A stretch of 64,000 nucleotides of DNA from Granulibacter bethesdensis (GTDB taxonomy: Bacteria; Pseudomonadota; Alphaproteobacteria; Acetobacterales; Acetobacteraceae), in NCBI RefSeq assembly GCF_001889525.1, contig NZ_CP018192.1, forward strand, positions 2,012,501 to 2,076,500. Direction: 5' to 3'. Position 1 is the stretch's first letter; every line of letters starts with the position of its first letter. Below the pieces are notes generated by a model. It was given only the letters and a program-made list of their open reading frames with translations, did not search any database and had not been told where the DNA came from. Below are positions 1-64,000 of this stretch, in pieces. Made by a program: the position numbers and the translations under genes.

Positions 1-1749
1 AACGGCCCGCAGCGCATCCTCCTGTCCTACCACACGCTGGCGGAGTTCATCTTCCATGCGCATCAGCTTGGCACGTTCGCCTTCCAGCATCCGATCCACC
101 GGAACGCCGGTCCAGCGGGAAACAACCGCAGCAATCTGCTCATCTGTCACCGCCTGACTGACCAGCCTGCTGCCAGCGTTACCATGCGCAGCATTTTCGG
201 CCTCTGACAGCTTTGACTGAAGGTCCGGAATCGTGCCGTAGAGAAGCTCGCTCGCCCGTTGAAGATCGCCGCGACGCTGAGCAACCTCGACTTCGTTGCG
301 CGCCTGATCAAGTTGTTCTTTCAGCTTCTGACTTTCGGAAACGCGGTCTTTCTCGGCCCGCCATTCTGTGGTCAGGGCGAAAGATTTCTCCTCGAGCTCG
401 GCCAGCTCCTTCTGCAGGCGCTCAAGACGCTCTTTCGCGCCCTGATCATCCTCCCGCTTCAGCGCCTCGCGCTCGATCTTGAGTTGAAGGATGCGGCGAT
501 CGAGTTCGTCCAACGCCTCCGGCTTGCTGTCCACCTGCATGCGCAGGCGGCTTGCGGCCTCATCCACCAGATCAATCGCCTTATCCGGCAGGAAACGATC
601 CGTAATATAGCGGTTGGATAAAGTTGCCGCAGCAATCAGGGCAGAGTCCGTAATCCGAACACCGTGGTGGAGTTCGTACTTCTCCTTGATGCCACGCAGG
701 ATCGAGATCGTGTCCTCGACGCTCGGCTCCTCTACATAGACAGGCTGAAAGCGGCGAGCGAGAGCCGCATCCTTTTCCACATGCTTGCGATACTCATCAA
801 GCGTGGTCGCGCCGATGCAGTGCAGTGCGCCACGGGCCAGTTCCGGTTTCAGCAGATTGGATGCATCCATTGCCCCATCCGCTTTGCCGGCTCCGACCAA
901 GGTGTGCATCTCATCGATGAACAAAATGACTTCGCCATTCGCAGACTCAATTTCCTTCAGGACCGCCTTCAGGCGCTCCTCGAACTCCCCACGAAACTTG
1001 GCGCCCGCCACCATCGCACCAAGATCAAGCGCCAGCAGCTTTTTATTGCGCAGAGCCTCCGGCACGTCGCCATTGACGATGCGCAGAGCCAGCCCCTCTA
1101 CAATCGCAGTTTTGCCGACACCCGGTTCGCCAATCAGAACAGGATTGTTTTTGGTGCGCCGGGCCAGAACCTGCACCGTGCGACGAATTTCCTCGTCACG
1201 ACCGATGACCGGATCAAGCTTTCCATCGCGAGCCAGTTGAGTCACATCCCGCGCATACTTCTTGAGCGCATCAAACGTGGCCTCAGCGTTCTGGCTGGAG
1301 ACAGTACGGCCCTTACGGAGTTCACCGATGGCGCGTTCAAGCGCCTGAGGAGTGACTTTGGCCTCTTTCAGAATACGCGAGGCGGGGCCATCCGCCAGAG
1401 CAAGCCCCTGCAACAGGCGGTCCTGCGCCACGTATTCGTCACCCGCCTTCTTCGCGGCCTGCTCCGCTGCATCCAGCGCACGGATCAGGTCCGGCGTCGC
1501 CTGCGGCTGTCCAGCCCCGGCACCCTGTACTTTCGGCACCCGGGCGATTTCAGCCTCCACGGCACGACGGGCCTCGTCAGGGTCACCTCCGGCAGCCCGC
1601 ACAAGACCTGCCGCCGCCCCTTCCTCATCATCCAGCAATGCTTTCAGCAGATGCTCAGTACCGAGGCGCTGATGAAACTCCCGCGCCGCAATAGTCTGGG
1701 CAGCCTGAAGAAAGCCACGCGACCGCTCGGTAAACTTCTCGATATCCAT
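1..1749 (-). CDS. clpB: ATP-dependent disaggregase ClpB (3' end outside window)
   Basis: Cytosolic Hsp100 AAA+ chaperone that works with DnaK to pull apart protein aggregates. The 583 visible codons start [15 protein letters not shown]. They cover the N-terminal Clp domain (about 1-150), the first nucleotide-binding domain with Walker [10 protein letters not shown] and Walker B VILFIDE (about 150-400), the charged coiled-coil M domain that separates ClpB from ClpA and ClpC (about 400-530, rich in Glu/Lys/Arg), and the start of the second AAA+ module ([18 protein letters not shown]). The second ATPase domain lies beyond the window edge. A heat-shock-type promoter sits about 80 bases upstream at 1831-1859. 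A long open frame on the opposite strand is only a shadow of this gene. Family assignment is very secure. Confidence 0.97.
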
Positions 1750-1830
1750 ACGTCTATGTCCCTATGCACTCAGGCGACTATGAGACACCAACCCCTCAAA
1801 AGGCGGTTAGGCATCCCTTTTCCTGAAGCT

Positions 1831-1859
1831 GATATGGCAAAAAAAATCGTCGTCTCAAG
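1831..1859 (-). promoter_or_regulatory. Candidate sigma-32 (RpoH) heat-shock promoter of clpB
   Basis: Read on the minus strand, CTTGAGA (1859-1853) is followed after 15 bases by CCATATC (1837-1831). This resembles the RpoH consensus CTTGAAA / CCCCATNT, with one mismatch in the -35 box. The spacer includes a run of eight T. It lies about 80 bases before the clpB start, and clpB is a classical heat-shock gene. The function is inferred from the match and position. Confidence 0.55.
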
Positions 1860-2168
1860 AAGGGACACCCTCCTTGGAGACATGACAGACGTGAAATTTT
1901 CATTCAGCCCAAAAGAATCAAATTTTTTTGTGCGATTTTTAGGACGATAGTTTTATTTAAGATTTTTGTCTCAAAATTTAAACCAAATAATACAAATTGC
2001 CGTCTACAAAATAGACAATTCGTTTTAAAGTAGAGGTATCAGCCTCTTCGCTCCGGTATGAAATAAACCCAATAAACAATCTGTTTGCTCTTGCATTTCC
2101 ATATCAGCAACCATCATATTCACATGATTATGATGTTGCACATGGCAAGAAGTTTATAAGAGCCATCT
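1860..2168. other. AT-rich intergenic region with two dyads
   Basis: About 300 bases without a recognisable gene, clearly richer in A/T than the flanking genes. Two inverted repeats stand out. GTCTA-CAAAA-TAGAC at 2002-2016 is extended by AATT on both sides. CATCATA-N10-TATGATG at 2112-2135 lies 33 bases before the small gene at 2169. Either could be an operator or an mRNA hairpin. No convincing sigma-70 promoter was found. Confidence 0.35.
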
Positions 2169-2420
2169 ATGACCCTCACGAATTCTTCCAGCCAGTTCCA
2201 GAATTACGCCAACGATCTTGACCAGATTGTCGCCAAGGCTCACGAGGATGGTAACCCCGGCATAGCCTGCTTGGTTTCTTCAATGGCCGACGCAATCAGG
2301 GCGATGCAGGCTACGCAGGACAATACGCCGGAATGGGGTTACCATGACATGGATATGACGCATGTCGTTCCCTTTCCCCTGATCAGGTCCACGCCGAAAC
2401 ATCAGGCTAATGGGCGGTAA
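2169..2420 (+). CDS. Small hypothetical protein, 83 residues
   Basis: I do not recognise this protein. It is acidic and has no signal peptide or membrane segment. It starts MTLTNSSSQFQNYAND, has a central stretch with several Met and Ala residues (about 47-58), and ends with a His/Met-containing tail (MDMTHVVPFP). A purine-rich stretch (GCAAGAAG) precedes the ATG at some distance. It stands alone, and its last 19 bases overlap the 3' end of greB on the other strand. The dyad at 2112-2135 just upstream supports a real, possibly regulated, gene. It could still be a chance frame, because the neighbouring intergenic DNA is AT-rich while this frame has a more gene-like composition. Confidence 0.5.
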   Translation: MTLTNSSSQFQNYANDLDQIVAKAHEDGNPGIACLVSSMADAIRAMQATQDNTPEWGYHDMDMTHVVPFPLIRSTPKHQANGR

Positions 2421-2911
2421 GCCACATCGAGAATATCCAGAATTTCCGTCTTGACCGGGGTGATAACCGTTACCTCATCACCTTTACTGGCTCCCAGCAG
2501 CGCTTTTGCGACTGGTGAAAGCAGACTGATTCGCCCCAAGGCCATATCGGCCTCATCCGCGCCCACGATTGTTATCTGTACCGTTTCATCTGCTTCATTA
2601 ATATAAGTGACCGTCGCGCCAAAATAGATGCGGTCCTTATGCGGTTGCGTTGCAGGATCGATCACCACGGCATTCTCGAGACGTTTGGTCAGAAATCTGA
2701 CCCTCCGGTCGATCTCGCGCAGACGTTTTTTACCATACAGGTAATCGCCGTTTTCCGAACGATCGCCATTCCCCGCAGCCCAAGAGACGATCTCGACGAT
2801 TTTAGGTCGCTCATCCCGCATCAGCTGTTTCAGTTCGGCAACCATCTGCGCATGCCCCACCGGAGTCATGTAGTAAGGCCCGCCCGATGGGGGCTTCGGT
2901 GTTACAGCCAC
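2402..2911 (-). CDS. greB: Transcript cleavage factor GreB
   Basis: RNA polymerase secondary-channel factor that stimulates cleavage of backtracked transcripts. The 169 residues have the Gre layout: an N-terminal coiled coil (about 15-90) with the acidic tip region NGDRSENGDYLYGKKRLRE, then an FKBP-like C-terminal domain (FGATVTYI, IVGADEADM, SPVAKALLG, GDEV). The SWAAGNGDRSENGDY stretch and the absence of GreA-type wording favour GreB. The start is GTG at 2911, with GGAAAG nine bases upstream that overlaps the mpg stop codon. It is the last gene of a fumarase-mpg-greB run on the minus strand, so it is probably co-transcribed and translationally coupled. Confidence 0.9.
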   Translation of the reverse strand: MAVTPKPPSGGPYYMTPVGHAQMVAELKQLMRDERPKIVEIVSWAAGNGDRSENGDYLYGKKRLREIDRRVRFLTKRLENAVVIDPATQPHKDRIYFGATVTYINEADETVQITIVGADEADMALGRISLLSPVAKALLGASKGDEVTVITPVKTEILDILDVAYRPLA

Positions 2912-2917
2912 AGGATA

Positions 2918-3553
2918 CTACTTTCCGGCTTCATTGATGAGAACGCGAGAGGAACGGCTTCCGCTCACGAAAACCGACTCCGCCTGATAAAACCGCCATG
3001 GCGTTTCGGTGGCCCGTGTGATGCCAATACGCGGACCTGCCGCGATCAGGTCTGATGCTTCACCGGTCTTATGACGGGGCTGAAGATCGAATGGCGGCCT
3101 GCTCACGGACAGGCCATCCATTCCGCCAGTGATCCCGAGCGCCTGACATACCCGTCCCGGCCCGCGGCACAGATCACGCAACCGGATAGCACCGCGGCGC
3201 AGTCGCATGGCCTCCAGACCAAATATCGGATACAACGCCCGGATCAGGACCGCTCCACCGGGAACAGATCCGCACACGATGTTGAAGCACCAGTGAATGC
3301 CGTAGGAACGATATACATAAGCGTGTCCAGGAAGCCCGAACATGGACGCATTGCGACGGGTGAGGCCGGAGAAACTGTGAGAGGCCGGATCATCCCGATC
3401 ATACGCCTCCGTTTCAACGATGACGCCGCCGCACCCATCAACCAGCAAGGTCATTCCCACCAGATCCCGGGCAATTTCCGTCACCGGACGAGTCCAGAAC
3501 CCGTCCGGCACGCCGGTGGAGGTCACGGGCAATGAATCAGGACAATCCTTCAA
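2918..3553 (-). CDS. mpg: 3-methyladenine DNA glycosylase (Mpg/AAG family)
   Basis: Monofunctional base-excision repair glycosylase of the mammalian AAG type. It removes 3-methyladenine, hypoxanthine and related lesions. Family motifs are visible: [13 protein letters not shown], the catalytic-region [17 protein letters not shown], the intercalating-loop stretch with a Tyr ([16 protein letters not shown]), and [14 protein letters not shown]. At about 200 residues it has normal length. The start is uncertain. The longest frame begins at TTG 3553, overlapping the fumarase gene by 17 bases. A TTG at 3532 just after the fumarase stop gives a more typical N terminus ([12 protein letters not shown]). 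It lies between fumarase and greB in a tight operon. Confidence 0.92.
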
Positions 3554-5189
3554 AGAAATCGTTGCCCTTGTCGTCGATTACGATGAAAGCCGGGAAATCC
3601 TCGACCTCGATCTTCCAGACCGCCTCCATGCCGAGTTCAGGATATTCCAGCACTTCGACCTTGCGGATGCAGTCCTGCGCCAGACGGGCGGCCGGGCCAC
3701 CGACACTGCCGAGGTAAAAACCACCATAGGTTTTGCAGGCATCCCGTACCGCTTTCGAGCGATTGCCTTTCGCCAGCATGACGAAACTGCCGCCCGCTTT
3801 CTGAAATGCATCGACATAGCTGTCCATGCGTCCGGCTGTGGTCGGGCCGAAACTGCCGGTTGGCATACCATCCGGGGTTTTGGCTGGACCGGCATAATAG
3901 ACCGGGTGATTTTTAATATACTCCGGCAATCCTTCACCCCGTTCCAGTCGCTCAGCCAGTTTGGCATGGGCGATGTCACGCGCCACGACCACCGTTCCGT
4001 TCAGGGACAGACGGGTTTTGACCGGATGCTTCGACAATTCGGCCCGAATTTCATCCATCGGACGGTTCAGATCGATGCGCACCACCTCGCCGCCCAGAAT
4101 GGCGTCCGTCGCTTCCGGCAGGAAGCGGGCCGGATCGGTTTCCAGCTGTTCTAGGAATACTCCCTCCGGCGTAATTTTCGCACGCACCTGGCGGTCGGCA
4201 GAACAAGACACACCGATTGCGATCGGCAGGCTGGCGCCATGACGCGGCAGTCTGACCACCCGCACATCATGACAGAAATACTTGCCGCCGAACTGCGCCC
4301 CGATCCCGATGGAACGGGTCAGTTCCAGCACCTGCTGCTCCAGCTCCAGATCGCGGAAGGCATGGCCGGTCATATCCCCCTGCGTCGGCAGGGTATCAAG
4401 CCATTTGGTGGAAGCCAGCTTCACCGTTTTCAGTGTGGTTTCCGCACTGGTACCACCGATCACGATCGCCAGATGATAGGGTGGACAGGCGGAAGTGCCG
4501 AGTGTCCTGATCTTCGTTTCCAGAAACGGCAGCAGCTTTTCGGGGCTGAGCACCGCGCGCGTTTCCTGAAACAGGAACGTCTTGTTCGCGGATCCCCCCC
4601 CCTTGGCGACGAACATCAGCTGGAACTCATCCGTATGATGCCCACCCGGCACGGCGAGAATATCGAACTGAACCGGCAGGTTGTTGCCGGTGTTCTTTTC
4701 CTCATACATCGTCAGCGGCGCCATCTGGGAGTAGCGCAGATTGGTCTCGGTATAGGTGCGATGCACGCCGAGGGAGAGAGCCTCCTCCTCATCGCCCTCG
4801 ACCCAGACCTGCTGGCCTTTCTTGCCGAACACGATGGCGGTGCCGGTATCCTGACACATCGGGAGAATGCCACCAGCGGCAATATTCGCGTTCTTCAGCA
4901 GATCAAGCGCCACGAACCGGTCATTGGCGCTGGCCTCGGGATCGTCGAGAATTCGGCGCAATTGGGCCAGATGGGCAGGGCGCAGCAAATGCGCAACATC
5001 GTGGAATGCCGTGCGGGCCAATTCAGTCAGGGTTTCAGGCGCAATATGCAGGATACGCCGCCCTTCATGCTCCGATACACGGGCGCCCCCAATATCCAGT
5101 TTACGCCATACGGTTTCATCATGCGTCAGCGGAAACATCGGGCTGTAGGCAAAGCCGGGGAAAGCAGCGTTCGGGGTATGGGCATCCAT
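3537..5189 (-). CDS. fumA: Fumarate hydratase class I (iron-sulfur)
   Basis: Reversibly hydrates fumarate to malate in the TCA cycle. It is the oxygen-sensitive [4Fe-4S] class I enzyme, not FumC. The 550 residues match the single-chain FumA/FumB format: alpha domain first ([16 protein letters not shown], then [16 protein letters not shown] and IGVSCSAD, which supply the three cluster cysteines), then beta domain ([48 protein letters not shown]). A C-terminal [20 protein letters not shown] stretch completes it. The stop falls inside the upstream extension of mpg. As the first gene of the mpg-greB run, its promoter should lie in 5190-5244, where none was convincing. The symbol is by class; fumA versus fumB cannot be decided. 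Confidence 0.95.
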
Positions 5190-5244
5190 GATCGGGAAAA
5201 GTCCTGAAGCTCAAGGGAGGTGGGAGGAAGAAAAAAATACCGCT

Positions 5245-5838
5245 TCAGTCCTTACGGCGGCGGAAAGCATCCAGACTCACGACCTGCGGCGCGCTCTGGG
5301 TCGATGTGCTGTCTTTATTCTCCTGCTCTACTTCGGCAGTGGCAGGGGACGCTGTTGAAGAAGCGGCAACAGAGCCGGGGAAGGTTGCAAGCTTACCGCT
5401 TTCGGATACGTCTTCCGCCTCGTCTTCACGTTCATCCTCACCTGCGTTTTCATCACTTGGCTCATCGGCCTGGAAACGAAGGCCCACCCCGACATGCGGA
5501 TCCGCAAAGCCCAGCAATGCGGCAAAGGGGATACGCAGCGTGCTGGCCACACCACCAAAGGAAAGGCCGACGCTGAAACTGTCCGGGCCGACCGCCAGAT
5601 CCCAGAACTGATGCTGAAGCACGATCGTCATTTCGTGCGGATACTGCGCCTTCAGACGGGAGGGGATGGAGACGCCGAAATAATCCGTGCGAAAAGTAAT
5701 ATAGAAATGATGGCCCTCCGGCATGCCATCATTGGCGACATGCTCCAGCGCGCGGGCAACGACTTGCCTCAGCGCCTGTTCGGTCCATTCATCATAGGGG
5801 AGCAGGCTCTCCGGCCGCTGTTCCGTGGTATCGGTCAT
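5245..5838 (-). CDS. sspB: ClpXP adaptor SspB (alphaproteobacterial type)
   Basis: Adaptor that delivers ssrA-tagged and other substrates to ClpXP. About 197 residues: a folded SspB domain at roughly 15-125 (LPYDEWTEQALRQVV, GMPEGHHFYITFRTD, GVSIPSRL, YPHEMTIVLQHQFWDL, FSVGLSFGG), then a long acidic Ser/Ala/Glu-rich linker, then a C-terminal VVSLDAFRRRKD tail that fits the ClpX-docking peptide of the family. I chose ATG 5838 (MTDTTEQRPESLL) because GAGGTGA sits at good spacing; the frame itself opens further upstream. The gene lies directly downstream of ssrA on the same strand, pairing an adaptor with the RNA that encodes its substrate tag. Confidence 0.9.
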   Translation of the reverse strand: MTDTTEQRPESLLPYDEWTEQALRQVVARALEHVANDGMPEGHHFYITFRTDYFGVSIPSRLKAQYPHEMTIVLQHQFWDLAVGPDSFSVGLSFGGVASTLRIPFAALLGFADPHVGVGLRFQADEPSDENAGEDEREDEAEDVSESGKLATFPGSVAASSTASPATAEVEQENKDSTSTQSAPQVVSLDAFRRRKD

Positions 5839-5949
5839 GTCAAAGGTCACCTCAACGCGTTGCCCTGCAATAGCGTGACTCGCCACGCGATGGAAGCAAG
5901 GGAACGGTGGAAGAATGCCACAGCCATCCCGGCAGATCACTAAAGCTGG

Positions 5950-6230
5950 AAGTGGGGGGCTTCTGTTGCCCGGTGCCCCCCGAACCGCGCTTATCGCTTA
6001 TGCAGCGACAGCGAGCGCCTCATGATTATCATTGGCACCTGTAATATGGCCCGATAACGGCGGAACCATGCCGGGCAAAAAACGAGTCTTTACCGCGCGC
6101 GTCGAGCCTGTTTCGCCCCCATGAACCCCGCAGAACGGAGTTATATGGTGGAGGCGCCGGGTACCGCCCCCGGGTCCACTACGCTTATTCCACTCGCCGT
6201 TTATCACCATAGTCAGCGAACTGACGCCTT
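5950..6230 (-). ncRNA. ssrA: Circularly permuted two-piece tmRNA (ssrA)
   Basis: Rescues stalled ribosomes and appends a degradation tag. Read on the minus strand, the acceptor part comes first and ends ...GCGCCTCCACCA (CCA ends at 6146). A spacer of 25 bases (6145-6121) follows, then the mRNA-like part begins GGGGGCGAAACAGGCTCGACG at 6120. This order is the permuted alphaproteobacterial form. The two ends pair as a 7-bp acceptor stem, with G·U at the third pair, the alanine identity element. The tag frame 6036-5998 encodes ANDNHEALAVAA followed by TAA. A GTCAG-TTCG-CTGAC hairpin lies near the 5' end, and GGGGGGC/GCCCCCC (5981-5954) closes the 3' side. Outer ends are approximate. TTATAT near 6235 is a possible -10 element. 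Confidence 0.95.
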
Positions 6231-6345
6231 CTATATAAGGCATTCTCGCCTTGCATGGTAGAGGGTGTCATCAAATTGATGACGGTCACCCTTTCCCCTG
6301 AATCATCCTCTCCCCTGCCGGTAGGGGGCATGCTAGTGGAAAGCC

Positions 6346-7278
6346 ATGACACTCAGCATCGAACAGCAGGCGGATATTGAAGCCGCCCGTGCCCAGTCAA
6401 CCGCCACGCGGCGTGCGACCGTCCCCGCGCTGGAGAATATGCTGTATGAAGCCGTCCCGGTGCTGGATCACGGCTTTGTCCGGGTGATCGACTATATGGG
6501 GGATGATGCCGCCATCGTACAGGCGGCCCGTGTTTCCTACGGCAAGGGCACCCGCCATGTGACCGAGGATGCCGGGCTGATCCGCTATCTGATGCGCCAC
6601 CGGCACTCCACCCCGTTCGAGATGTGCGAGATCAAATATCACATCAAATTGCCGATTTTCGTGGCACGACAATGGATTCGCCATCGGACTGCCAATGTGA
6701 ACGAATATTCGGCCCGCTACTCGGTGATGGATCGGGAATTCTATATCCCTGCGCCCGAGCATCTGGCGGCACAATCCGTCAGCAACCGGCAGGGACGTGG
6801 CGAGGTGCTTCAGGGGGAGGAAGCCGCGGCGGTACTGCGCCTGCTGCGCGAGGATGCGGAGACCTGCCACACCCATTACCTCGCCATGCTGAACGAGAAC
6901 GGCGCCGATCCGGAGCGGCAGGGACTGGCTCGCGAGCTGGCGCGCATGAACCTGACCCTGAACACCTACACCCAGTGGTACTGGAAAACCGACCTGCACA
7001 ACCTGCTGCATTTCCTGTCCCTGCGCGCCGATCCGCATGCGCAGTACGAGATCCGCGTCTATGCGGACGCCATGATACGTAGCGTAGAGGCATGGGTACC
7101 GCTGGCCATGGCCGCGTTCCGCGAATACCGTCTGGGTGCATTCACCTTCTCTGCCGCCATGCTCGCCGTCCTGCGCAGACGGTTGAACGGTGAAGCCGTC
7201 TGTCAGGAAAACAGCGGACTGAGCCGACGGGAATGGCTGGATATGGAAGCCGCTCTCTCCGCTCAGGAAGGCGCGTAA
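6346..7278 (+). CDS. thyX: FAD-dependent thymidylate synthase ThyX
   Basis: Makes dTMP from dUMP using methylenetetrahydrofolate as carbon donor and FAD/NADPH as reductant; it is the flavin alternative to ThyA. The 310 residues contain the ThyX signature region [15 protein letters not shown] (RHR-x7-S) at about 110-125, an upstream [15 protein letters not shown], and [22 protein letters not shown]. Length is in the upper range for the family, with an N-terminal extension of about 35 residues. The ATG is preceded by GTGGAAAG. It is transcribed away from ssrA, and ribokinase follows after 30 bases on the same strand. Confidence 0.96.
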
Positions 7279-7308
7279 CATTTCTGGAGCCGGGAAAGGG
7301 CTGCAGGC

Positions 7309-8187
7309 ATGATCGTCTTTGGCTCGATCAATCTCGATCTGCTGTTGTCTGTTCCTTCCCTGCCGGAGCCGGGGCAAACCTTGCTTGCCCGCGACAGCCA
7401 GACCGCACCGGGTGGTAAGGGGGCCAATCAGGCCGTAGCCGCGGCGCGGGATGGTGCCAGCGTGAGAATGATCGGGGCCGTTGGTCAGGATGGTTTTGCC
7501 GACGCTGCCCTATACGGACTGAAACAGGCCGGGGTTGATCTCAGCGCGGTGCGTCAGGTGCAGGACAGAACCGGTCTGGCCTCCATCTGCATTGACCATG
7601 AAGGACGCAATCACATCGTGGTTGCTCCGGGTGCCAATCTCGCTGTGCGGGCGGAATGGATCGAGGAAAACTGGCTGCTCCCCGGCACGGTGCTGGTCAC
7701 GCAGATGGAGGTTCCACCGGACGAAACAGCGGCCTCCCTGTATCGTGCGAAGCAGGCCGGTATGCGGACTGTGCTGAACCTTGCCCCCGCTGTGTCCTTG
7801 CCTCTGGAAACAATGCGATCAGTGGATATTCTGGTCGTCAATGAAGATGAGGCCGCATGGCTGGCCCGTCATCTCCAGACCGATGACAGCGCTGCGGCCC
7901 TTCATGCCTTGCTCGGCAGTACCGTGATCAAGACACTGGGCGCAGACGGCATCCATATCGCCGATGCGGAAGCAACAACATCCCTGCCCGCTTTTTCAGT
8001 CTCCGCCATCGATACGACCGGTGCGGGAGATTGCTTCGTCGGGGTGCTTGCCGCAGCACTGGAACGGGGCGCATCCACCATAGACGCTGCCCGACGCGCC
8101 ATCATCGCCAGCGCGCTCTGCTGTACCCGGCCCGGCGCACAGACAGCGTCACCAGCGCAGTATGAAATTGAAGCAGTTCTGCGGTAA
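7309..8187 (+). CDS. rbsK: Ribokinase (PfkB family sugar kinase)
   Basis: Phosphorylates ribose to ribose 5-phosphate in the cytosol. Of the 292 residues, the N-terminal FGSINLDLLLSV and the substrate-binding APGGKGANQAVAAARDG are the first PfkB signature. The C-terminal DTTGAGDCFVGVLAAAL carries the catalytic Asp and anion hole of the second. VNEDEAAWL and TLGADGI also fit ribokinase. It follows thyX by 30 bases but has no ribose transporter or regulator nearby, so the exact sugar is inferred from overall similarity. Another PfkB pentose or nucleoside kinase is possible. Confidence 0.85.
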   Translation: MIVFGSINLDLLLSVPSLPEPGQTLLARDSQTAPGGKGANQAVAAARDGASVRMIGAVGQDGFADAALYGLKQAGVDLSAVRQVQDRTGLASICIDHEGRNHIVVAPGANLAVRAEWIEENWLLPGTVLVTQMEVPPDETAASLYRAKQAGMRTVLNLAPAVSLPLETMRSVDILVVNEDEAAWLARHLQTDDSAAALHALLGSTVIKTLGADGIHIADAEATTSLPAFSVSAIDTTGAGDCFVGVLAAALERGASTIDAARRAIIASALCCTRPGAQTASPAQYEIEAVLR

Positions 8188-8201
8188 ACAACGGAAGCAA
8201 G

Positions 8202-8972
8202 CTACCCAGTCAGGCGGCTGATCCCGATGCGCAGCAGACGCGCCATACGCTCCGCCCATTCCGCCTGACCAGCCGCATCGGCAATCAGATCCTGACGGAT
8301 TTCCATCTCCAGATAGGCCAGGCCTCGACGCTCGGCATGGAATGGGACCGTATAATCCGTCTCGTCACTCACGCTGTAAGGGGCGTTATCTCCCACCACC
8401 AGCCCGTTCTCAGCACGGAGCAGGTCCAGCATGATATGCGGCAGCGCCGTATGGCGATTATACAGAACGCCTGCCTGCATCTCCCGCACCTCGCCTTTAT
8501 AAACCGGTGTGAAGCTGTGCATGGCCACCAGAATCGTGGGGCGTCCGGCCCGGCGATCCAGCTCGGCGGCGATGCGGGCGTGATACGGGGCATAAATTTC
8601 CGCCCGACGCGCTTCACGCTGTGCCTCATCCAGCCCTGCGTTACCGACAATCCAGGTGTCTTCGCTGATCTCCGGAATGGCGCTCGGCACATGCAGCGGG
8701 CGGTTGCAGTCGATGACCAGCCGGGAATAGCGCTGCATGATGCAGGTTGCATCCAGATGCTGCGACAAAGCCTCACTCACGCCTGCAATGCCGATATCCC
8801 AGGCGATATGCCGGTCCAGCTCCGCCGGAGCCAACCCCAGCAAGCCCAACTGGCGGGGAATGGCCCGGCCGGCATGATCCACCACCAGCAGAATATCGGT
8901 TTTGGCCTCTGGTCGCAGCACCATAACCGGTGCTGCATCCTCAGGGGCCTGCAACAGGCTGTTATGCGCCAT
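8202..8972 (-). CDS. N-formylglutamate amidohydrolase family protein
   Basis: Member of the FGase (HutG-like) family of zinc amidohydrolases. About 256 residues with family blocks VVDHAGRAIPRQLG, HIAWDIGIAGVSEALS, YSRLVIDCNRP, the metal-site region LVAMHSFTPVYKG, and ETDYTVPFHAERRGLAYLEMEIRQDLI. I placed the start at ATG 8972 because AAGGA lies nine bases upstream; an in-frame ATG at 8996 has no comparable site. No histidine-utilisation genes are adjacent, so the natural substrate is open. It lies 39 bases downstream of the solute-binding protein gene and may be co-transcribed with it. Confidence 0.85.
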   Translation of the reverse strand: MAHNSLLQAPEDAAPVMVLRPEAKTDILLVVDHAGRAIPRQLGLLGLAPAELDRHIAWDIGIAGVSEALSQHLDATCIMQRYSRLVIDCNRPLHVPSAIPEISEDTWIVGNAGLDEAQREARRAEIYAPYHARIAAELDRRAGRPTILVAMHSFTPVYKGEVREMQAGVLYNRHTALPHIMLDLLRAENGLVVGDNAPYSVSDETDYTVPFHAERRGLAYLEMEIRQDLIADAAGQAEWAERMARLLRIGISRLTG

Positions 8973-9011
8973 CCGCCCTGTTCCTTCCGTCGCCATGCCC
9001 TGCGGAGGGTC

Positions 9012-10259
9012 TTATTTCATCAACTGGTTGAGGCGCTCATTCAGCATCGCACCATTTTTAGCCCAGAATGCGGCATCGATTTTCAGCCCCTTCTGCCAAT
9101 GATTGTCCGCCGTGGGCATCCAGCGGATGATCTGCGGTGACAACCCTGCCAGTGCCTCAGGGGAAAAAGTGCCGAGGCCGGTTTGCCCGGCCATGGTTTG
9201 CTGGACCTCCTTACCGGCCCATACCCTCAGAAAATCCTGCACAATCGCCGGATTGGCCCCGGATGGAGCCGCCCACCAGCCAATTCGGTAGAGATTGCCG
9301 CTCCATTGCACACCATAGCGCAGGGTCTTTCCCGTTGCCGACGGAGCACCCGTTTCAGCGGCCCGGTCTGCAAGAAAAATCTGCTCCGCCGGCGCGCTTT
9401 CCATCAGCACCTGTCCGGATGCCATCAGATGCACGGCCTGCGCATCTGTCTCCCACCACACGATATAGGGACGGAGCTGAGCCAGCTTGCGGAAGGCACG
9501 ATCCTGACCGTCCTTGCCGGAAAGCACGTTATAGACATCACCCGGTGATACACCGTCAGCCATCAGGGCAATTTCCAGATTGCCTTCCGCCCCACGATGC
9601 AAGCCGCGCTTGCCGGGATATTTGGCGATATCCCAGAAATCTGCCCAGCCTTCCACGGATTGGAATTTGGACACATCCCAGACCAGGACCATGCTGCGCA
9701 TCCATGCGCCCAGCCCGCATTTGCCCTGCCCCTGCGGCAACCAGTCTATCCCTGCTGCCCCGGCTGCGGCCGATTTGTGCGGCACAGGATTACGCTGCGC
9801 ATCACCTGCTGTAGCGGATGGTTTCGCATTGTCGGGGGATATCGGCGAGAGTGGTGCGGGTGCGGCGTGAGTATTGCCCTGCTCCGCTTCTCCGGTCGCA
9901 GCATGATGAGGGTCGGAATTGTCCAGCACTTTGGCCAGCGGCATTACCAAACCATGCTCGCAGGCAGCATCCAGGGCTGCTTCCGGCCATTCAAGCACGC
10001 TGTCAGCCGGCCCATCCAGATGACCGAGTGTATCAACATCGCCATTCCACTGGAAGAAACGAAGCTTCAGATGCGTACGTGCTTCCAGATCGGCCAGCAT
10101 ATTTTTGCGCAGGAAATCCTGATTGGCGCCCGGCAGAAACCCTACCCCCAGAACAGAAGGCGACGTATCCCGCTTCTCCTGCGCCCCCGCCCCGTAAGCG
10201 ACAAGGGCCATGATCGCGGCGACACCAGCCGCGATAATGCCAGCAAACCGAGTTTTCAT
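9012..10259 (-). CDS. Periplasmic ABC-type solute-binding protein
   Basis: 415 residues. The N-terminal segment (Lys/Arg, then a hydrophobic run ending AYGAGAQ) is a signal peptide for the periplasm. The mature part resembles the PotD/iron/thiamine-type extracellular binding fold: SVLEWPEAALDAACEHGLVMPL, SMVLVWDVSKFQSVEGWADFWDIAKYPGKRGLHRG, VWWETDAQAVHLMASGQVLMESAP, YRIGWWAAPSGA. A Pro/Ala/His-rich low-complexity insert at about 110-165 is unusual and probably an exposed loop. No permease or ATPase gene accompanies it in the window, so the ligand (polyamine-like is the nearest guess) and partner transporter are unknown. Confidence 0.75.
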   Translation of the reverse strand: MKTRFAGIIAAGVAAIMALVAYGAGAQEKRDTSPSVLGVGFLPGANQDFLRKNMLADLEARTHLKLRFFQWNGDVDTLGHLDGPADSVLEWPEAALDAACEHGLVMPLAKVLDNSDPHHAATGEAEQGNTHAAPAPLSPISPDNAKPSATAGDAQRNPVPHKSAAAGAAGIDWLPQGQGKCGLGAWMRSMVLVWDVSKFQSVEGWADFWDIAKYPGKRGLHRGAEGNLEIALMADGVSPGDVYNVLSGKDGQDRAFRKLAQLRPYIVWWETDAQAVHLMASGQVLMESAPAEQIFLADRAAETGAPSATGKTLRYGVQWSGNLYRIGWWAAPSGANPAIVQDFLRVWAGKEVQQTMAGQTGLGTFSPEALAGLSPQIIRWMPTADNHWQKGLKIDAAFWAKNGAMLNERLNQLMK

Positions 10260-10574
10260 CCGATAGGGTATCCGTCCAAAAACACGCGGGGCTGACCTCT
10301 TTCCGTCATGGGGCAGGCAGGATTATTGCAGGCGCGACCACTCATTCCCCGATGCTTCTACACAGGCAGACTGCCGAAAGGGAGGGGAGAAGCATAGATG
10401 CGTTCATTCCGGCACCCAACCACCTGAACGCCCATGAAGCAACCGCCCATGAGGACGTCGCGTTAAAAGAGGCAACAGGCCCTGCAGCAAGGTCTTCCGC
10501 CAATGATCCTCAACGATCTCGTGCGGTATTGATTTTGTGCAGGGTCACGCATGACGCACCAAGGAGATAACCTT
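10260..10574. other. Intergenic region between divergent genes
   Basis: About 315 bases separating the divergent solute-binding-protein gene and the YqjD-like gene. A 72-codon open frame (10352-10570) runs through it, but it has no ribosome-binding site, shows no recognisable fold and overlaps the Shine-Dalgarno of the next gene, so I do not call it. Promoters for both directions must lie here; none matched a consensus well. Confidence 0.4.
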
Positions 10575-10844
10575 ATGGCGCTATTCCGTCGCTCCCGTCC
10601 CTCTGCCGATGATGCCCGGGAGCAGATTTTGCACCTGCGTGAGCAGGTGGAGGCGCTGTTGAACGACCGCGTTACCCCGGCGCTGGCCGATGCAGCCGGC
10701 CGGGCCGAAAGCGCAGCACGGAATGCACAACGTTACACGCGTGAGCATTCCAGTGTGATTTGTGAGCACGTCAAGGAAAGACCTTTGGTCGCCCTGCTTG
10801 CAGCCGGCGCCGCAGGATGGCTGATTGCCCGTATCTTCCGCTGA
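10575..10844 (+). CDS. YqjD/ElaB-like (DUF883-type) membrane-anchored protein
   Basis: Small 89-residue protein. An amphipathic helical region (about 12-65, DDAREQILHLREQVEALLND and alternating Ala/Arg/Glu) is followed by a C-terminal hydrophobic anchor VALLAAGAAGWLIARIFR. This is the layout of the ElaB/YqjD/DUF883 family, whose E. coli members are inner-membrane-anchored and ribosome-associated under stress. I chose ATG 10575 because AAGGAGA precedes it at proper spacing; an in-frame ATG at 10551 lacks this. It is followed after 15 bases by a YqjE/holin-like membrane gene, the same pairing seen for yqjD-yqjE. Confidence 0.75.
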   Translation: MALFRRSRPSADDAREQILHLREQVEALLNDRVTPALADAAGRAESAARNAQRYTREHSSVICEHVKERPLVALLAAGAAGWLIARIFR

Positions 10845-10859
10845 TACGGGACTCGATTC

Positions 10860-11303
10860 ATGCGCACCCTTCGCCTCGCACGTACCGCCCTTGAGGCGGA
10901 GGGACTGATCCTCAAACGGCAGGCATGGCAGGTTGCCCTACGGGGGATCTTCCTGGCCATTGCCCTGCTGTTTCTGGGGGCATCTTTGGTGATGCTGCAC
11001 CTTGTCCTTTATCTCGCCTTGCAACCTCATGTCCCGCCGATCGGTGCTGCGGGGATCATTCTGGGCGGTGATCTGTTCTTTGTACTGATTTTCGCTCTGC
11101 TGGCGCTGAAAGGATCACCTGATCCGATCGCCCATGAAGCAAGGATGGTGCGCGATCAAGCACGGGCGGAACTGGCTGGTATATTCACGACTGCGGCCAC
11201 TCTTGCGCCCCTGGCAAAACGATTTGGAGTAACAGGCATACTCGGGGCCTTGCTGACCGGTGCCATCGCCAATATCCTTGCCTTGTGGAACAAAAAAACC
11301 TGA
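10860..11303 (+). CDS. YqjE/holin-superfamily-like membrane protein
   Basis: 147 residues with two clear membrane segments in the first half (about 25-55, GIFLAIALLFLGASLVMLHLVLYLAL, and about 62-83, GAAGIILGGDLFFVLIFALLAL). A charged helical region and a weakly hydrophobic C terminus follow. This fits the YqjE/phage-holin-III-like proteins that accompany YqjD. The function is not established beyond a stress-related membrane role. Its last 19 bases overlap the GTG start of the next gene, so the three genes 10575-12334 probably form one transcript. Confidence 0.65.
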   Translation: MRTLRLARTALEAEGLILKRQAWQVALRGIFLAIALLFLGASLVMLHLVLYLALQPHVPPIGAAGIILGGDLFFVLIFALLALKGSPDPIAHEARMVRDQARAELAGIFTTAATLAPLAKRFGVTGILGALLTGAIANILALWNKKT

Positions 11304-12334
11304 TTTCTCTCAGCCAGACTGTCACAATCCGGCAGACCGGCCCGACCGGCTGGATCACGCTCAACCGCCCCTCGGCGCTCAATGCACTGAATGGGGAGAT
11401 GGTACGAGCCATTCAGCAGACTCTGGACCGCTGGCGCGATGATCCAGCCGTCACCGCCATCATATTGCAGGGTACGGGGCGCGCTTTCTGTGCCGGAGCC
11501 GACGTGCGGCGTTTACGGGAAGCCGTACTGGCCGACGATATGGACGTCGTGGAAATATTTTTCCGCGAGGAGTATACGCTCGATCATACCATTGCGACCT
11601 ATCCAAAGCCGATTCTTGCTCTGGTCGACGGATTGTGTGTTGGTGGCGGCATGGGATTGGCGATGCATGCCCATCTTCTGGTTGCGACCCGCTCTGCCTC
11701 CTTCGGGATGCCGGAAACAGCAATCGGCCTGTTTCCGGATGTCGGCGCCAGCCAGGTACTACCGCAACTGCGAGGCCGGACCGGACTCTACATGGCACTG
11801 ACCGGACGCCCCATCCCCGCCGAAATGGCGCATGCCGCCGGACTTCTCACTCATCTCTGGCCCGGAGAAATGTCCGAGCTGGTTGCCGGTCTGGAAAGAC
11901 ACGGTCTGGCCGCGCTGGTGGAAACCGATCTTCCCGTTCCTTCCTCCGCCTTTAACCATGTTTTCTCACGGATCGACACTTGCTTCTCGGGCACGTCACT
12001 CATTGATATTCTCGACGCCCTTGCCAGCGAGACAAGCCAATGGGGGGAGGAGACACTTGCCGCCATACGCGAAAAAGCACCCGCCGCGCTGTGCTGGACC
12101 TTCGAGATGATGCGAACCGGTCAGAACCTGACACTTCAACAAGCCCTGAACCGGGATCTGGCCATGGCCATGACCGTCACCAGACTGCCAGATTTTGCGG
12201 AGGGTATTCGTGCCCTGCTGATAGACAAGGACCGCACGCCACATTGGCAGGATGCGCGGGTCGAGGATGTCGATCCCGCCATGATCGCCAGCGTGTTGCA
12301 ATCTGCCGCATCCTATCCGGGGACGCTCTGCTGA
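11285..12334 (+). CDS. 3-hydroxyisobutyryl-CoA hydrolase (crotonase superfamily)
   Basis: Hydrolyses 3-hydroxyisobutyryl-CoA in valine degradation. The 349 residues begin at GTG 11285. Crotonase-fold motifs are visible: GWITLNRPSALNALNGEMV, the oxyanion-hole AFCAGADVRRL, LVDGLCVGGGMGLAMHA and the HIBCH-type FGMPETAIGLFPDVGAS, whose Glu and Asp distinguish it from plain enoyl-CoA hydratases. The C-terminal extension (about 250-349, FAEGIRALLIDKDRTPHWQ) is also typical of HIBCH. It overlaps the upstream membrane gene by 19 bases and, tail to tail, the CDF gene by 22 bases. Confidence 0.88.
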   Translation: MEQKNLISLSQTVTIRQTGPTGWITLNRPSALNALNGEMVRAIQQTLDRWRDDPAVTAIILQGTGRAFCAGADVRRLREAVLADDMDVVEIFFREEYTLDHTIATYPKPILALVDGLCVGGGMGLAMHAHLLVATRSASFGMPETAIGLFPDVGASQVLPQLRGRTGLYMALTGRPIPAEMAHAAGLLTHLWPGEMSELVAGLERHGLAALVETDLPVPSSAFNHVFSRIDTCFSGTSLIDILDALASETSQWGEETLAAIREKAPAALCWTFEMMRTGQNLTLQQALNRDLAMAMTVTRLPDFAEGIRALLIDKDRTPHWQDARVEDVDPAMIASVLQSAASYPGTLC

Positions 12335-13260
12335 TCGAAGGCGCGGTGGGTCTCGAAGCCCTGCGCCTCAACGAAGACCCGCCTGACTTCGGGATAATTG
12401 CTTCTGATACGCTGTTCGATTCGGGAAACCGCGGCTTCAACGGCCCCGGCGCTGCGCTGGTTCTCGAAATCCATGCTGATCGCCACCAGAACTTCGGACG
12501 GACCAAAATGCATCGTCAGAATTTCATTGGCACAGACCACACCGGGCTCTGACGCCACAATCCGGCGAATATGCTCCCGCACCGCTTGCGGCGCAGACTC
12601 GCCAATCAGCAGGGAGCGGCTTTCGCGCGCCAGAAACAGTGCCGTGACCGCCAATATGCCGCCGATCACCAGCGAGGCCATCGCATCAAAAGCAGGCTGA
12701 TCCAGCCATTGCGCCAGTCCCAGCCCGACTCCCGCCGTCAACAAACCCAGCAATGCGGCGGTATCCTCAAACAGGACAGTGAACACGGTCGGATCTTTGC
12801 TGGCCTGTGCGGCCTCCAGCACCCCCAGCCTTCCCTTCTGACGGAGGAAAGCACGCATTGCCAGCAGCCAGACAATGCCCTCGAACAAAAAGCTCCCACC
12901 CAGCACGAGGTAATTCGGCCAGACATTGGTGACAGAAACGGGATGACGCAGCTTTTCAATCCCCTCGAAGATCGAGACACCCGCGCCAAGACCGAAAATC
13001 AGCACGGCCACCATGAAGCTCCAGAAATAAAGCTCCAGCCCATGACCGAACGGGTGTTCGGGTGTGGCGGGACGGGCCGCACATCTCATGCCCCACAGCA
13101 TCAGCAATTGGTTGCCGGTATCGACCAGCGAATGCACTGCCTCACTCAGCATTGCGGAAGAACCGGTGGAGGCCGCCGCTGCAAATTTCATGACGGCAAT
13201 CGCGAAATTGCCGCCCAGCGCGGCAAAAACGACGAGACGGGAAGAAGACGCGGATGCCAT
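12313..13260 (-). CDS. Cation diffusion facilitator metal transporter
   Basis: Inner-membrane divalent-metal/proton antiporter (zinc, iron or manganese efflux). 315 residues. Membrane helices run from about 8 to 215, with the CDF metal site region SEAVHSLVDTGNQLLML (a His/Asp pair replaces the usual HxxxD arrangement in this subfamily), HPFGHGLELYFWSF, and TVLFEDTAALLGLL in helix 5. A cytosolic C-terminal domain of about 90 residues follows (EPGVVCANEILTMHFGPSEVLVAISMDF). The ion cannot be decided from sequence alone. The preceding gene on this strand is terminated at 13309-13336, so it likely has its own promoter in 13261-13305. Confidence 0.88.
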   Translation of the reverse strand: MASASSSRLVVFAALGGNFAIAVMKFAAAASTGSSAMLSEAVHSLVDTGNQLLMLWGMRCAARPATPEHPFGHGLELYFWSFMVAVLIFGLGAGVSIFEGIEKLRHPVSVTNVWPNYLVLGGSFLFEGIVWLLAMRAFLRQKGRLGVLEAAQASKDPTVFTVLFEDTAALLGLLTAGVGLGLAQWLDQPAFDAMASLVIGGILAVTALFLARESRSLLIGESAPQAVREHIRRIVASEPGVVCANEILTMHFGPSEVLVAISMDFENQRSAGAVEAAVSRIEQRIRSNYPEVRRVFVEAQGFETHRAFDQQSVPG

Positions 13261-13308
13261 CCCGCCACTATGATGATCATCTGCCGTCCTGCAAATGGGC
13301 AGATATAG

Positions 13309-13336
13309 AAAAAGGCAGCCCGAAAGCTGCCTTTTT
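13309..13336 (-). terminator. Rho-independent terminator after the SPOR transglycosylase gene
   Basis: Perfect 11-bp stem AAAAAGGCAGC / GCTGCCTTTTT with loop CCGAAA, 23 bases after the stop of the minus-strand gene at 13360. Read on the minus strand it ends in five T, as expected. Confidence 0.85.
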
Positions 13337-13359
13337 GAGTCAGATATCGCAAGTCAGGA

Positions 13360-14553
13360 TCAGGATTGGGCGTCCGGAGACAACACGATGCAGCCGCCTT
13401 TGCCATGATTGATCTTGCTGCATGCAGCCTGAGCGGATTCCCGTGACATGCCGGTCAGCCGTGCCCGATACAGGGTTGCACCGCGCTGCTTGACAGTGCC
13501 GACAGCCGTATGGCCATGAGTCACAGAGGCTTTGGCATTGGCCGCCGCTGCCTTGGCGAGATGCGGGCTGTTATAGGCCCCCACCTGAATAGCCCATCCA
13601 CCGCTTCCAATCCCTCGCGTCTGAATGGGAGACGCTTCCGCCCTGTTGATCAGGCTGAAGCCGCCACGACGCGAAGCGGAAGTCGCCGATGCCAGCTGGA
13701 CACGGGCGGCAACCGGGGCACCATGTCGACCATAGGAAGAGCCACCATGTGTGGAATTAGACGCCATACGAACCGTTTGAACCCGCCCATGCGTGGCGGC
13801 AGAGCGGGATCGCCCATGACTGGAAGAGGATGATTGATCCAGCGCCGCATAGGCACGGGGGCTGGAGAAATGGCTTCCCCCTGTGGTCAACTGATCATAG
13901 CTGAGCGTGGTAGAAGCAAGCTGCTCGGCCGGAGAACGACTGATCGGATAGAGACCGTCGATATTCGGAGCGATTGACGCCACATAACGCCGGGTTTCTT
14001 GCGGCAGGGAGCGACCGCTATTGACCAGATCATCCACCCGGCCAGGCCCGGCATTGTAAGCCGCCAGAAAAGCCGGAGACCCATAGAGATCATAAAGCTC
14101 TCTCAGATAGGCCGTTCCAGCGAGAATATTATTGTGGGGATCATAGGCATCTTCACCGAGGCTGTAACGTACCTTCAGCTCGTCATAGGTGCCGGGCATC
14201 ACCTGCATCAGGCCCATGGCGCCAACCGGCGATGTCACGAGATCACCGTTATGGAACAGACGGCCACCAGATTCGACGCGCATGACCTCCCTGACCCACC
14301 GCTCCGGAACGTCGAAACGCTGCGAAGCCTCGGAAATATAGGGACCCCATGGATCTTCAGCGGAGCCGGGAGCAGAATAATTGCGGGATGCACGCGCCTG
14401 GTATTGCGCTGCCTCCTGACTTTCGTTCACTCTGCCGCTATGATTGCCGCAGGCTGTCATCAGCGCCAGCAGGGCGATGCAGGCGAGTTTTCCGAAAGCG
14501 GGCCGGAACGCCTTGCGGCGGAGCAATGCTGAGGGGGGGTGGATCTGATCCAT
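13360..14553 (-). CDS. Lytic transglycosylase lipoprotein with SPOR domain
   Basis: About 397 residues. The N-terminal signal with lipobox LMTAC (Cys near residue 36) makes it a probable outer-membrane lipoprotein. The SLT domain (about 70-190) has the catalytic Glu in REVMRVESGGR, then SPVGAMGLMQVMPGTYDEL and FLAAYNAGPGRVDDLV, so it cleaves the peptidoglycan glycan strand. A Ser/His-rich linker follows. The C-terminal SPOR domain (about 320-390, GGWAIQVGAYNSPHLAKAAA) binds denuded glycan at the septum. I start at ATG 14553 because GGAGA lies upstream; an in-frame ATG at 14622 would bury the signal peptide under extra residues. It is an RlpA-like division of labour in one chain. Confidence 0.88.
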   Translation of the reverse strand: MDQIHPPSALLRRKAFRPAFGKLACIALLALMTACGNHSGRVNESQEAAQYQARASRNYSAPGSAEDPWGPYISEASQRFDVPERWVREVMRVESGGRLFHNGDLVTSPVGAMGLMQVMPGTYDELKVRYSLGEDAYDPHNNILAGTAYLRELYDLYGSPAFLAAYNAGPGRVDDLVNSGRSLPQETRRYVASIAPNIDGLYPISRSPAEQLASTTLSYDQLTTGGSHFSSPRAYAALDQSSSSSHGRSRSAATHGRVQTVRMASNSTHGGSSYGRHGAPVAARVQLASATSASRRGGFSLINRAEASPIQTRGIGSGGWAIQVGAYNSPHLAKAAAANAKASVTHGHTAVGTVKQRGATLYRARLTGMSRESAQAACSKINHGKGGCIVLSPDAQS

Positions 14554-14675
14554 CCGGGCTGTTTCTCCGTCGTGACACAGCCACATGCCATGCATGTGGC
14601 CGGAGGGCACGGCGACGCCCATGACTGCAAGGCTGCCGTCGTTGATGTTCCTTTTCAGGAACGGCGTGTAAGTCC

Positions 14676-14702
14676 TTTATAGGCAGGCGATTTTGAACAC
14701 AA
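14676..14702 (-). promoter_or_regulatory. Weak sigma-70-like promoter candidate
   Basis: On the minus strand, TTGTGT (14702-14697) and TATAAA (14681-14676) are separated by 15 bases, shorter than ideal, about 120 bases upstream of the transglycosylase start. The region 14554-14910 otherwise shows no gene, only the divergent leader regions of the two flanking genes. Confidence 0.3.
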
Positions 14703-14910
14703 GTCGATAATCAGGAAAATCGCATTTTCTTGACGTCCTGATGTTTTTTCATGCTCACTCGTGCATCCATGCAACGGCTTGCGCTTGTATCAACCGCCCA
14801 TTCCGGGCTACTCGCCGCACGGATGCAGATGCGGTCCTGACAATAACGGCCCTGTGCTATCCTCGACATGCCGTGAATAGCGCTGACACCGCTGAGATAA
14901 GGTAGACATC

Positions 14911-15813
14911 TTGCCGGATCATCTTTCTTCCCCGGATCCTATGGTCCGGACCACGCAACCGCCTCATCAGGGACAGAGAAGCGTGCGTGAAACAGAATTT
15001 TTTGTGGAAAGCGGCAGCAGTTTCAGGGTGCGCAACCGCCTTGCCATGCAGGATATCGCCGACGGTCTGAAGCTGATGCGGCTCGGCTGCACGCTCGGGC
15101 TGCTGGATATCAAGGGACGCTATCGCGGATCCATGCTCGGTCCGTTCTGGATGACCCTCTCCACCGCTGTGATGGTCCTGGCGCTCGGGCTGCTGTATTC
15201 CCAGCTGCTCGGGCAGACCGTCGCCCAATTCCTCCCTTACCTTTCGCTGTCACTGGTGCTCTGGGGTTTTCTCCAGAACATCATTCAGGATGGCTGTGCT
15301 GTTTTTACCTCCTCGGAAGGCATGATCCGTGCCGTCCGCATGCCCTTTTTCGTGCATGCCACACGGTCCATCATCCGCAATCTGGTGATTCTGGCCCATA
15401 ATATGCTGGTCTTTATCGCCGTCTTTGCCTTTTTCAGGATTTGGCCGGGCGAGGCTGTGTTCGGTGCCATTCCAGCCCTTTTGCTCTGGTTGATCGATGG
15501 ATACGCACTGACCATCATGATGGGGATTCTCTGCGCCCGTTTCCGTGACGTGCCGCCCATCGTCTCCAACCTCGTGCAGATCGGGTTCTATATCACGCCG
15601 ATCATCTGGAAGCCGGAACAGCTTCTGTACGGTCGGGACTATCTGCCCCTGAACCCATTTTACGCTATGCTGGCCGTCCTGCGTGACCCCATTCTGGGAC
15701 TGACGCCCAACTGGCAGGTATGGACCTCCGCCCTTATCTACAGCACCCTGCTGTGTATCGGCAGCTGGTTCCTGTTCGCGCGCGTGCGCGGGCGCATCGC
15801 ATTCTGGATCTGA
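14911..15813 (+). CDS. Polysaccharide/O-antigen ABC exporter, permease subunit
   Basis: Inner-membrane permease of the ABC-2 type (Wzm/KpsM/TagG class) that exports undecaprenyl-linked or capsular polysaccharide. About 300 residues with a cytosolic N-terminal segment (LGLLDIKGRYRGSMLGPFWM, the typical entry motif of the family) and six hydrophobic helices. YITPIIWKPEQL and LNPFYAMLAVLRDPILG are typical C-terminal motifs. The start is unsure: TTG 14911 gives the longest frame and ATG 14941 is the first ATG, and neither has a strong ribosome-binding site. The ATPase gene follows after five bases. No glycosyltransferase genes are adjacent, so the glycan is unknown. Confidence 0.87.
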   Translation: MPDHLSSPDPMVRTTQPPHQGQRSVRETEFFVESGSSFRVRNRLAMQDIADGLKLMRLGCTLGLLDIKGRYRGSMLGPFWMTLSTAVMVLALGLLYSQLLGQTVAQFLPYLSLSLVLWGFLQNIIQDGCAVFTSSEGMIRAVRMPFFVHATRSIIRNLVILAHNMLVFIAVFAFFRIWPGEAVFGAIPALLLWLIDGYALTIMMGILCARFRDVPPIVSNLVQIGFYITPIIWKPEQLLYGRDYLPLNPFYAMLAVLRDPILGLTPNWQVWTSALIYSTLLCIGSWFLFARVRGRIAFWI

Positions 15814-15818
15814 CCAAC

Positions 15819-16604
15819 ATGGCCTTTTTGGAAGCCCGCAATGTCGGGGTGGATTTTCCGCTCTATCATGGCAACGCCCGCAGCCTGAAGCGGGCCGTGT
15901 TCAACGCTGCCTCGGCCGGACGGTTCGGGCAGGATGCCCGCAAGCGAACCGTCGTGCAGGCGCTTCAGGATATCAGCTTTACACTTCGTCCCGGCGACAG
16001 GCTGGGGCTGGTCGGCAGTAACGGGGCGGGCAAGACCACCTTGCTGCGCGTGCTGGCCGGTATCTATGAGCCGACCACCGGCAGCGTGCAGGCCAGCGGT
16101 ACCATCAACGCCCTGCTCGATACCACGATGGGCACCAATTCCGACCTTAGCGGCCATGACAATATTCGTCTGCGCGGGATGTATTCCGGTCTTTCCCACG
16201 ACGAGATCGCCGCGCTGGAAAAAGACGTCGAGACCTTTGCCGATCTGAAAGAATTCATGCACCTGCCGATGCGGGTCTATTCCTCCGGTATGACGATCCG
16301 GCTGGCTTTTGGACTGGCCACATCGATCAGGCCGCAGATTCTGCTGATGGATGAGTGGTTCTCGGCCGGGGATTTCAGCTTCATGAGCCGCGCCAAGGCA
16401 CGCATGGAGGGGCTGGTCAGAGACTCCGAAATTCTGGTCCTGTCCAGCCATTCGCATGACACGGTCGCGGAATGGTGCAACCGGGTCATCTGGATGGATC
16501 AGGGACGCATCGTGGCGGATGGTGCTCCGAAGGATGTGCTGGAAGCCTATCTCGGTCGTCCGCTTAAAGAGGCCGAACGCGCCGACGCCTTTGTTCCATC
16601 GTAA
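15819..16604 (+). CDS. Polysaccharide/O-antigen ABC exporter, ATPase subunit
   Basis: Cytosolic ATPase partner of the permease just upstream. 261 residues from ATG 15819, immediately after the permease stop; an earlier in-frame start would lie inside the permease gene. Walker A is GSNGAGKTT, the signature is YSSGMTIRLAFGLA, and Walker B is ILLMDEWFSAGD, the DEW form typical of Wzt/TagH/KpsT exporters. It lacks the C-terminal glycan-binding domain found in long Wzt proteins. The exported hypothetical gene at 16615 follows after ten bases and may belong to the same transcript. Confidence 0.9.
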   Translation: MAFLEARNVGVDFPLYHGNARSLKRAVFNAASAGRFGQDARKRTVVQALQDISFTLRPGDRLGLVGSNGAGKTTLLRVLAGIYEPTTGSVQASGTINALLDTTMGTNSDLSGHDNIRLRGMYSGLSHDEIAALEKDVETFADLKEFMHLPMRVYSSGMTIRLAFGLATSIRPQILLMDEWFSAGDFSFMSRAKARMEGLVRDSEILVLSSHSHDTVAEWCNRVIWMDQGRIVADGAPKDVLEAYLGRPLKEAERADAFVPS

Positions 16605-16614
16605 GGACATCACC

Positions 16615-17259
16615 ATGACGGCACCATGCAGGCAGGCCATGCCGGGGGTCATGCGGCGTTTGCGCGCCGCCCGTTTGCTGATGCTGCTGGGCACCGCCCC
16701 GGTGCTTGCCCCGCTGGGTGCCTGCGCCGCCAATACCGGCCTGACCAATCTGAGACCCATCACCCTGCGGGATGGCTCCAACACCGTAGTGCATTTTGTC
16801 CCGGACGGGCGTGTGGGGTTGATCGTCGCCGCCCATAGTGGCAGCGCGCCGACCCGTAATGACGTTTTCGTCGTCCTGCTGCCCTCGCCCATGGCGGGAG
16901 AAGGCTGGAATATCGTCTCCATCAATGCCGGACCAACCCTGCGCGGTAACGGGCAGGCTGCGGTCCAGGACACGATTACCGCCGCTCAGGACGGCATTCC
17001 CGGCCTCCGCGCCGTCCGCTTCGCCCGCGGCAAAATGAACGGAATTCCCCAGACTTTCCTGCTCGCCGCCATGAAGGACGGAGACGGACGCAGCCCCGTC
17101 ACGCTGGAAATTTACCGGCTCAGTGAAGGCAACCGCACAGGCGGTGAACAGTTTATACAGGTCCGGCAGTTCCGCTCCGGCCGCCATTACTGCTCGGCGG
17201 CGGATGCTTTGTCACGGGAATTCGGCCTGCCCTCCGACGCCCCCGATAGCGCCTGCTGA
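16615..17259 (+). CDS. Exported hypothetical protein
   Basis: I do not recognise this 214-residue protein. It begins with an Arg-rich segment and a hydrophobic run ending APLGACAA, which can serve as a signal peptide and possibly as a lipobox (LGAC). The mature part looks like a beta-rich globular domain (NTVVHFVPDGRVGLIVAAHS, RNDVFVVLLPSP) and has a late Cys pair (HYCSAADAL, DSAC end). The start is ATG 16615 with AAGGA about nine bases upstream. It lies ten bases behind the polysaccharide exporter ATPase, so a role in surface-polysaccharide handling is possible but unproven. Confidence 0.7.
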   Translation: MTAPCRQAMPGVMRRLRAARLLMLLGTAPVLAPLGACAANTGLTNLRPITLRDGSNTVVHFVPDGRVGLIVAAHSGSAPTRNDVFVVLLPSPMAGEGWNIVSINAGPTLRGNGQAAVQDTITAAQDGIPGLRAVRFARGKMNGIPQTFLLAAMKDGDGRSPVTLEIYRLSEGNRTGGEQFIQVRQFRSGRHYCSAADALSREFGLPSDAPDSAC

Positions 17260-17396
17260 GACGGCACAGCATCCTGTTCCTGTGCTTCCAGCACCGCACG
17301 TTGCGTCATGGCATTATCGCCATGCATTCATCACTCTTTCTGCTAGTAGGATCGTGTTGATCAGGCATGCCCATCTCATATCGACCGGACAAAATC

Positions 17397-18149
17397 ATGA
17401 CAAGACGCCTTACGCTGTGCCGCCACCTTCTGACAGCGACATTGCTGATAACCCCGGCTGTTTTCACGGCCTTCCTGCCTGCGGCTTATGCCGCAGAGGA
17501 TGCAACCGCCCGCACGGGATGGTATTTCCCGGCCCAAACCCTGCCGCTGGCAAAAGTGCTGGCTCCCCCGCCCGCCCCCGGCTCCGCCGCGCAGGAGAAG
17601 GATCTGAAGACCGTGCGCAAGGCTGAAGCCGCCCGCACACCGGAGTTGATCGCAGCCATCAAGGCAGACGCCCATATCAGCGTCTATCGCTTTGCCGATG
17701 TCATGGGGCCGGGCTTCATGCCAGAGAATCTGCCGCTGGCCGACAAGATGTTCAGGCATATGTCCGACGATATCCGTATCGCCATCATGGATGCCAAGAA
17801 AGAATTCAACCGGCCCCGCCCCTTCGTGGTAGATCCGAAAATCACCACCATCGTGCCACAGCCGCCCAACGCCTCCTATCCCAGCGGGCATACGGCTTTT
17901 GCTTATGCCAATGCCATCGTGCTCGCCGCCATGGCGCCAGAGAAAGCCGCCGAAATTTTTGCCCGTGCCCATCTGTACGGGCTGCACCGCATCATGGGCG
18001 GGGTACATTTTCCGACCGATGTCGAGGCAGGCAAAGTCTCTGGCAGCGTAATCGGCAGCAATTTCCTGCAATCTCCCCGGTTTCAGGCTGATTTCATCCC
18101 CGCCCGCAAGGAAGTGCGACATGCGCTGGGCCTGCCTGAAATACCCTGA
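17397..18149 (+). CDS. Class A acid phosphatase (PAP2 superfamily), secreted
   Basis: Periplasmic non-specific acid phosphatase. About 250 residues. The signal peptide runs to about residue 33 (LLITPAVFTAFLPAAYAAE). The three phosphatase motifs are present: KKEFNRPRP, YPSGHTAFAYA, and GLHRIMGGVHFPTDVEAG with the catalytic His and Asp. Cleavage of phosphomonoesters to release phosphate is established for the family. ATG 17397 (MTRRLTLCRH) gives a cleaner signal peptide than the in-frame start at 17367. A strong terminator follows at 18175. Confidence 0.9.
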   Translation: MTRRLTLCRHLLTATLLITPAVFTAFLPAAYAAEDATARTGWYFPAQTLPLAKVLAPPPAPGSAAQEKDLKTVRKAEAARTPELIAAIKADAHISVYRFADVMGPGFMPENLPLADKMFRHMSDDIRIAIMDAKKEFNRPRPFVVDPKITTIVPQPPNASYPSGHTAFAYANAIVLAAMAPEKAAEIFARAHLYGLHRIMGGVHFPTDVEAGKVSGSVIGSNFLQSPRFQADFIPARKEVRHALGLPEIP

Positions 18150-18174
18150 TCCCATACAAGGCTGAACATGGCAT

Positions 18175-18209
18175 AAGGGAGGACCGGCATGACCGGTCCT
18201 CCCTTTTTT
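18175..18209 (+). terminator. Rho-independent terminator after acid phosphatase gene
   Basis: Perfect 13-bp stem AAGGGAGGACCGG / CCGGTCCTCCCTT with loop CATGA and a following T run, 25 bases after the phosphatase stop. It separates it from the convergent APC permease gene. Confidence 0.9.
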
Positions 18210-18237
18210 ATCGACCAACCTGACGCGATGGCCGGGA

Positions 18238-19884
18238 TCAGGCAGACAGCAGCCGCCCGGCGATCACTGCCAACACGCCGCCCAGCAAAGCCAGATAAGG
18301 CAACAGACCGGCACGGCTTTCTACGCCTTCCTCTTTCTGCATATGCAGATCCTTGATCGCGGCTTCAGGGAAGACGCCCTTATCCTGCACGTAATGACGG
18401 AACAGGAAGACCGGGATGATCATCGCCGCAACGATGATACCGGTCAGCAAGGTCCCACTGCCCCATACACCGGCCCCCATCCCCATCAGGAAGGCGTTGA
18501 CGAAACCCAGCACCGCCCCCGTGCCTAGCAGCCAGCCGGGGCATTTGAACGGACGGGCCAGAAACGGACGATCAATCCGATGCAGCCAGCCTGCATTGAG
18601 GTTCATGAAGCTGAAAATGATATAGCCGACATTGGAAGCCGCCAGCACGAATACGTTATCGCTCAGCAGCAGCAGCAACATATTAAAGCAGAGATCAGTC
18701 CACATCGCATGGGTCGGCGCACCATGATGGTTCACATGCGACAGATAGCGCGGCAGCCAGCCATCGACCGATCCCTGATACAGCGTGCGCGATGACCCAG
18801 CCATGGCCGTCATGATCGATAGCAGCAAAGTCAGTACGAGCATGACAACGATGATATTCAGCATGATTCCCTGTGCCCCGATCATCGCCGCCATGGCACG
18901 GCCAACCCCCATGCCACTGTAAATATCGGGTGCCAGCATGCCATCCAGCCCCAGAGCGCCCTGGAAAGCCAGCGGAACCAGAGTGAAGACTACCAGACAG
19001 AGCAGACCGGAAAAGAAGATCGCCTTGAACGTATCCGTGCTGGGATTACGGAACTCCCGCGTGTAGCAAACAGCGGTCTCAAACCCGTACGTGGACCAGG
19101 CCGCAATAAACAGGCCGCCTGCCATCAGCGAGAGACCGGCCATGTCCCAATGTCCGGCCACAACCTTGCCCGCCGCATCATGCGCCAGAGGCACAAAAGG
19201 CGTGAAATGGCTGGCCGGCAAATCCCCCGTCACCAACGGCACCAGCCCGATGATCAAAAGCGGCAACAAGGACACCACCGCAAAAATCATCTGGATACGG
19301 GCAGAGGCCAGAATCCCGCGATGCTGGATAGCAAACACACACAGCATCAGCACAGCCGCAAGCCCAAAAGTAGCGTTGATTCGGATCGTCAGACCATCCT
19401 TGATCATCCCCAGATCAAACAGGGTCCACTGCCAGCTGTTCACCACACTATCCGCCGGGAACAACACAGACAGAATATAGCCAGCCCCCAGCGACGTGCC
19501 GATGGCCAGCACCGGTGACCATGCAAACCAGTTACACCAGACCGAAAGCGGCGCGATCAGCTTGCTGTAGCGCACCCAGGCCACGGCCCCATAAACGGAT
19601 GCCCCACCTGATTTTTCCGGGAAAAGCCCGGCAATTTCCGCATAAGTAAAAGACTGCAAAAATCCGAACAGGATTGAAATAATCCAGACTGCCCAGGAAG
19701 GATTACCAACAGTCGCGGCAATCGAGCCGATCGTGAACAGAACCAGCGCAGGCACGCCGCTGGAAACCCAGAACGCATCTACCCATGTCAGTGAACGGAC
19801 CAACTCGTTGCTGGTCTTCGTCACCGTCTCGCCTACTGCCTTACCGCCTGCAGGCAACGCGATATCCAAAGCACCCTCACTCAT
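18238..19884 (-). CDS. APC superfamily permease, candidate TMAO/amine transporter
   Basis: Inner-membrane secondary transporter of the amino acid-polyamine-organocation superfamily. 548 residues with about 12 hydrophobic helices. The N-terminal motif region FWVSSGVPALVLFTIGSIAATVG and AEIAGLFPEKSGGASVYGAVAWV match APC helices 1-2, and GGLFIAAWSTYGFETAVCYTREFRNPSTDTFKA matches the helix 6 region. GGAGGGG precedes the ATG, and a promoter candidate is at 19983-20012. Published work on Methylocella silvestris tied an APC permease to TMAO uptake next to its TMAO demethylase gene. Here the gene lies one regulator away from tdm, so a methylated-amine or TMAO substrate is a good inference but not shown by the sequence. 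Confidence 0.85.
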   Translation of the reverse strand: MSEGALDIALPAGGKAVGETVTKTSNELVRSLTWVDAFWVSSGVPALVLFTIGSIAATVGNPSWAVWIISILFGFLQSFTYAEIAGLFPEKSGGASVYGAVAWVRYSKLIAPLSVWCNWFAWSPVLAIGTSLGAGYILSVLFPADSVVNSWQWTLFDLGMIKDGLTIRINATFGLAAVLMLCVFAIQHRGILASARIQMIFAVVSLLPLLIIGLVPLVTGDLPASHFTPFVPLAHDAAGKVVAGHWDMAGLSLMAGGLFIAAWSTYGFETAVCYTREFRNPSTDTFKAIFFSGLLCLVVFTLVPLAFQGALGLDGMLAPDIYSGMGVGRAMAAMIGAQGIMLNIIVVMLVLTLLLSIMTAMAGSSRTLYQGSVDGWLPRYLSHVNHHGAPTHAMWTDLCFNMLLLLLSDNVFVLAASNVGYIIFSFMNLNAGWLHRIDRPFLARPFKCPGWLLGTGAVLGFVNAFLMGMGAGVWGSGTLLTGIIVAAMIIPVFLFRHYVQDKGVFPEAAIKDLHMQKEEGVESRAGLLPYLALLGGVLAVIAGRLLSA

Positions 19885-19982
19885 GACGCCCCTCCATACT
19901 CATAAGGTCATGACGTGGCTTTTCCCGGCGGTGATGTCTGACATCCTTCAGGATGCGATCACCTTAATTTTCTTGTTAGGAA

Positions 19983-20012
19983 ATATTATTTCTAAAATCG
20001 TAACCTGATCAA
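19983..20012 (-). promoter_or_regulatory. Sigma-70-like promoter candidate for the APC permease
   Basis: On the minus strand TTGATC (20012-20007), an 18-base spacer, then TAATAT (19988-19983), in an AT-rich intergenic stretch about 100 bases before the permease ATG. A small hairpin CATCCT/AGGATG lies in the leader. Confidence 0.45.
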
Positions 20013-20061
20013 AACCGATGCGCAAGCGGACAAATCGGGATCAAGGCAGGGGAAAGGCAAA

Positions 20062-21147
20062 TTAATCCGCTTTTTTTGCTTTTTTATGGCTACGGGAAGC
20101 CGCTGTGACAGTGCGCACCACTTCCTCTGGCTCATCCAGCAAAGGGCTGAACAACGCGACCAGCGCACGTTCCGATGTCACATTCGCTTTTCGATAAAGC
20201 CGAAGTTTATAGTTTTTGACAGTTCCTTTTGCGATCCCAAGACTCTGCGCAATCTCCCCGGTTGAGCGGCGCTGCAAAATCAATGTCAACAGGGAGCGCT
20301 CCCTGCCCGTCAGCATGGCGATATCCGGCAATGGAAAAGAAGCATGTTCCGCAGGCGTCGTATCCTGCACCGGTTTGCTCAGCAGCACGATGCCACGCCC
20401 ACCCGGTGCCAGAGAAAAATCCTTGTCGAAACAAGCCACTTGAACATGGTACTTCTCATCGAAAGGAAAAAGACCGGGCCTGTCAGGCAAAGCGGCGCAG
20501 TCATTGAGATCTGGTGATAAACAAGCCGCCTGCCGCCAAGCCGCGTTGGCGAAAACCGGCACACCGACACGATCCAGAATCAATAAAGGGTCGGTATGCA
20601 GATGGCTGGAGCCACGATGGGCCGTCTCCACGGCCTTTTCTTCTCCAAACATGCGCGCGAGATGAATCCGGTGCAAAGCCTCCAGAATCGGGAACAGGGC
20701 CTCGGCCTCCTGCCTGTCCTGATCGCTAAAGCGTCCCTCTGCCAGAACCAGAAACAGCACGATGCAGGCCCGACCAGCAGAAGGCAGAAACACGCCTATC
20801 TCATCACTGACGCGCACCCGTGGGGCATAAACATCACCATAGACCGTGCTGTCAGGCCCCAGAACCTGCCGCAGAACATACACACCAGGCTGATGATGGC
20901 GCGCCCAGTGCTGGGCAAAGGGATCAGCGTGATGATACTGCGTCAGGTAAAATTCACGGATATGAACTGGCACGTTCACCGTATGCACCACATCCTGCCG
21001 TGAATGCGCCGTATAGCGGATGATCCAGGCATTATCGTGTCCGATCACAGCACGCAGCAGATCCAGCAAAACCTCATAAAATCGGCGGCTGCCGACCTTT
21101 CTGATCGTTAAGGCCAGCTCCCTGCAGAATGCTGCTTGCCCGGGCAT
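20062..21147 (-). CDS. LuxR-type transcriptional regulator
   Basis: About 361 residues. The C terminus carries a LuxR/FixJ helix-turn-helix (LTGRERSLLTLILQRRSTGEIAQSLGIAKGTVKNYKLRLY) followed by a basic tail rich in Lys. The N-terminal 250 residues lack a receiver Asp and look like a ligand-sensing domain, so it is probably a one-component sensor. It sits between the APC permease and the divergent methylamine operon, and a perfect palindrome at 21265-21282 lies in its upstream region, so control of both is likely. The start is uncertain. ATG 21147 is chosen because the longer frame from 21273 would run through the palindrome; no good ribosome-binding site is visible for either. Confidence 0.82.
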   Translation of the reverse strand: MPGQAAFCRELALTIRKVGSRRFYEVLLDLLRAVIGHDNAWIIRYTAHSRQDVVHTVNVPVHIREFYLTQYHHADPFAQHWARHHQPGVYVLRQVLGPDSTVYGDVYAPRVRVSDEIGVFLPSAGRACIVLFLVLAEGRFSDQDRQEAEALFPILEALHRIHLARMFGEEKAVETAHRGSSHLHTDPLLILDRVGVPVFANAAWRQAACLSPDLNDCAALPDRPGLFPFDEKYHVQVACFDKDFSLAPGGRGIVLLSKPVQDTTPAEHASFPLPDIAMLTGRERSLLTLILQRRSTGEIAQSLGIAKGTVKNYKLRLYRKANVTSERALVALFSPLLDEPEEVVRTVTAASRSHKKAKKAD

Positions 21148-21264
21148 AACCCGTGCAGGGAAAACAAATGCCTGCTTATCAGCATCATGATTGCCCAAAA
21201 ATTGCTCTCCACCCCGCTGAGACAAAGCGCATTTGCCTGAAAAATAGACATTTATCCGTCTTTG

Positions 21265-21282
21265 TAGTGCCACTTGGCACTA
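21265..21282. promoter_or_regulatory. Perfect 18-bp palindrome, candidate operator
   Basis: TAGTGCCACTTGGCACTA is a perfect dyad with 8-bp arms around CT. It lies between the divergent LuxR-type regulator and tdm, about 70 bases before the proposed tdm start. Dimeric LuxR-family proteins typically bind dyads of about this length. Assignment to the adjacent regulator is inference. Confidence 0.6.
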
Positions 21283-21350
21283 TTGTGAATGGACCTGTCA
21301 GGCAATTACCTTTCCTACAAGACAACATTACTGAACAGAGGAAATGTTCC

Positions 21351-23633
21351 TTGGACATCTTTCCTGCTGATACACCAACTCCTAGCAGAAGCAGTGCCAT
21401 TCTGCGTGGCGGCCAATGGACAGTGCTGACAATCCCGGCAGGCGGTTCGCTCATGTTGGTCAATATCGAAGGCGGCCAGACAGTCGATCTGTATTGTCTT
21501 TCAACAGCGGCCCTCATTCTGCCGGAGGATGACAGCGTTTCTCCTTCTCCAGACAAGCTGGCGGGTCTGGTAAGTGCGAAGGAACGCGCCGACACAGTAT
21601 TGGCACACTATACGGATGCAGAGCTGGCCATCATGGGATGGAGGCTGTTTGACGGCAGCACACCCGACAAGACAGCCTTGAGTGTCACGGCCCGCCATGA
21701 TGCAGTCTGTGTGCTGATATCAGCCAAAACTGTGATGACGCCAGATAGCCACAATACAGCAACAGACATTGCTATTCATATTACACAAGATGAAACAGCG
21801 CTGCGTCTTCCGGCACCACTGGCACCGGTCAAGGCCGAAATTCATATTCCGCCCGCCAGCGCACGCGCCTACACCGTCAAGGCCGGTGACTACATACAGA
21901 TTATCGACGTGCAGGGTAAACAATGCTCTGACTTTCTGGCTTTTGATGCACAAAGTCTGAAAAATGGCGATCTGAACGGGCTGGATGCCGCGGTGACACG
22001 CACCTTCACCGGAGTTGCCAATCCAAGCCCCGGCGTCCATGCGCGATACTTCGATCGCACTATGAAGCCGCTGGTCGAGATCGTACAGGATACAGTCGGG
22101 CGCCATGATGCATTTCTGCTGGCCTGTAACGCGCGATATTACGAGACGCAGGGCTATCCCGGACATACAAACTGCACTGATAATTTCAATGCAGCCCTCC
22201 AGGATCACGGAATCAAACCTCAGATAACCTGGCCTGCCATCAATTTCTTTTTCAATACACAAGTCAATGCTGACGGGGCTATCTCTCTGGAAGAACCATG
22301 GTCAAGGCCGGGTGATTACGTGCTGCTGCGGGCCATGACCGATCTGGTCTGTGCCAGCTCCGCGTGCCCTGACGATATAGACCCGGCCAATGGCTGGACA
22401 CCTACGGATATCCATGTGCGCATATACGATGCCTCCGCACCGTTTTCCAAAGGCATTGGCCATCGCATCACGCGCCATACGGAGGCACGATTGACAAGGG
22501 AATCAGGTTTTCATAGCCGCACATTACCTCTGGCAAAGGAAATGATCGACTATCAAGGCTTCTGGCTTCCACGGGAATATAGTGGCAGTGGAGCCATTGA
22601 AGAATACTGGGCCTGCCGGGAAAAATCCGCCCTGTTCGACCTTACGGCCCTCAGAAAATTCGAAATCACTGGCCCGGATGCAGAGAAACTTCTGAACTAT
22701 GCCGTTACACGCGACATCAGCAAGCTTTCCATAGGGCAGATCGTCTATACAGCGCTTTGTCATCCCCATGGCGGTATGATCGACGATGCCACCGTGTTCC
22801 GCATGAGCCAGCACACATTCCGTCTGATATGTGGCCGGGAATGGTGCGGCACCTGGCTGCGTATGCTGGCCAGTGAAAAAGACTTCAAAGTCTGGGTCAG
22901 AAGCTCAACAGACCAGCTTCACAATATCTCCCTGCAGGGACCGCTGAGCAGAATAATCCTCAGCACGGTTTTTAGTCCCTATCTGACTCAGCCTGATGCA
23001 CAAGACCTGAAATGGTTTCACTTTTCGACTGGCATGCTAGGAAAACATGACCCCTCTCCTGTCATGATTTCCAGAACTGGGTACACCGGAGAATTGGGAT
23101 ACGAAATTTTTTGCCATCCCAAACATGCTGGTTCTGTGTGGGATGTCGTGATGGAGGCCGGTAAAAATCATGGTCTCAAACCGGCGGGACTGGATGCCCT
23201 GAATATGCTGCGAATTGAAGCGGGCCTGGCGTTTGCCGGGTACGAATTCTGCGATCAGACCGATCCTTTTGAGGCGGGAATAGGCTTTGTCGTCAGTCAG
23301 AAAAAACAAAGCGATTATGTGGGTAAAACCGCCCTTCTTGAACGTGGCAGCGCTTATCGCAACAGGCTGGCAGGGCTTGTGATCGACGGCAATGACACCG
23401 TTTTTCATGGCGATGGCGTTTATAATGGAATGGCACAGGTTGGCATTATCACCAGCCCAGTATTTTCGCCCATCCTTGGCTCCCAAATTGCCCTGGCACG
23501 GATTGATCCGTCGGTTGCCGCATCTGGGACTCACATTGAGATAGGAAAAGATAACGGCATGCAGCTGCGTATTCCGGCCCATGTCGTAGGATTTCCTCAC
23601 TATGACCCACAAAAAACAAAAGTCCGCTCCTGA
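21351..23633 (+). CDS. tdm: Trimethylamine N-oxide demethylase Tdm (DUF1989-GcvT fusion)
   Basis: Splits TMAO into dimethylamine and formaldehyde. About 760 residues. The first ~160 have a DUF1989-like stretch (GGQWTVLTIPAGGSLMLVNIEGG). A second DUF1989 unit (about 160-380) has the metal-ligand candidates in GKQCSDF, TNCTDNFN and CASSACPDD. The C-terminal aminomethyltransferase/THF-binding domain (about 400-760) has ISRTGYTGELGYEIF and GLDALNMLRIEAGLAF. This domain order is that of the characterised Methylocella Tdm. I place the start at TTG 21351 because AGAGGAAA lies seven bases upstream; the frame opens at 21153 without a site. It is the first gene of a six-gene operon, and tmm follows within 35 bases. 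Confidence 0.88.
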   Translation: MDIFPADTPTPSRSSAILRGGQWTVLTIPAGGSLMLVNIEGGQTVDLYCLSTAALILPEDDSVSPSPDKLAGLVSAKERADTVLAHYTDAELAIMGWRLFDGSTPDKTALSVTARHDAVCVLISAKTVMTPDSHNTATDIAIHITQDETALRLPAPLAPVKAEIHIPPASARAYTVKAGDYIQIIDVQGKQCSDFLAFDAQSLKNGDLNGLDAAVTRTFTGVANPSPGVHARYFDRTMKPLVEIVQDTVGRHDAFLLACNARYYETQGYPGHTNCTDNFNAALQDHGIKPQITWPAINFFFNTQVNADGAISLEEPWSRPGDYVLLRAMTDLVCASSACPDDIDPANGWTPTDIHVRIYDASAPFSKGIGHRITRHTEARLTRESGFHSRTLPLAKEMIDYQGFWLPREYSGSGAIEEYWACREKSALFDLTALRKFEITGPDAEKLLNYAVTRDISKLSIGQIVYTALCHPHGGMIDDATVFRMSQHTFRLICGREWCGTWLRMLASEKDFKVWVRSSTDQLHNISLQGPLSRIILSTVFSPYLTQPDAQDLKWFHFSTGMLGKHDPSPVMISRTGYTGELGYEIFCHPKHAGSVWDVVMEAGKNHGLKPAGLDALNMLRIEAGLAFAGYEFCDQTDPFEAGIGFVVSQKKQSDYVGKTALLERGSAYRNRLAGLVIDGNDTVFHGDGVYNGMAQVGIITSPVFSPILGSQIALARIDPSVAASGTHIEIGKDNGMQLRIPAHVVGFPHYDPQKTKVRS

Positions 23634-23666
23634 CTGTTCACTTTATCCAAGACACGGATGTTCATC

Positions 23667-25028
23667 ATGAAAAAGAAAATTGCCATTATCGGTGGTGGTC
23701 CAAGCGGTCTGGCATTCCTTCGCGCTATGGAAAGTGCGCGTAAAGCAGGGGCAGAGGTTCCAGAGTATGTCTGTTACGAGAAACAGGCAGATTGTGGAGG
23801 ACTCTGGAACTATACATGGCGTACCGGCCTGGATGAATTCGGTGAACCGGTGCATGGCAGCATGTATCGTTTTCTGTGGTCCAACGGTCCAAAAGAATGT
23901 CTTGAATTCGCAGATTATTCCTTTGAAGAGCATTTTGGCCGCGCCATTCCATCCTATCCACCGCGTGCTGTTCTGCACGATTATATCAAGGGCCGAATTG
24001 AAAAGTCCGGCGTTAGGCAGTTCATCAAGTTCCATCATGCTGTCAAATGGATTGACTATGATCAGGAAAGCCGCACCTTTTTTGTGACAGTCAAGGATTT
24101 GAAGGCAGATACGCTGAAGACCGATACGTTTGACCATGTGGTCATTGCGACCGGACATTTTTCCGTTCCAAACGTGCCATATTTCGAGGGTTTCGAGAGT
24201 TTCCCCGGTCGCATCATGCATGCACATGATTTCCGGGATGCCAATGAATTCGCTGGTAAAGACATTCTGATGGTCGGAAGCTCCTATTCAGCGGAAGATA
24301 TTGGAACGCAGTGTGCGAAATATGGCTGTCGCTCGGTAACGTTCAGCTATCGCACCCGCCCGATGGGATTTCAGTGGCCGGAAGGATTTGAGGAAAAACC
24401 CCTTCTGACTCATGTCAAAGGTAACATAGCCTATTTCAAAGATGGGACCTCAAAAAAGGTAGATTCCATTATCCTCTGTACAGGATACCAGCATTCATTT
24501 CCTTTCCTGCCTGACTCCATGCGTCTGAAAACCAACAATCGTCTGTATCCGCTTCATCTGTACAAAGGTATTTTCTGGCAGGACAATACAGATCTCATGT
24601 ATATTGGCATGCAGGATCAGTATTACACTTTCAATATGTTTGATGCACAAGCATGGCTGGCACGGGATGTCATTCTTGGACGCTACATTCTTCCGGATGC
24701 CGCCACACAGGATGCCGACATAAAACACTGGAGAACGCTGGAAGAAAAAATTGAAAATCCTTACCAAGCAATCGATTTCCAGACCGAGTATGTCCGCGAT
24801 CTTCTATCACTGACGGATTACCCTCATCTTGATGTCGACCGGATCGCAGCCCTGTTCAAGGAATGGGAGCATCATAAAGAGGAAGGGATCATGACGTATC
24901 GTGATCGCAGTTATCCCTCCACCCTGACTGGCACCATGGCGCCCAGCCACCATACAAAATGGATGGATGCCAAAGATGACAGCATGGAAGCGTTTCTCAA
25001 TCACCCTCGTATGGAGGCTGCAGAATGA
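23667..25028 (+). CDS. tmm: Trimethylamine monooxygenase Tmm
   Basis: Class B flavin monooxygenase that oxidises trimethylamine to its N-oxide with NADPH and O2; it can also oxidise other methylated amines and sulfides. 453 residues from ATG 23667. The FAD motif GGGPSG is at about 8-13, the FMO fingerprint [11 protein letters not shown] at about 180, and the NADPH motif [11 protein letters not shown] at about 205. The blocks [35 protein letters not shown] and [17 protein letters not shown] are near those I recall from the Methylocella and Roseobacter Tmm proteins, not from generic FMOs. An ATG nine bases upstream is also possible. It supplies the substrate of Tdm, encoded just before it, and overlaps the next gene by four bases. 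Confidence 0.92.
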
Positions 25029-26134
25029 CCATTTCATACCCGGAACGCCATTCCGCCCTTACCAGCCGTCATGTGGCACTCGGATCAAAAATGGATGCAT
25101 CCTGGAATGGGATGTCTATCCCACAGACCTATGCATCCAACCCTTATGATGAGACCGTTCTTGTCAGGACCAAAGCAGGGCTTTTTGATGTCACGGCATT
25201 GCAGATCATCAATGTCTCCGGCCCTGATGCCATGACTGTTCTTAATAATCTGGTGACATCAGATCTTGCGAAAATTTTGCCTGGCAGCTCCCTGATCACC
25301 AGCATTGTCAATGATGAAGGCGGCATCATTGATGACGTCATTATCTATGTTGATAGCAAGACCGAGTTCCGTGTTTCTCATGGTGGCGGCACACTTGAGC
25401 CGGTGCTCATGAAGGATATTGTCGGGCATGATGTAGTTGCTGAGCGGGATGATGATGTCCACATCCTCTCCCTGCAAGGCCCCCTCTCAGGAGATATTCT
25501 GCAGCCCCATACAGAATTGTCTCTATCCTCGCTATCCTATTTCTCCCATGCTCAAACAACGCTGTTCGGAAAACCGGTCAGGATTGCACGGGGTGGATAT
25601 TCCGGAGAGACTGGATATGAGGTGTTCTGCACTTCAGAAGAAGCAGGCCCAATCTGGGATATGATCCTGGAGGCCGGAAAATCCTATGGCGCGGCTCCAG
25701 TGAGCTGGTCCTGCCTTGATATCGTCCGCCTTGAGGGAGGATTGCTGTTTTTCCCCTATGATATGCCGGCGGAGAATACCACCCCATGGGAGGTCAATAT
25801 GGGATGGTCCATTGACCTTCAGAAACCGGCTTTCCGTGGCAAGAAAGCACTCGAAGCATTACGCGGTCAGGAACGCAGCACGATTATCGGTCTGGAAGTA
25901 CTCAGCAAGGAAGCAGCCGAGGCCGGCACTCCCATTTTCCATGATGGTGTTCAGGTCGGACAGGTAACCAGCAGTATCTTCAGCCAATATCTGATGAAAT
26001 CTCTGGCTATTGCCACGATTAAGCCCTCCCTGTCTGCGCTCGGCACCGCGGTATCTGTAGGACAATCAGCACAAGCAAATATCGTTCGCATGCCATTCTA
26101 TGATCCACTGCGACTGAGAACCCATCCAAGATAA
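25025..26134 (+). CDS. dmmD: GcvT-family protein of the dimethylamine monooxygenase operon (DmmD-like)
   Basis: 369 residues forming a stand-alone aminomethyltransferase (GcvT) fold: [64 protein letters not shown], and a C-terminal domain with [20 protein letters not shown] and [12 protein letters not shown]. Such proteins bind tetrahydrofolate and move one-carbon units. In marine bacteria a gene of this type sits with dmmABC, and I use the name dmmD for that position. The likely role is capture of the formaldehyde released by demethylation as methylene-THF; this is inference. GGAGG lies seven bases before the ATG, which overlaps the tmm stop. Confidence 0.78.
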
Positions 26135-26152
26135 AAAGGGAGAACGGCAGAC

Positions 26153-26722
26153 ATGCTTCTCAGTAAGCCAGTCTATCAGGATCTGAAAATTGACCTGACA
26201 GGAAGAAGACATTTGTTTGTTTTTGACCGGTCTGCCGCTCAATGGAGAAGTAGATCTGATATCTGCACTCATGCCTCCTTTTACGTGATGCCTGACAGCC
26301 GGATCATGCCGGAACAGGCGCCGGATGCAGAGACAAACAGTCTCTGCCTTCCGTTCCGCTCTGAGACCCAGTTGCTGAGCTATCTTGAGTCTTATCTTGG
26401 GACAGAGACCATGGGCCTGAGACTCTACGCAGCTGGCCAGGAAAGTTTCGTATGGGATTGTTACCGGGTGGCGCAGCAGGCTGGTATGACGCGCCCGGAA
26501 ATTCATCTGACCGTCTCAGGAGAAGTCAGCAGGCGGGTTTACTGCGTTCACTGCCAGACCATCAACCATAGGGCAAAAAGCACGCTCATCCAATGTGATG
26601 GCTGCAACGCAACTCTTTTTGTCCGTGATCATTTCTCGCGTGCGCATGGCGCCTATATGGGTTTTCAGGTTGATGCTGAAAACCCCGGCGAAATTCCTTC
26701 GGCCGAGGCACTTTCCCTATGA
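26153..26722 (+). CDS. dmmA: Dimethylamine monooxygenase subunit DmmA
   Basis: 189 residues. The N-terminal part is globular without clear motifs. The C-terminal region has a zinc-ribbon-like arrangement, YCVHCQT then IQCDGCNATLFVRDHF, ending in SRAHGAYMGFQVDAE. This small Cys-containing protein next to a PDR-type reductase and a DUF3445 protein matches the three-gene dimethylamine monooxygenase set. Its exact task, perhaps electron relay or assembly, is not settled as far as I know. GGGAGA lies upstream of the ATG, and the gene overlaps dmmB by four bases (ATGA). Confidence 0.82.
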   Translation: MLLSKPVYQDLKIDLTGRRHLFVFDRSAAQWRSRSDICTHASFYVMPDSRIMPEQAPDAETNSLCLPFRSETQLLSYLESYLGTETMGLRLYAAGQESFVWDCYRVAQQAGMTRPEIHLTVSGEVSRRVYCVHCQTINHRAKSTLIQCDGCNATLFVRDHFSRAHGAYMGFQVDAENPGEIPSAEALSL

Positions 26723-27693
26723 CAGAGCACAAAAATACACCCCGCCAGATAGATGTCAGGTTGTCTGATATAGAGCCGCTTTCTCCCACTTTGAAACGCC
26801 TGACTTTTGTTCCCATAAAAGCTGCTGCTTTTCCCATCATCCCGACAGGCAGCCATGTCATCGTGTCGATACCAGGGAGCAGACGGCCTCATAAAAATGC
26901 TTATTCTCTGATCGGGCCATCAGACAAGACAGATGCCTATCAGATTGTCGTTCGAAAAGTGGATAAAAGCCGTGGTGGTTCAAACTGGATTCATGAACAG
27001 GCTAAAATAGGCGACAAACTTCAGATCAGCTGGCCATCCAGCCTCTTTCCCCTTTCCAACGTTGCGCGCCGTCATCTTCTGATCAGCGGCGGGATCGGGA
27101 TTACCCCTATTCTGTCGCATCTGCACGCCCTGACTGCCCGGGGCGCATCGTTCAGCCTGCATCATGCCTGCAAAGCTGAAGACAAGAATGCCTTCTCGAC
27201 CCTGCTGGCACCTTTCCATGGCCATGACATCACCCTTTACGTAGCCGACGATCCATCATCCTCCCGACTGGATCTTCAGGCCGTGATGGGCAGACAGCCT
27301 CTTGGTACTGTTCTCTACACATGCGGCCCACAAAAGCTGACCGATACCATCATGGAGACAGGCCGCGCACTCGGCTGGCCTGCATCAAGCCTTCAGACTG
27401 AAAGTTTCGGTGGGGCTCGGGCCGGCACAGCGTTTACCCTGCATGCACGCCGATCGGGCAAAACCATTCTTGTGGATGAAGAGAGCAGCATTCTGGAGGC
27501 TTTGGAAAGCGCTGGTATCGAGCCAACCTATCTCTGCCGTGGAGGAGCCTGTGGTCAGTGCCTGACCAGTGTGATTGATGGCATTCCAGAACATCGCGAC
27601 GACTTTCTGGATGAGCAGGAACGCGCCACAAACAAAAAAATAATGATCTGTGTTTCACGGGCATGCAGCCCTTCTCTGACCCTTGATATTTGA
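26719..27693 (+). CDS. dmmB: Dimethylamine monooxygenase reductase subunit DmmB (PDR/VanB family)
   Basis: Cytosolic electron-transfer flavoprotein passing electrons from NAD(P)H to the heme oxygenase subunit. 324 residues in the phthalate-dioxygenase-reductase order: flavin-binding barrel (about 15-105, RPHKNAYSLIGPSD), nucleotide-binding domain (SGGIGITPILSHL, LYTCGP), and a C-terminal plant-type [2Fe-2S] ferredoxin with CRGGACGQC (C-x4-C-x2-C) and a fourth Cys in IMICVSRAC. The FMN/NAD/ferredoxin order identifies the PDR/VanB type. It lies between dmmA (four-base overlap) and dmmC (29 bases). Confidence 0.88.
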   Translation: MTEHKNTPRQIDVRLSDIEPLSPTLKRLTFVPIKAAAFPIIPTGSHVIVSIPGSRRPHKNAYSLIGPSDKTDAYQIVVRKVDKSRGGSNWIHEQAKIGDKLQISWPSSLFPLSNVARRHLLISGGIGITPILSHLHALTARGASFSLHHACKAEDKNAFSTLLAPFHGHDITLYVADDPSSSRLDLQAVMGRQPLGTVLYTCGPQKLTDTIMETGRALGWPASSLQTESFGGARAGTAFTLHARRSGKTILVDEESSILEALESAGIEPTYLCRGGACGQCLTSVIDGIPEHRDDFLDEQERATNKKIMICVSRACSPSLTLDI

Positions 27694-27722
27694 TCCACCG
27701 ACAAAAGAAGGGATTTTCTGTC

Positions 27723-28781
27723 ATGACTTTGCAGTTCAAGCCAGATGAAACGTTCCGGGGTGATTACAACTTCAGAAACAGCGATGAAGCGATACTCAGT
27801 TTCCCGTTTCCGTTTCCTGAAGATGAATACATGTATTCGATGAATGCCGAACCACATGTCAAATCCGGACCATCCCCATCCTATCATCATGCATTCGACA
27901 TTGATGAGCACTACATCGCTGAATGCAAGGAACGTGCAATCATTCTGGAGCAAGACCCGAAACGCTGTCAGGTCATGCCGCATCTTCAGATTGCCGAATG
28001 GGATACGCTTGAACTCCTGATGGATTCCCTGTCTACCGACTACCCTCAATGGTTCAGCTTGACGAAGGACGCTAACAAATGGTGCTGGGTCAATCGTCTT
28101 CTGGCGATTGAGCAGAATTTCATTTTTGGTGACGCAACTACGCTGCCTTTACCACCCTTCGAGTATATCACCAGACAGGTTCAAGGAGATTTCACTCTTC
28201 AGGATCAGCGAGAAAACAATCTGTTTATCGAAGGCGGAATGGTAACTTCTCAGGCGGATTGGTCGCTGAATTTCGACAAGGGCATGAGCTTTCATGAATG
28301 GCATGCGCCTGTGCCCTTAGCCCATGATATGGGGGTCTTTGATCGAGCTCTCAAATTTCTGCTCAAACTGCAATATGGGCAGCCTGCGCGACGTCTGAAC
28401 TGGACTTTGACCGTTAATCCACGCCTCGATACGTCCCCGGAGAATTATGCAGTCTGGGGACCGGATCGTATGACGATAACGCCTGAAAATGTAAGACAGA
28501 AAGTGCATCTTCGTGTCGAACTGCAAAGTCTGTTCCGTCTGCCACGCAGCAATGCCATCCTGTTCTCCATCCGCGGTTATCTGGCCAGTATAGAAGAAAT
28601 TCAACGCGTTCCCAAATGGCGCCGTCGACTGCATCGTGTGATACGGGATATAAACCCTTCGATCCGAACCTATAAGGGCTTCTCGCGCTACTATGACACG
28701 CTGGTTTCTGCTCTAGCCGCAGGGGATGATGGATTACCAACATCTTCAGGCATTCAGCCTGATATTGACAGGCTTTCGTAA
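27723..28781 (+). CDS. dmmC: Dimethylamine monooxygenase DmmC, heme-dependent oxidative N-demethylase (DUF3445)
   Basis: Probable catalytic subunit oxidising dimethylamine to methylamine and formaldehyde. 352 residues from ATG 27723, with GAAGGGA upstream; the frame also offers TTG 27690. Family blocks I recognise: LQIAEWDTLELLMDSLS, PLPPFEYITRQVQGDFTLQ, WSLNFDKGMSFHEWHAPVP, and near the C terminus LRVELQSLFRLPRSNAILFSI followed by a charged basic stretch. DUF3445 proteins are annotated as heme-dependent oxidative N-demethylases; the heme-ligating residue cannot be fixed by eye. It is the last gene of the operon and is followed two bases later by a bidirectional terminator. Confidence 0.87.
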   Translation: MTLQFKPDETFRGDYNFRNSDEAILSFPFPFPEDEYMYSMNAEPHVKSGPSPSYHHAFDIDEHYIAECKERAIILEQDPKRCQVMPHLQIAEWDTLELLMDSLSTDYPQWFSLTKDANKWCWVNRLLAIEQNFIFGDATTLPLPPFEYITRQVQGDFTLQDQRENNLFIEGGMVTSQADWSLNFDKGMSFHEWHAPVPLAHDMGVFDRALKFLLKLQYGQPARRLNWTLTVNPRLDTSPENYAVWGPDRMTITPENVRQKVHLRVELQSLFRLPRSNAILFSIRGYLASIEEIQRVPKWRRRLHRVIRDINPSIRTYKGFSRYYDTLVSALAAGDDGLPTSSGIQPDIDRLS

Positions 28782-28783
28782 CA

Positions 28784-28819
28784 AAAAAGGCCCTCCTCCT
28801 TAAAGAGCAGGGCCTTTTT
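28784..28819. terminator. Bidirectional terminator between dmmC and fmdB
   Basis: Perfect 11-bp stem AAAAAGGCCCT / AGGGCCTTTTT with a 14-base loop, between two convergent operons. A and T tails on both sides allow it to work in either direction. Confidence 0.88.
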
Positions 28820-28830
28820 AAATGGAGATC

Positions 28831-29166
28831 TTAGTGACTGATCATCCAAGGTCGTTGGGCAGGAAAATTTTTAGCGGCTGGCGGTGAGTCGGCCGTCAAT
28901 TTTGACTTTCCCTTCTTTGCACTACAACAAGAGCATCCGGACGGATGACTCCCGCGTGATCGGCGCGGAGCATGGACACTGCGTTCATTGGTAGCGAATG
29001 CAGTTCGCCGGGCAGAATCCATAGCGGCAAATGATGGTGCGGTGAGTAACACACGAGGAGCAGATGTGCCGCAATCCGGGCAGCACGCAGGCTGCTCGAA
29101 CTCAGACATCGGGCGCATTACGGTAAAGACGCCGCATGACTCACAATGATAGTCATAGACCGGCAT
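28831..29166 (-). CDS. fmdB: FmdB-type zinc-ribbon protein
   Basis: 111 residues. The N-terminal zinc ribbon is the FmdB/CxxC signature: MPVYDYHCESCG then CCPDCG, giving two CxxC knuckles. A basic linker and a second Cys cluster follow (GCSCCSAKKG). In Methylophilus methylotrophus fmdB was proposed as a regulator of the formamidase genes. AAGGAGG directly precedes the ATG. It is the last gene of the amide operon, 11 bases after fmdA. The extra CSCC cluster near residue 80 may bind a second metal. Confidence 0.88.
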   Translation of the reverse strand: MPVYDYHCESCGVFTVMRPMSEFEQPACCPDCGTSAPRVLLTAPSFAAMDSARRTAFATNERSVHAPRRSRGSHPSGCSCCSAKKGKSKLTADSPPAAKNFPAQRPWMISH

Positions 29167-29177
29167 AGGAGACCTCC

Positions 29178-30410
29178 TTACAGATCCTGCGCAATCGGCA
29201 TATCTACCAGACCAGGTGTTACACCACCGCTGGGACCATCCGCACCCGGATTAATATCAAAATCAAAAATTTCCGTGGGTACCCAGAGCGTGGCACAGGA
29301 ATTGGGAATATCGACCACACCGCTGATATGACCCTGTACCGGTGCAGTGCCGAGGATCGAATATCCCTGTGCACCGGAATATCCAAATTTCTTTAGATAC
29401 TCGATAGCATTGAGGCAAGCCTGACGATAGGCGACATTGACATCAAGGTAATGTTGTTCGCCTTGCTCATCGACTGAAATACCCTCGAAGATCAAATAGT
29501 CACTGTAAACGGGTTTGATGGGACTTGGCTTGAAGATCGGATTTTTGATTCCATACTTTGCCATTCCGTCCTTGATCAGATTCACACGCATATGAATCCA
29601 GCCTGGCATTTCGATAGCGCCACAGAAGGTAATTTCACCATCGCCCTGGCTGAAGTGAAGATCACCAACGGATAGACCTGCCCCTGGAACGTAAACCGGG
29701 AAGAATACCCGAGCTCCTCGTGATAGATCCTTAATGTCGCAATTGCCCCCATGCTCACGCGGAGGAACGGTGCGGGCACCATGAGCAGCGGCGGCATCAC
29801 GTGCCTCACCTTTTAAGCGCCCCATATGAGCTGTCGGCTCAAAAGGGGGATTGGCCAAAGGTGGCACACGGTTTGGGTTGGTTGCGATCAGCGCTTTCTC
29901 CCGCGCATTCCATTTTTCCAGCAGATCGGGAGATGGCAGGCATCCTATCAGGCCGGGATGGATCAGACCTGCATAATTCACACCGGGAACATGGCGAGAA
30001 GAGGCAAACATGCCATGAAAATCCCAGATTGATTTCTGGGCCAAAGGAAAATGGTCCGTCAGAAAGCCGCCGCCATTCTTTTTGGAGAAAAACCCGTTGA
30101 AGCCCCACGCATTATGCGGGAATGCCCCAATATCCAGAAAATCGACTACCAGTAGGTCACCTGGTTGTGCCCCCTCGACACCGATCGGGCCACTGAGATA
30201 ATGCACGGTTGTCAGGTCGACATCCCGGACATCCTCGGCTGAGTCATTATTTTTTATGAATCCACCTGTCCAGTCATAGCATTCAACAATAAAATCATCT
30301 CCTGGCTTGACTGTGGCGACCATTGGAATGTCATGATGCCACCGATTATGCACCATATCATTGCTGATAGCCGGTTGTGACAGGTCGATTTTGATGATCG
30401 TGTCAGTCAT
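29178..30410 (-). CDS. fmdA: Formamidase FmdA (acetamidase/formamidase family)
   Basis: Hydrolyses formamide, and more slowly acetamide, to ammonia and the carboxylate in the cytosol. 410 residues of the FmdA/AmdA family: IDLSQPAISNDMVHNRWHHDIP, VECYDWTGGFIKNNDSAEDV, VHYLSGPIGVEGAQPGDLLVV, FPHNAWGFNGFFSKKNGG, REHGGNCDIKDLSRGARVFFPV, SVGDLHFSQGDGEITFCGAIEM. The His, Asp and Cys residues of the metal/active site fall inside these blocks. It sits between the transporter ATPase gene and fmdB, so import and hydrolysis of short amides are encoded together. It is unrelated in fold to the AmiF formamidase at 40082. Confidence 0.95.
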   Translation of the reverse strand: MTDTIIKIDLSQPAISNDMVHNRWHHDIPMVATVKPGDDFIVECYDWTGGFIKNNDSAEDVRDVDLTTVHYLSGPIGVEGAQPGDLLVVDFLDIGAFPHNAWGFNGFFSKKNGGGFLTDHFPLAQKSIWDFHGMFASSRHVPGVNYAGLIHPGLIGCLPSPDLLEKWNAREKALIATNPNRVPPLANPPFEPTAHMGRLKGEARDAAAAHGARTVPPREHGGNCDIKDLSRGARVFFPVYVPGAGLSVGDLHFSQGDGEITFCGAIEMPGWIHMRVNLIKDGMAKYGIKNPIFKPSPIKPVYSDYLIFEGISVDEQGEQHYLDVNVAYRQACLNAIEYLKKFGYSGAQGYSILGTAPVQGHISGVVDIPNSCATLWVPTEIFDFDINPGADGPSGGVTPGLVDMPIAQDL

Positions 30411-30457
30411 GGCATCATCCCGTTGAACAAATGGTTGAATTTTTTCCGGTTATATTT

Positions 30458-31147
30458 TTAGACAGCCAGGAAACGGGCTACTTTTTCCTGATCAAGATTT
30501 TCTTTTGTATCCTGATGAACAATCTTGCCACCTTCGATTACCATGATCCGATCAGCAACATCCAGTGCAAAAGATAAAACCTGTTCAGACACAAAAATTG
30601 AAAGCCCTTTCTGATCACGTATTCTACGTAGTGTTCTGGCCATTTCCAGAATAATAGAGGGTTGAATACCTTCAGTCGGTTCATCCAGCAGCAGAACCTT
30701 TGGCTCAGTGGCCAGAGCACGGGCAATGGCAAGCTGTTGCTGCTGGCCGCCAGATAGGTTGCCACCCCGACGTCGGCCCATTTCTTTTAGGACAGGAAAA
30801 AGTTCATACAAATCCGAAGGTATTTTCGATTTTCCTCTTACAAAAAGACCTGTTTCAATGTTTTCTGTTACTGTCATCGTCGAAAAAATCATGCGCCCCT
30901 GCGGAACATAGGCAATCCCGGTTTCAACACGCCGGTGGCTTTTCATCGTCGTGATATCGGTGCCATCCAGCATGATCTGACCACCGCTGCCGGGAACCAT
31001 TCCGATCAGCGATTTCATCAGTGTCGATTTTCCCATGCCATTGCGGCCAACAATAGCCACAATTTCTCCGGCACCAATATCAAGATCAATCCCGTGGAGA
31101 ACTTCACTCTGGCCATATGACACGCGCAATTCATTTGTAGTCAGCAT
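30458..31147 (-). CDS. urtE: Amide/urea-type ABC transporter ATPase (UrtE/LivF-like)
   Basis: Cytosolic ATPase of a branched-chain amino acid-type (HAAT) importer. 229 residues, Walker A GRNGMGKST, signature LSGGQQQQLAIARAL, Walker B VLLLDEPTEGIQPS. The GIQPS sequence after Walker B is typical of UrtE. I use ATG 31147 because AGGAGA lies seven bases upstream; an earlier in-frame start at 31162 overlaps urtD. The formamidase gene follows 47 bases later on the same strand, which favours short amides as the cargo, as in the fmdDEF system of Methylophilus. Confidence 0.9.
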   Translation of the reverse strand: MLTTNELRVSYGQSEVLHGIDLDIGAGEIVAIVGRNGMGKSTLMKSLIGMVPGSGGQIMLDGTDITTMKSHRRVETGIAYVPQGRMIFSTMTVTENIETGLFVRGKSKIPSDLYELFPVLKEMGRRRGGNLSGGQQQQLAIARALATEPKVLLLDEPTEGIQPSIILEMARTLRRIRDQKGLSIFVSEQVLSFALDVADRIMVIEGGKIVHQDTKENLDQEKVARFLAV

Positions 31148-31158
31148 AGCGTGTCTCC

Positions 31159-31905
31159 TCAATGTCCCAGATAGACTTCAATGACTTTCGGGTCATTCTT
31201 TACATGCGCCATGGTTCCATCTGACAAAACCTGTCCCTGATGAAGAACCGTTACTTTATGGGCAATATCCTCTACAAAACCCATGTCGTGCTCGATAACC
31301 AGCACAGAGCGACCTTCAATGATCCTGTGCAGAAGCTCAGCAGTTTTCTGCCGTTCGGCCACGCTCATACCTGCAACCGGCTCATCGAGCATGAGAAGTT
31401 CAGGATCCTGAATCAGCAGCATTCCTATTTCCAGCCACTGTTTCTGACCATGGCTAAGATACTCGGCCCGTTCATGAAGACGATCCTGAAGGAAAATCAT
31501 CTCGCTGATTTCCTCAATTCTGGAACGGACTTCTGCGTCACACCGAAAGCTTAATGCTCCAAACACAGATCGGCCACGCGGATAAGAAATCTCAAGATTC
31601 TCGAAAACCGTGAGATCTTCATAAATCGATGGGTTCTGGAATTTACGTCCGACTCCAGCACGAACAATCTGATGCTCCTTCAGGGTGGTCAGTTCATGAT
31701 TACGGAACCTTATAGATCCTGATGATGCTTTTGTTCGCCCGCAGATAAGGTCAAGAACTGTGGTTTTCCCCGCTCCATTTGGACCAATGATCACGCGGAT
31801 TTCATTGCGATCAACATAGAAGGACAGATCATTAACGGCCTTGAAACCATCGAATGAAACGGTCAATCCCTCGACAGCCAGAAGAAAATCTGTTTCTGAT
31901 GACAT
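31159..31905 (-). CDS. urtD: Amide/urea-type ABC transporter ATPase (UrtD/LivG-like)
   Basis: Second ATPase of the importer. 248 residues with Walker A GPNGAGKTT, a signature in the variant form LSHGQKQWLEIGMLL, and Walker B LLMLDEPVAGMS. The LSHGQKQWLEIGM stretch is a UrtD hallmark, since plain LivG proteins have LSYGQQR. GGGAGA precedes ATG 31905. It overlaps or abuts urtE by 11 bases and follows urtC by 14. Confidence 0.9.
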   Translation of the reverse strand: MSSETDFLLAVEGLTVSFDGFKAVNDLSFYVDRNEIRVIIGPNGAGKTTVLDLICGRTKASSGSIRFRNHELTTLKEHQIVRAGVGRKFQNPSIYEDLTVFENLEISYPRGRSVFGALSFRCDAEVRSRIEEISEMIFLQDRLHERAEYLSHGQKQWLEIGMLLIQDPELLMLDEPVAGMSVAERQKTAELLHRIIEGRSVLVIEHDMGFVEDIAHKVTVLHQGQVLSDGTMAHVKNDPKVIEVYLGH

Positions 31906-31919
31906 GACAGCTTTCTCCC

Positions 31920-33065
31920 TTACTTCACAACCACAGGCGTATCGGTCGAAGAAAGCACTTCTTTAGCTGCGTTATGCTGTCTTTTACCCATGCCGAGCAG
32001 GCGGCTGACATAGGGATCGAGATAGCTGCGATACAATCCGGCCAGACCGTTGGGGAACACCATTGTCACAACGATGAACAATGCACCCATTGCAAACAGC
32101 CAAGCATTGGGGAACGCTTCTGACAGGGTGGAGCGGGCCCAGTTTACCAGCAAGGTTCCATACAGCGCGCCCAGCAGAGAGGTACGCCCACCGACAGCAG
32201 CGAAAATCACCATTTCAATAGAAGGAACGATCCCGACAAAACTCGGGGACATGAAGCCAACCTGAAGGGTAAACATTGCACCCCCCACTCCGGCCAGAGC
32301 CGCTGCAACACAAAAGGCAAAAATCTTGAAACTCGCAACGTCATACCCGGAGAAACGTACCCGATCCTCCCGATCCCGCATTGCCAGAAGAATACGACCG
32401 AGCTTTGATCGCCGGATAAACTGAAGCAGAATCAGACTGCCCAGAAGCAGGCCGCAGCAGACGAAATAAAGCACGTTTCTGGCATGATCTGTGCGGATAT
32501 CCCAACCATGAAAGCTGCGCAGATCGGTGATTCCATTGACACCACCGGTATAGCCCTGTTGGCCGATGATCAGAATGGTCAGAATGGCGGCAATGGCTTG
32601 CGTGATGATGGCGAAATATGTGCCGCCTACTCGCCGCCGGAACATGGCGACCGCGATTACCAGTGCCAGCACCATTGGCACCGCAGGAACTGCAAAAATG
32701 GTAAAGGCCAGGCTGTGAAACGGCTTCCAGAACCATGGTAGTGATGTAATCTGGTTCCAGTCCATGAAATCCGGAATCCCTGGTGTAGACTGGATTTTGG
32801 TTGCTTCCGGCGTCGATGATTCCAGCTTCAGATACATGGCCATGCAGTAGCCGCCGAGGCCAAAAAACACGCCCTGACCAAGACTGAGAATACCTGCATC
32901 ACCCCAGCACAGCACCAGACCGAGTGCCACGAAACCATAGGTCAGATATTTTCCGAACAGGTTCAGGCGAAACGTGTCGAGACCAAGCGGAAATACAACA
33001 AGGATCAGAAAGGCAAACAAGCCGATACACAGAATATCTTTGCGATTGAGGAAACTACTGTTCAT
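31920..33065 (-). CDS. urtC: Amide/urea-type ABC transporter permease (UrtC/LivM-like)
   Basis: Inner-membrane permease. 381 residues with about nine hydrophobic helices and the family blocks CWGDAGILSLGQGVFFGLGGYCMAMYL, QAIAAILTILIIGQQGYTGGVNGIT, LLAMRDREDRVRFSGYDVASFKIFAF and VGGRTSLLGALYGTLLVNWARS. The QQGYTGGVNGIT loop and the long periplasmic insert (about 95-125) are UrtC-like. GAGGAGC precedes the ATG. It follows urtB by 14 bases. Confidence 0.9.
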   Translation of the reverse strand: MNSSFLNRKDILCIGLFAFLILVVFPLGLDTFRLNLFGKYLTYGFVALGLVLCWGDAGILSLGQGVFFGLGGYCMAMYLKLESSTPEATKIQSTPGIPDFMDWNQITSLPWFWKPFHSLAFTIFAVPAVPMVLALVIAVAMFRRRVGGTYFAIITQAIAAILTILIIGQQGYTGGVNGITDLRSFHGWDIRTDHARNVLYFVCCGLLLGSLILLQFIRRSKLGRILLAMRDREDRVRFSGYDVASFKIFAFCVAAALAGVGGAMFTLQVGFMSPSFVGIVPSIEMVIFAAVGGRTSLLGALYGTLLVNWARSTLSEAFPNAWLFAMGALFIVVTMVFPNGLAGLYRSYLDPYVSRLLGMGKRQHNAAKEVLSSTDTPVVVK

Positions 33066-33079
33066 GTGAAATATGCTCC

Positions 33080-34003
33080 TCAGCGCCGAACCTTGAGAAC
33101 AAACAGACCCTGCGGCCGGATCATCAGAATGATGATGACCGACAGCAGCACGATTACCTGCGCCATCGAACCACTGAGGAAGAATTCCAGCGTGGACCGT
33201 GCCTGGGAAATCGTGAATGCGGAGGCAATCGTACCGATCAGGCTTGATGCGCCGCCGAAAACCACGACAAGGAATGTATCGACAATGTAAAGCTGGCCGG
33301 CAGTCGGGCTGGTGGATCCGATCATCGTGAACGCAGCCCCGGCCACACCCGCGATGCCACAGCCGAGGCCGAAAGTCAGACGATCCACCTTTTCTGTATC
33401 AATCCCGACAGCCGCCGCCATCGGGCGGTTCTGCACAACAGCCCTTACCTGCTTGCCCCATCCTGAGCGGAACATCAGCAGATAGACCCCAACCGTGATC
33501 AGCGTAGTGAGACCCATTACCAACAGACCATTGATGGGAATTTCGATGCTTTCGGATAGATGAGTTGCCCCCATCATCCATTCAGGCAGATTAACGCCGA
33601 CTTCACGCGCCCCGAAAACCGAGCGATAGATTTGCTGCATGATCAGGCTGAGCCCCCATGTCGCCAGCAGACTGTCGAGCGGCCTTTTGTAGAGATGACG
33701 TATCATCAGCCATTCCACCAGCATCCCGGCAAGGCCCGAGGCGCAGAAAGCCAGCACGACGGCAAGAGGGAAGTAGATTGCAAACGCACCTGGAATAAAC
33801 TGAGAAAAAAACTGTGACGTCAGATAGGTCACATACGCGCCCAGGATCATGAACTCCCCATGCGCCATATTGATGACGCCCATCTGGCCAAAGATAATGG
33901 CCATGCCGAGCGCCATCAACACAAAGACGGAGAACAGGATAAGCCCGGAAAACCCCTGCATCACAAAGATGGAACCGAGTTCACTTATCGAGTAGCCACC
34001 CAT
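33080..34003 (-). CDS. urtB: Amide/urea-type ABC transporter permease (UrtB/LivH-like)
   Basis: Inner-membrane permease. 307 residues with eight or so helices: FGQMGVINMAHGEFMILGAYVTY, RPLDSLLATWGLSLIMQQIYRSVFG, VVQNRPMAAAVGIDTEKVDRLTFGLG. The DSLLATWGLS and RPMAAAVGID blocks are UrtB-type. It is the short form, without the long extracytoplasmic N-terminal region that many UrtB proteins carry. I use ATG 34003, preceded by GGAGGA; the frame also offers TTG 34006. It follows the binding-protein gene by 43 bases. Confidence 0.9.
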   Translation of the reverse strand: MGGYSISELGSIFVMQGFSGLILFSVFVLMALGMAIIFGQMGVINMAHGEFMILGAYVTYLTSQFFSQFIPGAFAIYFPLAVVLAFCASGLAGMLVEWLMIRHLYKRPLDSLLATWGLSLIMQQIYRSVFGAREVGVNLPEWMMGATHLSESIEIPINGLLVMGLTTLITVGVYLLMFRSGWGKQVRAVVQNRPMAAAVGIDTEKVDRLTFGLGCGIAGVAGAAFTMIGSTSPTAGQLYIVDTFLVVVFGGASSLIGTIASAFTISQARSTLEFFLSGSMAQVIVLLSVIIILMIRPQGLFVLKVRR

Positions 34004-34046
34004 CAACCTGTCCTCCGTGTTTCACTGCCTTATTCAGCCAGGTTTC

Positions 34047-35330
34047 TCACTGATATCCTTTGGGGAACGGATCAGGCTTGATCAGCTCCGGCGTTTCCCA
34101 CACCACCTTGAACTGGCCATCCAGCTGGGCCTGCCCAACCCGTGTGCGGCTCCAAAGATGATGATTGGGATCAATTTTGACGTAACCTTCCGGCGCGGTT
34201 TTCAGCTCCAGACCCGGGGAAGCGGCAATCACTTTGTCTACATCGAAACTGCCGGCTTTTTCACAGGCCATTTTCCAAAGGAACGGACCAAGATAGGCAG
34301 CCTGTGTGACATCACCGATGACGCTTTTCGGTCCGTAGGCTTCCTTGAAGGCGGCAACGAATTTCTCGTTGTTGGGGTTCTTCAAGGACTGGAAATACTT
34401 CATGCAGGAATAAGCGCCGGCAATATTTTCGCCGCCAATGCCAAGAACCTCGTCTTCCGTCACGGAAATGGTCAGCACGGTCTGTTTGCTCAGATCGATG
34501 CCGGCCGCTTTCAGCTGCTTGTAGAATGCGACATTGGACCCACCGACCACGGCAGCATAGATGACATCCGGCTTTTTCAGGCGGAACTTGTTGATCACCG
34601 AATTGAACTGGGTATGGCCGAGGGGGAAATAATCCTCGCCCACCACCTTACAGCCCGGCAGATGATTTTCGATATGCTTGCGGGCGATTTTCATCGACGT
34701 ACGCGGCCAGATGTAATCAGAGCCAATAAGATAGAAGGTCTTTGCTCCCTTCACTTTATTAACCCAGTCCAGCCCGGCGATAATCTGCTGTGTTGCCTCC
34801 TGCCCGGTGTAGAAAACGTTCTTGGACTGCTCGAGGCCTTCATAGAAAGTGGGGTAATACAGCAACCCGTTATACTGTTCGAATACCGGCAGCACCGCCT
34901 TGCGCGAGGCAGAGGTCCAACAGCCGAAAACCGTAGCACATTTGTCGTTCACCAGCAGCTTACGGGCCTTTTCAGCGAAAGTCGGCCAGTCACTGGCACC
35001 GTCTTCCTGAATATACTTGATCTGCCGTCCCAGCACGCCACCAGCCGCGTTGATCTGGGAAATAGCTAGTTTTTCCGCCTCAATGGAGCCGGTTTCGCTG
35101 AGCGCCATGGTGCCGGTGGAGGAATGCAGGATGCCCACTGTCACCGCATCATCGGTCACAGCCAGCCCGGTCTTGTCGATCGCCGCAGTGGCGGGCTTGC
35201 CATCCGCCCATGATGTGCCGGGCAGCATGGCAGCGGCCGGCAATGCGGCCATGCCCTGCAACAGACGGCGACGCAGGCCGGAACGGGGAGTGTCCATATC
35301 GGAGGCATCAAAGGGGGAATGATCGGCCAT
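34047..35330 (-). CDS. fmdD: Amide/urea ABC transporter substrate-binding protein (UrtA/FmdD-like)
   Basis: Periplasmic receptor of the importer. About 427 residues. The N-terminal SGLRRRLLQGMAALPAAAML with Arg pairs before a hydrophobic run looks like a Tat signal. The mature part is a UrtA/FmdD-type periplasmic-binding fold: TVGILHSSTGTMALSETGSIEAEKLAISQINAAGGVLG, WPTFAEKARKLLVNDKCATVFGCWTSASRKAVLPVFEQYNGLLYYPTFYEGLEQSKNVFYTG. I start at ATG 35330 (MADHSPF), which has AGGA nine bases upstream. Urea and short amides are the known ligands of this group; the adjacent formamidase favours amides. First gene of a seven-gene operon, with a palindrome at 35414 upstream. Confidence 0.9.
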   Translation of the reverse strand: MADHSPFDASDMDTPRSGLRRRLLQGMAALPAAAMLPGTSWADGKPATAAIDKTGLAVTDDAVTVGILHSSTGTMALSETGSIEAEKLAISQINAAGGVLGRQIKYIQEDGASDWPTFAEKARKLLVNDKCATVFGCWTSASRKAVLPVFEQYNGLLYYPTFYEGLEQSKNVFYTGQEATQQIIAGLDWVNKVKGAKTFYLIGSDYIWPRTSMKIARKHIENHLPGCKVVGEDYFPLGHTQFNSVINKFRLKKPDVIYAAVVGGSNVAFYKQLKAAGIDLSKQTVLTISVTEDEVLGIGGENIAGAYSCMKYFQSLKNPNNEKFVAAFKEAYGPKSVIGDVTQAAYLGPFLWKMACEKAGSFDVDKVIAASPGLELKTAPEGYVKIDPNHHLWSRTRVGQAQLDGQFKVVWETPELIKPDPFPKGYQ

Positions 35331-35413
35331 ATGTTTTGTCCTGACGGTCATGTCGGAGGAAAAAAATCGTTTCCGCTTCGCGACATACTGGTCCGGCCGG
35401 ACGCCAATCATGG

Positions 35414-35431
35414 ATACGTCATATGACGTAT
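35414..35431. promoter_or_regulatory. Perfect 18-bp palindrome, candidate operator
   Basis: ATACGTCATATGACGTAT is a perfect dyad in the divergent region between the amide transporter operon and the transporter-fused kinase gene, 84 bases from one start and 114 from the other. It could be the site of the LuxR-type response regulator encoded at 39048. That link is inference. Confidence 0.6.
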
Positions 35432-35544
35432 GGCAATGCATAGCGGATGAAGGGAGGCTCCCTCACCATACACGGCCATACGGTGGCGAGGATGGTGAAA
35501 GGTCAGGCGAAAAAACCGGGCCATTATGGCATACTGCCCCCGAC

Positions 35545-38500
35545 ATGACCCAAAGACCGTTCCCTGAATCGCCGGAAGGCAGCCCCTGGATTTCGCGTCA
35601 GCGTATTATCCGCATCCGCCGGGATTATAATCGCTGGGTCGCTGATGAAACGCTGGAAGATTATGCGCTACGCTTTACAGCGAGGCGTGCCCGGCGCTGG
35701 AGCGGCCTGCGCATTGCCAATACCGCACTCAGCGCCATCTCCTTCCTTGCACTGGAAGCCATTGGAGGTACGATCACAGTAGGATACGGCTTTACCAATG
35801 CCGTCAGCGCCATTTTCGCGGTCGGGTTGCTGATTTTTCTGGCCGGACTGCCGATCAGCCTGCAGGCGGCCCGGGCCGGGGTCGATATTGATCTGCTCAC
35901 CCGTGGCGCAGGGTTCGGCTATATCGGCTCCACCATCACATCGCTGATCTATGCCAGTTTTACCTTTCTGTTCTTTGCGTTGGAAAGCGTCATTCTGGCC
36001 TCGATGCTGAAAATCTGCTTCGGCATTCCGCTTTATGCGGCCTATCTGATCTGTTCTGTCGTCGTGATCCCGGTGGTGGTACGCGGTATTTCCGCCATCA
36101 ACCGTGTCCAGCTCTGGACCCAGCCTTTATGGCTGGTACTGCACTGCATACCCTTCATCGCCATTGCTCTCAACGGGCGCGATATTCTGGGTCTGTGGAT
36201 TGGTTTTGCGGGGGTTTCATCCCTCTCCAGCACGCCCAGCGGTCATGGGTTCGACTGGCTGGGCTTTGGTGCAGCAGCCTCGATCATCATGTCCCTGATC
36301 ACCCAGATCGGGGAGCAGATCGATTATCTGCGCTTTATCCCGGCAGAGACACAGGAACGTCACAGGTTCCGCTGGACCATGACCGTTCTGGCGGGGGGAG
36401 CCGGGTGGATTTTTCCCGGCATGCTGAAAATGCTGGCCGGGTCGTTTCTGGCGGTTTTTGCCATCCATGCGGGTATTCCCGCCATGGAAGCCATTCAACC
36501 AGCCTGGATGTACCGAATCGCTTTCGGCTCGCTGGGACTGCATCCGGCAGCCGCACTGTTTCTGGCAGCACTGTTTGTGTTCATCTCCCAGTTCAAGATC
36601 AACGTGACCAACGCCTATGCTGGCTCCATCGCATGGTCGAATTTCTTTTCCCGCCTGACCCATGCTCATCCGGGACGGGTGGTATGGCTTATCTTCAACA
36701 TTGCCATTGCGCTGGCATTGATGGAGCTGGGTGTATTTCAGGCCATCGAAGCCACGCTGCATAATTACTCCAGCATCGCCGCCGCCTGGATGGGGGCGCT
36801 GGTTTCTGATCTTACAATCAACCGGGCACTGGGACTGGCTCCGCGACAGATCGAGTTCAAACGCGCCCATTTGCCGGACGTCAATCCGGTCGGGGTCGGA
36901 GCGATGCTGACCGCCATTACAGTTTCCCTCTGCGCTCAGGCCGGATGGTTTGGTGTGGCGGCGGGCGTATTCTCCCCCTTTCTCGGCTTTGCAACCGCCT
37001 TTGTGACAGCGCCTGTGATCGCATGGGCAACGGGGGGTAAAACCTATCTGGCGCGCAAGGCCCGGCGGAGCTGGGCGCATCGCCAAAGCCTGCATTGCGT
37101 AGTCTGCGAAAACGACTTCGAACCGGAGGATTCGGCCTATTGCCCCGCTTATGGCGGCGCGATCTGCTCGTTGTGCTGTTCCCTCGATGCACGGTGCGAT
37201 GATCTCTGCAAGAAACCGGAGACGAGGCTGTCAGTCCAATGGCACCGGATCCGACAATGGCTTACACCCACCCGCCTGCAACCTGTGCTGGACAGTCTGG
37301 GAGGACGCTACTGCATTGTCTTTGCGATGCTGGGAGGCAGCACCGGCCTGATGTTGCTGGGGATTTATCACCAGACTGTTTCCGGCCTGACCCGGGCAGA
37401 CCCTCTGTTACGCAGCGCTTTCTGGCAAGCATGGTGCGTCATGCTGCTGATTTCCGGCATTGCCGCGTGGCTGCTGGTTCTGGCGCTTCAAAGCCGGCAT
37501 GTCGCACGGGAGGAAAGCCGCCGTCAGACCGCGCTGCTGATGAACGAGATCCGCGCCCATCGCCGTACCGATGCAAAACTGCAGAAAGCCAAGGAAGCGG
37601 CGGAATCCGCCAACCTCGCCAAAAGCCGTTTCGTGGTTGGGGCCAGTCATGAACTGCGCTCCCCCCTGAATGCGATTCTCGGCTATGCGCAGTTGATGGA
37701 TGGGGATGAAACCCTGCCCCCCAGATGGCGGCGCGCCATTGGCATCATGCGCCGGAGCGGAGAACATCTGGCCGGTCTGATCGAGGGGCTGCTGGATATC
37801 TCGAAAATTGAGGCCGGACGGATCGATGTGGCGCGCGATGCCGTCAGGCTCGGTGATTTTCTGGACCAGATTGTCAGCATGTTCCGCATTCAGGCGGAAG
37901 CGAAAGGCATCGACTTCATCTTCGACCGCCCGGAGACACTGCCGGATCAGGTTTATACCGATGAGCGCAGGTTAAGGCAGATTCTGATCAATCTGCTGTC
38001 CAATGCCATCAAGTTCACACGCTATGGACGGGTAACGTTCCGTGTGCGGTGGCGCAGCCAGATTGCCGATCTCGACATTACCGATACCGGGATCGGCATT
38101 GACGAGCAGGAACTGGAACGGATTTTCGAACCGTTTCACCGCACAACGGGAGCCCTGCATGCCAGCATGCCCGGAATCGGACTGGGGCTGACGATTACCA
38201 AACTGCTGGTGCAGATTCTGGGCGGCGACATCACTGTGCAATCAAAGCTGGGCGAAGGCAGTACTTTTCGTATCCGCCTGATGCTCTCGGAAGTGCGGCA
38301 GACTACGGAAGCGCCTCCGGAAGCACTTCAGCCCACATCCGCCACCATTGCCGCGACGCTACGTCCGGGTCTGACTGCGATCATTGCCGATGATGACCCG
38401 GTCCATCGTGATATGATGAGCGATATTCTGTCACCTTTGGGAATCACCGCCATTCAGGCCGTCAATGGTCAGGCCTGTCTTGAACTGGCCGAAGAGCAGC

Positions 38501-39051
38501 GGCGCGCTGGCAACATCGTTGCCCTGTTCCTGCTCGACATCCAGATGCCGGGGCTGAATGGATGGGAAGTCGCGCGACACCTGCGTGAGGCTGATTTCAG
38601 CGACGCGGCCATTCTGATCATCTCCGCCAATTCCGGTGCCATCAGCGGCAGCAGCATGGCAGGCGATCATCATGACGGGCTGTTGAGCAAACCTGTTGAT
38701 ATCAGCCTGCTCTATGCGTTTCTGCATCAGCGCCTGCATCTGAAAACCAAACCACACGCAAAAAGCGAGCCGTTGCCGATCATCGGCGCCGCGGCCCTGC
38801 CGCAGGAGCAGGGTCTGACCAAACTTGATGCCAGACAGCGTGATGAGTTGCGCCAGCTCCTCGCCATCGGATACATGCGCGGCCTGCGCAACAAAATGGA
38901 GGATATCGCCACGACCCACCCGGATACCCGTCCCGATATCGACCGGCTGCGTCATCTGGCGGATCAATTCGACCTCAATGGTCTGTCAGCCCTGCTGGAT
39001 CATGCCCCGGCAAGATCGTCCCCTCTTCTTTCAGACAGCAACGCTCCATGA
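35545..39051 (+). CDS. NCS1-type transporter fused to hybrid sensor histidine kinase
   Basis: About 1168 residues. Residues 40-495 resemble a complete NCS1/cytosine-permease-type transporter (LEAIGGTITVGYGFTNAVSAIF, GFGYIGSTITSLIYASFTFLFFALES, about 12 helices). A cysteine cluster at 518-555 follows (C-x2-C-x11-C-x7-C-x2-CC-x5-C-x3-C), probably a metal-binding module. Then come two more helices (about 590-650), a coiled coil, the HisKA box SHELRSPLN (His near 702), the HATPase (NLLSNAIKFT, DITDTGIGIDEQE, GIGLGLTITK) and a receiver (IIADDDPVHRDMM, LFLLDIQMPGLNG, LLSKP). The tail may be an HPt-like region. It probably senses a ligand through the transporter part and phosphorylates the regulator that overlaps its end by four bases. 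ATG 35545 is chosen; the frame opens at 35350 across the palindrome. Confidence 0.88.
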   Translation: MTQRPFPESPEGSPWISRQRIIRIRRDYNRWVADETLEDYALRFTARRARRWSGLRIANTALSAISFLALEAIGGTITVGYGFTNAVSAIFAVGLLIFLAGLPISLQAARAGVDIDLLTRGAGFGYIGSTITSLIYASFTFLFFALESVILASMLKICFGIPLYAAYLICSVVVIPVVVRGISAINRVQLWTQPLWLVLHCIPFIAIALNGRDILGLWIGFAGVSSLSSTPSGHGFDWLGFGAAASIIMSLITQIGEQIDYLRFIPAETQERHRFRWTMTVLAGGAGWIFPGMLKMLAGSFLAVFAIHAGIPAMEAIQPAWMYRIAFGSLGLHPAAALFLAALFVFISQFKINVTNAYAGSIAWSNFFSRLTHAHPGRVVWLIFNIAIALALMELGVFQAIEATLHNYSSIAAAWMGALVSDLTINRALGLAPRQIEFKRAHLPDVNPVGVGAMLTAITVSLCAQAGWFGVAAGVFSPFLGFATAFVTAPVIAWATGGKTYLARKARRSWAHRQSLHCVVCENDFEPEDSAYCPAYGGAICSLCCSLDARCDDLCKKPETRLSVQWHRIRQWLTPTRLQPVLDSLGGRYCIVFAMLGGSTGLMLLGIYHQTVSGLTRADPLLRSAFWQAWCVMLLISGIAAWLLVLALQSRHVAREESRRQTALLMNEIRAHRRTDAKLQKAKEAAESANLAKSRFVVGASHELRSPLNAILGYAQLMDGDETLPPRWRRAIGIMRRSGEHLAGLIEGLLDISKIEAGRIDVARDAVRLGDFLDQIVSMFRIQAEAKGIDFIFDRPETLPDQVYTDERRLRQILINLLSNAIKFTRYGRVTFRVRWRSQIADLDITDTGIGIDEQELERIFEPFHRTTGALHASMPGIGLGLTITKLLVQILGGDITVQSKLGEGSTFRIRLMLSEVRQTTEAPPEALQPTSATIAATLRPGLTAIIADDDPVHRDMMSDILSPLGITAIQAVNGQACLELAEEQRRAGNIVALFLLDIQMPGLNGWEVARHLREADFSDAAILIISANSGAISGSSMAGDHHDGLLSKPVDISLLYAFLHQRLHLKTKPHAKSEPLPIIGAAALPQEQGLTKLDARQRDELRQLLAIGYMRGLRNKMEDIATTHPDTRPDIDRLRHLADQFDLNGLSALLDHAPARSSPLLSDSNAP

Positions 39052-39968
39052 CACCACGCGACATCGTCCTGCTGGTCGATGATACACCGGGCAGTCTCTC
39101 CGTCCTGCATGATGCGCTGGATATGGCCGGCTATACCGTTCTGGTTGCACAATCCGGTCAGGCCGCCCTGACGCTGATGGACCAGGTCACACCCGATATC
39201 ATTCTGCTGGATGCCGTCATGCCGGGTCTGGATGGGTTTGAAACCTGCCGCCGCCTGAAACAGCATCCAACCCATGCCATGATCCCGGTGATTTTCATGA
39301 CCGGCCTGACCGACACCAAACACGTGGTGCAGGCTCTGCAATGCGGCGGAGTCGATTACGTGACCAAACCTGTCTCGCCGGAACAGGTGCTGGCCCGCAT
39401 CACCGTGCATCTCGGCAATGCCCGTCTGATGCAGAGTGCGCATGTCGCACTTGATCGCGCCGGGCGCTATCTGTTTGCTGTCGATGCCGCCGGGCATATT
39501 TCTTGGAGCACCCCACAAGCGGCTCTTCTGCTGGGCGCTTCGGATGGCAGACCGGTGCTGCCTGCTTTTCTGCTGCCCTGGATCGCCGAATGCGCCAGCG
39601 GTGAAGCAATGACCGGCAGCCGCCGGGTCGTTGCAGAAAGCCGGCTTTCTCCTGAAGGCACCGGATCGCGGGAGGTGGAGATCGTGTTCTTCGGCACCTC
39701 ACGCGAGGACGAGATCCTGATGCGCCTGATCATCAACGATCCAGCCGAGGAGCAGACTATCCTGCATCAGCGTCTGCCCGTGACGGCACGGGAGGCTGAA
39801 GTTCTGCTATGGATCGGCCGAGGCAAGCAGAACCGTGACATTGCCGACATTCTGGGTCTGAGTCCGCGCACCGTGAATAAGCATCTGGAGCAGATCTACA
39901 CCAAGATCGGGGTCGAAAACCGGGCTGCCGCCGCAGCCGTTGTCATGAAATTGCTCGCCTCCCGTTGA
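39048..39968 (+). CDS. LuxR-family response regulator
   Basis: 306 residues. The receiver domain (1-125) has DIVLLVDDTPG, the phospho-acceptor Asp in IILLDAVMPGLDGFETCR, the Thr in FMTGLTDTK and the Lys in DYVTKPVSP. A middle region (about 130-230) resembles a degenerate PAS-like fold (AGRYLFAVDAAGHISWST). The C-terminal LuxR/FixJ helix-turn-helix is VTAREAEVLLWIGRGKQNRDIADILGLSPRTVNKHLEQIYTKIG. Its start overlaps the kinase stop by four bases, so they form a two-component pair. Likely targets are the amide operon, its own operon and amiF; the palindrome at 35414 is the best candidate site. Confidence 0.92.
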   Translation: MTPRDIVLLVDDTPGSLSVLHDALDMAGYTVLVAQSGQAALTLMDQVTPDIILLDAVMPGLDGFETCRRLKQHPTHAMIPVIFMTGLTDTKHVVQALQCGGVDYVTKPVSPEQVLARITVHLGNARLMQSAHVALDRAGRYLFAVDAAGHISWSTPQAALLLGASDGRPVLPAFLLPWIAECASGEAMTGSRRVVAESRLSPEGTGSREVEIVFFGTSREDEILMRLIINDPAEEQTILHQRLPVTAREAEVLLWIGRGKQNRDIADILGLSPRTVNKHLEQIYTKIGVENRAAAAAVVMKLLASR

Positions 39969-40021
39969 CAGGTTTTCATTCTTCCGAAACCGGACGAGGT
40001 CAATAAGCAGAACAACGTATC

Positions 40022-40042
40022 CTCTGCTATCGAACAGCAGAG
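40022..40042. repeat. Short inverted repeat upstream of amiF
   Basis: CTCTGCT-ATCGAAC-AGCAGAG, a 7-bp dyad in the 113-base gap between the response regulator stop and amiF. It lacks a T run, so it is more likely an operator or leader hairpin than a terminator. ACGTAT, a half of the palindrome at 35414, occurs just before it. Confidence 0.4.
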
Positions 40043-40081
40043 CAGCATGCATCATCATTTTCTGCCGCGGGAAACAGGCTC

Positions 40082-41113
40082 ATGATGCATGGTGACATTT
40101 CCAGCTCTGCCGATACAGTTGGCGTTGCTGTGGTCAATTACAAAATGCCGCGTCTGCATACGATCGAGGACGTACGCAGCAATGCCCATGCCATTGCCGA
40201 GATGATCATCGGCATGAAAGCCGGTCTGCCAGGAATGGATTTGGTGATTTTCCCCGAATACAGCACCCACGGCATCATGTATGATGAGGCCGAAATGATG
40301 GAAACCGCCGTTTCCATCCCCGGACCGGAGACCGATATTCTGGCCGATGCCTGCCGCGGGGCCAAAGTATGGGGCGTGTTCTCCCTGACTGGGGAGCGGC
40401 ATGAGCAGCACCCGGAAAAACGGCCCTACAACACGCTGATTCTGATCGACGATACCGGAAAAATTGTTCAGAAATACCGCAAGATCATTCCCTGGACACC
40501 GATCGAAGGCTGGTATCCAGGCGATCAGACCTACGTGTCTGCGGGGCCGAAAGGGATGAAGATCAGCCTCATCATCTGCGATGACGGCAATTATCCTGAA
40601 ATCTGGCGTGACTGCGCCATGCGTGGGGCAGAGCTGATCGTACGCTGCCAAGGGTATATGTATCCCGCAAAGGAACAGCAGATATTGATGGCCAAAGCGA
40701 TGGCATGGGCCAACAACGTCTATGTGGCCGTGGCCAATGCGGCTGGATTTGACGGGGTGTATTCCTATTTCGGCCATTCCGCGATCATCGGTTTCGACGG
40801 ACGCACCCTGGGTGAATGCGGGACGGAGGAAAACGGCATCCAGTATGCCCAGCTTTCCAAAGCCCTGATCCGCGATGCCCGCAGGAACGGGCAATCGCAG
40901 AATCATCTCTACAAGCTGCTGCACCGTGGATATACCGGCACCATTGCCTCCCGCGAGAATATCAGCGGCAAGGCGGAATGCCCCTATTCCTTCTATCGCG
41001 ACTGGATCACCGATCCTGAAGGCACACGCGCCAAAGTCGAGGCCCTGACCCGCAGTGAACCTGGCGTTGCCGATTGCCCGGTTGCCGGTGTGCCGACACC
41101 GACAGGTTCATAA
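40082..41113 (+). CDS. amiF: Formamidase AmiF (nitrilase/CN-hydrolase superfamily)
   Basis: Cytosolic enzyme hydrolysing formamide to formate and ammonia. 343 residues of the AmiE/AmiF aliphatic-amidase branch of the nitrilase superfamily. The catalytic triad is visible: Glu in [11 protein letters not shown], Lys in [17 protein letters not shown], Cys in [16 protein letters not shown]. The C-terminal [38 protein letters not shown] is typical of AmiF. It follows the two-component pair on the same strand and gives this locus a second formamidase of a different fold from FmdA. Confidence 0.95.
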
Positions 41114-41116
41114 TTT

Positions 41117-41584
41117 TTACCGCACAGCAGATGGTCTGATCACGGCCAGCATGACGAGCATGGCTTCTGCGGCAATGGCGATGCCAACCGGGAGCCAAAC
41201 CATCCCGCTACTGAACCATGCGCCGGCCGCATAAAGCGGTATGATCACCAGTGCCGCGACCAGATCACCTGCATGCCGGAGCCGAAAGGCAAGGCCTGAC
41301 AAAATCAGGCAAGCCCCCGGAACGGATTTTATGGCCACGTCCCATGGATGGAGCCGGATAAACCCGTTTCCAAGTGGCCCTTGCTGAGCAATCCCCGTTG
41401 GCAGCATCACCTCCAGCAACCAATGCATGATGTCTGCTGCACCACGCAGACTGTCCAGTACCATCGTCGCCAGCAGGATCAGGACCAATGGCAGCAATGC
41501 CAGCGCCGCCGCGCATAATGCGGCCATGATGCCTGCCCATCCTAATCCGGCGCAAAAAGCATGCCTCATTCCCGCGCTATCCAT
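41117..41584 (-). CDS. Small integral membrane protein, function unknown
   Basis: 155 residues with four hydrophobic segments (about 14-45, 55-70, 90-110 and 120-150). Between the second and third lies a short loop GNGFIRLHPWDVAIKSVPGA with an arginine and histidine that could be a functional site. I do not recognise a family with confidence; DUF6644-like small membrane proteins have a similar look. It is convergent with amiF, three bases apart, and divergent from the LysR gene at 41666. Confidence 0.6.
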   Translation of the reverse strand: MDSAGMRHAFCAGLGWAGIMAALCAAALALLPLVLILLATMVLDSLRGAADIMHWLLEVMLPTGIAQQGPLGNGFIRLHPWDVAIKSVPGACLILSGLAFRLRHAGDLVAALVIIPLYAAGAWFSSGMVWLPVGIAIAAEAMLVMLAVIRPSAVR

Positions 41585-41665
41585 CGAACCGCCCGGCCAA
41601 GGGCATGCTTGTCAAAACAGGTGCCGGCCCCGAATAATACAGAAGACTGATGACGGGACATATCA

Positions 41666-42565
41666 ATGCTCGATGTGCTGCGGGCAATGCGGGTTTTTCT
41701 CCGGGTTGCCGAATTGGGCTCATTTTCCGCGGCAGCGCGGGGGATCAACATGTCCCAACCGATGATCTCCCGGCAAATCGGCATGCTGGAGGATCATTTC
41801 GGCACGCAACTGGTGCAGCGCTCCACCCGCCACCTGCATCTGACCGAGGAAGGGGAGGCCCTGCGAGAACATGCCCGCCGTATCCTCGACCATCTGGACG
41901 CCGCTGAGGAGGCAATCGGTCGGGGTGCCAGACCACCTTCCGGACGGGTGCGTCTCAGTTCCCCTACTGCATTTGGCCTGTATCTGTCGGGGCAGATGGC
42001 AGCCTTTCATCAGCTGTATCCCGATATCGATGTTGCCCTGAGGCTGAGCGACGAAACCGTCAATCTGATTGAGGATGGACTTGATCTGGCGCTGTATGTC
42101 GGTGGAGTGCCTGAAACGTCCATGATCGTTCGGAAGATTGGCAGCGCGCGGCGCCTGCTCGTTGCCGCCCCTCGCTATATGGATGGACGGGCTGAGCCTT
42201 CCTCCCCTACGCAGTTGAAGGATTTTGACTGCCTGACCTATGCCGGACCGGGCAGCGATACCGCATGGGCCTTCATCACCGGCGGCATCTCCTCGCCCCT
42301 GCCGGTCCATAGCTGGTTCTCCAGCAGCAGCAGCGAGGCCACTCGCCGTGCCGCTCTGGCGGGGGCCGGTATTGCCGCCCTGCCCCATTACATGGTGGAG
42401 CAGGATCTCCAGGAAGGGCGACTGATCGAATTGTTGCCACAGGATCGGATGGAACCATTGGCCGTGTTTGTCGCCTATGCATCAACACGCCATCTGGCTC
42501 CTCGCTGTCGGGTGCTGATCGATTTTATTGCCCGCACCTTCAAAAATGCTCCGGGAACGATCTGA
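41666..42565 (+). CDS. LysR-family transcriptional regulator
   Basis: 299 residues. The N-terminal winged helix-turn-helix is VLRAMRVFLRVAELGSFSAAARGINMSQPMISRQIGMLEDHFGTQLVQRSTR. A linker helix and the effector-binding domain follow (SGRVRLSSPTAFGLYL, IDVALRLSDETVNLIEDGLDLALYVG, RRAALAGAGIAALPHYMVEQDL). The sequence resembles the CrgA/YafC group. The target is unknown. The divergent small membrane-protein gene, about 80 bases away, is the classic position for a regulated neighbour. Confidence 0.92.
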   Translation: MLDVLRAMRVFLRVAELGSFSAAARGINMSQPMISRQIGMLEDHFGTQLVQRSTRHLHLTEEGEALREHARRILDHLDAAEEAIGRGARPPSGRVRLSSPTAFGLYLSGQMAAFHQLYPDIDVALRLSDETVNLIEDGLDLALYVGGVPETSMIVRKIGSARRLLVAAPRYMDGRAEPSSPTQLKDFDCLTYAGPGSDTAWAFITGGISSPLPVHSWFSSSSSEATRRAALAGAGIAALPHYMVEQDLQEGRLIELLPQDRMEPLAVFVAYASTRHLAPRCRVLIDFIARTFKNAPGTI

Positions 42566-42641
42566 CTTTACCCATTATGTCTGTTTCTAAAGATAAAACA
42601 GGCTCCGACCGGCTTCAGTCTGCAAAGGATATCACTCGGCC

Positions 42642-44060
42642 ATGTCGCGGAAAACCATTCTGATCGCCGCTCCATTGATCATTGCCGCTGTCGGGACCGG
42701 AGGCTACTGGTGGATGCACCAGAAGGTGGAAAATCGACTTCTGACGGAATTGCAGGCCTTTCAGAACAGACTCAGGCCTGACGGAAGCATGACCTATTCC
42801 AGTGCCGAACCAGCCTTGTGGCAGCGGGGCTTCATCCTGCATGACGTGACGCTGCACTATCAAACGCACCTCATCACGGCCCGCACGGTCTCCGCCCATG
42901 GTGTATCCGACAATACCATCGGACAGCTTGATCTGAAGGATGTTACCGAAACAGAACCTGAAGACCGGGTGACAGCAACCGCCAGACACGTGACGGTCAA
43001 GGCGCTGACCATCCCGGATCAAGGGCAAGAAGAAGCGATAGCCCCTCAAAAACTGCGCTTTGACCGGTTGGATATGGCCGAATGGGCAGTGGTTTTCCTG
43101 CTCCACCCGCCCAAGGCCGATGATGGGGATGCAGATGGAAAAGAACGTCCCGTCAAGGCCCGTTTCGAAAGCTTTACCATCGACCACTGGGGGGTGGATC
43201 AGACATCCGACCTTCGCTTCACAGGGCTGGAGGCTCTTATCCCGCAAGCAGGTCAGACGGCGCATCTGACAGTCCGGCAAAGCGCATTGACCGGGGCCGA
43301 TCTGGCCGCCCTGATCGAGGATGCCCGGCATGGTCACCCTCGATCCTCCCTTGGTCAGAATGTGGTCTTTGAAACCGGCGGTATCAAACTGGAACAATCC
43401 TCCACTGCTTTTGCCTGCGGGCATGCCCGCTCTCGGGAAACCCGCTCCGCTGCCGGAGATGTGGAGACGGATGTTGCCGTGGAGGATCTGACCATTCCTT
43501 CCGTTCAGGAGACCTTTGCCCCGCTGACACATACGGACATCCTGCGGCAGCTTGGATATACAAGTCTGTCCGGTTCTTTTGCCATGCAAAGCCACTACAC
43601 CGCAGGAAACCAGACATGGCTGCTCCGCTCGCTGCGGGCGGATGTTCAGAAGGCAGGAACCCTGACTATATCCGGGGCGCTGGTCGGTTTACCGCCTGCA
43701 GCGCTCGATACCGGGGGACCGCTGGCTTTTCTTCAGGCCAGATTGTCTAGACTGAGCCTCACATGGAATGAGGCAGGACTGATGAAAAACATCGTCACTC
43801 TGATCAGCCGGCAGCGCCAGGTAACACCGGAACAGGTACAGCAGGCAACGCTCCAGCAGATGGACATGCTGTCTCAAAGTGCCCCGGCGAAAATCATGCC
43901 GGCTCTGGACGCAGTGAAAGCATTTCTGCGCGATCCACGTTTTCTGAGCCTTTCGGCGGCGATGGATCCTCCGGCCCCGCTCCTGTCGCTGCTCAACCCG
44001 AATAACAGCCTGCTGAGCAACATGACCATCAGCGCCACAGCCGATCCTGTCACAAAATAA
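42642..44060 (+). CDS. Membrane-anchored protein of unknown function, YdgA/AsmA-like layout
   Basis: 472 residues. An N-terminal signal anchor (about 6-25, TILIAAPLIIAAVGTGGYWWM) is followed by a large periplasmic domain predicted rich in beta strands, with repeated segments of the type 'target-of-integration' beta units (ALWQRGFILHDVTLHYQTHLI, FTIDHWGVDQTSDLRFTGLEAL). I do not recognise a named family; DUF945/YdgA and AsmA-type proteins share the anchor plus beta-rich periplasmic body. It stands alone on the strand. A ribosome-binding site AAAGGA lies upstream but rather far from the ATG. Confidence 0.6.
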   Translation: MSRKTILIAAPLIIAAVGTGGYWWMHQKVENRLLTELQAFQNRLRPDGSMTYSSAEPALWQRGFILHDVTLHYQTHLITARTVSAHGVSDNTIGQLDLKDVTETEPEDRVTATARHVTVKALTIPDQGQEEAIAPQKLRFDRLDMAEWAVVFLLHPPKADDGDADGKERPVKARFESFTIDHWGVDQTSDLRFTGLEALIPQAGQTAHLTVRQSALTGADLAALIEDARHGHPRSSLGQNVVFETGGIKLEQSSTAFACGHARSRETRSAAGDVETDVAVEDLTIPSVQETFAPLTHTDILRQLGYTSLSGSFAMQSHYTAGNQTWLLRSLRADVQKAGTLTISGALVGLPPAALDTGGPLAFLQARLSRLSLTWNEAGLMKNIVTLISRQRQVTPEQVQQATLQQMDMLSQSAPAKIMPALDAVKAFLRDPRFLSLSAAMDPPAPLLSLLNPNNSLLSNMTISATADPVTK

Positions 44061-44327
44061 TATCTCCTCGGACATACCCTGAAATATCTTACAGGATTGT
44101 CATAAACTGGTCGGAAACAGAGTAAAATCAGACATAGTTTGGCCTTTATTTCTGAACTGATCAGAAGATCAGGCGTTAAGATTTCGCAATCCACCAGCAT
44201 TTACGGGGTTGTATTCGCCATCATGGCACACAGAAGGGTATCTGTCCGGATTGTCACTTGAGAGAGACAAGTTCCGTTCATACACTTGATCCATCGACTA
44301 CAGATGTCTTCCCCAACTGATCAACTG
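44061..44327 (+). other. Intergenic region, possible small RNA upstream of a terminator
   Basis: 448 bases separate the gene ending at 44060 from carD. There is no convincing protein frame. The strong terminator at 44328-44357 is almost 270 bases past the last stop, farther than usual, so it may end a long 3' UTR or an independent small RNA. An imperfect hairpin TTGTC...GACAA lies near 44253. No promoter could be fixed. Confidence 0.3.
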
Positions 44328-44357
44328 CGGGGCCGGAAAACCGGCTCCGTTTTTTTT
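44328..44357 (+). terminator. Strong rho-independent terminator
   Basis: CGGGGCCGG-AAAA-CCGGCTCCG, a 9-bp stem with one G·T pair, followed by eight T. Plus-strand orientation only. Confidence 0.88.
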
Positions 44358-44414
44358 GCCTGCCACAATGATGTAAAAAAACATGCAGGAATGATGCCCT
44401 ACCGTGCGTGAAGG

Positions 44415-44444
44415 CCTGCAAAATTGTGCAGGATCGTGTATGAT
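44415..44444 (+). promoter_or_regulatory. carD promoter region: dyad plus -10 candidate
   Basis: An inverted repeat CCTGCA-AAATTG-TGCAGG (44415-44432) is followed by TATGAT (44439-44444), a good -10 hexamer, 65 bases before the carD ATG. The -35 region 17 bases upstream (CTGCAA) is weak, which would suit an activated promoter. Confidence 0.4.
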
Positions 44445-44508
44445 TGCTCCAGCAATATGACCTGCTTCGCCTGATCGGGGCGTTGAGACCGGAGCACCAG
44501 AAGAAACA

Positions 44509-45159
44509 ATGGCAGTCGTCGTTATCACCAAGGCTATGACCGATGAGGCGTTCGCCGCCACCGCCGCACAGAGCAGCCCTGCTGCCAAGCAGTTTAAAAC
44601 CGGCGATGCGGTGGTCTATCCGGGCCATGGTGTAGGCCGTGTCGATCATGTCGGTATGCAGGATGTCGCAGGCCACAAGATCGAGATGATCCAGATATCC
44701 TTCGCTGAAAACCAGATGACCATTCGCCTGCCCGCCGCCAAGGTGGCAACGACTGGCTTGCGCAAGCTGTCCAGCAAGGCCGATGCGGAAAAAGCGATTG
44801 CCGCCCTGTCCGGCCGACCGCGAATCAGCAAGGTCATGTGGTCCAAACGGGCACAGGAATATCAGGCGCGGATCAACTCCGGCGATCTGCTGGCACTGGC
44901 TGAATTGCTGCGTGATCTACGCCGCAATGCAGGCAGTCAGGATGGCAGCTTCAGCGAGCGGCAGATTTTTGAAACCGCGCTTGATCGCTTTGCCTCCGAA
45001 ATTGCCACCGTGCGCGGAGAGGACAAGGCCGATACCTCCCAGCAACTGATTGCACTGCTGATCAAAGCGCAACCTGCCTCGGTTGCCGCCGCGGCCGAAA
45101 AAGCCGCCGCCAAGGATAAAGCCGAAGCCAAGGATAAAGACCCCGATGCGGAAGACTGA
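44509..45159 (+). CDS. CarD-family transcription regulator
   Basis: RNA polymerase-binding regulator that stabilises open promoter complexes, especially at rRNA genes. 216 residues. The CarD/CdnL RNAP-interaction Tudor-like domain is at about 28-85 (FKTGDAVVYPGHGVGRVDHVG, HKIEMIQISF, NQMTIRLPAAKVATTGLRKL). The helical DNA-binding domain is at about 100-175 (RISKVMWSKRAQEYQARINSGDLLALAELLRDLRR, SFSERQIFETALDRFASEIATV). A charged Lys/Ala/Asp tail follows that is longer than usual. It has its own promoter candidate. Confidence 0.93.
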   Translation: MAVVVITKAMTDEAFAATAAQSSPAAKQFKTGDAVVYPGHGVGRVDHVGMQDVAGHKIEMIQISFAENQMTIRLPAAKVATTGLRKLSSKADAEKAIAALSGRPRISKVMWSKRAQEYQARINSGDLLALAELLRDLRRNAGSQDGSFSERQIFETALDRFASEIATVRGEDKADTSQQLIALLIKAQPASVAAAAEKAAAKDKAEAKDKDPDAED

Positions 45160-45189
45160 TCTGCCCGACATCCGGCGCATCAGGCGGTT

Positions 45190-46869
45190 TTAGCCGTAGA
45201 CCGTTATCGCCTCTCCCCCTGGCTCCCGGCTAAGGGGGGTGGCGCTGCCGGTGATGCTGAGAGAAACGGCCTCGGCAATGCGAATACCGTCCACCCCGGC
45301 GGAGAGAATCCCGCCCGCATACCCCGCCCCTTCCCCGGCCGGAAACAGCCCCGTCGTATTCAGGCTCTGCCCTGTTCCATCGCGCCGGACCCGCACGGGG
45401 GAGGAAGTTCGGGTTTCCACCGCCGTCATCACCGCATCCTCCATTGCGAAGCCCTTGATGCGTTTGTCAAAAGCGGGCAGTGCCTCCCTGATCGCCGCAA
45501 CGGCGAAATCCGGCAGACAGGTAGACAGATCCGTCGGCGTTACACCGGGACGGTAGGAAGGCGGTACGCTGCCCAGCGAGATAGACGGCCGGCCGGCCAG
45601 AAAATCCCCCACTGTCTGTGCCGGCGCTCTATAGCCACCGCCCCCGGCCTCGAACGCACGGCGCTCCCAATGGCGCTGGAAGGCGATGCCCGCCAGCGGG
45701 TCCATCGTGGCATCCCCCGGAAAATCCTCCGGCGTGATCCCGACTACGATCCCGGCATTGGCGTTGCGCTCGGCACGTAGATACTGGCTCATGCCATTGG
45801 TGACGACATGCCCGGGCTCGGAGGTCGCCGCCACCACCGTTCCCCCCGGACACATGCAGAAGCTGTATACATCCCGGCCGTTGGAGGCATGATGGACCAG
45901 CTTGTAATCTGCCGCGCCCAGCAAAGGATGACGCGAAAAATCCCCGAAACGGTTGCGGTCAATCAGAGCCTGCGGATGCTCGATCCGCACACCGATCGAA
46001 AGCGGCTTGGCCTCCATATAGACGCCCCGCGCATGCAGCATCCCGAACGTATCGCGAGCACTATGGCCTACTGCGAGAATGACGTGATCGGTGGCGATGC
46101 GCTCTCCATTATTCAGCACCACGCCCCGCACCTGCTGACGACCATCCGCCAAACCCTCGATATCAAGATCGGTGACCTGCGTCTCAAAGCGGTATTCCCC
46201 TCCCAGCGCCTCGATACTGGCCCGGATACGTTCCACCATCGTCACCAGACGAAACGTGCCAATATGGGGTTTGCTGATGGTCAGGATTTCCTCAGGCGCA
46301 CCTGCCGCAACGAACTCCGTCAGCACCTTGCGGCCATAGAAATGCGGATCCCGGATCTGGCTGTAGAGCTTTCCATCCGAGAAAGTCCCCGCCCCGCCTT
46401 CACCGAACTGCACGTTAGAGCCGGGATCAAGCTCCCCACGCCGCCACAACCCCCAGGTATCCCTGGTGCGAGGCCGCACTGACTTGCCACGCTCCAGAAT
46501 GATCGGACGAAAGCCGGTCTGCGCCAACACCAGCGCGGCCATCAGCCCGCATGGACCAGCCCCGATCACCACAGGTCTGGAGGGAAGACTCTGCGGAGCC
46601 TGCGCCACAAAGCGATAGCCGGTATCGGGGGCAGGCATCACACGGTGATCCGCCGCACACCGCGCCAATACTGCCTGCTCGTCCTTCACCGCCACATCCA
46701 CCGTGTAGATCAGGGCGATGGAGGAACGCCTGCGCGCATCATAGCCGCGACGGAACACCGTGCTGCTCAACAGCGCATCCGGCGTAATGCCCAGCCGGGC
46801 GATCACCGCCTCATCCAACGCAGCCGGGCCATGATCGAGGGGGAGTCTCAGTTCAGTCAGGCGTAACAT
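45190..46869 (-). CDS. FAD-dependent oxidoreductase, COG2509-like
   Basis: 559 residues from ATG 46869 (MLRLTELRLPLDHG). A small N-terminal alpha-beta domain (about 1-95) is typical of this family. A Rossmann FAD-binding region follows, VVIGAGPCGLMAALVLAQTGFRPIILERGKSV, then NVQFGEGGAGTFSDGKLYSQIRDP, VLAVGHSARDTFGMLHARGVYMEAKPLSIGVRIEHPQALID and a C-terminal LFPAGEGAGYAGGILSAGVDGIRIAE. The group is annotated as uncharacterised FAD-dependent dehydrogenases; the substrate is unknown. The longer frame to 46998 has no better start. It stands alone. Confidence 0.85.
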   Translation of the reverse strand: MLRLTELRLPLDHGPAALDEAVIARLGITPDALLSSTVFRRGYDARRRSSIALIYTVDVAVKDEQAVLARCAADHRVMPAPDTGYRFVAQAPQSLPSRPVVIGAGPCGLMAALVLAQTGFRPIILERGKSVRPRTRDTWGLWRRGELDPGSNVQFGEGGAGTFSDGKLYSQIRDPHFYGRKVLTEFVAAGAPEEILTISKPHIGTFRLVTMVERIRASIEALGGEYRFETQVTDLDIEGLADGRQQVRGVVLNNGERIATDHVILAVGHSARDTFGMLHARGVYMEAKPLSIGVRIEHPQALIDRNRFGDFSRHPLLGAADYKLVHHASNGRDVYSFCMCPGGTVVAATSEPGHVVTNGMSQYLRAERNANAGIVVGITPEDFPGDATMDPLAGIAFQRHWERRAFEAGGGGYRAPAQTVGDFLAGRPSISLGSVPPSYRPGVTPTDLSTCLPDFAVAAIREALPAFDKRIKGFAMEDAVMTAVETRTSSPVRVRRDGTGQSLNTTGLFPAGEGAGYAGGILSAGVDGIRIAEAVSLSITGSATPLSREPGGEAITVYG

Positions 46870-47061
46870 CGGCAGGAAAAATCCGCTTTCTCGTCCGGCG
46901 GCGATATGCCGGTCCGGTGCTATGCCTGTGCTAGAGGAAAATACCCGATCATGAAAACCGGCAATCCTGAGGGGCAGACGGAAAAACACGCCAACCACCG
47001 GCCACCCCCGGCGTTATAGTCTGCTACCAAGCATGACCGTACGGATCAGGAGACCATCCGC

Positions 47062-47925
47062 ATGACCGAAAGCAGCCACAGCCGGGATTCAGCCGGTGCC
47101 CTGACTCCCGCCAGTCTCAGCCTGACCCCCGCCGATGCCGCAACGCTGGAAGAAGCAGTCCGCGCCCTGCATGACAGCCGCGGCCTGCTGGTGCGTGGGG
47201 CCGATCTGGTGGCAGGGCTGATCGGTCAGGCAGCGACCTTTGGTATCAACCGCCTGTCGCTGACGCGGCGCTATGCCGAAAAAATCCAGGGTCTGGCAGA
47301 GGCTGCCCTGCGGCGTGCTTTTGATGTGGCCATTCTGGGGATCGACCACGGCAGCCGCCTGTCCAGCGCAGGCGGTGCACGTTTTGTCGCCGCGACCAGC
47401 GGCGCGCTGGGTGGACTGGCAGGTATGGCCGGTTTTCTGCCCGATGCAACCGCGACGACCCTCCTGATCATGCGCAACATCGCCACCATCGCGCGGGAAG
47501 AAGGGGAAGATCTCAGCCAGGCGGAGGCACGGGAGGCATGCCTTCAGGTATTTGCGTTCGGCGGGCCAGCGCTGGGAAGGCTTGGGACGCTGTCAGAGGA
47601 AGCCGATACCGGATACTGGTCTGCACGCCTGTTCTTGCAGGGCCGTCCGCTGGTCATGCTGTTTTCAGAGGTCGCCAGCCGTTATGGCGTGCGGATCGGG
47701 GAAAAATTCGCCATGCAGGCCATACCGCTGATCGGGGCCGCTGGCGGAGCATTGGTGAATACCGTGTTTCTGGATCATTATCGCAGGCTGGCAAAAGTGC
47801 ATTTCACCATTCGCCGTCTGGAGCGGCAATACGGTACTGTGGCGGTGCAGAGTCTCGCTCGCACGATTTCCGACCGTATCCGCTATGGCAATGCCCTGCC
47901 AGAGGATGCCTCCGCGGCTGCCTGA
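47062..47925 (+). CDS. EcsC family protein
   Basis: 287 residues. The EcsC-type stretch includes hydrophobic Gly/Ala-rich helices (FVAATSGALGGLAGMAGFLPDATATTLLIMRNIATIAREEGEDL) and EKFAMQAIPLIGAAGGALVNTVFLDHYRRLAKVHFTIRRLE, the family's most recognisable block. EcsC proteins accompany ABC exporters in Gram-positives, but their function in Proteobacteria is not established. AGGAGA lies nine bases before the ATG. A mechanosensitive channel gene follows after 54 bases on the same strand. Confidence 0.85.
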   Translation: MTESSHSRDSAGALTPASLSLTPADAATLEEAVRALHDSRGLLVRGADLVAGLIGQAATFGINRLSLTRRYAEKIQGLAEAALRRAFDVAILGIDHGSRLSSAGGARFVAATSGALGGLAGMAGFLPDATATTLLIMRNIATIAREEGEDLSQAEAREACLQVFAFGGPALGRLGTLSEEADTGYWSARLFLQGRPLVMLFSEVASRYGVRIGEKFAMQAIPLIGAAGGALVNTVFLDHYRRLAKVHFTIRRLERQYGTVAVQSLARTISDRIRYGNALPEDASAAA

Positions 47926-47979
47926 TTTGATTCTTCCCATGATTGACAAGGGGCCTGCTTCCATGGTCCCCCATTGCCC

Positions 47980-50445
47980 ATGAGTCAGAAACGCCACGGC
48001 CTGATATGGCTGCTCCCTGTCCTGCTCATGATGCTGGTGATGTGGCCAGCGTGCCTGCGGGCGGAAGATGCAGCTTCTCCGCACCCCGCCGCGTCCTCCC
48101 TGACGCCCGATCAGACCAAAGCCGCGCTTGAAGTGCTGGGGGATGCCCGCAAACGGGACGAACTCATCAGGATTCTTCAGACGCTGCCAACGGACAGAGC
48201 CGACAAGGCTTCCTCCTCTGATCGGGCACAATCAACCAAAGCGGCTGATGACAAAGCGGTCCAGGCCGACACAGCGGCTGCAACCACCACCCCGCCAGAG
48301 CAGACTAAAAAAGACGCGCCGACAACGCCGAAGCCAGCCCCTGCAAAACCCGATACAGCCGGGCTTGCTCCCGATAGCCTGGGCGCGGAGTTGATCAAAT
48401 CGTCCGGCTCGGCACTGGATGATGCTGCTGTCAGGCTGAAGCATTCCATACGCTCCATCGCCGAAGCGCCGCTTTTTTATTACTGGCTGCAAGGGCAGAT
48501 GAGCCAGCCGGAGCGAAAGCTGTTGCTGGTGCGCAGCCTGCTCGCACTGATTGCCTGCATGGTGGCGGGTGGTCTGGCGGCATGGGGAACTGCCGTGCTG
48601 ACAGCGCCATTCCTGAACCGTCTGTTTGCCCGACATACTGCTTCATCCTCCGCTGAAACAGAAGAGGGTTTTCTTCCATCCGAAACATCGGATGAAGACG
48701 CAGAACAGGTGGATGAGGAGGATAGAGAGAAAGCAACCCCTCCCGAGCAGTCGCAACAGCATATTCATGCGGAACGGGTCCTGTCTCGTTTTCCCTCCAT
48801 TCTGCTGGCAGCCATCATCACCGCCCTGCCAGTCGGTGCATTTCTGGTGACGGCAGGCGCGCTTTTATGGCTGACCACATCCCCTGAAATTCGCGGTGCT
48901 GCAACGGCCTGTATCAAGGCAACCGTTTTCGGTGCCATGGTGCTGGTATTGGGACGCACCATGCTGCGCCCGGAGACAAAATCCCTCCGGCTGATCAGGA
49001 TACCGGACTCCCTCGCGCAATATGGCTATCGCTGGTTGCGACGCCTGATCATCGTCGAGACGATCGGGGCCGCCATTGCAGGAATCGGTGCCAGTCTGGG
49101 TCTGTATAATCTTGCCGTCGAGGCTATTCTCAAAATCACGGCACTGGCCATCTACCTCTGTCTGGTCATCATCATCCTGCAAAAACGGGTGTCCGTAGCC
49201 AAGCGCATCTCCCATGGTGCGGAAGGCCGGGGATCATGGGCAGCGCTGCGGCGTACTCTGGCCCCCATCTGGCACTGGCCGGCCCTGATCGGCCTCGCAG
49301 CCTTCTGGCTGGTCTGGGCTTTGGAAATGGAAGACGGCCTGCACAGGCTGGCACATGGCGCCATTGTGACGATTTCCATCCTGACAGCGGCAAGGATTAT
49401 CTCGCTGCTGCTGCTCGGCCTGCTGTCACGCATTGTCCGACCATCCCCCGAGAGCCGCGAACGACATCCGGAAATCGCGTTGCGGGCGGATCTGTATTAT
49501 CCCTATCTGAAACGGCTTCTCTCCGCCGTGCTGGCTGTGGCCACGCTGGTGATCCTGCTGCAAAGCTGGGGCATTCCCACCCTGATATGGTTCAATCAGG
49601 GTGCCGTCGGCAGCCGGCTTCTCTCCGCGCTGATTACCATCGGCGTGACGGTCACGCTGGCGGTGATCATCTGGGAAAGCGTCAACATCGCCAGCGAGAA
49701 GCATCTCGCCCGCCTGACCGCCAGCGCCCAGTATGTGCGCAGCGCCAGAATGCGCACCCTGCTGCCGATGTTCCGCACGGCCCTGCTGATCGTCATTCTG
49801 GCGATCATCATCATGACCGTGCTGAGCGAAATCGGCGTCAATATCGCTCCGTTATTGGCCGGTGCAGGCATTGTCGGCGTTGCCATCGGCTTCGGCTCCC
49901 AGAAACTGGTGCAGGATCTGATCACCGGCATTTTCCTGCTGCTGGAAAACGCCATGCAGGTTGGGGACAGCGTGACCTTGAGCGGCCTGTCCGGGACGGT
50001 GGAGCATCTGTCCATCCGCACCATTCGGCTGAGAGCGGGGGATGGCTCCGTGCATATCATCCCGTTCAGCTCTGTCTCCACCGTGACCAATGCCAATCGC
50101 GGTATCGGCAACGCCGCCATCAGCGTGACGCTTGCGCTGGGTGAGGATACAGCGCAGGTCAGCCAGATCATCAGGGATATCGGTGCCGAGCTGCGAGAAG
50201 AAGAAGAATTCTCCGACAGGATCACCGGCGATCTGAGCGTATTCGGCGTCGATAAAGTGGATGCTTCCGGTGTCACCGTCACAGGACAGATTCCCTGTAC
50301 CGATACCGGCCGTACCCCGGTGCTGCGCGAATTTAACCGGCGGATGCATCAGCGTTTTCAGGAGGAAGGCATTCGCTTTGCCATCCCTCAACAGGCTGTG
50401 ACCCTGCAAGCGGGGAATACACCCTCCGCCACCCGAACAGACTGA
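47980..50445 (+). CDS. Large MscS-type mechanosensitive ion channel
   Basis: Inner-membrane channel that opens under hypo-osmotic tension. About 821 residues. Signal peptide (LLPVLLMMLVMWPACLRAE), a Thr/Lys/Pro/Ala-rich periplasmic segment (about 75-130), about eleven membrane helices with an acidic Glu/Asp loop near 225-265, then the MscS core (about 600-800). The pore helix/vestibule signature is LLAGAGIVGVAIGFGSQKLVQDLITGIFLLLENAMQVGDSV, followed by TIRLRAGDGSVHIIPFSSVSTVTNANRG. The multi-helix N terminus resembles YbiO more than small MscS. ATG 47980 is chosen over TTG 47974. A terminator follows ten bases after the stop. Confidence 0.92.
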   Translation: MSQKRHGLIWLLPVLLMMLVMWPACLRAEDAASPHPAASSLTPDQTKAALEVLGDARKRDELIRILQTLPTDRADKASSSDRAQSTKAADDKAVQADTAAATTTPPEQTKKDAPTTPKPAPAKPDTAGLAPDSLGAELIKSSGSALDDAAVRLKHSIRSIAEAPLFYYWLQGQMSQPERKLLLVRSLLALIACMVAGGLAAWGTAVLTAPFLNRLFARHTASSSAETEEGFLPSETSDEDAEQVDEEDREKATPPEQSQQHIHAERVLSRFPSILLAAIITALPVGAFLVTAGALLWLTTSPEIRGAATACIKATVFGAMVLVLGRTMLRPETKSLRLIRIPDSLAQYGYRWLRRLIIVETIGAAIAGIGASLGLYNLAVEAILKITALAIYLCLVIIILQKRVSVAKRISHGAEGRGSWAALRRTLAPIWHWPALIGLAAFWLVWALEMEDGLHRLAHGAIVTISILTAARIISLLLLGLLSRIVRPSPESRERHPEIALRADLYYPYLKRLLSAVLAVATLVILLQSWGIPTLIWFNQGAVGSRLLSALITIGVTVTLAVIIWESVNIASEKHLARLTASAQYVRSARMRTLLPMFRTALLIVILAIIIMTVLSEIGVNIAPLLAGAGIVGVAIGFGSQKLVQDLITGIFLLLENAMQVGDSVTLSGLSGTVEHLSIRTIRLRAGDGSVHIIPFSSVSTVTNANRGIGNAAISVTLALGEDTAQVSQIIRDIGAELREEEEFSDRITGDLSVFGVDKVDASGVTVTGQIPCTDTGRTPVLREFNRRMHQRFQEEGIRFAIPQQAVTLQAGNTPSATRTD

Positions 50446-50454
50446 ACAGCATCA

Positions 50455-50490
50455 AAAAAGGCAGCGCCATCACAACAGCGTCGCCTTTTT
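50455..50490. terminator. Bidirectional terminator between mscS-like gene and cysD
   Basis: AAAAAGGC ... GCCTTTTT stem with an internal 2-base mismatch and an inner CGC/GCG pair, between two convergent genes. T and A runs on both sides. Confidence 0.8.
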
Positions 50491-50513
50491 CACGGTCCCA
50501 CACTATTGCGAGA

Positions 50514-51440
50514 TCAGAAATAACCCTCGCGCTTCTTGTGTTCCATCGAAGCGCTTTCATCGCGATCAATGATGCGACCACCGCGCTCTGAAACCGCGGC
50601 ATTGGACAGCTCTTCGATGACGCCATCAATATCCGTGACCGTGCTTTCAAGCGCCCCAGTCAGCGGCCAGCAACCCAGCGTGCGGAAACGCACCATGCGT
50701 GGGCGGATTTCCTCACCCGGCTTCAGATCGATCCGGTCATCATCGACCATGATCAGTGTGCCATCCCGCTCAAGCACAGGACGCTCAGCCGCATAATATA
50801 GCGGCACGATCGGAATGTTCTCAGCCCGGATGTATTCCCACACATCCATTTCCGTCCAGTTGGACAGAGGGAAAACGCGCGCCGTCTCCCCCGGGCCGAG
50901 GCGGGTATTATACAGATCCCACAATTCAGGGCGCTGCGCTTTCGGATCCCATGTCTGGCTTGCACTGCGGATTGACACAACACGCTCCTTGGCACGGCTT
51001 TTTTCCTCGTCACGGCGGGCACCACCGAACGCGAAATCATAGCCGCCTGCTTTCAGAGCCTGCTTCAACGCCTCAGTCTTCATGACCTGCGTGTAGATGG
51101 ATGCACCATGGTCGAACGGATTGATTCCCGCCGCACGGCCTTCCTCATTGGTATGCACAACCAGTTTGAGACCGTATTCCTTGGCGATCCGGTCGCGGAA
51201 GGCGATCATCTCCCGGAACTTCCATTTGGTATCGATGTGCAGCAGCGGGAACGGCATCGGCATCGGGTAGAACGCCTTGCGCGCCAGATGCAGCAGCACG
51301 GAACTGTCTTTGCCGATCGAATACAGCATCACGGGGTGGCGTGCTTCCGCAACCACCTCACGGATGATGTGGATGCTTTCATCTTCCAATCGCTTCAGCG
51401 GGGAGGACGGATCGAGCGTGGCAGCTTTCGTGGCGGTCAT
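50514..51440 (-). CDS. cysD: Sulfate adenylyltransferase subunit 2 CysD
   Basis: ATP sulfurylase small subunit, first step of assimilatory sulfate reduction (APS formation). 308 residues, full length. The PP-loop is [18 protein letters not shown], followed by [57 protein letters not shown] and [14 protein letters not shown]. The GTPase subunit CysN normally follows in an operon, but here the downstream neighbour is a convergent channel gene, so cysN must be elsewhere or absent. It lies 53 bases downstream of ispE on the same strand and may share its transcript. Confidence 0.95.
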
Positions 51441-51493
51441 GGTCAGTCCGATTATGGGAAAAGTGAGTAACAGCGTATCGTCCAGGCGGGGCT

Positions 51494-52402
51494 TTACAGG
51501 GTCGTTTTCTCCGGCGGAGAAGACGTCTTATACAGGCCGCCGCCCCAGCACCAGCCACCCATCCCACTCTGCGCCTGCAACACCTGCGCGGCATCGCGCG
51601 CTGCATCGGGATGATCGAACAGGGTGAAGCAGGTTGCCCCCGAGCCTGACATGCGCGTCAGACGGGCGCCTGGCAACCCTTCCAGAACATGGATCAGTGT
51701 CCCGATGGCGGGACAAAGCCGCATGGCAGGAGGCTGAAGGTCATTGCGGGATGCTTGCAGATCACGCAGCAGCGCCGCCATGTCAGGCCAGTGTGATGCC
51801 AGCCTGGCCTCCGGCGTGAAACCTGGCTCACGGTTGCGAAACACCTCCGGCGTTGACACCGGCACGCCGGGATTGGCCAGCAACAGACCGATCTCCGGCA
51901 TGGCAGGCAGCGCCTCCAACCGTTCACCGATGCCACGCATCCGGTAGGTGCCGGGTTCGAGACAGACAGGCACGTCAGCCCCCAGCGAGGTCGCAATACG
52001 GTGCAGATCCTCCGCCGCTGGAGACACCCCCCATGCACGGCTCAACAGACGCAGCGCTGCCGCCGCATCAGAGGAGCCTCCACCAATGCCGGATGCGACC
52101 GGCAAGTGCTTGTCGAGCACAATGGTTCCGCGCGGTTTGATCCCGGCAAGCGCAGCCAGTGCACGGCCCGCCCGTAACACCAGATTATCAGGCTCGGCCC
52201 GCAGCGTCTCCGCCCCCGGCCCTTCCAGCTGCAAACCCAACCCGACTGCCTGATCACCATCCCGATAGCGCAGAACATCACAGGCTCCGGCAAAGACCGC
52301 GAGACTGTCGAGCAGATGATATCCGTCCGACCGCCTCCCTGTCACATGGAGGTACAGGTTGATCTTTGCCGGAGCGAAAGCAGCGTTCTGATCAACAATC
52401 AT
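51494..52402 (-). CDS. ispE: 4-diphosphocytidyl-2-C-methyl-D-erythritol kinase IspE
   Basis: GHMP kinase of the non-mevalonate isoprenoid (MEP) pathway. 302 residues. [25 protein letters not shown] is the N-terminal signature, [20 protein letters not shown] the ATP-binding GHMP loop, [12 protein letters not shown] the substrate loop, and [13 protein letters not shown] the C-terminal motif. The ATG is three bases after the stop of the upstream TPR gene, so the two are translationally coupled. Essential in organisms that depend on the MEP pathway, which acetic acid bacteria do. Confidence 0.95.
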
Positions 52403-52405
52403 GAG

Positions 52406-54163
52406 TCAGGGGGCAATTTTGGTCGTGGACGCATCCGCATCCTGATTTGCCTGCTCCAACCGCGATTCAAGCCGCGGCCGCTCGGTCGGATCGGGATTGA
52501 GGCTCAGGGCACGCTGCCATTGATAACGTGCTTCCAGCTTGCGCCCTGTCTCCCAGTAGGCATCGCCGAGATGCCCGTTGATGGTCGGGTCATTCGGCAC
52601 CAGCTCCGCCGCGCGTTCCAGATAACGCACCGCCGCGCGCCGGTCCCCCTGGCGCAGCAGCACCCAACCAAGGCTGTCGATGATCGCGCCGTCATTGGGC
52701 CTGATCTCCACTGCCCGCTGGATTAGCTGCCGGGCACGATCCAGATGCATTCCCTGTTCAGTCCAGGAATATCCCAGATAGTTCAGCACGGCCGCCTGAT
52801 CGGGAGACAGGCTGAGTGCCTTCTGAAAATCCGCCTCAGCCCGCGGCCACTGATGCAGCCGCTCCAGCGTCACACCACGGTTGTAGAACACGCTCCAATC
52901 ATGCGGTTGCGGGTGAGACAGCAAAGCGATGGCCTTGTCATACGCGTTCAGGGCAGCTTCGAACTGCTGCTTGTTGCGCAGGATGTCACCACGCAGGACC
53001 AGGGGGAATGCAAAACTGGGGAACCGCTTCGACAGGCTGTCAAGAATAGCCAGCGCCTGATCCGTATGACCGGTTTCATCCAGCAGCACCACCCGACGCA
53101 CCTGAGCCAGAGGAGCCAGCGGATCACTGTCCCTGATACCGCTGAGCTGTTCCAGTGCCCCTTGCTTATGCTTGTCAGCATCTAGAATATCGGCGGAGAG
53201 CAGCTTGGCTTCCGTAAAATCAGGGCGCAGATCCAGAGCCATGCGCAGCAACAGGCGGGATGCATCCGCCCCTTCCGGCTGCTGGCGCAGCGTCGCGGCC
53301 AAGGCCAGATAGGCCTCGGCAATGCCATCTGCAGGTGTGGGGACAACCGGCTTCGCACTGGCTTCGATCAGCGCAGGGACCGCCATTCCCAGCACCTCTC
53401 CGCCACTTCCCAGATTGTTCAACAGACGAATGGCGGCTTCAGGGTGCCCTTCTCTGGTTTGCCAGCTGGCCATGATGCGGACCAGACGCAGATTCTCCGC
53501 CCCCAGACTATGGGCCGCAATGTCATAGAATGAGGCCGCTTCCTGCTTCCGGCCCGCCTGATCAGCGATCAAGGCTGCATGCAGCGCGTAAATACCCTGA
53601 AGCTGGCCGCCCTGAATATGCGGCAGCAAGGTTTTCAACGCGCCATTGATGCGGTTGGCTCCCGCCTGTGTCCATGCGGAAAACAAAGGCTGAAGAAGCT
53701 GGGTCAAGCCATTCTGACCGATACCCGCATAGCGTTGGGATGCTGCATCCCAATCCCCATCCCGCACGGAATCATTGGCCAGTACCAACTGGGCCGCCGG
53801 ATTTTCTGGCAGTTGCCGGGCCAGATTAACGGCCTCCGGCCGCCCGGCCATGAGACAGGCGATAAAGGCCTGCCTTACCAGATCACGGTTACCCGGATCG
53901 GCTTTCATCGCCTGCAACAGCGAATCGGCTGCCTGATTGAAAGCCCCCTGCAATGCTGCATGTCGCCCGGCGAGAAAATCACCGTATGCCCGTGCACTGG
54001 CATCCTCGGCAGCATTCTGATGTGCCCCCGCAGAGGATGAAATATGCAGCAGATGGCCGATCCCCGAAGACGACCCGCTTCCTACGCCAGAGGCAGCACA
54101 TCCCGCTAACAAACTAGCTGCTAGCAATATGCTGCGCCTCCATGTTGTCCTCATGGGTGTCAT
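52406..54163 (-). CDS. TPR-repeat lipoprotein
   Basis: 585 residues from ATG 54163. An Arg-rich signal (MRTTWRRSILLAASLLAGC) ends with lipobox LAGC, so it is a probable outer-membrane lipoprotein facing the periplasm. The rest consists of tetratricopeptide repeats from about residue 65 to 575 (SADSLLQAMKADPGNRDLVRQ, FEAALNAYDKAIALL, RAEADFQKALSLSPDQAAVLNYLGYSWTEQG, RRAAVRYLERAAELVPNDPTINGHLGDAYWETGR). It is a scaffold for protein interactions; partners are unknown. The frame stays open to 54430, and other starts (for example 54154 or farther upstream) are possible. Coupled to ispE. Confidence 0.88.
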   Translation of the reverse strand: MTPMRTTWRRSILLAASLLAGCAASGVGSGSSSGIGHLLHISSSAGAHQNAAEDASARAYGDFLAGRHAALQGAFNQAADSLLQAMKADPGNRDLVRQAFIACLMAGRPEAVNLARQLPENPAAQLVLANDSVRDGDWDAASQRYAGIGQNGLTQLLQPLFSAWTQAGANRINGALKTLLPHIQGGQLQGIYALHAALIADQAGRKQEAASFYDIAAHSLGAENLRLVRIMASWQTREGHPEAAIRLLNNLGSGGEVLGMAVPALIEASAKPVVPTPADGIAEAYLALAATLRQQPEGADASRLLLRMALDLRPDFTEAKLLSADILDADKHKQGALEQLSGIRDSDPLAPLAQVRRVVLLDETGHTDQALAILDSLSKRFPSFAFPLVLRGDILRNKQQFEAALNAYDKAIALLSHPQPHDWSVFYNRGVTLERLHQWPRAEADFQKALSLSPDQAAVLNYLGYSWTEQGMHLDRARQLIQRAVEIRPNDGAIIDSLGWVLLRQGDRRAAVRYLERAAELVPNDPTINGHLGDAYWETGRKLEARYQWQRALSLNPDPTERPRLESRLEQANQDADASTTKIAP

Positions 54164-54338
54164 GGCGGGTACATTTCCGGCCCGGTTCAAAAATCTGGGA
54201 AATCGCATATCCGGCAGCAGTGGATTCTGTGACATGCACGGTATCTTATCCATCACCAGCGCCGCCGCCAATCGGCAGGAAGAACAGTTTCTTTTCTTCG
54301 CACTTGCATCTGTCCGGTTTCGGTCGGAATAACCGTTC

Positions 54339-55187
54339 ATGGATGCGCTCGCGGCTTTGTACCTGCAACTGGAATGGGGGGCGGACGAGGCACTCGGTGA
54401 CTCACCGGTGGACCGGTTCAGCATTGCCATGGCCCGTGCTCAGGCGCATTCCGGCATCGCCCCTGCGGACCTGCAAACGGTGCCAGCCGCAGCTCCAGAC
54501 CCTGAACTGCACCGTATCCCTGTCCAGGCTGTTCAAAGACCCGCACCCTTTGCAGGTACGGCATCACTTTTACCGCAACAGGGTGCCGCCCGTCTGGCCG
54601 CGGATATAGCGGCCGAGGCATCCACTCTGGACGCTTTACGCGCTGCGATGGAGCAATTCGATGCCTGTCCGCTCAAGGCCACAGCCACGCAGCTGGTTTT
54701 TTCAGACGGCACCTATGAAGCCGGGTTGATGCTGATTGGTGAAGCACCAGGCGCAGAAGAAGACCGGGCCGGAAAACCGTTTGTCGGTCCTTCCGGGAAA
54801 TTTCTGGACCGCATGCTGGCCAGCGCAGGCATCACGCGGGAACGGGATTTCGTCATTGCCAATCTGATTCCATGGCGCCCCCCCGGAAACCGGAATCCGA
54901 CCGAAACCGAAATTCTCCAGTGCCTGCCTTTTCTGCTGCGCCATATCGTGCTGGCGCGCCCCCGAATGCTGGTGTGTCTGGGAGGTGTATCGGCCAAGGC
55001 TCTGACCGGCAGCACTGTCGGAATCAGGCGGCTGCGAGGCAAATGGACGGATATTGCCATCCCCGGACTGGATTCGCCGTTACCGATGCTGCCGATGCTC
55101 CATCCAGCCTATCTGCTGCGGAATCCGGGGGCCAAGCGGGAAGCCTGGGCGGATATACTGACCCTGCGAAAAGCGCTGGATGGCTGA
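54339..55187 (+). CDS. Uracil-DNA glycosylase, family 4-like
   Basis: Base-excision repair enzyme removing uracil from DNA. 282 residues. The N-terminal ~115 residues form an Ala/Pro-rich extension. The catalytic domain starts near FDACPLKATATQLVFSDG, with the family-4 motif LMLIGEAPGAEEDRAGKPFVGPSGKFLDRML, NLIPWRPPGNRNPTETEI, and the late HPAYLLRNPGAKREAW. Cysteines that may hold a [4Fe-4S] cluster are visible (ACPLK, LQCLPF, VCLGG), but the usual C-x2-C pair at the first site is reduced to one Cys. Divergent from the TPR lipoprotein gene; a transglycosylase gene follows on the same strand. Confidence 0.9.
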   Translation: MDALAALYLQLEWGADEALGDSPVDRFSIAMARAQAHSGIAPADLQTVPAAAPDPELHRIPVQAVQRPAPFAGTASLLPQQGAARLAADIAAEASTLDALRAAMEQFDACPLKATATQLVFSDGTYEAGLMLIGEAPGAEEDRAGKPFVGPSGKFLDRMLASAGITRERDFVIANLIPWRPPGNRNPTETEILQCLPFLLRHIVLARPRMLVCLGGVSAKALTGSTVGIRRLRGKWTDIAIPGLDSPLPMLPMLHPAYLLRNPGAKREAWADILTLRKALDG

Positions 55188-55333
55188 TATGCTACCAGAG
55201 CATGTTTTTGCTGAAACCGTTGAAAAACGTTGCATTCCCCCCTTCACGAAGCGATTTGGCAATGATACTTGTCGCGCTGTGAAGCCCTGAAAGCTTGCCT
55301 GCGCCACTTTTGGCGTGTAGCGCACCCCTCATC

Positions 55334-57172
55334 ATGCGTGGGATCAGACAATCGATCTCCCGACTGGCAGGTGCGCGTGCCCTGCTGGCGGGAGCGGCTT
55401 TTCTGGCCAGTGCGGCCAGTGGGCATGCTCAGTCCATGGATGAAGTGGCGATGGCGATGCCGCGGATCCATCCTCCTCAATTCGGCGTCCCCGGGCTGCC
55501 GCAACCGCTGTCGCCCAGCGATGCGGCCTTGGTACGGCATATTTTCGATGCACAGGCTCATGGCGACCTGATGGAAGCCAGACAGGCGACCGACAGGCTT
55601 GATACGAACTTTCCACTCGGCAAGGCCATGCTCGGCCATATACTGGCTGACCGCTATCTGGGTGCGTTCCACAAAAGCACACCTGCCGAGCTGAAAGACT
55701 GGTTGGCCCATTATCCGAACCATCCTTCCGCCCCGGCAATCCATGCTCTGCTGCTGACCAAGGCAGACAAAAAGGATACGCTGCCCCCAGCCCCCCAGCT
55801 GGTCACCTTCGACCCGACGCCCGGCAACGACCCCGTTCCCGAGGATGACACCCCTCAGGATTTGAGCTTCAAACGCCTGCCGGGACTGGATCACAGCGTT
55901 CATGAACGTGCAGGCTCCGGCCATGCCGATGCAGCACTGCGGATAATTGCCGCCAACACCTCAATCTCCGCGACTTACGGGGCACAGCTTCGTGCCGAAG
56001 TCGCGCAAATTCTGTTCACCCTCAATCAGGACAACGAGGCACTGCGGATTGCGCTGGAAGCCGAACAACAGGGGCATGGCAAGGTCGGGCTGGGCAGTTA
56101 CGTGTCCGGGCTGCTGCTATGGCGCAAGGCCGAGTATCAACAGGCGATGGCGCATTTCGAGGCGACATGGAGCGCGGAGATGACGTCAGCCGCCATTCGC
56201 ACCGCCGGAGCGTTCTGGGCTGCACGATCCCATCTGCGCAGCCACGATCCAGCCAATTATGCTGTCTGGATGCATCGGGCCGCTGAGCAGCCGCGCACGT
56301 TCTATGGCTTGCTGGCCCGTCGCGTTCTGGGGGTGGGGATCGAAGGTTCACTCTCCCTGACCAGAGAAACCCTCGGCACGGCCGATCTGGAAGCCATCTC
56401 GGCCACCGAAGCCGGAACAACCGCTTTCGCCCTGCTTCAGGTGGAGCAGCCGGATCGGGCAGAGCAGGAATTCAGGCGTCTGGCAGGGCAATCGCACGAC
56501 AATACCGCCATGATCCATGCGCTGATGCTGGTGGCCGACAAGGCCGGGCTGCATGATCTCAGTGCCCAGCTTGCAGCTCTCAATCAGGCGGCCGATGGGC
56601 ACCCGCGTGACTATGCACGCTTTCCGGTGCCTGCCCTGAAACCACAAGGCGGTTTCAGCATCTCTCCCGCACTGGTCTACGGGTTGACCCGAGTGGAATC
56701 CAACTTCAACGCCTCAGCTGTATCCGCCGTCGGCGCGCGCGGGTTGATGCAGTTAATGCCGCAAACCGCGAATTATGTCGCAGAGACACATACTGGCGCA
56801 GCACGGCTCCATGACCCGGCGGTTAATCTGAAGCTGGGACAGCGTTACGTGGCCTATCTGGCGGATAGCGATGTAACGGGGGGAGACCTGCTGCGTATCC
56901 TCGCCAGTTACAATAGCGGGCCGAACAGCTTTTCCCGCTGGGGCGCACAGATTCAGCATCATGATGATCCGCTTCTGTTCATCGAGGCAATTCCGCTCGC
57001 GGAAACCCGCAGCTTCATCCAGCGCACCCTGACATATAGCTGGATCTACGCTGCGCGGCTTGACATTGATGCGCCCGGTCTGGACGAATTGGCAGCCGGG
57101 ATTTTTCCGCATTTCACGGCTACAACCCCGGACAGCCAGAGCCTGAACCGTATGAAAATCAGACTTCACTGA
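55334..57172 (+). CDS. Soluble lytic murein transglycosylase (Slt70-like)
   Basis: Periplasmic enzyme cleaving peptidoglycan glycan strands with formation of 1,6-anhydro ends. About 612 residues. Signal peptide (ALLAGAAFLASAASGHAQ), a long alpha-helical superhelix (about 60-440), then the catalytic SLT domain (about 450-600) with the Glu in ALVYGLTRVESNFNASAVSAVGARGLMQLMPQTANYV and LLRILASYNSGPNSFSRWG. I start at ATG 55334; the frame also offers TTG 55295. The gene is followed by a 17-bp perfect inverted repeat. Confidence 0.93.
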   Translation: MRGIRQSISRLAGARALLAGAAFLASAASGHAQSMDEVAMAMPRIHPPQFGVPGLPQPLSPSDAALVRHIFDAQAHGDLMEARQATDRLDTNFPLGKAMLGHILADRYLGAFHKSTPAELKDWLAHYPNHPSAPAIHALLLTKADKKDTLPPAPQLVTFDPTPGNDPVPEDDTPQDLSFKRLPGLDHSVHERAGSGHADAALRIIAANTSISATYGAQLRAEVAQILFTLNQDNEALRIALEAEQQGHGKVGLGSYVSGLLLWRKAEYQQAMAHFEATWSAEMTSAAIRTAGAFWAARSHLRSHDPANYAVWMHRAAEQPRTFYGLLARRVLGVGIEGSLSLTRETLGTADLEAISATEAGTTAFALLQVEQPDRAEQEFRRLAGQSHDNTAMIHALMLVADKAGLHDLSAQLAALNQAADGHPRDYARFPVPALKPQGGFSISPALVYGLTRVESNFNASAVSAVGARGLMQLMPQTANYVAETHTGAARLHDPAVNLKLGQRYVAYLADSDVTGGDLLRILASYNSGPNSFSRWGAQIQHHDDPLLFIEAIPLAETRSFIQRTLTYSWIYAARLDIDAPGLDELAAGIFPHFTATTPDSQSLNRMKIRLH

Positions 57173-57190
57173 ATGAAGCAGCAGAGGTGA

Positions 57191-57250
57191 TTTTCAGGCT
57201 TTTCCGCTTCCGTCGCCCAAAGATGGTTATGGCGCGGAAAAGCCTGAAAA
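57191..57250. repeat. Perfect 17-bp inverted repeat between convergent genes
   Basis: TTTTCAGGCTTTTCCGC (57191-57207) and GCGGAAAAGCCTGAAAA (57234-57250) with a 26-base loop. It could form a long hairpin in either transcript and end the convergent slt-like and ohyA transcripts, although the terminal T runs are only four long. Confidence 0.75.
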
Positions 57251-57293
57251 CAACTGGCCATTTTGATGACTGCCAAGCTGTGAAGAAATTTTC

Positions 57294-59270
57294 TTACTTT
57301 TTACCGCAGGCCTTGAGGTCGTCCAGTAACCTCTGCAACCAGTCACCCAAAGTTATGATGGCCTGACTGCCTTTACCCAGCAGCCCCTGAAGCTCCGCCT
57401 CTGTTGCTTCATGTCTGCTCTGTCCCGAATCCGGCAAAGGCGGCAAAATATGAGCGTAATAGGTCTTGCCAAGCAGACGGTGCAGCAGACGTTCGCCGGG
57501 GAATGGTTGATCATTATTCACCGTGCGTGCCGCCTTCAGCATCGTGCGGATATCATACTGAACCGGGCTGATATCCGGCACCTGCCTGCGCAGACCGAGC
57601 AGCGTATAGACTGCAATACGCGCGGTACGGACCGATGACTCAACCGTAAAAACCACATCATTCGCTGTTTCCACGAACTGACCCATCAGACCAAGATTGG
57701 TGCACCCTTTCGGCACCACACGCGGTCTGTCACCAGCGGCACGTGGCATGAACATGGATGTGATATAAGGCATCAGCGCCAGCCTGACCCTGGAATTGGC
57801 CGCGACAGCCTCGAACTGCTCATCACTGATGCCGAGATGATAGCACAGCTCCTGCAGAATTTCCCGACCGGTGCAGGCAGGCATCGGCTTTGCAACACGA
57901 TTGCCATTTTTATCCATCAACAGCGCATAAGCCCACAAAACCAGTACATCGCCCGGCTGATCCGGAAAATGCGGCTGCCGATTACAAGTGAAGCTCAGTA
58001 TCCAGTTCGAATCCGTAAAGGTGATAACACCACCCGTCACAGTCCTGCCGGAATAAGGGTCGTTGATTGATAATTCTTTCAGTCTATCAATCAGTGGTGA
58101 TGGTTTGCAGGTAATCGTAGCCGATTCCCAGATGGATTTTCCGACATCACCGTAAAATTTCTCAGGCTTTCCAAAAACTGCGGACCGACGCGCCAGATTT
58201 TTCCACACCGCCCAGTCGCTTTCCTCACCAGGATCATTGGTGTCGCGTTCCAGCACCGGCGCATGATCCATGTCGCCGTACGTCGTGCCTTCTGTCATTG
58301 ATCCGGTCAACGCAAACACGACATCTTTGGCACCGACAGGAAGAATGCCTTCCTTGCCATCGATTTTAGCCTTGATCGCAGTCACGGTGCGAGTGTCACC
58401 TTCCTCCGTCATCTCAAGATCATAGACGCGCGTCCTGAACTGCATTTTCACACCCCGCTTCGCGAGATGAGCAACCAGAGGACGAACAAAAGTATCGTAT
58501 TGATTGTATTTCGGAAAAACGAGCGCCGACATATCACGCAACCCGTCGATCGCATCAAGGAAGCGGTGCATGTAAAGCTTCATTTCCAGCAGGCTATGCC
58601 AGTTTTGAAAAGCAAACATGGATCGCCAGAAAAACCAGAAATTAGTTTGCAGAAATGCCTCACTGAAATATTGCTCGATGGTCATGTCATCGAGATCCTC
58701 TTTCCGCTTCAACAGCAGACGAATGAGTTCCCATTGCTGCGATCTGGAGAGGCCGAACGTCGAGAAATCGCGGATCTGCCCTTGTTTGTGCATAAGCCGG
58801 GCCTTGGAATAATTCGGGTCGTTATCGTTGACGAGCCGATATTCATCCAGAACACTGTAGCCTTCAGGCAGCTCGAGCGCCTGCACGTCCTGAAACAGAT
58901 CCCATACATTATCGTAGTTCCAGACCATCTCTCGGCCACCACGGATGATGTAGCCATCCTCTGCATTGCCCGCGCCATCCAGCGACCCACCCTCGATATC
59001 GAGCGCGTCGAGAATAGTGATGTCCTCCCCTTGCATTCCACCATCACGGATCAGGTAATAAGCCGCCGCAAGCCCGGCGATCCCATTGCCGATGATCCAT
59101 GCCTTGCGCCCTTCCACCTGCTGCGCAGGGAAGGGCCGGTTGCGCATGTAAGCGCCCATCATGTCCGGCGGTGGAAGTGTATTTTCAGGGCGATTGTTCC
59201 AGTACCCCGCTGTCGCGTCATTCTCGACCGTGAAGGGAGAAGAATTGCTGTCCGTAGTGTCTTCAGTCAT
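57294..59270 (-). CDS. ohyA: Oleate hydratase (myosin cross-reactive antigen family)
   Basis: FAD-containing enzyme adding water to cis-9 double bonds of unsaturated fatty acids to give 10-hydroxy acids. 658 residues, normal family length. The FAD-binding region is [35 protein letters not shown], followed by the MCRA blocks [50 protein letters not shown] and [35 protein letters not shown] start at ATG 59270 (MTEDTTDS) because GGGAGA lies six bases upstream; the frame opens at 59330. It stands alone. The upstream 274 bases to moaB show no other gene. Confidence 0.95.
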
Positions 59271-59544
59271 CAATCGTCTCCCAACAATAATCGGCACGTC
59301 ACAACCGGTTGCGCGTCTACGGGATCGCACCGCGAAGCAAGACCGCCAGGCTTATCCGTCATCAAATGATTTTGGTACGCTATCGCACGCTCCTGTAACG
59401 GAGTGATGCACTTCGGGTTTCTGCGGAAAACTTACCTGACCACCTTATCAACCCGGCCTGTGCAGATATTGAATGCTGTCTTTCACAGCGACGGCAGACT
59501 GCTCTAAGAAAGCATCCTTCAGATGGATCAGGGGAGCTTGCGGC

Positions 59545-60075
59545 ATGTCGCGCATTGATGAGACCAGAGCCTTCGTACCGGTCAACATCGCCATCCTGAC
59601 GGTTTCCGATACCCGTACGCTGGCCAACGATACGTCCGGCGATGCGCTTGCCACGATGATCGGGGAAGCAGGCCACGCTGTGTTGATGCGGGAAATCATC
59701 AAGGATGATGCGGATGCGCTGGAGGCTGCTTTCCGCGGCTGGATCGCCACCCCCGCAATCGACGTAATCATTTCCTCCGGCGGCACCGGCGTCACCGGGC
59801 GCGATGTCACACCGGAAGCGCTCGACCGCGTGCTGGAAAAAAAGATCGAAGGGTTCGGCGAGTTATTCCGTATGCTGAGTTACCAGAAAATCGGCACCTC
59901 GACGATCCAGTCACGCGCGTTGGCGGGGGTTGCCAACGGGACCTATATCTTTGCGCTGCCCGGCAGCACCGGCGCGGTGAAAGATGCCTGGCAGGACATT
60001 CTGCGCTGGCAGCTGGATATCCGTCATCGACCCTGCAATTTCGTGGAATTGATGCCACGGCTGAAAGAACGCTGA
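59545..60075 (+). CDS. moaB: Molybdenum cofactor biosynthesis protein MoaB
   Basis: Molybdopterin adenylyltransferase-type protein (MoaB/MogA fold). 176 residues from ATG 59545, preceded by GGGGAG. Family motifs: NIAILTVSDTRTLANDTSGD, the substrate-binding IISSGGTGVTGRDVTPEALDRVLEK, GFGELFRMLSYQKIGTSTIQSRALAGVANGTYIFALPGSTGAVKDAW. No other moa genes are adjacent. Convergent with the DJ-1-family gene, four bases apart. Confidence 0.93.
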   Translation: MSRIDETRAFVPVNIAILTVSDTRTLANDTSGDALATMIGEAGHAVLMREIIKDDADALEAAFRGWIATPAIDVIISSGGTGVTGRDVTPEALDRVLEKKIEGFGELFRMLSYQKIGTSTIQSRALAGVANGTYIFALPGSTGAVKDAWQDILRWQLDIRHRPCNFVELMPRLKER

Positions 60076-60079
60076 GCCA

Positions 60080-60766
60080 TCACTCTGTCAGTTTTTGTGC
60101 CGTGATACGGTCAATGATCTGCCGTCTTGCGGCACGTCCCTTTGTCAGCATCTCCTCCACCTCGGCGCGGATGGCAGGAGGCGCCTGTTCCGGACGCCCG
60201 GACTGGAATGGCGGTGCCGGCGCATATTCCATCTGAAGCTGAACGGACTGAGCCAATGCCTCCCCGCTCATGGCGGCGATGACACTGAGCGCAAGATCCA
60301 GCCCGGCTGTCACGCCACCGCCGGTCAGCAGCTTTCCATCCTGCACCACGCGCGCCTGCACCGGCTCCGCCCCGAAGGCGGTCAGAAAATCATGCGCCGC
60401 CCAGTAGGTGGTCGCTTTCTTCCCGCGCAGCAATCCTGCCGCCCCCAGCACCAGCGCACCCGTGCAGACAGAACAGATGAAGCGCGCCGTTTCCGCCTGT
60501 TTGACGAGCCAGGTCAGCACCTCCTGATCTTCCAGCAGGGCGTCGATCCCCCTGCCGCCCGGAATACAGATCACATCCAGTCGGGGCGCTTCGGAAAGCT
60601 TCGTGTCGGCCTCGATACGCATACCGCCTTCTGCCATGACCGGGCCGGTTTCTTTCCACAGCAGATGCACCTGCGCATCGGGGACATGCCGGAAGGCCTC
60701 CCACGGAGCCGTCAGGTCGAGCTGCGTGATCGCCGGAAACAACAACAACCCAATATGAATTGTCAT
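60080..60766 (-). CDS. DJ-1/PfpI family protein, isonitrile hydratase-like
   Basis: 228 residues of the glutamine-amidotransferase-like DJ-1/PfpI fold. The nucleophile elbow is FICSVCTGALVLGAAGLL (second Cys). The N-terminal Asp region FPAITQLDLTAPWEAFRHVP and TTYWAAHDFLTAFGAEPV resemble the Pseudomonas isonitrile hydratase InhA. Isonitrile hydration to N-substituted formamide is known for that enzyme; whether this one has the same activity is uncertain, as many DJ-1 relatives differ. It overlaps the ClC gene by four bases and is its downstream operon partner. Confidence 0.85.
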   Translation of the reverse strand: MTIHIGLLLFPAITQLDLTAPWEAFRHVPDAQVHLLWKETGPVMAEGGMRIEADTKLSEAPRLDVICIPGGRGIDALLEDQEVLTWLVKQAETARFICSVCTGALVLGAAGLLRGKKATTYWAAHDFLTAFGAEPVQARVVQDGKLLTGGGVTAGLDLALSVIAAMSGEALAQSVQLQMEYAPAPPFQSGRPEQAPPAIRAEVEEMLTKGRAARRQIIDRITAQKLTE

Positions 60767-62202
60767 TTACCTTCCTCCTGCACAGTCTCCCTGACCGGAG
60801 ACGGGACAGGGATCGTCATGGCGAAGCGCCGCGCCAGCGCACCATACAGAGCGCGACGGCATACCAAGCGCGACACCGCAAACGCCATCATCGAAGTGGC
60901 CATCAGCGGTATCAGCATCGACTGATTATCCGCCATCTCCATCACGATGACCGCCGCCGTAATCGGGGCCTGCACCACCCCGGAAAAATACGCCACCATC
61001 CCCAGCAGCACCACCGATCCGGCGGCCAGCCCTGGTACCAGCCACGCTACCCATTCCCCAAGCCCGGCCCCAATGGCGAGGGAGGGCGCGAAAATCCCGC
61101 CCGGAATCCCGCTGAGATAGGATGCGGCCGAGGCCACCAGTTTCAACAGCGCGAATTTCAACCCTTCGGTATCGCCCGGAATGCCGGTCACCATATCACG
61201 CGCCTGCTCATATCCTGTACCGTATGTCTCGCCATGGGATAGCAGGCCGGTGATAGCCACGATCAGGCCGCACAATGCCGCAAACAGCACCGGATACTGC
61301 TTCACCAACCTCCCGAGCGCACCAGGAAAGCCCTTGGCGGCACGGATCAGTAAGGCGCTGAAAGAACCACCCAGCAGTCCTCCCAGTAACGCACAGATCA
61401 CCATGGCCATCACTTCCGATGGTCCGAATTTCATTGTCGCATCGATATGGCCGAAATAACTGTAATTTCCGACCAGAGCGATCGTCACAACACCTGAAAT
61501 CACCACGGCCGCCAGCGTATTGCCGGAGGTTCTGGCCTCATAGGAATGGCTCAATTCCTCGATTGCGAACACGATCCCGGCAAGCGGGGTGTTGAAAGCA
61601 GCGGCGATCCCGGCAGCGCCCCCTGCCAGCACGACGCTGCGTCGTAATTCCGGCGTCGGCAGATGCAGCAAGCGACCCAGCGCATGCATCACGGAGGCAC
61701 CCACCTGCACGGTCGGCCCTTCCCTGCCGATCGAGGCACCACTGGCAAGCCCCAACAGGGTCAGCAGAATTTTACCGACAGCGATGCGCAGCGATAAAAT
61801 CCTGTCGACCTGCCGCACATCCGCCAGATCGAGCGAGGCAATCACCTGCGGAATCCCGCTTCCCTGTGAACCGGGAAAGACATGCCGCGCCAGCAGAAAC
61901 GAAACAACCAGCCCGGCTGGCGCCAGAATCAGAATGATCCAGGCACCATGGGCGATCACCACGCTGAAAACATCCTGCGCCCGGTCTGCCAATTTTGCGA
62001 ACGCGATGGCGGTCAGCGAAACTGCCACGGCACCGCCCCAGAACACCATCCGCCGCACCCAAAGCCGTGTGGATATCATCGGCGACCGCCTGAGCCGCCG
62101 CGCCCGGGCCGAGCGTGTCATGCGGCGCACTGAATCAGACAGCGATGAAACACTGTCATGCTCCGTTCCATTCGAGCGCGGCGTATCCGATTGTTCATTC
62201 AT
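60763..62202 (-). CDS. ClC-type chloride/proton antiporter
   Basis: 479 residues. A cytosolic basic N terminus (about 1-50) is followed by about 17 membrane helices. The three selectivity motifs are present: GSGIPQ (about 112), GREGPT with the gating Glu (about 158), and GGIFAP (about 362). The second Glu needed for proton transport is present in AGIVFAIEELSHSYEA. This argues for an antiporter, not a channel, comparable to E. coli ClcA, which supports extreme acid resistance. No C-terminal CBS domains. Overlaps the DJ-1-family gene. Confidence 0.93.
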   Translation of the reverse strand: MNEQSDTPRSNGTEHDSVSSLSDSVRRMTRSARARRLRRSPMISTRLWVRRMVFWGGAVAVSLTAIAFAKLADRAQDVFSVVIAHGAWIILILAPAGLVVSFLLARHVFPGSQGSGIPQVIASLDLADVRQVDRILSLRIAVGKILLTLLGLASGASIGREGPTVQVGASVMHALGRLLHLPTPELRRSVVLAGGAAGIAAAFNTPLAGIVFAIEELSHSYEARTSGNTLAAVVISGVVTIALVGNYSYFGHIDATMKFGPSEVMAMVICALLGGLLGGSFSALLIRAAKGFPGALGRLVKQYPVLFAALCGLIVAITGLLSHGETYGTGYEQARDMVTGIPGDTEGLKFALLKLVASAASYLSGIPGGIFAPSLAIGAGLGEWVAWLVPGLAAGSVVLLGMVAYFSGVVQAPITAAVIVMEMADNQSMLIPLMATSMMAFAVSRLVCRRALYGALARRFAMTIPVPSPVRETVQEEGK

Positions 62203-62262
62203 TGTTCTGGACTCCCTGCTCGGACCGCATTAAGCTGCAAAAGAACATAAAGGGAACAAACG

Positions 62263-63498
62263 ATGGGCCGCCAATCGTCATCCCCCCATTCAGACCATAC
62301 CTGTGACGCCGCCATGCCATGTCCCTCTCATGCCCCGATGGAACTGCCGGAGGCAATGCCGTCTCTGGCCAGAAAAGGGCGTGGAGCCGTGTCAGAACCC
62401 GGTATCCGCTATGACCGTTACCAACCCGTTCCATGGGATGATGGCTGGGGCAGTCTGGAAGATGCCCCGGCCGCCCTGCCGACAACCCTGATCCGCGACA
62501 GCAGCCGCACCGCCATCAGTTGGAATGACAGTCCGGATATCGGTTTTGATCGTGCCATCAACCCGTATCGCGGCTGTGAACATGGCTGTATCTACTGCTT
62601 CGCGCGCCCCACCCATGCCTATCTCGGCTACTCGCCGGGGCTGGATTTCGAAACCAAGCTTCTGTTCAAGCCGGAGGTCGCCTCCCTGCTGAGCAAGGCG
62701 CTCAGTCGCCCTTCCTACGTGCCACGCCCCATCGCACTGGGCAGCAATACCGATCCTTATCAGCCGGTAGAACGCAGCCTGCGCCTGACCCGCTCGATCC
62801 TCGACGTACTAGAGCGGTTCGAACACCCCGTCACCATCGTTACCAAATCAGCCGGCGTGCTGCGAGATCGCGATATTCTGGCACGGCTGGCGGAGCGAAA
62901 ACTGGTCAGGGTCTATCTCTCCGTGACGACACTGGACCCAACCCTGTCCCGCCTGATGGAACCTCGGGCGGCCAGCCCGTCCAGACGTATTCAGACCCTT
63001 GAAGCCTTGCAACAGGCGGGCATTCCGACCGGTGTGCTGGCAGCCCCCATGATTCCCGGCCTGAACGATGCAGAACTGGAAGCCATTCTGGAGCAAGCCG
63101 CCAAAGCCGGGGCCAGACAGGCAGGTTATATTCTGCTTCGCCTGCCGCAGGAGGTCGCCCCCATGTTCCGGGACTGGCTGGAGCATCACTTCCCTGCCAA
63201 AGCCCGTAAAGTCCTGAACCTGATCCGGGGCATGCGCGGCGGAAAGCTGAACAATGCGGAATTTCACAGCCGTTTCCGCGGAGATGGTCCCTATGCCGCT
63301 ATACTGCGCAGCCGTTTTCAGCATGCGGTAAAGGCTTACAGGCTTAATACAGCCATGGAGCCGCTGGACGTGACCCGGTTCTCACATGCCGCACAAAGCC
63401 CCTCCGGAACGGATGAAGCAGTCTCTGATCCATCCCAGGTTATCAGGCAAAACACGAAACAAACCGACAGACAGGCGCGGCAACTTTCTTTATTCTAA
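62263..63498 (+). CDS. PA0069-type radical SAM protein
   Basis: 411 residues. The radical SAM cysteines are in NPYRGCEHGCIYCFARPTHAYLG (C-x3-C-x2-C) near residue 105. The family blocks IALGSNTDPYQPVERSLRLTRSILDVLERF, VRVYLSVTTLDPTLSRLMEPRAASPSRRI and LNLIRGMRGGKLNNAEFHSRFRGDGPYA follow. These proteins are related to spore photoproduct lyase-like SplB but are annotated only as PA0069-family radical SAM; the reaction is unknown. A [4Fe-4S] cluster and SAM are expected. Ends with a short Gln/Lys-rich tail. Confidence 0.92.
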   Translation: MGRQSSSPHSDHTCDAAMPCPSHAPMELPEAMPSLARKGRGAVSEPGIRYDRYQPVPWDDGWGSLEDAPAALPTTLIRDSSRTAISWNDSPDIGFDRAINPYRGCEHGCIYCFARPTHAYLGYSPGLDFETKLLFKPEVASLLSKALSRPSYVPRPIALGSNTDPYQPVERSLRLTRSILDVLERFEHPVTIVTKSAGVLRDRDILARLAERKLVRVYLSVTTLDPTLSRLMEPRAASPSRRIQTLEALQQAGIPTGVLAAPMIPGLNDAELEAILEQAAKAGARQAGYILLRLPQEVAPMFRDWLEHHFPAKARKVLNLIRGMRGGKLNNAEFHSRFRGDGPYAAILRSRFQHAVKAYRLNTAMEPLDVTRFSHAAQSPSGTDEAVSDPSQVIRQNTKQTDRQARQLSLF

Positions 63499-63620
63499 AA
63501 GCAGCAAAAGGCTGTTGGACAATATCTGGCAGCCCGGGGATTCGGCTGTTTTGGAAAACATGCCTTTTTCAGAAAATCCAGCTGCGTCGCGGTTATGTCG
63601 GCAGTCATGAAACGCGGAGT

Positions 63621-64000
63621 GTGCAGTTGACCGGATATCTAGCCTTGCTTCACGCCGTGAATGTCGGCGGCACCGGCACACTGCCGATGAAGGCGCTGAC
63701 GCAGATGTGCGAGACGATTGGATTCAAAAAAGTCAAAACCTATATCCCCAGCGGCAATGTCGTCTTTCAAAGCGAGAAGACAGAGCAGCAGGTGCGATCC
63801 CCCCTTGAAGATCAGCTCTCTGTTTAGGCTGACAAAAGCGTGGGGGTGATCGTACGGACCGCTGCCGAGATCGCCGACACACTGGCCCGCAACCCTTTTA
63901 CAAATTCGCCTGGCAATCCTGTCATGGCGCTATTCGTCGATGGGGTGCTCCCAACCGTTCCACTCGATCACGTCACCGGGCTCAAGAATGAGCAGATGCA
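63621..64000 (+). pseudogene. DUF1697 family gene with in-frame stop, cut by window end
   Basis: The first 68 codons read GYLALLHAVNVGGTGTLPMKAL and TYIPSGNVVFQSEK, which is a clear DUF1697 N terminus. The frame is stopped by TAG at 63825-63827 but continues without frameshift as DKSVGVIVRTAAEIADTLARNPF and GNPVMALFVDGVLP, again DUF1697 wording. So it is a single nonsense change, not a gene boundary. The start is GTG 63621 or TTG 63627, which has GGAG seven bases upstream. The rest lies outside the window. Unless the stop is read through, the product is a non-functional fragment. A sequencing error is possible. Confidence 0.8.

Follow-up and report, generated by a model that had tools for sequence, protein, structure and literature searches.

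What does the run of six genes at positions 21351-28781 of a 64,000-nucleotide stretch of the Granulibacter bethesdensis chromosome (the window) do, and could it carry the organism from trimethylamine (TMA) to methylamine? We consider it very probable that the locus serves methylated-amine utilisation along this route. Gene presence, gene order, family membership and residue conservation are direct observations here, and functions (the enzyme activities, co-transcription and regulation) are taken from characterised relatives.

Organization of the locus

The block consists of six intact, co-directional + strand genes, tdm, tmm, dmmD, dmmA, dmmB and dmmC, separated by 24, -4, 18, -4 and 29 bases in that order. 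The tight packing in the original prediction is thus borne out, and its 33-base gap arose because a later tmm start (alternative ATG at 23667) had been taken. The six genes placed there are real, but two genes just upstream had been missed: tmoP and a LuxR-type gene divergent from tdm. Pfam matches above the curated cut-off are found in 6/6 proteins, and the block's proteins are 91-97% identical to those of the genus's two other genomes; because of these matches, this conservation and the recurrence of the gene set in other bacteria, we regard the operon as more than a chance arrangement.

The tdm gene (21351..23633, +, 760 aa) is read from a TTG start. The GTG at 21153, from the open reading frame list, was rejected as too far upstream: position 11 of the family profile meets residue 77 of that frame, which places the start near 21351. 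The TTG is preceded by AGAGGA, and the 52 bases around it are identical in one congener and show a single difference, inside the gene, in the other. For dmmC the start is ATG 27723; a TTG at 27690 is also in frame.

Spacing and a terminator-like hairpin suggest that the six genes form one transcript. The hairpin (28784-28819, within 28780..28824), with an A run before it and a T run after it, sits between dmmC and the convergent fmdB; its folding energy is -20.5 kcal/mol (z -5.1), and 0/200 shuffles were as good. At the other end, the 203 bases between the LuxR-type gene and tdm (21148..21350) are presumed from their position to hold divergent promoters; upstream of tdm in 21148-21350, no sigma-70-like promoter of the scanned type was found. 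Terminator-like matches in 21000-29200 numbered 10, against 6.3 ± 2.8 in shuffles, and five on the + strand fall within the six genes or just past the operon (23438, 23848, 24139, 28321 and 28879); matches in these places look like chance occurrences. Both the promoter result and the internal terminator-like matches were counted against the operon explanation. Rfam gave no matches above gathering scores in 17000-36000.

Enzyme identities and the proposed route

The six enzyme identities and the pathway named in the original prediction are well supported by Pfam and NCBIfam profiles, solved relatives and residue conservation. Tmm (23658..25028, +, 456 aa) scores 816 bits against NF058570, an equivalog model with a cut-off of 675, over profile positions 1-442 of 443 and at full length, and 682 bits against the solved relative 8b2d; its assignment as a trimethylamine monooxygenase, with predicted TMA N-oxygenation, is well supported. 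Tdm joins a DUF1989 domain to GcvT (PF09347, PF01571, PF08669) and aligns over residues 11-760 to the solved TMAO demethylase 9q59 (760 bits). In Methylocella silvestris Tdm the metal site comprises D198, C263, H276, C279, C343 and D346, the three cysteines being Zn ligands and Fe-site residues having been proposed (PMC12560246). The corresponding residues are D194, C259, H272, C275, C339 and D342, the first five unchanged in 90/90 aligned Tdm proteins and D342 kept in the 8/8 aligned for that position. The NF053776 score of Tdm, 1075 bits, lies 25 under the NCBI naming cut-off of 1100 and was counted against the operon explanation.

DmmA (26153..26722, +, 189 aa; PF22289, PF22290) scores 113 bits against NF041259 with a cut-off of 60. 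It is encoded together with DmmB, a flavin/2Fe-2S reductase subunit (26719..27693, +, 324 aa; PF00970, PF00111, PF22290), and DmmC, a haem-dependent oxidative N-demethylase-type catalytic subunit (27723..28781, +), which gives 231.5 bits to PF11927, 466 bits to the haem-dependent N-demethylase 5lte and no NCBIfam match at E 0.001. Conversion of DMA to MMA by Ruegeria pomeroyi DmmABC has been shown in E. coli (PMC5520151). DmmD (25025..26134, +, 369 aa; PF01571, PF08669) is GcvT-like and keeps the equivalents of the folate contacts Tyr101 and Glu195; the equivalent of Arg223, the folate-binding arginine of E. coli GcvT, is Leu in 47/47 aligned sequences, so a folate role for DmmD is less than secure.

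Upstream, tmoP (18238..19884, -) encodes an APC-family permease (PF13520) of the TMAO permease family, scoring 867 bits against NF053774 with an equivalog cut-off of 690; no sequence relatives were found in the PDB at E 0.1. By tblastn, a homologue occurs in the fetched stretch of 50/89 tdm loci, including those of the two congeners.

Taken together, TmoP would import TMAO, and perhaps other methylated amines, as its family suggests; Tmm would oxidise TMA to TMAO; Tdm, a Zn/Fe enzyme, would cleave TMAO to dimethylamine and formaldehyde; and DmmABC, in which DmmC is the haem-type catalytic subunit and DmmB the reductase, would convert dimethylamine to methylamine and formaldehyde, which DmmD probably transfers onto tetrahydrofolate. 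The route had been called complete; its genes from TMA to methylamine are indeed intact, but it ends with methylamine, and the genes for using that product lie elsewhere. The genome holds gmaS (above its cut-off) with mgsABC-type genes behind it, an mgd-type operon with a divergent LysR-type gene, and genes for Fae, FtfL, Mch and an MtdB-type protein, and therefore methylamine has an onward route. Methylamine would pass through MgsABC-GmaS and N-methylglutamate dehydrogenase, and formaldehyde would enter H4MPT and H4F routes. No glutathione-type formaldehyde dehydrogenase was found at E 1e-30 in 3/3 genomes of the genus. The probable host is a methylotrophic acetic acid bacterium, a placement supported by two genomes of the window's family whose Tmm proteins cluster closely with Tmm from named Acetobacter.

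Alternative explanations

The enzymes might instead be relatives, of the FMO, GcvT and N-demethylase-like kinds, that use different N-methyl substrates, such as betaine derivatives or N-methylated amino acids. The GcvT and FMO superfamilies are broad, and the GcvT parts give hits to domains of sarcosine and dimethylglycine oxidases as well, yet Tmm lies 141 bits above an equivalog cut-off and Tdm matches a solved TMAO demethylase over nearly its whole length with its metal-site residues conserved. The pathway's six genes are also found side by side here, as in 40/89 loci, and a separate betaine/sarcosine-type operon is present elsewhere in the genome; we therefore judge action on other substrates very improbable.

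A second alternative, compatible with the enzyme assignments, is that the locus serves mainly TMAO imported by TmoP and that Tmm is of little weight. The permease gene adjoins the cluster, and in Rhizobium leguminosarum a tmoP homologue adjoins a gene with a DUF1989 domain, the stretch shown having neither tmm nor dmm among its annotations. This we consider unlikely, since tmm is intact, sits in the middle of the operon and is conserved at 96-97% in both congeners.

Comparison with known systems and distribution

Methylocella silvestris tdm, tmm, dmmD, tmoP and dmmABC have been described (PMC5520151, PMC4543880). Its strain TVC has the same genes, the APC permease included, at 45-69% protein identity to those of the window: dmmD, beside tmm and tdm, is 57% identical, the gene between dmmA and dmmC is 45% identical to DmmB, and dmmC is 68% identical. 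There dmmABC runs opposite to tmoP-dmmD-tmm-tdm, whereas here the six enzyme genes form one co-directional block. Gene order and strand are the same as in the window in Acetobacter estunensis and A. sicerae, where a LuxR-type relative also lies about 5 and 8.5 kb upstream, but the enzymes are only 36-67% identical, tblastn matches are separated by gaps of up to 241 bases and, unlike in the window, tmoP is absent from the fetched stretch. Two genomes of the family with an Acetobacter-matching operon likewise gave no tmoP at E 1e-60.

Neighbourhood counts come from 89 fetched tdm loci with genes matched by tblastn; all six genes occur in 40/89 of these and are co-directional in 25. Among sampled genomes, Tdm was found in 10/397 from the window's own family (6/102 genera) and 34/385 from its class, and the best 80 named tdm loci come from a wide range of Alpha- and Betaproteobacteria, the majority of which are not marine Roseobacters. 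That the find widens the known range of the pathway is thus a weak claim, given also the two Acetobacter species, and the same observations led us to reject an operon unique to the genus. In the literature collection searched, no paper joined trimethylamine monooxygenase with Acetobacteraceae, acetic acid bacteria with TMAO and tmm, or dimethylamine with an amino acid permease in Methylocella silvestris, and those that mention both Granulibacter and trimethylamine were unrelated by their titles.

Horizontal gain of the locus was considered on composition and trees. Between the LuxR-type gene and urtC, both included, GC3 runs at 0.42-0.58, versus 0.60-0.70 in the ten other genes measured. In the Tmm tree the window and Acetobacter do not cluster together, and the two genomes of the family group tightly with the named Acetobacter; the DmmC tree groups the window with Acetobacter at 89% support, a node that is not starred.

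A candidate regulator

Divergent from tdm lies a gene (20062..21147, -) for a LuxR-type protein with a sensor-like N-terminal part and an HTH (PF00196), 361 aa from ATG 21147, a start that is not certain. Its structure model has a pLDDT of 72.6 and the VqsR ligand-binding domain 5xhx as best PDB match. The closest full-length relatives sit in or near TMA/DMA clusters: one (39%) beside tmm-tdm on Methylobacterium bullatum plasmid 1, and others (30 and 35%) beside tmoP-dmmABC-dmmD on plasmid pLVM1 of Methylobacterium sp. DM1, where the region adjoins mauF and the 17 kb taken contain neither a full tdm nor any tmm. The protein encoded divergently from tdm may regulate the cluster.

Ruegeria pomeroyi shares Tmm, Tdm, DmmDABC and the N-methylglutamate route (PMC5520151) with the window's organism, but its TMA cluster is described as under the control of the AraC-type TmaR and of TmoR (PMC13390433), whereas here a LuxR-type gene, lacking an AraC-type HTH, is divergent from tdm and a LysR-type gene from mgd. 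A tentative extension, which we hold at somewhat under even chances, is that a LuxR-type regulator with a VqsR-like domain controls the breakdown of TMA/DMA in a number of Alphaproteobacteria associated with soil and plants, separately from marine TmaR/TmoR, and that its partner TmoP has a wider range of methylated amines, given that tmoP also pairs with dmm genes that have no nearby tdm. Sinorhizobium has partial relatives of the LuxR-type protein (33.5% over 58% of its length) that are located elsewhere, which makes this extension slightly less likely. A literature search for trimethylamine monooxygenase with LuxR gave only DmfR of dimethylformamide degradation.

Significance

The locus adds a new, compact case to a pathway already known, and it comes with an uptake gene of its own and a possible regulator; the pathway itself is not new. 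The LuxR-type gene, unlike the AraC-type TmaR, is the least expected lead, and one such gene with a 203-base divergent stretch offers a simple test system for non-marine control of the pathway. A compact 2.7 Mb genome carries genes for the aerobic route from TMA to methylamine along with C1 genes for its products, and methylated amines join the substrates worth testing in this methylotroph.

Identity and layout of the operon

Profile and structure searches indicate that the original prediction of a tdm-tmm-dmmDABC operon, leading from trimethylamine (TMA) through its N-oxide (TMAO) and dimethylamine (DMA) to methylamine, was correct in substance, though ordinary in kind. All six genes are intact on the + strand at 21351–28781. 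The NCBIfam cut-offs are passed by Tmm (816 bits; cut-off 675) and for the DmmA family (113; 60); Tdm scores slightly below its own (1075; 1100), no specific NCBIfam model was found above cut-off for DmmD or DmmB, and DmmC has no NCBIfam match at E 0.001. Pfam assigns DUF1989 and GcvT domains to Tdm, GcvT to DmmD, DmmA-like domains to DmmA, FAD and 2Fe-2S reductase domains to DmmB, and the haem-dependent N-demethylase family to DmmC. The closest solved chains are a TMAO demethylase for Tdm (9q59, 760 bits), flavin monooxygenases including a Tmm entry for Tmm (8b2d, 682 bits; 6kbw, 641 bits) and a haem-dependent oxidative N-demethylase for DmmC (5lte, 466 bits).

Gaps between successive genes are 24, −4, 18, −4 and 29 bases; the predicted maximum of 33 arises when tmm is started at 23667. 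The tdm start is most likely the TTG at 21351, with AGAGGA in front of it; the surrounding 52 bases are identical in one of the two other genomes of the genus (congeners) and carry one difference, inside the gene, in the other. For dmmC, which has an ATG at 27723, a TTG at 27690 is also in frame. A hairpin within 28780–28824 (−20.5 kcal/mol, z −5.1) sits between dmmC and the convergent fmdB.

Metal-site and folate-site residues

In Methylocella silvestris Tdm the zinc ligands are C263, C279 and C343, the proposed iron ligands are H276 and D346, and the formerly proposed bridging role of D198 is doubted (PMC12560246). C263, C279, C343, D198 and H276 correspond to C259, C275, C339, D194 and H272 of our Tdm and are identical in all 90 aligned rows (the window plus 89 tdm loci); D346 corresponds to D342, invariant across an eight-row alignment. 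Matched to Escherichia coli GcvT by position, which depends on the alignment, the folate-binding Tyr101 is replaced in the 90 Tdm rows by Phe (75), Leu (13), Met (1) or Val (1) and Arg223 by Leu throughout, while DmmD has Tyr at the former position in 38 of 47 rows, ours included (Ile in the other 9), and Leu at the latter in 47/47. Because Tyr101 is often kept and Arg223 is replaced, DmmD looks, from these residues, closer to the folate enzyme than Tdm does, but not a full match. In Ruegeria pomeroyi, dmmD was required for growth on TMA and TMAO and not, in the complemented strain, on DMA; its proposed role is to lower formaldehyde toxicity (PMC5520151).

Distribution and origin

Tmm scores above cut-off in 3 of 60 relatives, every one in the window's genus. 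With the window's genome counted, Tdm (E ≤1e-120) occurs in 10 of the 397 family genomes, which represent 6 of 102 genera (7 above the naming cut-off), and in 34 of the 385 class genomes (28 above it). A scan of named genomes matched at least 595 stretches, at least 577 of them encoding a relative; the best 80, together with nine loci from family genomes, two being the congeners, make up the 89 tdm loci. All six genes fall within the fetched stretch, which is sometimes short, in at least 40 of the 89, and lie on one strand in at least 25; these co-directional sets have four gene orders, and 4 of 25 contain gaps above 2 kb. The window's own order recurs in at least 6 of the 89 (the two congeners and four Acetobacter-type loci). 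In the Tmm tree, the proteins of two family genomes fall together with those of Acetobacter estunensis and A. sicerae; the family is accordingly taken to be Acetobacteraceae, and the genus is probably Granulibacter. One contig, L040, binned as a Klebsiella pneumoniae MAG, carries tmm-tdm-dmmD with a Tmm that closely resembles the one in a betaproteobacterial MAG (L049); the contig's assignment is probably a binning error.

GC3 is 0.42–0.58 from the LuxR-type gene through urtC (20062–33065) and 0.60–0.70 in ten other genes measured, including the edge genes tmoP, urtA and urtB. The low GC3 suits a horizontal gain earlier than the species split of the three genomes; trees do not settle the donor. 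Among the papers searched, none reported the operon in this genus.

Convergent with the operon, on the − strand at 28831–35441, lie an fmdB-type gene, the formamidase gene fmdA (752 bits; cut-off 500) and a urtEDCBA-type urea/amide ABC transporter. The congeners have this set as well; at ≥45% identity, none of the 87 remaining tdm loci does. On plasmid 1 of Methylobacterium bullatum (L138), a urtA homologue at 1063–2331, 75% identical to ours, lies ~1.1 kb from tdm, with no urtB-E or fmdA matches in a further 15 kb. Also in the window are a large hybrid histidine kinase gene directly followed by a response regulator with a LuxR HTH (35350–39968, + strand) and a tmRNA gene (5907–6238, − strand; tag ANDNHEALAVAA).

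Permease and candidate regulator

The original prediction left out two genes beside the operon: tmoP, of the TMAO permease family (18238–19884; 867 bits, cut-off 690), and a LuxR-type gene divergent from tdm (20062–21147). Both lie on the − strand, whereas the six enzyme genes run the opposite way. Of the 89 tdm loci, 50 have a tmoP homologue within the stretch fetched; 48 of these 50 are outside the genus, and in 40 of the 48 the homologue is no more than 500 bases away from a gene of the six. 'TMAO permease' may be too narrow a name: the homologue adjoins a DUF1989-domain gene in Rhizobium leguminosarum, with no tmm or dmm annotated in the stretch shown, dmmDABC-type genes in Paracoccus alcaliphilus, with no tdm annotated (these being the 2 examined of 118 TmoP-matched plasmid records), and dmmABC-dmmD without a full tdm in Methylobacterium sp. 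DM1 (one LuxR-type-matched record). On the DM1 plasmid pLVM1 (L139, 76809–93807), typed as conjugative, tmoP-dmmABC-dmmD and two LuxR-type genes lie between mauF and transposases, an arrangement that may represent a mobile module for dimethylamine use.

At E 1e-20, none of the 57 relatives sampled from other genera encodes a relative of the LuxR-type protein. Among the 89 tdm loci, seven have one: the two congeners, L028 (one full copy and a second truncated by the contig stretch), L034 (two copies), L052, L055 and L026 (a weak end fragment only). Five aligned full-length relatives outside the genus are 33–38% identical; in L028 and L034 the relative is divergent from tmoP, and in two Acetobacter loci it lies 5 and 8.5 kb from tdm. 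Of 68 matching plasmid records, 10 cover ≥80% of the protein, and the two best of these (39% and 34%) both contain TMA/DMA clusters, with the relative divergent from tmm-tdm in M. bullatum and two copies divergent from tmoP-dmmABC-dmmD in DM1. The remaining eight are all <30% identical; the six of these that were examined (H3, H4, H6, H7, H9 and H10) have no full match to TMA/DMA genes, the sole match being one of FMO type in H4, at 24% to tmm. In these six records the neighbouring genes carry annotations for betaine regulation, the catabolism of other amines, amidases or agmatinase. A shorter relative on Sinorhizobium meliloti pSymB (33.5% over 58%; the one record examined of 55 from Sinorhizobium) adjoins acetone carboxylase-type genes. 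The link to TMA/DMA, as judged from gene neighbourhoods, is therefore limited to the nearest full-length relatives. In the fold predicted for the protein from 8 sequences (pLDDT 72.6), the N-terminal part resembles the ligand-binding domain of VqsR (TM 0.82 when scaled to the target's length, 0.39 when scaled to the query's).

Methylamine and C1 genes elsewhere in the genome

The window's own genome (one contig, 2,690,741 bases) encodes gmaS (635 bits; cut-off 469.6), whose adjoining genes fit mgsA, mgsB and mgsC by domain and have counterparts adjoining gmaS in other loci. Two sox-type operons are present. The one at ~202 kb includes SoxD and SoxG parts and has genes for a siderophore receptor and a LysR-type protein next to it. 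It is nearer to operons beside mgs/gmaS in other bacteria (soxB 69–77%, versus 51–55% for the second operon), and is therefore read as mgd. Exceptions to this relation are three loci with a soxB match of just 26%; at a further exception, L085, where neither mgs nor gmaS was seen, soxA resembles the second operon more closely (38 versus 35%). The second operon adjoins glycine betaine monooxygenase-like genes, both below cut-off (441/670 and 396/500 bits). Fae and Mch score above cut-off, and FTHFS and an MtdB-type domain are present; a glutathione-type formaldehyde dehydrogenase was looked for in the genome and not found. Going by sequence, the gene set is a methylotroph's, in agreement with PMC4766906, where G. 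bethesdensis is termed a methylotroph. The two new points of this study are the occurrence of the operon in this genus and the lead towards a possible regulator.
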